From IMG/VR virus record IMGVR_UViG_3300011416_000039, positions 1 through 22,079 of that record: DNA of 22,079 bases; one strand, 5' to 3'. Source of the stretch: a virus. This document shows positions 1-22,079 of the stretch, piece by piece (the stretch's first letter is position 1; every line of letters starts with the position of its first letter). Made by a program: the position numbers and the translations under genes. The notes beneath the pieces are model-generated. The model saw nothing but the letters and a program-made list of their open reading frames with translations, did no database searches and had not been told where the DNA came from.

Positions 1-1
1 C

Positions 2-871
2 GGCACGCGCAATCACTACAACACGACGATGCGGCAGCTGTACATGGTGGCGCTCCTCGCGGAGTACCGGCACCTCTCCGGCGGCCTGACGATGAACCCG
101 TTCGAAGGCCGCCCGCGCGATCCGCGCGTCATTCGAAAAGTGGCCCTCACCCCAGCGCTCGTGCTCGCGTGGCTGGAGCAGATGTCCTATCATGCGCGTC
201 TCGCCGTGGCGATCGCCGCGCTCGCCCCGAAGCTCCGCCTCCGCAACGTGCTCGATCTCGAGTGGGCGACGCACCTCGATCGGGAGCTGACGACGATCAC
301 GGTCTGGGCACACAAGAGCGTAGGCCGCACCGAGGCGCCGCTCGTGATTCCGGTGAGCGCGCAGCTGCGCACGATTCTCCAGGACGCGCGCGCGCGGCAT
401 CGATGGGCGCGCCATGTCGTCACGTATCGTGGGGCCCCGGTCGCGTCCATCCGGAGCGGGATCCGGGCCGCCGCGAAGGCCGCGCAGATTCCGTACGGGC
501 GTCGATTGCCGGGCGGCGTCACCTTCCACACGTTGCGGCATACGGCGGCGACGATCCTCGCGCGACTCAACGTGAGCCCGTGGCTGCAGCGCGACGTGCT
601 CGGGCATCAGGATCTCTCGACGACGGAAGGCTACACGCACCTGCTCGTCGAGGAGCAACGCGCCCCGCTCGAGCAGCTCTCGGCCGCGCTCCCGATTGCG
701 TCGATCGTGACGCGAGCGGACACGCGCGCCAGTCGGAGCCACGCGGGGGCACCCCGATCAGGAAGCAGTCAGAATGCGCCAGAAATCAGCGGCCTCACGC
801 GGCGTCCGCGACGGGCCACGGGCCGCCCGTTCACGCCTAAACCGCAAACCACTCAAGGAGTTAGAAGATGA
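2..871 (+). CDS. int: Tyrosine recombinase (phage integrase), 5' end outside window
   Basis: Site-specific recombinase expected to integrate the phage at the attachment core just downstream. Numbered from the first in-window ATG (position 29), the catalytic set is visible: an Arg in the LRLRNVLDLEW segment (R70 or R72), Lys96, the HTLRH box (H167, R170), His193 in LGHQD and the nucleophile Tyr202 in EGYTHL. The frame is open to the left edge and residues before that ATG look like part of the core-binding domain, so the gene almost certainly starts outside the window. About 70 residues follow the catalytic domain, rich in Arg, Ser and Pro. The TGA stop overlaps the ATG of the next ORF (ATGA), and the tRNA-like attachment core begins 13 bases after the stop. 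Family assignment is firm; the exact start is not visible. Confidence 0.95.
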   Translation, partial: GTRNHYNTTMRQLYMVALLAEYRHLSGGLTMNPFEGRPRDPRVIRKVALTPALVLAWLEQMSYHARLAVAIAALAPKLRLRNVLDLEWATHLDRELTTITVWAHKSVGRTEAPLVIPVSAQLRTILQDARARHRWARHVVTYRGAPVASIRSGIRAAAKAAQIPYGRRLPGGVTFHTLRHTAATILARLNVSPWLQRDVLGHQDLSTTEGYTHLLVEEQRAPLEQLSAALPIASIVTRADTRASRSHAGAPRSGSSQNAPEISGLTRRPRRATGRPFTPKPQTTQGVRR

Positions 872-1317
872 CATCGCAACGTACTCAGGAGCTAGTGGCC
901 GCAAGGTCATCGGGGTTCGAGTCCCCGCTTCCGCACCAATCACTTACGGCGATCGGCGGGGGCACGACAGCTAGTGGCTCTCACAAGAACGGGGGCACTG
1001 ACGTCCCTGTATCCCGCGGCCTCCGGCGCCACCGGACGGCGTTCCGACTGTTCCTCGCCCCGATCGTGATCGCCCTGGCGGTGGTCGCCTGGCTGTTCAC
1101 CACGGACTGGCCCACCCCGCCGCATCAGCCGGCGGATTCCTTGACCGGTGTGCCGCCGCCCCACGTCTTCGCGGCGCCGCGCGACGTGGAGCAGCCGCCG
1201 TGGATGCCGTGCGGCGAGGGGCGCGTCGTCTGGTTTCGGCCGCTGGTGATGGGTGAGGCCTGCACGGCCGAGAACGAACGGGCGGCGATTGCCGCCGAAC
1301 GGGTGCGCCCGCGATGA
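868..1317 (+). CDS. Putative single-pass membrane protein whose 5' end contains the attachment core
   Basis: A 149-codon ORF starts with ATG overlapping the integrase stop and has a strong ribosome site (AAGGAG, 7 bases before ATG). Codons 6-24 are the 3' half of a tRNA-Leu. A charged stretch (RGLRRHRTAFR) follows, then one transmembrane segment (LFLAPIVIALAVVAWLF, about residues 66-82) and a Pro-rich outer domain with two Cys. I see no in-frame ATG, GTG or TTG between the tRNA part and the membrane segment, which supports the start at 868. No family is recognised. If real, integration would separate its first codons from the membrane domain, so it would be made only from the non-integrated genome. 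Alternatively the N-terminal third is fortuitous and this is a decayed gene. Confidence 0.5.
   Translation: MTSQRTQELVAARSSGFESPLPHQSLTAIGGGTTASGSHKNGGTDVPVSRGLRRHRTAFRLFLAPIVIALAVVAWLFTTDWPTPPHQPADSLTGVPPPHVFAAPRDVEQPPWMPCGEGRVVWFRPLVMGEACTAENERAAIAAERVRPR
884..938 (+). other. Attachment core (attP-like): 3' half of a tRNA-Leu(CAG)
   Basis: The segment matches the 3' part of a class II tRNA: anticodon loop CTCAGGA (884-890, anticodon CAG), 3' anticodon strand GCTAG, a variable arm TGGCC-GCAA-GGTCA (896-909), T arm CGGGG-TTCGAGT-CCCCG (911-927), acceptor strand CTTCCGC (928-934), discriminator A and CCA (936-938). The acceptor sequence is typical of bacterial tRNA-Leu. The 5' half is missing: bases before the loop (ACGTA) do not pair with GCTAG and no GCGGAAG lies upstream. 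It is therefore not a working tRNA but the usual att core of a tRNA-targeting integrase. Structural genes on one side and int on the other is the attP arrangement of lambda-like phages. Exact core limits need the bacterial site. Confidence 0.85.
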
Positions 1318-1334
1318 GGGGAAGGAGGTCGAAC

Positions 1335-1357
1335 CGGCGGCGGGTACCGCGCCGCCG
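1335..1357. terminator. Hairpin between convergent genes, possible bidirectional terminator
   Basis: An 8-bp perfect stem (CGGCGGCG with CGCCGCCG) encloses a 7-base loop. It lies between the end of the plus-strand membrane ORF (1317) and the end of the minus-strand late operon (1368). There is no T-run on either side, so termination is inferred only from position and stem strength. Confidence 0.4.
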
Positions 1358-1367
1358 ATCCGGTGCG

Positions 1368-1439
1368 TCAGCGCTTCTTCGCGGGCCGCGCCTTCGTCTT
1401 GCCGCCGGTCGGGCGGGCCGCGCTCTTGCGAGTTCCCAT
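1368..1439 (-). CDS. Very small Lys/Arg-rich peptide (23 aa)
   Basis: An ATG at 1439 follows a near-perfect ribosome site (AGGAGG with 9 bases to ATG). It encodes a 23-residue peptide of which 9 residues are Lys or Arg, ending in a lysine-rich tail (KTKARPAKKR). It is the last gene of the minus-strand run. Such basic peptides often bind nucleic acid, but nothing here proves a role. The same frame is open upstream to a GTG at 1562, which would give 64 aa (start MAMKPPCPDWP), but that start has no clear ribosome site and the strong AGGAGG would then be coding. I favour the short form. Confidence 0.45.
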   Translation of the reverse strand: MGTRKSAARPTGGKTKARPAKKR

Positions 1440-1571
1440 AGGGGATCTCCTCCTAACGCGCGAGTGTAACGCCGATTCGTCTGGTTGCAGCCGCGGAAGT
1501 GCGTCATCCTCGCGGGGCTCTTCGCGCGTCGGCCAGTCCGGACAGGGCGGCTTCATCGCCACGACTCGCGC

Positions 1572-2030
1572 TCACGGCCGCAGCTGCGCGGACGTGCGCT
1601 GCCGAATGTAGCGGCGGAGTTCGCCGACGGTCACGCACGCGAACTGCCGCTGATAGTGCCAGGGGTCGAGGAGGACGCAGACCTGCTCGTCGCTCGACAG
1701 CGTTTCGTGGAGGACGAGCGGCGGCGTGGGAGTCGTGACCGGGGCCGGCGTCGCAGTCGCGCACCCGACAACGAGGACGATCGGGACGAGCAGCGCCGCG
1801 AGGCGTCGGGCGGCGCGCGGGAAGTTCTTGTTCGTGGCCGCGAAGTACACGAGCTCACCCCGCTCGTTGAGGCGAATCGCGAAGCCGCAGCCGTTACACA
1901 GTTCGGCGCCGCGGACGTGCTCACGCTGCTGCGGCGGCGCGTCACAGATCGGGCACGGGAACGGCGCGATCGGCGTCATCCTGCGCAAGACGTCCGAGAG
2001 ATCTGGGCTGACCATCCCGTCGGCGTTCAC
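1572..2030 (-). CDS. Zinc-ribbon protein with membrane/lipobox segment (possible spanin-like lipoprotein from internal start)
   Basis: 152 aa from a GTG that overlaps the stop of the preceding DUF5675 gene (GTGA), so it is translationally coupled to the lysis-like cassette. Residues about 25-50 form a four-Cys zinc ribbon (CPIC ... CNGC). A hydrophobic stretch (about 73-88) ends in a lipobox-like VVGC, followed by a Pro/Thr-rich tether (ATPAPVTTPTPP) and a C-terminal domain with two Cys. A cytoplasmic zinc ribbon before a lipobox is odd. An in-frame GTG at 1850 would give a 92-aa product with a normal lipoprotein signal, resembling proline-rich outer-membrane spanins (Rz1 type). Both starts may be used. 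Spanin identity is inference from position and signal only. Confidence 0.7.
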   Translation of the reverse strand: MNADGMVSPDLSDVLRRMTPIAPFPCPICDAPPQQREHVRGAELCNGCGFAIRLNERGELVYFAATNKNFPRAARRLAALLVPIVLVVGCATATPAPVTTPTPPLVLHETLSSDEQVCVLLDPWHYQRQFACVTVGELRRYIRQRTSAQLRP

Positions 2031-2269
2031 GCGGCGACCTCGCTCACCGGCGGCGGGTTCTCAATGACGATCCAGATCTCGCCCGCGGCCCGCGCGATCA
2101 GCGGAAAGAGTGCTTCGAACGCGACCCGCGACTGCAACACGCGGCACGGCGCGCGGTCGCGGCCGACGAGGAGGCAGCCGGAGGTATCGCCGATCCCGTT
2201 GCCAGGGTGAATCCGGATCCCTTCGAACCCGGGCACGTCCACCAGGAGCGGCAGCGGCCGTTGAAACGG
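2027..2269 (-). pseudogene. DUF5675 family protein, 3' half (gene split by insertion)
   Basis: This is the C-terminal half of a DUF5675 protein. It begins at FQRPLPLLVDVPGFEG, then RIHPGN and TSGCLLVGR, and ends with the family's typical tail. The His and Cys motifs recall those of L,D-transpeptidase-like folds, and the family is common in phage lysis regions, so a cell-wall role is plausible but unproven. The matching N-terminal half lies at 3162-3359, about 890 bp away on the same strand. The reading frame stays open into the inserted DNA up to a GTG at 2449, but those extra residues do not look like the family. The two halves together give about 147 codons, a normal family length. Confidence 0.85.
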
Positions 2270-2422
2270 TAACAATATACTAGACGGACCAATGTTTGAA
2301 TCAATGAAGGCGAGCGGGCCTTCGCAGATTTGCACGCGAGCCGGTGCGTGTTGGTGCCGCTCAGTTAAGAGTACCCTTTGGGATCTGAGAGTGGTAGGAT
2401 TGCGCTCAGGGGAGTACTCCGC

Positions 2423-2438
2423 TAGCTCCAACGAGCTA
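2423..2438 (-). terminator. Small hairpin at the stop of the 46-aa gene
   Basis: TAGCTC-(4-base loop)-GAGCTA forms a 6-bp stem whose first bases are the TAG stop of the 46-aa gene. A further 10-bp palindrome (GGAGTACTCC, 2411-2420) follows downstream. No T-run is present, so this is a weak terminator candidate. Confidence 0.3.
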
Positions 2439-2576
2439 CTTCTTTCCACGGATCACCAGCCGCCAAGCCGATTTGCCGTAGGCTGAAGCATAGAGCCGCT
2501 TCCCATTCCGGAGGGTAATGTACTTGGTGTAGATCACCTCGTACCCCTCCGGAACTTCCGCGTCCTTCTTGGACAT
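2436..2576 (-). CDS. Small basic hypothetical protein (46 aa) within the insertion
   Basis: ATG at 2576 is preceded by a purine-rich ribosome site (AAAGGGGGG, 8 bases before ATG). The product begins MSKKDAEVPEGYEVIYTKYI, continues with TLRNGKRLYASAYG, and ends in a basic tail (RGKK). The even residue mix and good ribosome site argue that it is a real small gene. It appears to be a compact beta-rich basic protein; no function is recognised. It starts just inside the truncated 5' end of the divergent HARE-HTH gene, so its own promoter would lie in that gene. It is not part of the phage late operon in origin. Confidence 0.65.
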   Translation of the reverse strand: MSKKDAEVPEGYEVIYTKYITLRNGKRLYASAYGKSAWRLVIRGKK

Positions 2577-2581
2577 CCTAA

Positions 2582-2960
2582 ACACCCCCCTTTCAGACGG
2601 CTGTGCGCGAATACATGGAGCGGATCAAGCGCGCCGCAAGCACCGAGGAGATCGTCAAAGCTCTTGAGCAGGGTGGATTCGATTTCAACGAGCAGGGCTG
2701 GGCCAAGGGGCATCGTCCTCGGATCCTGGCGATTGCGCTGGTGAAGAGCACGGCCGTGTTTCGTCGCGCTTCCAAACGGGATGTTTGGCTTGGAAGGCTG
2801 GTACGAGCCGCGTGCAAAGAAGGGACGAAATGGGGACTCGGAACCAGACAGCGAGAAAAAGCTGAGCGGGAAAGCCAAAGCCACGCGAAAGAAACGCTCC
2901 AAGAAATCATCCGCGCCAGTGTCGGCGGCGGAGCAAGGCTCAGGAGAAGGAGGCGCCTGA
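2582..2960 (+). pseudogene. HARE-HTH (winged helix) domain protein, 5'-truncated and frameshifted
   Basis: The frame opens right after a TAA at 2579 with PPFQTAVREYMERI and continues as a HARE-HTH domain (TEEIVKALEQGGFDF, ILAIALVKSTAVFRR). At the AAA of 2774-2776 the similarity jumps to the next frame, where SNGMFGLEGWYEP and a Lys/Ser-rich tail follow to TGA at 2958-2960. One extra A explains the shift. HARE-HTH proteins are predicted DNA-binding adaptors linked to modification systems. The N-terminal part seen in relatives is absent, and the nearest start (GTG 2603) lacks a ribosome site. This is therefore probably a gene remnant; a sequencing error could explain the frameshift but not the missing 5' end. 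Confidence 0.75.
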
Positions 2961-3028
2961 TGACTAGGAGGGCGCTGGCTCTCGCGTCCGCCGCACGACC
3001 CCACCGACGCGAGGGCCAAAAAGAAGAA

Positions 3029-3068
3029 GGGCCATTCCCGCCCGCCTGATAACGAATGGGAATAGCCC
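3029..3068 (+). repeat. Inverted repeat downstream of HARE-HTH remnant
   Basis: GGGCCATTCCC (3029-3039) and GGGAATAGCCC (3058-3068) form an 11-bp stem with one mismatch and an 18-base loop. It lies between the HARE-HTH remnant and the strong terminator. The role is unknown; it may be part of the 3' untranslated region. Confidence 0.4.
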
Positions 3069-3103
3069 GTGGTGGGCACCCTCCATAGAGAGCGTCCGCT
3101 CTA

Positions 3104-3160
3104 CGCATTATCGGCTGCTTTCCTTGCGCCCAGCAAGGGCCGATAATGCGCCTATTTTTT
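3104..3160 (+). terminator. Strong intrinsic terminator (two-tier hairpin plus T6)
   Basis: An outer 12-bp perfect stem (CGCATTATCGGC, 3104-3115, with 3139-3150) encloses an inner 6-bp stem (CCTTGC, 3122-3127, with GCAAGG, 3133-3138) and a 5-base loop. It is followed by CCTA and six T (3155-3160). This is a classic rho-independent terminator for plus-strand transcription coming from the HARE-HTH side. It sits directly against the right insertion junction, so it came in with the insert. Confidence 0.85.
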
Positions 3161-3161
3161 G

Positions 3162-3359
3162 GTGCGACGGCGTGACAATCACGCGGTAGCGGCCTGCGGG
3201 AATCGCGGTCGCGCCGGGCACCTTCCACGCGCCGACCGGTTCGCCCGGCCGCTCACGGATCTCGTCTTCGAGTGTGAACGCGGCGAAGTGCCCGTCGACG
3301 AATAGGCAACCGAGCGTCGCGCCCTCCAGTGACGGTTCGCGAACAAGTCGGAGTCTCAC
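3162..3359 (-). pseudogene. DUF5675 family protein, 5' half (gene split by insertion)
   Basis: The start is GTG at 3359, overlapping the stop of the preceding 32-aa gene (GTGA). The first residues (MRLRLVREPSLEG) match the usual family N-terminus. They are followed by LFVDGHFAAFTLEDE, then AIPAGRYRVIVTPSH, where family similarity stops. Translation would run into inserted DNA and add about 17 unrelated residues (to 3108). An upstream GTG/ATG in the same frame would give a longer protein but would overlap the membrane peptide. As it stands the gene cannot make a complete DUF5675 protein unless the insert is removed from DNA or RNA. Confidence 0.85.
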
Positions 3360-3454
3360 GACGGCCTCCAGCGCCGCCAGAGGCCCCATAGGCAGAGGAC
3401 GATCACCGTCCAACAGACCGCCTGAATCCCGCCGACGTCGAGGCTGAACGTCAT
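3356..3454 (-). CDS. Small single-span membrane peptide (32 aa)
   Basis: ATG at 3454 overlaps the stop of the XhlA-like gene (ATGA) and its TGA overlaps the GTG of DUF5675 (GTGA), so it is coupled on both sides. The peptide has a short N-terminus, one hydrophobic helix (IQAVCWTVIVLCLWGLW) and a basic C-terminal end (RRWRPS), giving a likely N-out/C-in or pinholin-like layout. Position between an XhlA-like protein and a putative cell-wall protein suggests a holin or accessory holin. The tight coupling supports it being real. Confidence 0.65.
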   Translation of the reverse strand: MTFSLDVGGIQAVCWTVIVLCLWGLWRRWRPS

Positions 3455-3675
3455 GACGCCTTCCCGCCCATCAGCCCCGCGAAGAAGCCGCCGACGAGCC
3501 CGCCGATCGAGCCCCAGAGGCCGCCCAGCTTGGCGCCGCGGTTTTCGCGATCCTCGAGGATACCGACGCGTGTCTCGAGCTTGTAATGGTCGCCGGCGAT
3601 CGCGTCGAGTTGGTCGCTCATCCGCTCACAGAGCCGATAGAGCTCGCCGAGGGTGACCTGATCGTCGGGCGACAT
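3451..3675 (-). CDS. XhlA/holin-like protein (coiled coil plus membrane segment)
   Basis: 74 aa. Residues 1-45 form an amphipathic, probably coiled-coil region (LYRLCERMSDQLDAIAGDHY, ETRVGILEDRE). The C-terminal end is a Gly-rich hydrophobic segment (LWGSIGGLVGGFFAGLMG) followed by a Lys. This layout is that of haemolysin XhlA-type phage proteins, which help holins act at the membrane. It is the first gene of the lysis-like cassette; the 32-aa membrane peptide, DUF5675 gene and zinc-ribbon/lipobox gene follow. The start ATG at 3675 has no obvious ribosome site. Confidence 0.7.
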   Translation of the reverse strand: MSPDDQVTLGELYRLCERMSDQLDAIAGDHYKLETRVGILEDRENRGAKLGGLWGSIGGLVGGFFAGLMGGKAS

Positions 3676-3695
3676 GGTGAGGATCTGTGGCCGGT

Positions 3696-3719
3696 AAACA
3701 CTTACTCAAACACTTACTC
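3696..3719. repeat. 12-bp perfect tandem duplication over a stop codon
   Basis: AAACACTTACTC occurs twice head to tail (3696-3707 and 3708-3719). On the minus strand each copy carries GAGTAA, so the stop codon of the gene at 3714-4121 is duplicated in frame. Confidence 0.9.
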
Positions 3720-4121
3720 GGTCGAAATGAACGGCTCGCGCGCGCGAAGCTTCACGACGCAATCGAGAATCGCGCCACCAACGATCTGAGGGTGCGGGTT
3801 GTAGCCACGGACGTTCTCGTCACCCCAGAAGCGATCCCACCTCCAGCCGAATCGGATCGTCGCCCACCGTCCGCTGTAGGGAATGGCGATCGCGACATGC
3901 TGTCGCCCGTTCGGCCAGGTCTGCGTCTCGAACAACGCCCCGCCCGCCCACTGCTCGACGCGAATCTGCGGCGGCTCGGCGGACTTGAACGACTGCAGCC
4001 GCTGGATCAGCGCGAGCTGTGTGCCGAGCGCGCCAGGAATGCGCCGGTCGGTGCCCTGGTTCACGAACATTCGATCCGGCGGATAGTCCGCCCGTGGGTC
4101 GGTGGTATCGATCTCGTTCAT
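3714..4121 (-). CDS. Hypothetical phage protein (135 aa)
   Basis: The start is ATG at 4121 (MNEIDTTDPRADYPPDRMFV), chosen because AAGGAG lies 10 bases upstream; longer in-frame starts lack this. The protein is soluble, rich in Trp and aromatic residues (GRWATIRFGWRWDRFWGDEN) and has no membrane segment. I do not recognise the family. It lies between the secreted-protein block and the lysis-like cassette in the late operon, so a virion accessory or lysis role is possible. The stop lies in a 12-bp tandem duplication. Confidence 0.75.
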   Translation of the reverse strand: MNEIDTTDPRADYPPDRMFVNQGTDRRIPGALGTQLALIQRLQSFKSAEPPQIRVEQWAGGALFETQTWPNGRQHVAIAIPYSGRWATIRFGWRWDRFWGDENVRGYNPHPQIVGGAILDCVVKLRAREPFISTE

Positions 4122-4126
4122 CGGCG

Positions 4127-4258
4127 TCAGGCTCCTTCGCATCGAAACAACACATCCACCTCGTTCGCGCGCACGCGGACGTCGGTGACGTACCGCCATC
4201 CCTCCGCACGCATCGCCACGCGCAACGCGTCGACGTCCGGCCGCCGGGACCGTTTCAC
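4127..4258 (-). CDS. Small charged hypothetical protein (43 aa)
   Basis: GTG at 4258 opens a frame beginning VKRSRRPDVDALRVAMRAEG and ending in a short beta-like segment (VRANEVDVLFRCEGA). It fills the gap between the FN3-like secreted protein and the 135-aa gene, and its last codons contain the ribosome site of the next gene. The helix-then-strand pattern (RPDVDALRVAMRAEGWRYVTDVRV) looks like a genuine small fold. No ribosome site is visible before the GTG and no family is recognised. Confidence 0.5.
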   Translation of the reverse strand: MKRSRRPDVDALRVAMRAEGWRYVTDVRVRANEVDVLFRCEGA

Positions 4259-4269
4259 GAGCGGCGCAT

Positions 4270-4728
4270 CTACGGCGTAATCAGTAGCGCCGTCGGTGCA
4301 GGCAGCGGCCCCGGCCGCCCGAAAGGGACCGGGTTCGACCAGGCGCCTTTCGTCGCGCCGTTCGCCGTGCGCGCATAGAGGTCGTATTCCTTGTCTGGCT
4401 CGACGCCGAACAGGAAGGCGCCCACGGTCGACAGCCGATAGCAGTCCGCCGTGCCCGCCACGAGCGACCACGACGCCTTCGTCACGCTGACACTCGCGAC
4501 CGGCACCCCGGTCGAGGGCCCCGTGCCGCGCTCGACCACGAACAGCTCGGTCTCCGTCCACTTCGGCGCGCCGCCAAACGTCGCTGTGAAATCGGGGAAA
4601 CTGCCGTGCACCGCGTGGTTCGTGCTGGTCAGCACGGTCAGCGCCGGCGGCGGCGGGGTGCACGGGTTCTGCGCCCACGTCGGCGCGGCGATACCGAGCG
4701 CGATCAATGTCCATACGAGACGAGCCAT
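4270..4728 (-). CDS. Secreted fibronectin III/Ig-like protein (152 aa)
   Basis: ATG at 4728 has a good ribosome site (GGAGG, 6 bases). The first 20 residues form a Sec signal peptide (MARLVWTLIALGIAAPTWAQ, cleavage after AxA-like TWA/Q). The mature part begins NPCTPPPP, has two Cys and a beta-sandwich look (EYDLYARTANGATKGAWSNP near the end is typical of FN3 strands F-G). It overlaps the end of the beta-helix gene by 25 bases and is the last of four consecutive signal-peptide genes. A role at the host surface or on the virion after lysis is open; no enzyme motif is seen. Confidence 0.8.
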   Translation of the reverse strand: MARLVWTLIALGIAAPTWAQNPCTPPPPALTVLTSTNHAVHGSFPDFTATFGGAPKWTETELFVVERGTGPSTGVPVASVSVTKASWSLVAGTADCYRLSTVGAFLFGVEPDKEYDLYARTANGATKGAWSNPVPFGRPGPLPAPTALLITP

Positions 4729-6365
4729 TGCGGAACCTCCACGAGTCGCCCAAGCCAGAAGGGCAGGCTGTAGCGTTGAATCTGATAGAACACCGTCAAC
4801 ACCGCGTCGGTGCAGAGCAGGCCGGCATCGCAGGCCGTGACCGTGAGCACGTTCTTGTCCGGCTGCAGCACGATCACCGGCACGAACCACGTCTCGAGGC
4901 CCTCGCACGAACCGGCGCCGCCGCGACTGTTCGACCAACTACACGTGACAACGGCGAGGTTGTCGCTCGCGGTGCCGGAGAGCGGCGCGAAGGGCGGCCC
5001 GAGGTTGGCGAACTCAGTGAAGTAGTTCGCGTCCGAGGTTGGCCCTGTGATCGTGATGATCGGCGCGGTGTTGCCTTCGATGAACTCGTAAGCGCCGGGA
5101 TCGTAGGCGCCGCCTTGGGGCCGCACGGTGCCGACAATGTCGGGCGTCGCCTGCGTGAGCGTCGCGCCGTTATTGCGCGCCGGGCTCCCTGATTGGAGCC
5201 GGAAGTCGTCCGCGCCGGGGTTGACCAGGAGCGGATCGGCATTCGTCCACCCCCCAGCCGAGACCGGTGTGCCGTAGTTGTTCGTCTCACTCGCGAAGCT
5301 GGCGCCGCCCGGTCCTATGAGGCGGACCGTCGGCGTGGCTGCACAGACGTTGTTCCGCACCGTCAGATTCGTCGCGCCGCTATCGAACTGGACGCAATAC
5401 GTGGCCGGGTTGTAGCAGGTATTGTTGATGACCGTCGCGGAGCTGCTGCCGATCACGAGGCAGCCCGAATTTGACGACTGTCCGCTGTTCGACGGGAAAA
5501 TGTCCCAGATGACGTTGTTGACGATCAGGCCTGATGGCGCCGACGACGCATAGAGGATGCCGCAGCCGCGGCGCGATCCCGACAGTTGTAAGTTGTTGTG
5601 GACCTTGTTCCGCCGCGCCGTGTTGCTCCCGGCGGTCGGACCGCTCCCGCTGTAAACGTGAATCCCGCACGCCGAGAAGTTGTGTATGTCGTTGTCCTCC
5701 ATCAGCACGTTGTCGTCAGCCGAATAGATCCCGTGGCTGAGGCCTTCATTTGTTCCGCCGTGATGGATCTCGCATCGCGTGATCTCGTGGAAGCCGGCGC
5801 CGTGATCGTTGAACTGGATCAGCGCGAACGGAACGCTCGTGTTGCCAGATATTTCGCAGTGGTTGAAGCGGATATGATGCGCGCCCCATCCGGTCGTGAC
5901 AGGGCTGGTGCAAAAGTCGCCGTCGACATAGACGTAGTCGAACTCGATGAACGCGCGATTGATGCCAACCGCGAGGCACCAGGGCCTGTTGCCGTTGTCG
6001 GCGAGCGGGCGCAGCGTCCACACCGTGCCGGCCGGCCAGCCGCGAATCCAGATTTTGTTCGTCCAGCTCGTGCCGCTGCCGATGCCGCCGACGTTCGGCG
6101 CACCGCCAGAATCGTTCAGCCAGAAATTCTCGTTGTAGACCCCCGCGCCGACGCGAATCTCATCCCCCGCGGTGATCGTGCATTTGCCGACACCGTTGGT
6201 GCCGGAGAACGTGAGCTTGGGCGCGGTCGGGTTCCCCTGGCCGTCGACCTGCTGGGCCTGCGCACAGGTGTTGTTGTCGTTGCCGGTCTTCGAGACATGG
6301 AAGTTCGCGGCCTCGGCGGCGCTCGCCGCGCACAGCAAGAGGAGCGTCAGCAGCACGCGGACCAT
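4704..6365 (-). CDS. Secreted right-handed parallel beta-helix protein with Ig-like C-terminus (553 aa)
   Basis: ATG at 6365 overlaps the previous stop (TGATG). Residues 1-19 are a signal peptide (MVRVLLTLLLLCAASAAEA). Then comes NFHVSKTGND, typical of pectate-lyase-like secreted proteins, followed by many Asn-rich helix rungs (NNVIWDIF, INNTCYNPATYC, VRNNVCAAT) to about residue 430. A DPGAYE motif closes the helix. The last 120 residues look like an Ig-like domain (APIITITGPTS ... LAVVTCSWS). About a dozen Cys suggest disulfides outside the cytoplasm. Phage tailspikes and polysaccharide depolymerases share the beta-helix fold, but those normally lack signal peptides. No catalytic residues can be assigned by eye. 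Confidence 0.85.
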   Translation of the reverse strand: MVRVLLTLLLLCAASAAEAANFHVSKTGNDNNTCAQAQQVDGQGNPTAPKLTFSGTNGVGKCTITAGDEIRVGAGVYNENFWLNDSGGAPNVGGIGSGTSWTNKIWIRGWPAGTVWTLRPLADNGNRPWCLAVGINRAFIEFDYVYVDGDFCTSPVTTGWGAHHIRFNHCEISGNTSVPFALIQFNDHGAGFHEITRCEIHHGGTNEGLSHGIYSADDNVLMEDNDIHNFSACGIHVYSGSGPTAGSNTARRNKVHNNLQLSGSRRGCGILYASSAPSGLIVNNVIWDIFPSNSGQSSNSGCLVIGSSSATVINNTCYNPATYCVQFDSGATNLTVRNNVCAATPTVRLIGPGGASFASETNNYGTPVSAGGWTNADPLLVNPGADDFRLQSGSPARNNGATLTQATPDIVGTVRPQGGAYDPGAYEFIEGNTAPIITITGPTSDANYFTEFANLGPPFAPLSGTASDNLAVVTCSWSNSRGGAGSCEGLETWFVPVIVLQPDKNVLTVTACDAGLLCTDAVLTVFYQIQRYSLPFWLGRLVEVPQWLVSYGH

Positions 6366-7069
6366 CAGCCGACCCCCAGTAAGGTCCGCTTCCCACGTGC
6401 CCCGCCGCCCGCGGCGGCTTCTGGATAAATCCCCATCGCGCAGATCGTGTCGACGCTGCTCCCGGTCGTGAACGGCCCCGTGTTCGAGCTGAACGCGGCG
6501 ATCTGATGCTGCGCCATGTGTCCAACCCCGGAGCCTGCCGTATCGCGTGTCCAGCCAGAGCCCGCTGTCGTGGTCGGCGCGCCGCTGTAGATACATGTCG
6601 CCACGCCGAAACCCGTCGCGGTCAGGCCCGTGCTCGACGACGTGTGGCTCGTGCCGGTATCGCCGTTCGTGCCGGTCTGGACCATCGCCGAGTTGTCCGC
6701 GCCGTTCAATTCGTAGGCCCAGGCGGTCCAGTTGTCGCCGCCACTTGGTGCGTCGATGGCGACGTTGACGAACCCGCCAGTGATATTCCGAAAGTGCTTG
6801 ATGACGACCAGGGTCGGCGAGCCGCCGATGACCGCCTGTGTATAGGCGCCGTTCGTCGCGTCAGAGATGCCATACGTGCCGCTGGCGCCGCCGTTGTGCA
6901 TGAGCGCCACCACCACCGCGTTGCCGGTCTGCGTGTTCATGCCGAACGTGACGTTCGCGTCGCCGCTCTGCGTGTTGTTCGCCGTCTGGACGAGCGTGAC
7001 CGCGGCCTCGGCGTCCGGCCCGGCGACGAGCAGCAGCGCGACGAGGAGGGTGAGGGGTAGCGTCCTCAT
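6365..7069 (-). CDS. Secreted beta-rich protein (234 aa)
   Basis: ATG at 7069 overlaps the preceding stop (ATGA). A signal peptide (MRTLPLTLLVALLLVAGPDAEA) is followed by AVTLVQTANNT and a Gly/Ser/Thr-rich beta domain of about 200 residues (GNAVVVALMHNGG, WTAWAYELNGADNSAMV). The pattern matches a jelly-roll-like domain found in many exported bacterial and phage-associated proteins. The C-terminal end is short and basic (GGGARGKRTLLGVG). It is the second of four signal-peptide genes in a row. Function unknown; carbohydrate or surface binding is a guess from fold type. Confidence 0.8.
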   Translation of the reverse strand: MRTLPLTLLVALLLVAGPDAEAAVTLVQTANNTQSGDANVTFGMNTQTGNAVVVALMHNGGASGTYGISDATNGAYTQAVIGGSPTLVVIKHFRNITGGFVNVAIDAPSGGDNWTAWAYELNGADNSAMVQTGTNGDTGTSHTSSSTGLTATGFGVATCIYSGAPTTTAGSGWTRDTAGSGVGHMAQHQIAAFSSNTGPFTTGSSVDTICAMGIYPEAAAGGGARGKRTLLGVG

Positions 7070-7605
7070 GGCGCGTTCTGCTGCACGAAGGTGAGATAGC
7101 CACCGACGGCGATCGCTCCAGACAGCTCGATGCAAAACGCCTGGCCCGAGGGCACCTTGATCTGCACATGCCCCGCGTTGGTCCTCACGAAGCCGCGGCC
7201 GTTCGTCGCGTCCAGCGGATAGAGGCCGCTGATATTCGTCTCGCCCGTACCGCAACTGGAGCCGGTGCCGTACACGAACTGCAGATCGACGTCGCCGTCG
7301 GCCAGGATGTCGTAGCCGCAGATGTAAATGAGCGTCGTCCCGCTGAGCGCGACGATCTGGTTCTTCCCGGATGAGGAGATGGCAATCGGCGCGGTCGTGA
7401 TCTTGTTCGCGTCGTTACAGATCGCCGGCGGACACGTCACGCTGTTGCACTTGGAGACGTCCACCTTCTCTTCAGTGAACTGCGCGGCCGCCATCGCGGC
7501 CTCGGCCTCCGCATACCGGTTGAGTGTGACCTCGGCTCGTGCGGCGGCGGCCGACGAGAGCGCGAGCGCAAGTGTGAGGAAGAGAAGGATCAGCAGTTTC
7601 TTCAT
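7066..7605 (-). CDS. Secreted Cys-rich hypothetical protein (179 aa)
   Basis: ATG at 7605 overlaps the previous stop (ATGA). A clear Sec signal (MKKLLILLFLTLALALSSAA, ending AARA) precedes a mature part with six or more Cys, including KCNSVTCPPAIC. The remainder is beta-rich (IVALSGTTLIYICGYD, GGYLTFVQQNA). It fits the description of small conserved phage-operon proteins that measure about 150-200 aa, but I cannot name a family. Cys content fits an exported, disulfide-bonded product. First of the secreted block as transcribed. Confidence 0.8.
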   Translation of the reverse strand: MKKLLILLFLTLALALSSAAAARAEVTLNRYAEAEAAMAAAQFTEEKVDVSKCNSVTCPPAICNDANKITTAPIAISSSGKNQIVALSGTTLIYICGYDILADGDVDLQFVYGTGSSCGTGETNISGLYPLDATNGRGFVRTNAGHVQIKVPSGQAFCIELSGAIAVGGYLTFVQQNAP

Positions 7606-8174
7606 GGCAGTCCTACGATGGTGACGACGACGTTGGACGCGCCGCCGAGCGTGATCGACACGCACCGGGAGCGCGTGTAGAGCGCGGGATAGGCGTCGCC
7701 GCCGGGCGCAAACTTCAGCGCGCCGTCGGCATCGCCGCCGGTGTTGCTGTGGGTGATGAGGATCGTCCAGTTGGCATTGTCGAGGCTCACCTCGTAGACG
7801 ACGTTCCACGCCGTCGGCGCGGCCCCGGTGCCTTTGACCTGCAGACTGTGCCGCGCGAGCCCTGTGGTGGCGGCGTTGATGGCGGTGCCGGACGCCGCGC
7901 CGGTATAGGTGTCCTGCCGCGTCGCCATCACCGCGACCGCGCCGATGAGCGTCGTGAGTCGCTGCGCGATCCGCTGCAGGCGCCCGTTCAGGCCGCTTGA
8001 GGCGGTGTCGCTCGCCGGCGCCGTCTCCGTGAGCGACCCCAGCTTCGCGGCGATCGCGCCGTCGCTGCCGTCGTTCTCCGTGAGGCGGACGTGCTGCACG
8101 CCCTCGTCGCCGACGAAGGTCGCGCGGACCTTTTTCTCAGTGCTGAAGAAGTCTTTAAAGCTCCAGGACGCCAC
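7602..8174 (-). CDS. Phage hypothetical protein, likely tail-tip/fibre associated (190 aa)
   Basis: The start is GTG at 8174 with GGAGG 9 bases upstream. Residues 1-50 are charged and include ATFVGDEGVQHVRLTENDG. A hydrophobic helix (LTTLIGAVAVMA) precedes a C-terminal beta domain (about 105-190) with VYEVSLDNANWTILITHSN, a pattern seen in small beta-sandwich modules of phage tail appendages. There is no signal peptide. It is coupled to the first secreted gene (ATGA). Role inferred only from position. Confidence 0.75.
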   Translation of the reverse strand: MASWSFKDFFSTEKKVRATFVGDEGVQHVRLTENDGSDGAIAAKLGSLTETAPASDTASSGLNGRLQRIAQRLTTLIGAVAVMATRQDTYTGAASGTAINAATTGLARHSLQVKGTGAAPTAWNVVYEVSLDNANWTILITHSNTGGDADGALKFAPGGDAYPALYTRSRCVSITLGGASNVVVTIVGLP

Positions 8175-8178
8175 GGCG

Positions 8179-8481
8179 TTAGACCTCCGACTCCGGCGCT
8201 TCGGGTGCCGTCGGCGCCTCCAGCGGTTCCGCCGGCGCCTCGATCTTCGGGTGCATCAGCGCGTCGGCCGCCGCCTCGCTCAACTTGTCGCCAAACGTCT
8301 TCTGCTGCGCGTCGAACGGACGCAGCAGGAGCTGCTTGTGCTCGATGCCCTGGCCGACCTCCGGGTGATCGGTCACTTCCGTCATCCCGTCCGGTGGCGT
8401 CGCGCTCGCCGCGCCTTCCCCGTCGATCTCGAGGACCTCGTCCACCACGCCGCCGACCGTTCGCACGAAATAGCGCCGCAT
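8179..8481 (-). CDS. Hypothetical phage protein with acidic, Pro/Ala-rich tail (100 aa)
   Basis: ATG at 8481 (MRRYFVRTVGGVVDEVLEID) is preferred; a GTG at 8490 in the same frame would add three residues. The N-terminus is a beta hairpin-like segment, the middle is charged, and the last 30 residues are Glu/Ala/Pro-rich (PKIEAPAEPLEAP). No family is recognised. It lies among small tail genes with overlapping or near-overlapping stops and starts. Confidence 0.7.
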   Translation of the reverse strand: MRRYFVRTVGGVVDEVLEIDGEGAASATPPDGMTEVTDHPEVGQGIEHKQLLLRPFDAQQKTFGDKLSEAAADALMHPKIEAPAEPLEAPTAPEAPESEV

Positions 8482-8483
8482 GG

Positions 8484-8753
8484 TTACCACCCCGTATCCA
8501 CTTCGCCGCCGACCGTCGCGCTGCTACCGGTGGCCCCACGCGTGCCGGTGATCGTCGTGCTATTAGTGAGTGCTAAGCGGATCGACGTGGCGTCGAACGA
8601 CGAGCCCTCCGCGCCTAAGTGCCGCAATTTGCTCTTGCCTGTGTCGACCGATGTGATCGTCGCGGTCTTCGACGACTCGCTCGTAAACGCGATGGTGAAG
8701 CGTTGAATGAGGCGGTCGACGCGCGCCCGCGCCCGTAGCGTAGACACCGGCAT
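8484..8753 (-). CDS. Small beta-rich hypothetical tail-region protein (89 aa)
   Basis: ATG at 8753 overlaps the stop of the preceding gene (TAATG). The protein is Ser/Thr-rich with alternating hydrophobic strands (FTIAFTSESSKTATITSVD, SIRLALTNSTTITGTRG) and no Cys or membrane segment. It looks like a small virion structural protein. No name can be given. Confidence 0.7.
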   Translation of the reverse strand: MPVSTLRARARVDRLIQRFTIAFTSESSKTATITSVDTGKSKLRHLGAEGSSFDATSIRLALTNSTTITGTRGATGSSATVGGEVDTGW

Positions 8754-9538
8754 TACGTGACGACCTCCAGCACCGTGAGCCGCGCGCTGACGACGCTGGC
8801 CTGCGACGCCTTCCCCTGCACGAAGTCGTTCACCGCGAGTAGGCGGGGCGTGTCATCGAGGAGTGTTTCTTTCGAGACGAGCGTGTCGCCAAAGATCTCG
8901 TCCTCGGCCGACGACGTGTCGCCGGATTCAACGATCGTGATGTTCGGCGCCCGGTCGACCGTGTCGGTGTTGCAGAGCGTGTAATTGAGGAGGAGCGCGT
9001 GCTTCAGGCTCCCGGCGTTCGCCGTGTAGAGCGTCGAGTAAGACGTCCCGAGCGCGACGCCGTCGATCACCTTCAGCGTGAGCCCACCTGGCTGCGCCGC
9101 GTACTCGGTCACTTCCGCGCGCAGCGCGACGAGGTTCGTCGTGCCGGCCTTCCCGCGAATCGTGCCGGAGGCGCCGAGGAACCAGCCGCCGGTCGGCGCG
9201 AGGATGGCCGTCTCGCCCGCCTCCAGGGTGTCGTCGAAGATGCGCTCCGCGACGCCGGCCGATCCGGCGTTCGGCACGAGGTAGAGTTCCACCGCGAGCG
9301 CGGCCGAGTGGGTGTTCCGAAGCGTCAGCCCGTGCACGTGCGCGACTCCGCTCCCAGGCGCGGTGTATAGCGTCGTGACAGCGCCGGTGAGTAGCACGCC
9401 GGCGAGGCGCTTCGCGTCCACCGTCGTCACGGCGCTCTGGTCCTCGTCGAACATGGGGAACAGGAGCCGCCCGAGGATCGAAACGCGGTTGATCCGCTTC
9501 TCCTTGATCGTGTCGCCCGCGAGCCACAACGTACTCAC
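8753..9538 (-). CDS. Virion-associated protein with two homologous beta domains (261 aa)
   Basis: GTG at 9538 overlaps the previous stop (GTGA). The first 45 residues (MSTLWLAGDTIKEKRI, SILGRLLFPMFDED) precede two related domains. Domain 1 (about 48-145) has TTLYTAPGSGVAHVHGLTLR, then RIFDDTLEAGETAIL. Domain 2 (about 160-258) has STLYTANAGSLKHALLLNYT, then EIFGDTLVSKETLL. Both end with a strand rich in Val (VALRAEVTE and VSARLTVLEV). The pattern is that of a beta-sandwich repeated twice, common in phage appendage proteins. Binding partner unknown. Confidence 0.8.
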   Translation of the reverse strand: MSTLWLAGDTIKEKRINRVSILGRLLFPMFDEDQSAVTTVDAKRLAGVLLTGAVTTLYTAPGSGVAHVHGLTLRNTHSAALAVELYLVPNAGSAGVAERIFDDTLEAGETAILAPTGGWFLGASGTIRGKAGTTNLVALRAEVTEYAAQPGGLTLKVIDGVALGTSYSTLYTANAGSLKHALLLNYTLCNTDTVDRAPNITIVESGDTSSAEDEIFGDTLVSKETLLDDTPRLLAVNDFVQGKASQASVVSARLTVLEVVT

Positions 9539-9810
9539 TGGACGATCTCCAGTCCGATCCGCGCGCCGCGTGGCGCCGGCACGTGGTCGCCAGCCACCAG
9601 CCGACCGAGCGTGTCCTTCGCGAACCGCACGACGACGTCACACTCAGGACAGACGATCGGGCCGACGTACGGAGACCCATCCGGCAGCCGCAGGTCCCCC
9701 GGCATCACGGAGGCGCCGGCGGAGAACCCGCCCGTCCAGAGCGCGACCACCGCGCCGCAGGAGGAGTGGCGCACGTCGCGAAGCGGGTGACCGTTGACCA
9801 CGACTCGCAT
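9535..9810 (-). CDS. Small Cys-containing hypothetical protein (91 aa)
   Basis: ATG at 9810 (MRVVVNGHPLRDVRHSSCGA) overlaps the preceding stop (TGATG), which decides the start over an upstream in-frame GTG. It contains one CPEC pair and a separate SSCG, possibly a split metal site, and is otherwise beta-like. It is coupled on both sides with tail-tip genes. No family recognised. Confidence 0.7.
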   Translation of the reverse strand: MRVVVNGHPLRDVRHSSCGAVVALWTGGFSAGASVMPGDLRLPDGSPYVGPIVCPECDVVVRFAKDTLGRLVAGDHVPAPRGARIGLEIVQ

Positions 9811-10286
9811 CAGGCCACCGAGAGCGTGAGTTGCCACGTCCACCGCACGGCGATGCTGCCGGTCTTCGTGATCGGGCTGGAGAGGACGTAGCGCGCGAAC
9901 AACGTGTTCGCCGCCGTGAAGAGACCCGCCTCGCGGAGCGTGTTGCCGTTGCCCTGGTTGGCGGCGAGGTAGTAGCTGAGCGTCACCGCGAGATCGGTTT
10001 TGACGCGGGCGGTGAGCTGGTCGCGGAGTAGTTCGGCGACCAGTTGCGTGTCGGTGCTCGCCGGCGCGGTCGCATCGGTGCCGATCGCGAAATGCGTGAG
10101 GCTGCCGGGCGCCTCGTTCGCCAGGAAGTCGCGCAAGAGGTTGAGGCCCGCGTTGACGGTCAGGTTGTGGCCGCGCTCACGGGAGAGCCGCCGGCCTGTA
10201 CGCGCCTCCAGGACGTCGACGCAGACGTTCACCCCGAGACCGAGGCGCTCACGCCGCGTGCTACGGAGAAGGCGCGCGCCACTCAT
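9810..10286 (-). CDS. Phage tail fibre/baseplate-associated protein (158 aa)
   Basis: ATG at 10286 has GGAGG 8 bases upstream. After a basic start comes VNVCVDVLEARTGRRLSRER, then NAGLNLLRDFLA, THFAIGTDATAPASTDTQL and AGLFTAANTLFARYVLS. These are typical of a widespread family of small phage tail/host-interaction proteins that follow hub genes. The protein is all-beta at its C-terminus (VRWTWQLTLSVA). It is separated by 133 bp from the hub gene, a gap that holds an HNH-like remnant on the opposite strand. Confidence 0.75.
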   Translation of the reverse strand: MSGARLLRSTRRERLGLGVNVCVDVLEARTGRRLSRERGHNLTVNAGLNLLRDFLANEAPGSLTHFAIGTDATAPASTDTQLVAELLRDQLTARVKTDLAVTLSYYLAANQGNGNTLREAGLFTAANTLFARYVLSSPITKTGSIAVRWTWQLTLSVA

Positions 10287-10321
10287 GCAGCGGCCTCCAT
10301 CGGTACAATGGCGCTGCCGTT

Positions 10322-10438
10322 ATGCCGAAGATTCCGCGTGTATGTATCCAATGCGACGCTGGGTTTGAAGTCTGGCCAACTGATTTAGACAATCTCGACG
10401 TCATCCTTGCCCCGTTGCGTCAAGCCACTTCGCTGTAA
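10322..10438 (+). pseudogene. Remnant of a zinc-finger/HNH-type gene (38 codons)
   Basis: An ATG ORF on the strand opposite to the late operon reads MPKIPRVCIQCDAGFEVWPT. This resembles the N-terminal zinc-knuckle of phage HNH-type homing proteins (R-x-C-x2-C-x-x-x-F-x-V-x-P). In intact relatives a second Cys pair and the nuclease follow; here the similarity ends after the WP and the frame stops at 10438. It has no ribosome site and sits in the only sizeable gap of the tail-tip region. The likely history is insertion and decay of a homing gene. The match is short, so confidence is limited. Confidence 0.4.
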
Positions 10439-11886
10439 CCGCACTCCGCAAATCCCACCCGACTCTCAACGCTGACGTTCTGCGTGTCGAGCACGTCGGC
10501 GATCTCCGCCCCGTCGACGCGCCGGCGGAGCAGCACGAGGACCTCGTTCTCGCGGATGACATAGTCGCGGCCCATCTCGGCGAGCTTCTGAAAGAAGGCC
10601 ACCCAGCCGCCCTGGAAGTCGCCCTCGAGCGCGCGCACGCTGAACATCAGGTGCGGCTCGCCGTCGGCATCCGGCTCCGTCCACTCCGAGGCGCTGACCG
10701 ACTCGATCAGGAATTGGTCGTTGAGCCCGAGCTTGGCGTTCGTGATGGTGACGAGCTGCCCGGCGCGGAACCCGGACGTCCTGGTCGTCGCGTCGATGAC
10801 CCGCGTCACGCGGCCGAACCGCGCGAGCAGTTGGTCGGCGGTTTCGAGCGCCAGGTCGCCGGCGTCGATGTTCGGTCGATCCTCGACGTGTTCGTAGCGG
10901 CCACTGCCGCCGTCGAGGTTCGCGCGCGTCGCGATCTCGTTGTCGTCCTCGGCGCCCACGATCAGCGGCACCTGGCCTTGATAGGTCACCGCAAGGACGT
11001 CGGCCGTGCCGAGCACGGTGCCGGTGTCCGACTGCGCGATCTCGGTCTTACCCTTGTTCCAGTACCAGTCCTTATCGCTCTCGACGCCGAGGATGCCGAC
11101 GATCTGGGCGAGGCCATTGATGGTGATGATCGGCTCGGTGCCCGCCGCAAACGCCAGATTGAAGACGCGCCGCGTGCCGTCCCCAATGAACGACTCCGTG
11201 CGCGGATCGGTGAGGTCGGTGCCGGCGCGCACGGTCTGCGCGTTGCGGTACTGGTCGACGCTCGACGACACGCGCATCGTGACGTGCGTGGTGTTCCCGA
11301 TCGCTGCCGGCGCGAGGACGGAGGACCGCGCGCGCACGTGCAGGCGCTTGAACGGGTCGATCCACCAGGTCATCCCCGACAGCTCACTCAGCTCGTTGAA
11401 CGCCTGATCGACGTAGAGGTAGTTGAAGACGGCCTTCACGATGGTCGGCCCGTCCTCGACGTCGCCGAGGGTGATCCCTTCGCCGAAGAGGAAGTTCGTC
11501 CGGATGTCGGCGACGATCGCGCCGACGGTCATCTGCTCGTAGCTGGCCGCGACGAGCCGTCGCTGCGGGATAGCGCTGTAGTCCTGCGCCTGAATGTCGT
11601 AGACGAGGAACTCGGAGTCGCCGTCTTGCTCGATCGCGACCTCGCTGACGATGCCCCCGAACATCAGGAGGCCGTCCTCCGCGAGCACGATCCGTGAGCC
11701 GACGGCGACCGGCGCCGGGGTCGTGTAGTGCGCGCGCACCTTGATCGCGAACGTGTCTCGGCTGTTGAGCGCGGTGTTCCACGACAGCGACCCATCGATC
11801 GGCGCGACGCCGATGCCGCTGATCAGGACGTCGATGCCCTCAGCGTCGACGATATCGTCCGAGGGGAAGAAGAGGACGATCGACAT
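10420..11886 (-). CDS. Tail hub / tail-tip structural protein (488 aa)
   Basis: ATG at 11886 overlaps the tape-measure stop (TAATG). The N-terminal 200 residues (GIGVAPIDGSLSWNTALNSR, GSRIVLAEDGLLMFGGIVSE, SAIPQRRLVAASYEQMT, ELSGMTWWIDPFKRLHV) match the general pattern of phage hub proteins of the gp27/gpD-like type, which form the ring at the end of the tail tube. A middle beta insert (about 228-305) is followed by another hub domain (ARFGRVTRVIDATTRTSGFR, GQLVTITNAKLG) and a helical end. Position directly after the tape measure fits. Hub versus distal tail protein cannot be settled by eye. Confidence 0.75.
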   Translation of the reverse strand: MSIVLFFPSDDIVDAEGIDVLISGIGVAPIDGSLSWNTALNSRDTFAIKVRAHYTTPAPVAVGSRIVLAEDGLLMFGGIVSEVAIEQDGDSEFLVYDIQAQDYSAIPQRRLVAASYEQMTVGAIVADIRTNFLFGEGITLGDVEDGPTIVKAVFNYLYVDQAFNELSELSGMTWWIDPFKRLHVRARSSVLAPAAIGNTTHVTMRVSSSVDQYRNAQTVRAGTDLTDPRTESFIGDGTRRVFNLAFAAGTEPIITINGLAQIVGILGVESDKDWYWNKGKTEIAQSDTGTVLGTADVLAVTYQGQVPLIVGAEDDNEIATRANLDGGSGRYEHVEDRPNIDAGDLALETADQLLARFGRVTRVIDATTRTSGFRAGQLVTITNAKLGLNDQFLIESVSASEWTEPDADGEPHLMFSVRALEGDFQGGWVAFFQKLAEMGRDYVIRENEVLVLLRRRVDGAEIADVLDTQNVSVESRVGFAECGYSEVA

Positions 11887-14681
11887 TACAGGCGCACTCC
11901 GTACTGCCGGAGCACCGAGGGGATCAGCGGCACGCAGGCGCGCGCGACCTGTTTGCCGTCGAGGTGGACAGGGATCTCAATAACGATGCGTTGCCCGCCG
12001 TAGGGCTCGCCGCGCGCGATGCGGTCGACGCCGGAACGCCCGCCCATCCGCGCGACTTCCACGCGCGACAGCATCCGCTCGCCGGTTTGCCCGATCAGCG
12101 GGACTTCGTCGGTCCACAGGCCGCGGTGCGCGCGTGGCCAGCCGCCGACCCAGCCGCCGCCGTGGAGGACTTCGCCGCGGGCCCGGGCCTCGTAGTAGTC
12201 GTTGAGTTCTTCGCGGGCCTCCGCCTTCGCGCGCGCGTCGCTGTAGTCGTTGGGATCCTTGGGCACATACGGCACGCCGGCTTCGCGCGCTTCGTCCTTC
12301 GTCAGATAGCCGTCGCCCTCGTCGTCCTCGTCGTCCTTCTTACTACCACCGCTATCGCCATCGCCCCCGCCGGAGGCCTTGAAGTCCAGTGGGATGACGA
12401 CGCCTTCGCGCATCATGGCTTCCAAGTCGCCCCACGCCGCCCCCAGCCGGCCGAAGTCCACGACGCCCGTTTCGACGGCGACCCCGATCGCCTCCTGCAG
12501 CTCCTTGACGGCTGCGGTGTCGCCGAGAGACTCGTGCAGGCTCTCGACTTCGCGCAGGACGGTTTTCAGATCCAGCGTGCCGGATTTGCGGAAGTCCTCG
12601 AACGCGTCTTTCAGCGTGTCGATGGAGTCGAGGTTCTCGAGCTTCGCCTGCAGGATGTCGATCGGATCAGAGAGCGCGGCGAGCTCGCCCGCTGCCTTCT
12701 TGGCCGCCTCCGCGCCCTCGGCGAGAATCTTCTGATGCTCCAGCAGGATCGGGTTGATTTGCGCGAGGACGGCGGCGACGGCTTCCGGGCCTTGCTTCTC
12801 CGCTTGCCAGAGCGCATCCGCGATCGCAAGGGCTTCGGCTTCCGTCCTCCCGACCGCGAGATACGCGTCCCTGATCGCCACCACGGACGCCGCCCACTGG
12901 AAATTCCCGGTCGCCATCGCTTCCGCACGCTGGGATTCGCTCAGGCCGGCTTCAAGCCCTTTCCTGAACGACGCCGCGGTTTCGCGCCCCTGACGTTCTG
13001 CCTTTGACGGCCCGAACGCGCCATCGAACAACTTCGCGATTCCGCTAATCAGCGGTCCGGCTAAGGCCCCGATCCCTGGGAGGATTGAGTTGAACGCGCC
13101 CCCGATCGTTGCACCGAATATGCTGGCGATGCTTTTCTGCATCGCTTCACCGCCGAAGATGTTCTTGGTGAGCTGCCCGCCGAAGAGGCCGCTCACGCTT
13201 TTGACTACATCCCCGCCACCGGTCAGCGCGGCCATGATGGTTGGGCCGAGTTCCTTGCGGATGACCTCGCCCATTCCGCTGAACTTCCCTGACGCCTTCC
13301 CCGCTTCGTCGGCGATCGCGCGGATCGTGTGCTGGCCGATGATGGTCTGCTGAATCAGATCGCGAAGGTCTTCGTTGACCGGGAGGAGGCCCTGCTCGTC
13401 GAAACCACGCGCCTCGTTGTTCGCGAGGCGGATCTGCTCGCGCCAGAATCCCAGCGCGGTCGTCATGCCCAGCGTCGCCGCTTGCAAGTCGGTGGCTTTC
13501 TCGGCGGACGCCGCCACGTCGTTCCCCCATTCGTGCGCCCACTCTGTCTGCCATCCGGCGATGAGGAGTTGCATCTCCGCCTCAAGCTCACGCACGGCCG
13601 CCGCTTGCTCGTCGGTCGCTTTCGTCGCGGCCTTCGTGTTCTCGGTGACGAGGCGCAGCGCGCCCTCACTCAGGCCATACTTCGCGGTGAGTTCATCGGT
13701 GGCGACGCCGAGCGTTTTGGCGGCGTTGATCTCTTTGACTTGCTCGGATGTGAGGCCCGCGACCTCCGCTTTCATCTTGGCGAGCTGCTGCGTGTAGGTC
13801 TCCGCGGCTGGCGTCGCTTCCTGCCCGAAATGTTTGGCGAGTGCCGCGAGCTGACCCGTGTAATCCTCGGTCGAGGCGTTGAGGCGTTGCTGCGCCTGCT
13901 CGATCACCCCTGCGGTGGACTGGAAGATGCCGCCCTCGGCGATGACCTGGCGGAGGGCGTCCCCCCAGAGCACCGTCGTGCCCAAGAGGCTCCGGATATT
14001 CGCCGTCGTGTTCTGCTTGAACCTGTCCCAGGCGTCGCCCGCCGCGTCGAGCGCCTGCAGCTGCGCATCGGTTGAGATCTGCGCGCCTTCGGCGAGTTGG
14101 TGGTACCCCTCACCGACCGCCGCGGCGATTTCCTTGAAGCTCTTGCCGAACAGCAGCGCGCCGATCCGGTTCCGCTCCTGCTCGTTCTGCATTCGGCCAA
14201 GCGCGCCGACGACGATCTCGAATTGATCCTCCGGTTTCAGTTGCCGCAGTTCAGTGAACGAGAGGCCGAGCGCCGCGACGCCCTGCTGCACGCTGCCGCT
14301 GCCACCCGCGAGGGTGCGTCCGAGGTTGAACGACGCCAACGTGAACGCCTCGACCGAGGAACTTGTCTGCTCCGCCGCAAACTGCATTCGCTGGACGGCC
14401 GCGGTGCTCAGTCCAGTCGAGTTCGCCATATCGAGGGTGGCGCCCGCACTGCGGAAGGCTTCCTCGGTCCAGGACTTCAGCGTGGACACGCCACGCTGCA
14501 GCAGATCCGATGCGAGGTTTCCGGCGAACGAGGCCCGGAACGATTGCCCCCAGCCCGTATTCGCGCCGGTGCCTCGCTTCGTCTCATCCGTGATCCCGGC
14601 GATCCCTCTCCGCGCTTTATCGAATTCGGATTCGGATAAATTTTTGGCCCGGATGACGATCGAGATCTCGCGATCACCCAC
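11886..14681 (-). CDS. Tail tape measure protein (931 aa)
   Basis: GTG at 14681 overlaps the T-frame stop by 8 bases. The long, mostly helical protein starts ISIVIRAKNLSESEFDKA, has an early tape-measure module (TGLSTAAVQRMQFAAEQ, GKSFKEIAAAVGEGYHQ), long coiled coils, and a central hydrophobic Gly-rich stretch (ATIGGAFNSILPGIGALAGP) expected to contact the membrane during DNA entry. A Gly/Asp-rich linker at about 768-800 contains an EF-hand-like loop. The last 60 residues are globular (HRGLWTDEVPLIGQTGERML ... IEIPVHLDGKQVARA), a C-terminal signature of many tape measures. It sets tail length and lies after the G/GT genes as in lambda (gene H). Confidence 0.95.
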   Translation of the reverse strand: MGDREISIVIRAKNLSESEFDKARRGIAGITDETKRGTGANTGWGQSFRASFAGNLASDLLQRGVSTLKSWTEEAFRSAGATLDMANSTGLSTAAVQRMQFAAEQTSSSVEAFTLASFNLGRTLAGGSGSVQQGVAALGLSFTELRQLKPEDQFEIVVGALGRMQNEQERNRIGALLFGKSFKEIAAAVGEGYHQLAEGAQISTDAQLQALDAAGDAWDRFKQNTTANIRSLLGTTVLWGDALRQVIAEGGIFQSTAGVIEQAQQRLNASTEDYTGQLAALAKHFGQEATPAAETYTQQLAKMKAEVAGLTSEQVKEINAAKTLGVATDELTAKYGLSEGALRLVTENTKAATKATDEQAAAVRELEAEMQLLIAGWQTEWAHEWGNDVAASAEKATDLQAATLGMTTALGFWREQIRLANNEARGFDEQGLLPVNEDLRDLIQQTIIGQHTIRAIADEAGKASGKFSGMGEVIRKELGPTIMAALTGGGDVVKSVSGLFGGQLTKNIFGGEAMQKSIASIFGATIGGAFNSILPGIGALAGPLISGIAKLFDGAFGPSKAERQGRETAASFRKGLEAGLSESQRAEAMATGNFQWAASVVAIRDAYLAVGRTEAEALAIADALWQAEKQGPEAVAAVLAQINPILLEHQKILAEGAEAAKKAAGELAALSDPIDILQAKLENLDSIDTLKDAFEDFRKSGTLDLKTVLREVESLHESLGDTAAVKELQEAIGVAVETGVVDFGRLGAAWGDLEAMMREGVVIPLDFKASGGGDGDSGGSKKDDEDDEGDGYLTKDEAREAGVPYVPKDPNDYSDARAKAEAREELNDYYEARARGEVLHGGGWVGGWPRAHRGLWTDEVPLIGQTGERMLSRVEVARMGGRSGVDRIARGEPYGGQRIVIEIPVHLDGKQVARACVPLIPSVLRQYGVRL

Positions 14682-15108
14682 GGCGTCGCCCCTGTTGTTG
14701 TGCCCGGCGCTGCTGCCGCTCGCGCTGCGCCTCGGCGAGCACGGTGTTCGACACGTCGCGGAGGCAGTCGAGGGCCTGCATCAGGTACGCGTCCTGTTCG
14801 CCGAGACTGCCCGGCCCAGGCAGCGCGCTCCGGTGATAGAAGCCGTCCCGCACGTCATGTGTCCATTCAAACCACCGCTGTAGGTCCTCGACCTCGGGGG
14901 TGAACAAGAGCACCGGGCACGTCTTGAGCCGAACGCCGTCATCGCTCACCCACACGTCGTGCTCACGCTCGATGCCATCGCAGCTCCGCTCGTAACAGAG
15001 GGCGCGCCGTCGGCACTCGTCGCAGGAGGTGCCGGTCTCACTCCAGAGGCTTCCGGTCCCTCGGGTCCGTTGGAGGAAGGCAGAGAATCGGACGGCGAGG
15101 GTGAGTCG
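14674..15108 (-). CDS. Tail assembly chaperone T domain, reached by -1 frameshift
   Basis: This frame has no stop from the slippery site (15108) to 14674 and encodes 144 residues. Part 1 is RLTLAVRFSAFLQRTRG, then a Cys cluster (CDEC-x6-C-x4-C) and VWVSDDGVRLKTCPVLLFTP, EVEDLQRWFEWTHDVRDGFY, then a basic Gln/Arg end. Its size and position before the tape measure match lambda gpT. Fused to the first 212 residues of the upstream gene by a -1 shift at A AAA AAC it would give a 356-aa GT protein. A separate start at GTG 14955 (93 aa) is possible but would lose the Cys cluster and has no strong ribosome site. Confidence 0.85.
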   Translation of the reverse strand, partial: RLTLAVRFSAFLQRTRGTGSLWSETGTSCDECRRRALCYERSCDGIEREHDVWVSDDGVRLKTCPVLLFTPEVEDLQRWFEWTHDVRDGFYHRSALPGPGSLGEQDAYLMQALDCLRDVSNTVLAEAQRERQQRRAQQQGRRRG

Positions 15109-15743
15109 TTTTTTAGTGCAGGCCGGAACATGTTCTTGTCACGGATCGCTCGCAGCGTCGCCATTAGTACGTCGCGTCGCGCCCCCCACAGGGTGACGAG
15201 TTCACTACCCTCGGTGGCGTCGTGTGTCTGGCCCGTCGCGTGATCCGTCACCTCGATCTGGCCAGGCACCACGCGCACATACCGGCTGATCGAATTCCCG
15301 AGGAACGTGCGCCGAACGTCCTCCTCCTCGTCGTGTAAGCGTTCGTACTCCCCGCGCTGCGGGGCGGTCATCTCGACGAGGCGCCGGCGTCGGATCTCCG
15401 TATCCGGAATGACGAAGTCGCTGCGCTCGACGATCGAGGCCTTGTACGCGCCCAGGAGTGAGTGCAGGCGGTCGTCCTTATAAAGGTCGACGGCCTCACT
15501 GAACTCCACGAGCTGCTGCTCGTCGGTGAGCGCGGCCGGCCGCCGCTCCTGCTCCTCGCCGGGCAGGCGCATCGACACCAAGCGATCTGAATGCGCATCG
15601 AAGACGTGTCGAAGCCCCGCGATGAAGGCAGCGAAGTCGTCGAGCGTCATCCGCGTAATGAGCAGGTCGATCGCGTAGCCGTCGATCGGGACCGTCGCTG
15701 GGTGATACCCCGACGTGACTTTGAGTTTTGGGTTGCCTGACAT
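14946..15743 (-). CDS. Tail assembly chaperone, G-like zero-frame product (265 aa)
   Basis: ATG at 15743 follows AAGG at suitable spacing; a GTG two codons earlier is possible. Residues 1-205 are the conserved part (LITRMTLDDFAAFIAGLRHV, EFSEAVDLYKDDRLHSLLGA, VELMTAPQRGEYERL-like helix), a tail-chaperone pattern that coats the tape measure during assembly. At codons 210-212 lies CTA AAA AAC, the canonical -1 slippery heptamer in the right phase. After it the zero frame runs 53 more residues of Ser/Pro/Ala-rich, low-complexity sequence, as expected for the short tail of a G product overlapping the T frame. It lies between tail tube and tape measure as lambda gene G does. Confidence 0.9.
   Translation of the reverse strand: MSGNPKLKVTSGYHPATVPIDGYAIDLLITRMTLDDFAAFIAGLRHVFDAHSDRLVSMRLPGEEQERRPAALTDEQQLVEFSEAVDLYKDDRLHSLLGAYKASIVERSDFVIPDTEIRRRRLVEMTAPQRGEYERLHDEEEDVRRTFLGNSISRYVRVVPGQIEVTDHATGQTHDATEGSELVTLWGARRDVLMATLRAIRDKNMFRPALKNDSPSPSDSLPSSNGPEGPEASGVRPAPPATSADGAPSVTSGAAMASSVSTTCG
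15108..15114 (-). promoter_or_regulatory. Programmed -1 ribosomal frameshift site A AAA AAC
   Basis: On the minus strand the zero-frame codons are CTA AAA AAC, giving the heptamer A_AAA_AAC at 15114-15108. It follows the X_XXY_YYZ rule exactly. The -1 frame is open from here to the tape-measure start (145 codons) and encodes the T-like domain. A weak stem candidate (CGGACCC/GGGACCG) lies about 35 bases downstream, but I cannot show a proper stimulator. Confidence 0.88.
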
Positions 15744-15760
15744 GCACACACCTTTCTGAC

Positions 15761-15780
15761 TCGCGGCGTGATTGCCGCGA
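15761..15780. other. Hairpin upstream of the chaperone gene
   Basis: TCGCGGC and GCCGCGA (7 bp) enclose a 6-base loop in the 139-bp gap between the tail tube stop and the chaperone start. This gap holds no credible gene. The hairpin may be an attenuator or mRNA stabiliser that lowers chaperone output relative to the tail tube; no T-run is present. Confidence 0.35.
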
Positions 15781-15888
15781 TGAACGACCCCGTCAGCAGC
15801 AGGTGCGCGCCAGGCTGGGCGGGCCCCGGGAGTCGGCAGGAACCCCGATCCAAAGGCCCGAGTGGCGAGCGAGAGTGCGAGAAACCGC

Positions 15889-17034
15889 CTACGCCAGTAC
15901 CAGTGTCAGCTCGTTGTTCTGTCCCTCGGCTGACGCGAGGGCTGTGCCTTCAAACGCCCACGACACCGCTTCGTCGGGGTCGTCCGTCTCCGGCACGTCG
16001 AAATCCACCTTCGGGCTCCAGCACGCGATGATGCTGCCTTCGGTGCGTCCGGTCTGCTTCAGGATCGAGACCGGCGTGCCCGCATACGCGACGTCATGCA
16101 GGGTCGCCTGGTTCTCGACGAACGCCTCGAAGCTGATCATCACTTCGCGTTTGCCGTTGCGGTACACCTCGGTCGCGACCGCCTGGCCGTACTCCTGATT
16201 GCGCACCGCGAGGGTGTTTTTGAGCGAGGCCTCGTAGTGCTTGAACTTGTAGGCGGTGTCGTTCACGAGCAGCTCGCCGACCATGCCGGACGGCACGACG
16301 GTGCCGACGGTCGTGAACGTGCCGGGATCCGCCGGCACGCCGGTGGGCGACAACTGGGTCGCGGCCGGACCTGACAGTTCAAAGCGCGGCTCCTCGTTCG
16401 CGTCGAAGATCATGTTGAGGTCGTCGGCGCCGACGCCGAGGAGCAGGCGCTTGAAGTTGGCCAGGTAGTGCGCGATCGCCAGCGACAGCGCCAAGTTCGT
16501 CGTGCACTTGTAGGTGACGGCGCCCTTCAGCGACTCGCCCGCGGTCGGCGCGGTCGGCAGCGCGGGCGCCCATGTGAGGTCCGCCCCGGCCACGACCGTG
16601 AGGACGCGCACATACTTCACGCTGTTCCGTGTGATCAGCACCCCATCGCCCACCGCCAGCGTGCCCGCGCTCGCGACGGTGCCGGTGGTTGTCGTCGGCG
16701 TGCCCGAGAACGTGGTCGCCAGCGTCACGTTCGTCTTCGCGCCGAACGCGCACTCGAAGATCTCGTCGGCTTCAGGCAGCGTGTTGAGCGTGCCGGAGGG
16801 CCGAATCACCGCATTGAGCGAGCCGAGCGCGGCCGACAGACGCCGATCGAAGCGGGTCGCGAGGCCGGCGGCGGACGTCTTCTCCGGCGACGGCACCCGG
16901 TTGAACGGCTGGAACTCCATGCCGAGCTCCACATGGCGGAGCGCGTCGGTCGCCGAGAACGTGACGCCCGTGTCGGCGTATGCGCTTTCCTTCTTGACGT
17001 AGACGCGTCCAGTGCGGCCGAGATTCAGTGCCAT
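15889..17034 (-). CDS. Major tail tube protein (381 aa)
   Basis: ATG at 17034 (MALNLGRTGRVYVKKESAYA) begins a protein with the layout of siphovirus tail tube subunits: an N-terminal strand pair, VELGMEFQPFNR, FDRRLSAALGSLNAVIRPSG, a beta insert (about 105-170), then HYEASLKNTLAVRNQEYGQA and KREVMISFEAFVEN. The C-terminal end (KVDFDVPETDDPDEAVSWAF, EGTALASAEGQNNELTLVLA) is typical of this fold. Position between the tail terminator genes and the G/GT chaperones supports the call. A Thr/Ala/Gly-rich module in the middle looks like an added surface domain. Confidence 0.85.
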   Translation of the reverse strand: MALNLGRTGRVYVKKESAYADTGVTFSATDALRHVELGMEFQPFNRVPSPEKTSAAGLATRFDRRLSAALGSLNAVIRPSGTLNTLPEADEIFECAFGAKTNVTLATTFSGTPTTTTGTVASAGTLAVGDGVLITRNSVKYVRVLTVVAGADLTWAPALPTAPTAGESLKGAVTYKCTTNLALSLAIAHYLANFKRLLLGVGADDLNMIFDANEEPRFELSGPAATQLSPTGVPADPGTFTTVGTVVPSGMVGELLVNDTAYKFKHYEASLKNTLAVRNQEYGQAVATEVYRNGKREVMISFEAFVENQATLHDVAYAGTPVSILKQTGRTEGSIIACWSPKVDFDVPETDDPDEAVSWAFEGTALASAEGQNNELTLVLA

Positions 17035-17041
17035 CGGTTCG

Positions 17042-17269
17042 TTACTCCACGGAGGCCGCCGGCTCGATCGGGTCGAACCAGGCCTCGTCCATCACATCGC
17101 GCACGCGCAGCCCAGGCGCGACGAGCTGGTTCAGATCGACGGTCGCGCCGGGCCCGCACCGGAAGCTCCACCGGTCGCCGCTGGTGCCCGTCGGCCCGGT
17201 GGCGGTCGCCTCGACGCGCGATCGCCGCAGGTCCGTCGCCGGCACCCGCTCACGCGTTAGGCTGCCCAT
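17042..17269 (-). CDS. Small hypothetical tail/connector protein (75 aa)
   Basis: ATG at 17269 (MGSLTRERVPATDLRRSRVE) lies inside the end of the preceding gene (20-base overlap). The protein is hydrophilic with RCGPGATVDLNQLVAPGLRV near its centre and an acidic C-terminus. No family recognised. Placement between the tail terminator-like gene and the tail tube suggests a structural or assembly role. Confidence 0.7.
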   Translation of the reverse strand: MGSLTRERVPATDLRRSRVEATATGPTGTSGDRWSFRCGPGATVDLNQLVAPGLRVRDVMDEAWFDPIEPAASVE

Positions 17270-17729
17270 ACGTCCGCCTGACCAAGATCTCGAGGTCCAC
17301 AATGGCCCACAGCTCCGAGGCGCCCTCGACCTGCGGCGTGCGCCGCACGATGCGCGTCTCGTACGCGTGTCCGCCCCTGGTGATATCCACCGCGACGGCT
17401 TTCTCGACGTCCGCGCAGCCGCGGAGAAATGTCCGCATCAGCGAGGCGTCGTCGGTCGGATCGAAGTCCTGCACCCACCACACCGTGATCGGCAAGACCA
17501 ACAGAATCCCGTTCGGCCGCTCGACGTACTCCCACGCGTCGTCCTTCCACTCGACGAACAGGAACGGCCGCGGCCCGCCCACCGGCGCGATGAGCGTCTC
17601 CGCGCTCGCATCCGGATTGAGCTTCACCGCCTCCGGCGCCACGTCGAAGTGGTACCCGCCCGCGAGCGAGATCGCGCGGAGCGCCGCCTGCAGGTCCTGG
17701 ACGATCAGCCATTCAATCGGCTCCGCCAC
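17250..17729 (-). CDS. Tail terminator / tail completion-like protein (159 aa)
   Basis: GTG at 17729 overlaps the preceding gene. The helix-strand pattern (WLIVQDLQAALRAISLAGGY, PRPFLFVEWKDDAWEYVERP, LVLPITVWWVQDF, SLMRTFLRGCADVEKAVAVD, LWAIVDLEILVRRTYGQP) matches the ferredoxin-like fold of phage tail terminators (lambda gpU class), which cap the tail tube and meet the head. Placement between the Z-like protein and the tail tube is as expected. Confidence 0.7.
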   Translation of the reverse strand: MAEPIEWLIVQDLQAALRAISLAGGYHFDVAPEAVKLNPDASAETLIAPVGGPRPFLFVEWKDDAWEYVERPNGILLVLPITVWWVQDFDPTDDASLMRTFLRGCADVEKAVAVDITRGGHAYETRIVRRTPQVEGASELWAIVDLEILVRRTYGQPNA

Positions 17730-18261
17730 CGCTCACCTGCGATCGCTGAAAGTCGAGCTCGTGATCGAAGTTCTTCTCGAACGCCAGCTTTGCGCGCAGG
17801 AGGGCCACGCCCCGGTACTTCGCGAACACGCGGCCGAGCGAGGGGCCGAAATGCTCCCGGATCGGCAGCCGCTTCGCGCCCGGCTCGCGGGTAAACACAC
17901 CTGTGTGCCCGCTGCGCATCGTGCGGATGAACGCCTGCGGCAACCGGCCGCGGCCGCCGCGCAGCTTGTAGCTGACGCCGCCGCGGGTGGTCTGCCGTGC
18001 GTTGAATTTCATCAGCGGGATCCGCTTGAGACTCGCCGCGAGCTCCGCCGTCGGCCGCGCAACGCTGGCCTCGCGCATCCGGAGCGCGGTCCGCACGTCG
18101 GTCGATTTGATCCCGACGTCCTGCGCAATGGCGCGCACCATCACCGTGCGGCCACTCGCGATCGCGCGGTTCATCGCGCGGATCGAGGCCCGCTGGACCT
18201 TCCCAGGCATCGCCTCAAAATCGGCGATGAGTTCGGCGGCCCCGGTGATCTCCACTCTCAC
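17713..18261 (-). CDS. Minor tail protein Z-like (182 aa)
   Basis: GTG at 18261 (MRVEITGAAELIADFEAMPG) overlaps the preceding stop (GTGA); the longer in-frame start further up is less likely. Features of the prophage minor tail protein Z family are present: MPGKVQRASIRAMNRAIASG, followed by AQDVGIKSTDVRTALRM, RIPLMKFNARQTTRGGVSYK and GHTGVFTREP, with a basic end. Lambda gpZ acts in tail completion near the head joint. The match is clear by pattern. Confidence 0.85.
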   Translation of the reverse strand: MRVEITGAAELIADFEAMPGKVQRASIRAMNRAIASGRTVMVRAIAQDVGIKSTDVRTALRMREASVARPTAELAASLKRIPLMKFNARQTTRGGVSYKLRGGRGRLPQAFIRTMRSGHTGVFTREPGAKRLPIREHFGPSLGRVFAKYRGVALLRAKLAFEKNFDHELDFQRSQVSGGGAD

Positions 18262-18590
18262 AGTTGTTGTGTCTCCTTCACGATGACTTCCCAGAACTGC
18301 GGATCGACCGGCTGCGCCAGGTGATCCCGCTGCCACGTCTTCACCGGGCCGCCCTTGACTTCAGGCGCCGCAATCGTGGTACCGGTCGGCAATTCCGGGA
18401 CATCCGCCCGGGGGATCGCCAGGACACGACGCGGCGCCCGAAGATGAAAATCGGTGCCGAACGGCTGTGGGTCGCCGCGGTCCTCGAGCCAAATCCCTGT
18501 CGTGGGGATCGGCGTGGTGTGCGGGGCCGGCCGGGTCACGATGGCCGCCACGCCCAACGTCGCGAGGAACGGTGCCACCGGCGGCAGCAT
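18258..18590 (-). CDS. Head-tail joining protein (110 aa)
   Basis: ATG at 18590 (MLPPVAPFLATLGVAAIVTR) starts a small protein that matches the position and size of lambda gpFII-type stoppers or other head-completion proteins: directly after the major capsid gene and before gpZ. The sequence contains PHTTPIPTTGIWLEDRGD, FHLRAPRRVLAIPRADVPEL, and a C-terminal WEVIVKETQQ strand typical of such joiners. The N-terminal hydrophobic patch is probably core packing, not a signal peptide. Confidence 0.75.
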   Translation of the reverse strand: MLPPVAPFLATLGVAAIVTRPAPHTTPIPTTGIWLEDRGDPQPFGTDFHLRAPRRVLAIPRADVPELPTGTTIAAPEVKGGPVKTWQRDHLAQPVDPQFWEVIVKETQQL

Positions 18591-18605
18591 GAGCCCTGTC
18601 GCCGC

Positions 18606-19631
18606 TTACGATTTGGTCAGCTTGATGACCGCACGCGGCCGCAAGCACAGGCAAATCATGTTGCTCTGCGTGTTGATGCCGCGGTACTTGTTCAGGCCCG
18701 ACGGGTCCGGCGCCTGCTTCGCATACAGCGGCAGGCCCAAGGTGTTGACCGTCTCCTCGTAGTCCGCTGGCGCGAAGCGGGTGATAAAGAGCGACGGCGA
18801 CGTTGCCGGCACGAGCCACGCCGTATTCGCGGGGATGAATGTCGCGGTGCCGCCCCCGACGCTGTCTGGCTTCGTGACCGCGCCGCGGTACTCTTCCCAG
18901 TCCACGTCGCCGAAGCGGAACCCGGTGCTCCGGAGGTCGGCCTGCAGCTTCACGGCCTCCTGGTACTTGTAGGCCTCGGTGACTTTAGCGTGATCGGCGA
19001 ACGAATCGAACCACCCCGGCGAGCAGATGCCGCGCCAGCCGGTGATGACCTGGCCCCCCAGTTCGTCCTCCGCGAGACGCTTCGCCGCCACGATCTTCCC
19101 GCGCACGTCGGTCGTCGCGCTCGAGAAGGCGAAATCCTGCGTCTGCTGCGAGACCCCAAACTCCGTGAAGAGGTTCTTGAGGGTCGCCCCGTCGGCATCG
19201 AGCAGAATGCCCTGCAACGCGTTGACGCGGTGGTATTCGAGGGTGACCTCATGTGCCGGCCGCAGCTCGCCCATGCGCTCGGCGACGAGCGCTTCGAGTT
19301 GCTGCAGCTCCGTCTCGGATCCGAACTGGCGGATGCCCTGCACTTCGTCGGCGTACACCTTCGAATCCCGCTCGAAGTGGTACACCTTGAACGTATAGAG
19401 CTTCCGCTTGTTCGCGCCGAGCGGATCGGGCGCCACGCCGCCGCGCGGCGACGACTGGATGAGCGAGAGCCGCCCTTCCTGCTCCTCGACGTCGATGGCG
19501 GTCGTGCGCACACCGGCTTCCTGGAACAGCCCTAGTTGCCCGAGCCGCATGGGCTGGTACTTCAGCTTGTTGATGGTCGCCGTCAGCGAGTGCATGCTGA
19601 AGGCATCGCCGGTGAAGACATCGAGCTGCAT
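18606..19631 (-). CDS. Major capsid protein, lambda gpE type (341 aa)
   Basis: ATG at 19631 has GAGGAG 9 bases upstream. The first residues (MQLDVFTGDAFSMHSLTATI, NKLKYQPMRLGQLGLF) and later VEEQEGRLSLIQSSPRGG, ALVAERMGELRPAHEVTLEY, GWRGICSPGWFDSFADHAKV and FITRFAPADYEETVNTLGLP match the phage major capsid protein E family. At 341 residues it equals the lambda gpE length. It lies after the decoration gene with a hairpin between them, as expected for a highly expressed capsid gene. Confidence 0.95.
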   Translation of the reverse strand: MQLDVFTGDAFSMHSLTATINKLKYQPMRLGQLGLFQEAGVRTTAIDVEEQEGRLSLIQSSPRGGVAPDPLGANKRKLYTFKVYHFERDSKVYADEVQGIRQFGSETELQQLEALVAERMGELRPAHEVTLEYHRVNALQGILLDADGATLKNLFTEFGVSQQTQDFAFSSATTDVRGKIVAAKRLAEDELGGQVITGWRGICSPGWFDSFADHAKVTEAYKYQEAVKLQADLRSTGFRFGDVDWEEYRGAVTKPDSVGGGTATFIPANTAWLVPATSPSLFITRFAPADYEETVNTLGLPLYAKQAPDPSGLNKYRGINTQSNMICLCLRPRAVIKLTKS

Positions 19632-19647
19632 CGTTCCGTTCTCCTCG

Positions 19648-19663
19648 CCCGCGGCTACGCGGG
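19648..19663. other. Hairpin between decoration and major capsid genes
   Basis: CCCGCG-(4-base loop)-CGCGGG gives a 6-bp stem right after the decoration gene stop (19666) and before the capsid ribosome site. There is no T-run. It may protect the capsid message or act as a processing signal. Confidence 0.4.
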
Positions 19664-19665
19664 AC

Positions 19666-20715
19666 TTACCGAGCCAGGATCCCGCGCGCGGCGAGATCGA
19701 GGTACGCGGATTCCTTCTGGGCGGCCGTGATCGCCGCGGCCCATTCCAGTGAGCCCTTGATCACGGTGGCGTCGCGCGCGATGAGGACGCCGGCGACATC
19801 ACCCGCGCTCGCATCGACGTTGTCGTACAGGAGCCCCGCCACGTCGTCGCGGCCGTCGAACGTCGTCGGATCCCACGCGACCACCTTGCCGCCGCTGAGT
19901 TCACGGAACACGGCGACGTTGAACGCATCGCCCACGGCAAAGTCAGTCGCGGCATCCGTAATCGTGATGTTGAGTTGCCGCTGGTTGGCGAGGACCAGGG
20001 TGCCGCCGGCGCCCGCGACGATCGAGCCGACCGCCACTTCATCGCCATCCGGCCCGACGATTTTGAATCGGCCGCCGTTGGTGATCGCCTCGATGTTCTC
20101 GACCCGGTAGTTGCCAGGCTTCGCATCGGGCCCCAGGGACAGGCCAGAGACGGTGCCGTTCCCGGTGCCGATGACGAGTGGCGCCGTGGTGTCCACAACA
20201 ATCGTGAAGGCATCGTTCGCGACGAAATCCGTCGACCCATCGGTGATCGAAAAGTTGATCTCGCGGCTGCGATAGGTCGTCGTGCCGCCTGCGCCTGGCG
20301 TGAGCGTCAGATTCGGCAGCGCTTTACCGCTCGGATTGACGACCGAGAAGACGCCGCCATGCGTCACCGCTGACAGACAGGTGACGACGTAGTTGCCCTT
20401 CTGGACCTCCGGCCCCGCGAACACCTGCGACATGGTGCCGTTGCCGGTCCCGACGACGGTCGGCGTGGAGGCGCGGCCGACGCCCTTGGTCACGCGGCCC
20501 ACGACGGCGCCGGCCTTCAGGTTCTGTCCGGACAAGACCGTGACGTTCTCGCGACTCGGCGCGCCGGGTCCCGGCCGTTCGCCGAGGATGAATTCGCCGG
20601 CGTGGCGTCCTTCACTCAACGCGGCCCCGATGACAAACGGCAGCAGGTACAACGCGTTGAGATCCACCACGGTCGCAACAGCGACAGCCGCGATGGCGAT
20701 GAGGAGAGTGCGCAT
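19666..20715 (-). CDS. Head decoration protein, gpD-like, with N-terminal hydrophobic leader and two inserted repeats (349 aa)
   Basis: ATG at 20715 has AAGGAG at 10 bases. Residues 1-31 are hydrophobic (MRTLLIAIAAVAVATVVDLN, then ALYLLPFVIG). The gpD-like core begins at 34 (SEGRHAGEFILGE), runs to about 80 and resumes at about 273 (LSGGKVVAWDPTTFDGRDDV, AGDVAGVLIARDATVIKGSL). Between the halves lie two related segments (about 88-176 and 182-272), each opening with GTGNGT and ending FVANDAFTIVV or FAVGDAFNVAV. gpD-type proteins stabilise the expanded capsid. Lambda gpD is about 110 aa, so the repeats are extra surface domains. The leader is unusual for a capsid protein. Confidence 0.85.
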   Translation of the reverse strand: MRTLLIAIAAVAVATVVDLNALYLLPFVIGAALSEGRHAGEFILGERPGPGAPSRENVTVLSGQNLKAGAVVGRVTKGVGRASTPTVVGTGNGTMSQVFAGPEVQKGNYVVTCLSAVTHGGVFSVVNPSGKALPNLTLTPGAGGTTTYRSREINFSITDGSTDFVANDAFTIVVDTTAPLVIGTGNGTVSGLSLGPDAKPGNYRVENIEAITNGGRFKIVGPDGDEVAVGSIVAGAGGTLVLANQRQLNITITDAATDFAVGDAFNVAVFRELSGGKVVAWDPTTFDGRDDVAGLLYDNVDASAGDVAGVLIARDATVIKGSLEWAAAITAAQKESAYLDLAARGILAR

Positions 20716-20719
20716 GTGA

Positions 20720-21808
20720 TCAGTGCTCCTTCTTCGGTGGGGTGTTGCGCGCGGCGTAGATCTCGGTCGCGCGGAGACGCGCCTGCGAGCCAGCCCCGTG
20801 ATCGGGCGGCAGCGCGCCGTCGATCTCAATGCGATCGAGCTTGGCCGTGAGCGTGGTGAGGTGCGCCTGAATGTCGGCGATCGCCATCTGCCCGGTGATG
20901 TAGCCGTCGGCGAGCTCCGGGAGCTTCGCGGTCGCGCACAGGGCGCGGATCTCGGTGGCGCGCGCCGTCGCCTGCTGCGTGCGGGTCTTCGTCTCGGTGA
21001 TGCGCGCCTGCACCTGGTCGGCGGTCGCGTGCTCCGTGATCAGGTCTTCAGCGAGCGTGAGGCAGCCGCCCTCGCGGCAGGCCTTCAGTACGTCGGCGGC
21101 CGGCATCGCCTTCGGCGGGTCCGCTGGTTTCTCCAGCAGCGCGTCGACGCGCGCCTTGAACTTGTCCGGGACCTTCAGCGTCGCGACGCCCTTGGGATTA
21201 AGGCTCGCCGCGGCCTTCAGTCCCTCGCGCTTGTCGGTGGCGAGACCGTGCTCGATGGCCTGGTCGGCGTCCATCCACGTCTCGGCGTCCATGAGCGCGG
21301 CCAGCTCGTCGTTGCTTTTCTTCGAGTGCCACTGGTAGGTGGCGATAATGGTCGCCCGCACCTGGTCGAGCATGTCGGCCGCTTTACGCATGTCGCCGGC
21401 GGCGCCGAGCGCAATCGTCCAGGGGTTGTGCACCATCACGAGCGCGTTGTCGGCGACGGTGACCTTCGAGCCGGCCATCATCACGATCGACGCCGCGCTG
21501 GCGGCGAGGCCGTCGACGATCGTTTCGACCGTCCGGCCTTTTGAGGCCTGCTGCTCGCGGAGCGCGTTGGCGATATTCACGGCGCCGAACACGTCGCCGC
21601 CAGGGCTGTTGATGTGGACGCGGATGTTCCGGACCGCATCCGGCAGCTTCGAGAGCTCCTCGACGAACGCCTTCGCCGTCAGGGCGAGGTCGTAGCCGAA
21701 GTTGCGATTGTAGAAGTCATCAATCCAGTCGCCAATGAAGTCGATGATGTGGATGTCGACCGTGGACGGGTCGTCCGCGGCGTTCTGAAAGCGGTACCAC
21801 GTGCGCAT
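20720..21808 (-). CDS. Head maturation protease, ClpP/S49-like, with C-terminal scaffold-like region (362 aa)
   Basis: ATG at 21808 starts a ClpP-fold protease: VRVHINSPGGDVFGAVNIAN-like strand (64-83), catalytic Ser104 in GLAASAAS, His127 in MVHNPW and a third acidic residue probably in the WMDADQAIEHGLATD segment (about 177-192). Residues 215-362 are helical, charged and end in KKEH, fitting a scaffold or delivery domain as in lambda gpC/Nu3. It lies directly before the decoration and capsid genes. It would cleave scaffold or capsid termini during head assembly. The start has only a weak ribosome site. Confidence 0.9.
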   Translation of the reverse strand: MRTWYRFQNAADDPSTVDIHIIDFIGDWIDDFYNRNFGYDLALTAKAFVEELSKLPDAVRNIRVHINSPGGDVFGAVNIANALREQQASKGRTVETIVDGLAASAASIVMMAGSKVTVADNALVMVHNPWTIALGAAGDMRKAADMLDQVRATIIATYQWHSKKSNDELAALMDAETWMDADQAIEHGLATDKREGLKAAASLNPKGVATLKVPDKFKARVDALLEKPADPPKAMPAADVLKACREGGCLTLAEDLITEHATADQVQARITETKTRTQQATARATEIRALCATAKLPELADGYITGQMAIADIQAHLTTLTAKLDRIEIDGALPPDHGAGSQARLRATEIYAARNTPPKKEH

Positions 21809-21866
21809 GCTTCAGAGGGAAGCGTGCGGCAGGCACCGGCGCCCGGGGAAGAGGGTCGTGTCTAGG

Positions 21867-21917
21867 TGTCGTCGTATGTGTCGTTTGTCGTCGTTTGTGT
21901 CGTTTGTGTCGTTCGTG
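21867..21917. repeat. Short imperfect tandem repeat in spacer
   Basis: The minus strand carries about five imperfect copies of a 9-base unit (consensus ACGACACAA, some copies shortened to ACGACGACA-like) just after the stop of the upstream gene. Together with 21809-21866 it fills the 109-bp spacer before the protease gene. It looks like a slippage repeat; a binding array is possible but untested. Confidence 0.7.
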
Positions 21918-22079
21918 CTACGGGTTCGCGACCGGCACCACGACCCAGAGATCGCCCCGCTCGCCGTTCGGACAAAACCCGACTTTCCCTGTGCCGTCGG
22001 TGAGCGTGAAGCGCGCGACATAGTTGCCGACGGCGAACGCCTCCAGGCCGGTGACGCGCACCGTGCCGGCCGGCTGATC
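21918..22079 (-). CDS. C-terminus of an unknown beta-rich protein (partial, 53 codons)
   Basis: A frame open to the right edge ends at TAG (21918-21920). It reads AGTVRVTGLEAFAVGNYVAR, then FTLTDGTGKVGFCPNGERGD, and finishes LWVVVPVANP. The pattern is an Ig-like or baseplate-upper-like beta domain. In lambda-type order a portal protein would be expected here, but these residues do not resemble a portal C-terminus. Too little is visible to name it. Confidence 0.6.
   Translation of the reverse strand, partial: DQPAGTVRVTGLEAFAVGNYVARFTLTDGTGKVGFCPNGERGDLWVVVPVANP

Follow-up and report, generated by a model that had tools for sequence, protein, structure and literature searches.

The virus record IMGVR_UViG_3300011416_000039, analysed here in full as a window of 22,079 bases, opens within an integrase gene whose stop codon overlaps the start of another reading frame, and that frame continues through the 3' half of a tRNA gene into a membrane protein. 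This arrangement raises the question of whether integration is used to switch the membrane protein off, as an earlier note on this DNA had proposed, or whether the frame is merely open across the attachment site by chance.

The integrase gene and the coupled reading frame

The following features define the locus at the level of its genes.

2..871, + strand: tyrosine integrase, C-terminal 289 residues (Pfam PF00589, E 5e-13), with the N-terminus outside the window
855..860, + strand: Shine-Dalgarno-like AAGGAG, read from the sequence, with a 7-nt spacer to ATG868 (chance estimate given below)
868..1317, + strand: 149-codon ORF running from the integrase stop through attP into the membrane-protein part, read from the sequence, with stop TGA at 1315-1317
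895..897, + strand: GTG, an in-frame canonical start inside the attP core, with AGGAG 3 nt upstream, followed in the simulated junctions below
1015..1317, + strand: coding-like membrane part, with one transmembrane helix (ORF residues ~58-79), and a 70-residue C-terminal tail containing two Cys

The complete integrase, of 434 amino acids, is found in a nearly identical sister contig, G001 (IMGVR_UViG_3300011439_000390; integrase at L004:4125-5429, minus strand), which spans window positions 1-17994 and extends a further 6.57 kb upstream. The catalytic residues R224, K250, H321, R324, H347 and Y356 are invariant in an alignment of five homologues, and the window protein, with a Phage_integrase domain and the conserved R, K, H-x-x-R, H and Y, is a tyrosine recombinase. 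Ahead of the integrase gene and in its orientation, G001 has a gene resembling an HTH regulator and another for a small, holin-like membrane protein. Scans with single proteins (the 149-codon ORF and the integrase) matched only this contig; the two near-identical copies that are known are the same over 868-1317, and the ORF is identical in both.

The integrase stop (TGA, 869-871) overlaps ATG 868-870 as ATGA, and with AAGGAG at 855-860 both the overlap and the ribosome site described in the earlier note are present. The 149-codon frame does span the tRNA-Leu 3' half, as 868-1317 covers 884-938, and it does enter the membrane protein. The further claim that no standard start follows before the helix holds for the DNA between the core and the helix, where there is none, but not for the core itself, since GTG895 is in frame and is, besides ATG868, the only canonical start before the helix. 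Two other ways of reading this DNA were rejected: a start in another frame at GTG974 runs into a TGA near 1072, and the minus-strand ORFs at 940-1164 and 1097-1507, which would make the coupled ORF an artefact, score clearly worse.

The frame falls into two parts. Over codons 1-49 (868-1014), GC by codon position is.59/.61/.63, with no periodicity and with 4861 of 5000 shuffles as uneven; over codons 50-149 (1015-1314) it is.75/.58/.90, which resembles the other genes of this phage and is matched by 0 of 5000 shuffles. The change point lies near 1009-1015, just past the last arm-type repeat of the attachment site. The 100 codons of the membrane part contain no stop codon or frameshift and keep their codon bias. 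The transmembrane helix has a hydropathy of 2.41, and an AlphaFold model of the ORF product places a helix at residues 50-78 (pLDDT ~90 over 61-80) in an otherwise unstructured chain (mean pLDDT 59).

Searches of Pfam, PHROGs, NCBIfam, PDB sequences, phage records, 193 host-class genomes and 26 related viral records returned nothing homologous to the membrane part. When the ORF was compared with the 193 genomes by tblastn, the matches were mostly tRNA-Leu 3' halves (residues ~4-35), the rest being weak and scattered. Residues 50-149 found nothing in the 26 related viral records, and direct tblastn on the relatives gave chance-level matches only, apart from the sister contig. The lytic or exclusion role once suggested for this protein is unsupported, given a membrane part without a homologue in the databases searched.

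The attachment site in the window and in related phages

The attachment site has the following parts.

743..752, + strand: P-arm repeat GCGGGGGCAC, within integrase codons, 141 bp before the core; putative integrase arm-type site
884..938, + strand: attP core, the 3' half of tRNA-Leu(CAG) from anticodon loop to CCA, with a 54/55 match in Acidobacteriota MAGs
941..950, + strand: CACTTACGGC, the word just after CCA, common to relatives (consensus ~ACTTACRG, eight attachment sites compared)
956..965, + strand: P'-arm repeat copy 1, GCGGGGGCAC, from the repeat comparison
990..998, + strand: P'-arm repeat copy 2, CGGGGGCAC, from the sequence

T907 is the single mismatch between the 55-bp core and the tRNA-Leu(CAG) of Acidobacteriota. 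The exact core is absent from the genome contigs searched, and a near-match search of phage records found none; a relaxed core pattern returned ten stretches, nearly all in Acidobacteriota MAGs. The MAGs with the matching tRNA are labelled mainly Acidobacteria, and the host type appears to be Vicinamibacteria-type Acidobacteriota, with the class name inferred. The core equals the 3' part of a host-type tRNA and members of the integrase clade are integrated at tRNA-Leu(GAG) and tRNA-Leu(CAA), and these comparisons support reading 884-938 as a genuine attachment-site core. Two contigs of one Acidobacteria MAG (L011 and L012) each terminate in the same tRNA-Leu(CAG), which is probably an ordinary assembly break.

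Related integrases, 40-49% identical, were found in MAGs of the host class, and an alignment-based search added further IMG/VR contigs. Two prophages are complete: G086 is bounded by a 58-bp tRNA-Leu(GAG) repeat, the copies lying ~55 kb apart, and G142 by a 56-bp tRNA-Leu(CAA) repeat, 42.3 kb apart, while contig G094:C44 carries a tRNA-Leu(CAG) core at both ends, as expected for a prophage cut at its repeats. The known lysogens of the clade would also be Vicinamibacteria-type Acidobacteriota, again under an inferred class name. Joining the flanks of these three, and reading four more sites directly (L049, L051, L052 and G545), gave eight attachment sites including that of the window. An integrase homologue of 45% identity in genome G124 differs from other clade members, in which integrase and core point in the same direction: it is convergent with a complete tRNA-Leu(CAG) (L024 10765-10851), whose CCA end faces the integrase.

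In each of the seven sites measured (window, G086, G142, G094, L051, L049 and L052), a direct repeat common to both flanks begins 139-152 bp ahead of the core, inside the integrase gene. Partner copies follow 16-77 bp after the core in most sites, near an ACTTAC-like word that itself follows CCA in most of the eight. In the window the P-arm repeat recurs in the P' arm, and its length was reached by 0 of 100 shuffles. Judged by shuffling, the flank repeats of the window, G086, G142 and G094 are strong; those of L051 and L049 are weak, yet lie at the same spacing. In G545, GGGACC-type repeats were seen by eye on both sides of the core. The flank repeats are best read as putative arm-type sites of the integrase. 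In the window, attachment-site DNA fills the ORF codons from the core to ~44, and ORF residues 24-49 are, on this comparison, explained by putative DNA-level attachment-arm sites and not by protein selection.

Beyond the P' arm the neighbouring genes differ, including an SDH-type protease in G086, a DUF3892 gene in G094 and a GT87 glycosyltransferase in L051. The last of these is a membrane gene with its own GTG start ~50 bp beyond the core; a frame opened by an ATG 18 bp ahead of the core also runs into it, without a ribosome site. None of the seven other same-clade sites has an SD-supported ATG frame through the core into the next gene. Conservation of the frame across the core, which the earlier note had named as a check, is therefore not seen in the relatives, and the neighbouring gene differs wherever it was identified.

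Effect of integration and competing explanations

To simulate integration, the core of the phage with its downstream arm was fused to the 5' halves of host tRNA genes taken from six contigs. In all six junctions an in-frame TAG two codons before CAG886 closes the frame, leaving GTG895, inside the tRNA, as the only canonical start upstream of the helix, and ATG868 ends up at the opposite junction and reads there into host DNA. By this simulation integration would sever codons 1 to ~24, as claimed earlier, and part ATG868 and its ribosome site from the membrane part.

Of the 24 frames in the eight attachment sites, 5 stay open throughout the corresponding 147 bases, against 22% of shuffles of the window segment, and a long open frame across the site is unremarkable. 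What is unusual in the window is an SD-ATG in the right frame, together with the absence of a later canonical start before the helix. An SD with an in-frame start open to codon 49 occurs in 1.8% of dinucleotide shuffles for a 5-mer SD, 0.5% for a 6-mer and 0.3% for a 6-mer with ATG, and in 1-5% of random window pieces. These percentages are probably generous to a switch, because purine-rich codons at the basic integrase tail ease SD-like words and A-TGA overlaps.

The leading explanation, given about an even chance of being right, is that an ordinary tRNA-Leu attachment site lies between the integrase gene and a one-helix cargo gene without its own canonical start, the frame through it being open by chance. 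Such a site would have one arm site towards the 3' end of the integrase gene, a core that reproduces the tRNA 3' half and further arm sites directly behind that core, and the first ~49 ORF codons would be nothing other than this DNA, which happens to be open in the frame concerned. If the cargo gene is made, it would start at the coupled ATG868 (or GTG895), as it has no canonical start after the site, while the genome is circular and the integrase expressed; in the lysogen ATG868 would be carried to the opposite junction, leaving the cargo gene silent behind the tRNA. Expression from the free genome only is plausible, since the coupled start is better than chance (0.3-1.8%). The arrangement is nonetheless probably an accident of gene order, and a selected switch would be absent, since the related phages lack it. 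The clade-wide layout, the prophage junctions at tRNA-Leu genes, the change point near 1015, the chance-level openness, the varied P' neighbours and the closed lysogen frame all agree with this explanation. The rarity of the SD-ATG, in a gene that has no further canonical start beyond the core, counts against it and fits deliberate coupling. The explanation is also weakened in that the arm sites are deduced from repeats, those of L051 and L049 being weak by shuffle.

A selected switch, in which the product of the coupled ORF is functional, is made from the unintegrated genome only and is lost on integration to advantage, seems unlikely, and it is similarly doubtful that the membrane protein depends for its translation on coupling to the integrase in the unintegrated genome and so reports or acts on that free state. 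The SD-ATGA start, with its frame kept into a coding-like membrane gene and identical in both known copies, is what a switch would show, as is an integration event that takes away the start and leaves only a TAG and GTG895; the HTH regulator, holin-like gene and integrase gene also stand in line upstream in G001. However, the arrangement is absent at seven related attachment sites, codons 1-49 lack a coding signature and the product has no homologue in the databases searched. Of the switch first proposed, the loss of the start on integration is retained from the simulated junctions, but not its conservation, as seven same-clade sites have no such frame. Should the coupled frame be used, the act of integration would switch a phage gene off with no regulator needed, and a true switch would be a counterpart to integration-dependent immunity that works at the N-terminus and on a gene other than a repressor. 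If the frame is unused, the case would illustrate how integration modules in GC-rich genomes yield long open frames over tRNA-derived sites, and with them spurious or chimeric gene predictions.

It is about equally unlikely that the membrane gene is a remnant, which lost its start through exchange of the integrase-attP module or a start-codon mutation and is not usefully translated in the free or the integrated state, SD-ATG868 being a coincidence. The coding signature does set in abruptly at about 1009-1015, right behind the last arm-type repeat, the P'-side neighbours vary among relatives in a way that shows exchange, the equivalent L051 gene has a GTG at ~50 bp past its core and no homologues were found. 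A remnant would not be expected to retain 100 codons of biased usage without a stop codon or frameshift, however, and an in-frame SD-ATG is available to it. Least probable, and improbable in itself, is a non-canonical start after the site (e.g. CTG1048, which would place the helix at the N-terminus) from which the lysogen would express the gene, downstream of the tRNA, as a conversion gene; the GT87 gene at the same position in L051 has its own start, but no SD-like sequence occurs in the 20 nt before CTG1048, and the coding signature begins ~11 codons before it.

In mycobacteriophage BPs, attP lies inside the repressor gene, and integration removes the repressor 3' end with its C-terminal degradation tag (PMC4557955); integration-dependent immunity of this kind is known for BPs and clusters G, I, N and P (PMC4557955; PMC9934374). 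The window shares with BPs an attP core within an open frame, coding that is altered by integration, and an HTH repressor-like gene and integrase gene on one strand. Unlike in BPs, attP follows the integrase gene, the HTH gene upstream of it in G001 stays intact, and the frame belongs to a membrane protein that would lose its N-terminus and not a degradation tag. The comparison drawn in the earlier note is apt in principle and fails as to the gene, the direction of truncation and the known effect. Literature searches returned no report of an N-terminal analogue of the BPs-type system.

The window also resembles tRNA-gene prophages with lambda-type tyrosine integrases in its catalytic residues, its tRNA-restoring core at the tRNA 3' end and its repeats on both sides, but differs from a lambda-type attP in that a putative arm site lies inside the integrase coding sequence ~140 bp from the core, which an ORF spans. 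The SSV-type archaeal virus integrases have attP inside the integrase gene, which is split by integration at a tRNA gene. Here a frame is likewise interrupted at attP on integration at a tRNA gene, but the integrase gene is intact and ends 12 nt before the core (stop 869-871, core start 884). Lysogenic-conversion genes beside attP, such as the glycosyltransferase cassettes of serotype-converting phages, are read from starts of their own and function in the lysogen. The cargo gene of the window adjoins the attachment site as these do, and L051 has a GT87 gene there, but in the window no canonical start would remain after integration between core and helix. For a clade of poorly known soil Acidobacteriota phages, the comparison defines the attachment sites and tRNA-Leu targets of the integrase.

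Other features of the window and its sister contig

Downstream of the 149-codon ORF, the phage genes (DUF5675, tail, capsid) are on the minus strand. At the far end, window 17263-22079 is overlapped by G551, a contig of the same sample, which reaches ~12 kb beyond. A second tyrosine-recombinase-like gene (PF00589, E 1e-9; reverse complement, 203-1075) lies at the far upstream end of G001, and a tRNA-Met is called by ARAGORN at L004:9842-9933. G001 and the window are identical over most of their overlap, with six differences clustered (window 1733-1791) in a lipoprotein gene at 1572-2030, which has a weak Rz1-like match, and many more in the last ~670 bases of G001 (window 17327 onward); these clusters suggest mosaic exchange or strain mixing. 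The DUF5675 gene (window 2027-3413, minus strand) is split into an N-terminal half at 3108-3413 and a C-terminal half from 2027 to ~2280 by an insertion of ~0.8 kb. The insertion has no match in Rfam or Pfam, carries a 46-codon ORF (MSKKDAEVPEGYEVIYTKYITLRNGKRLYASAYGKSAWRLVIRGKK), is marked at one edge by a perfect inverted repeat of 12 bp (3104-3115/3139-3150) and is present in the sister contig too.
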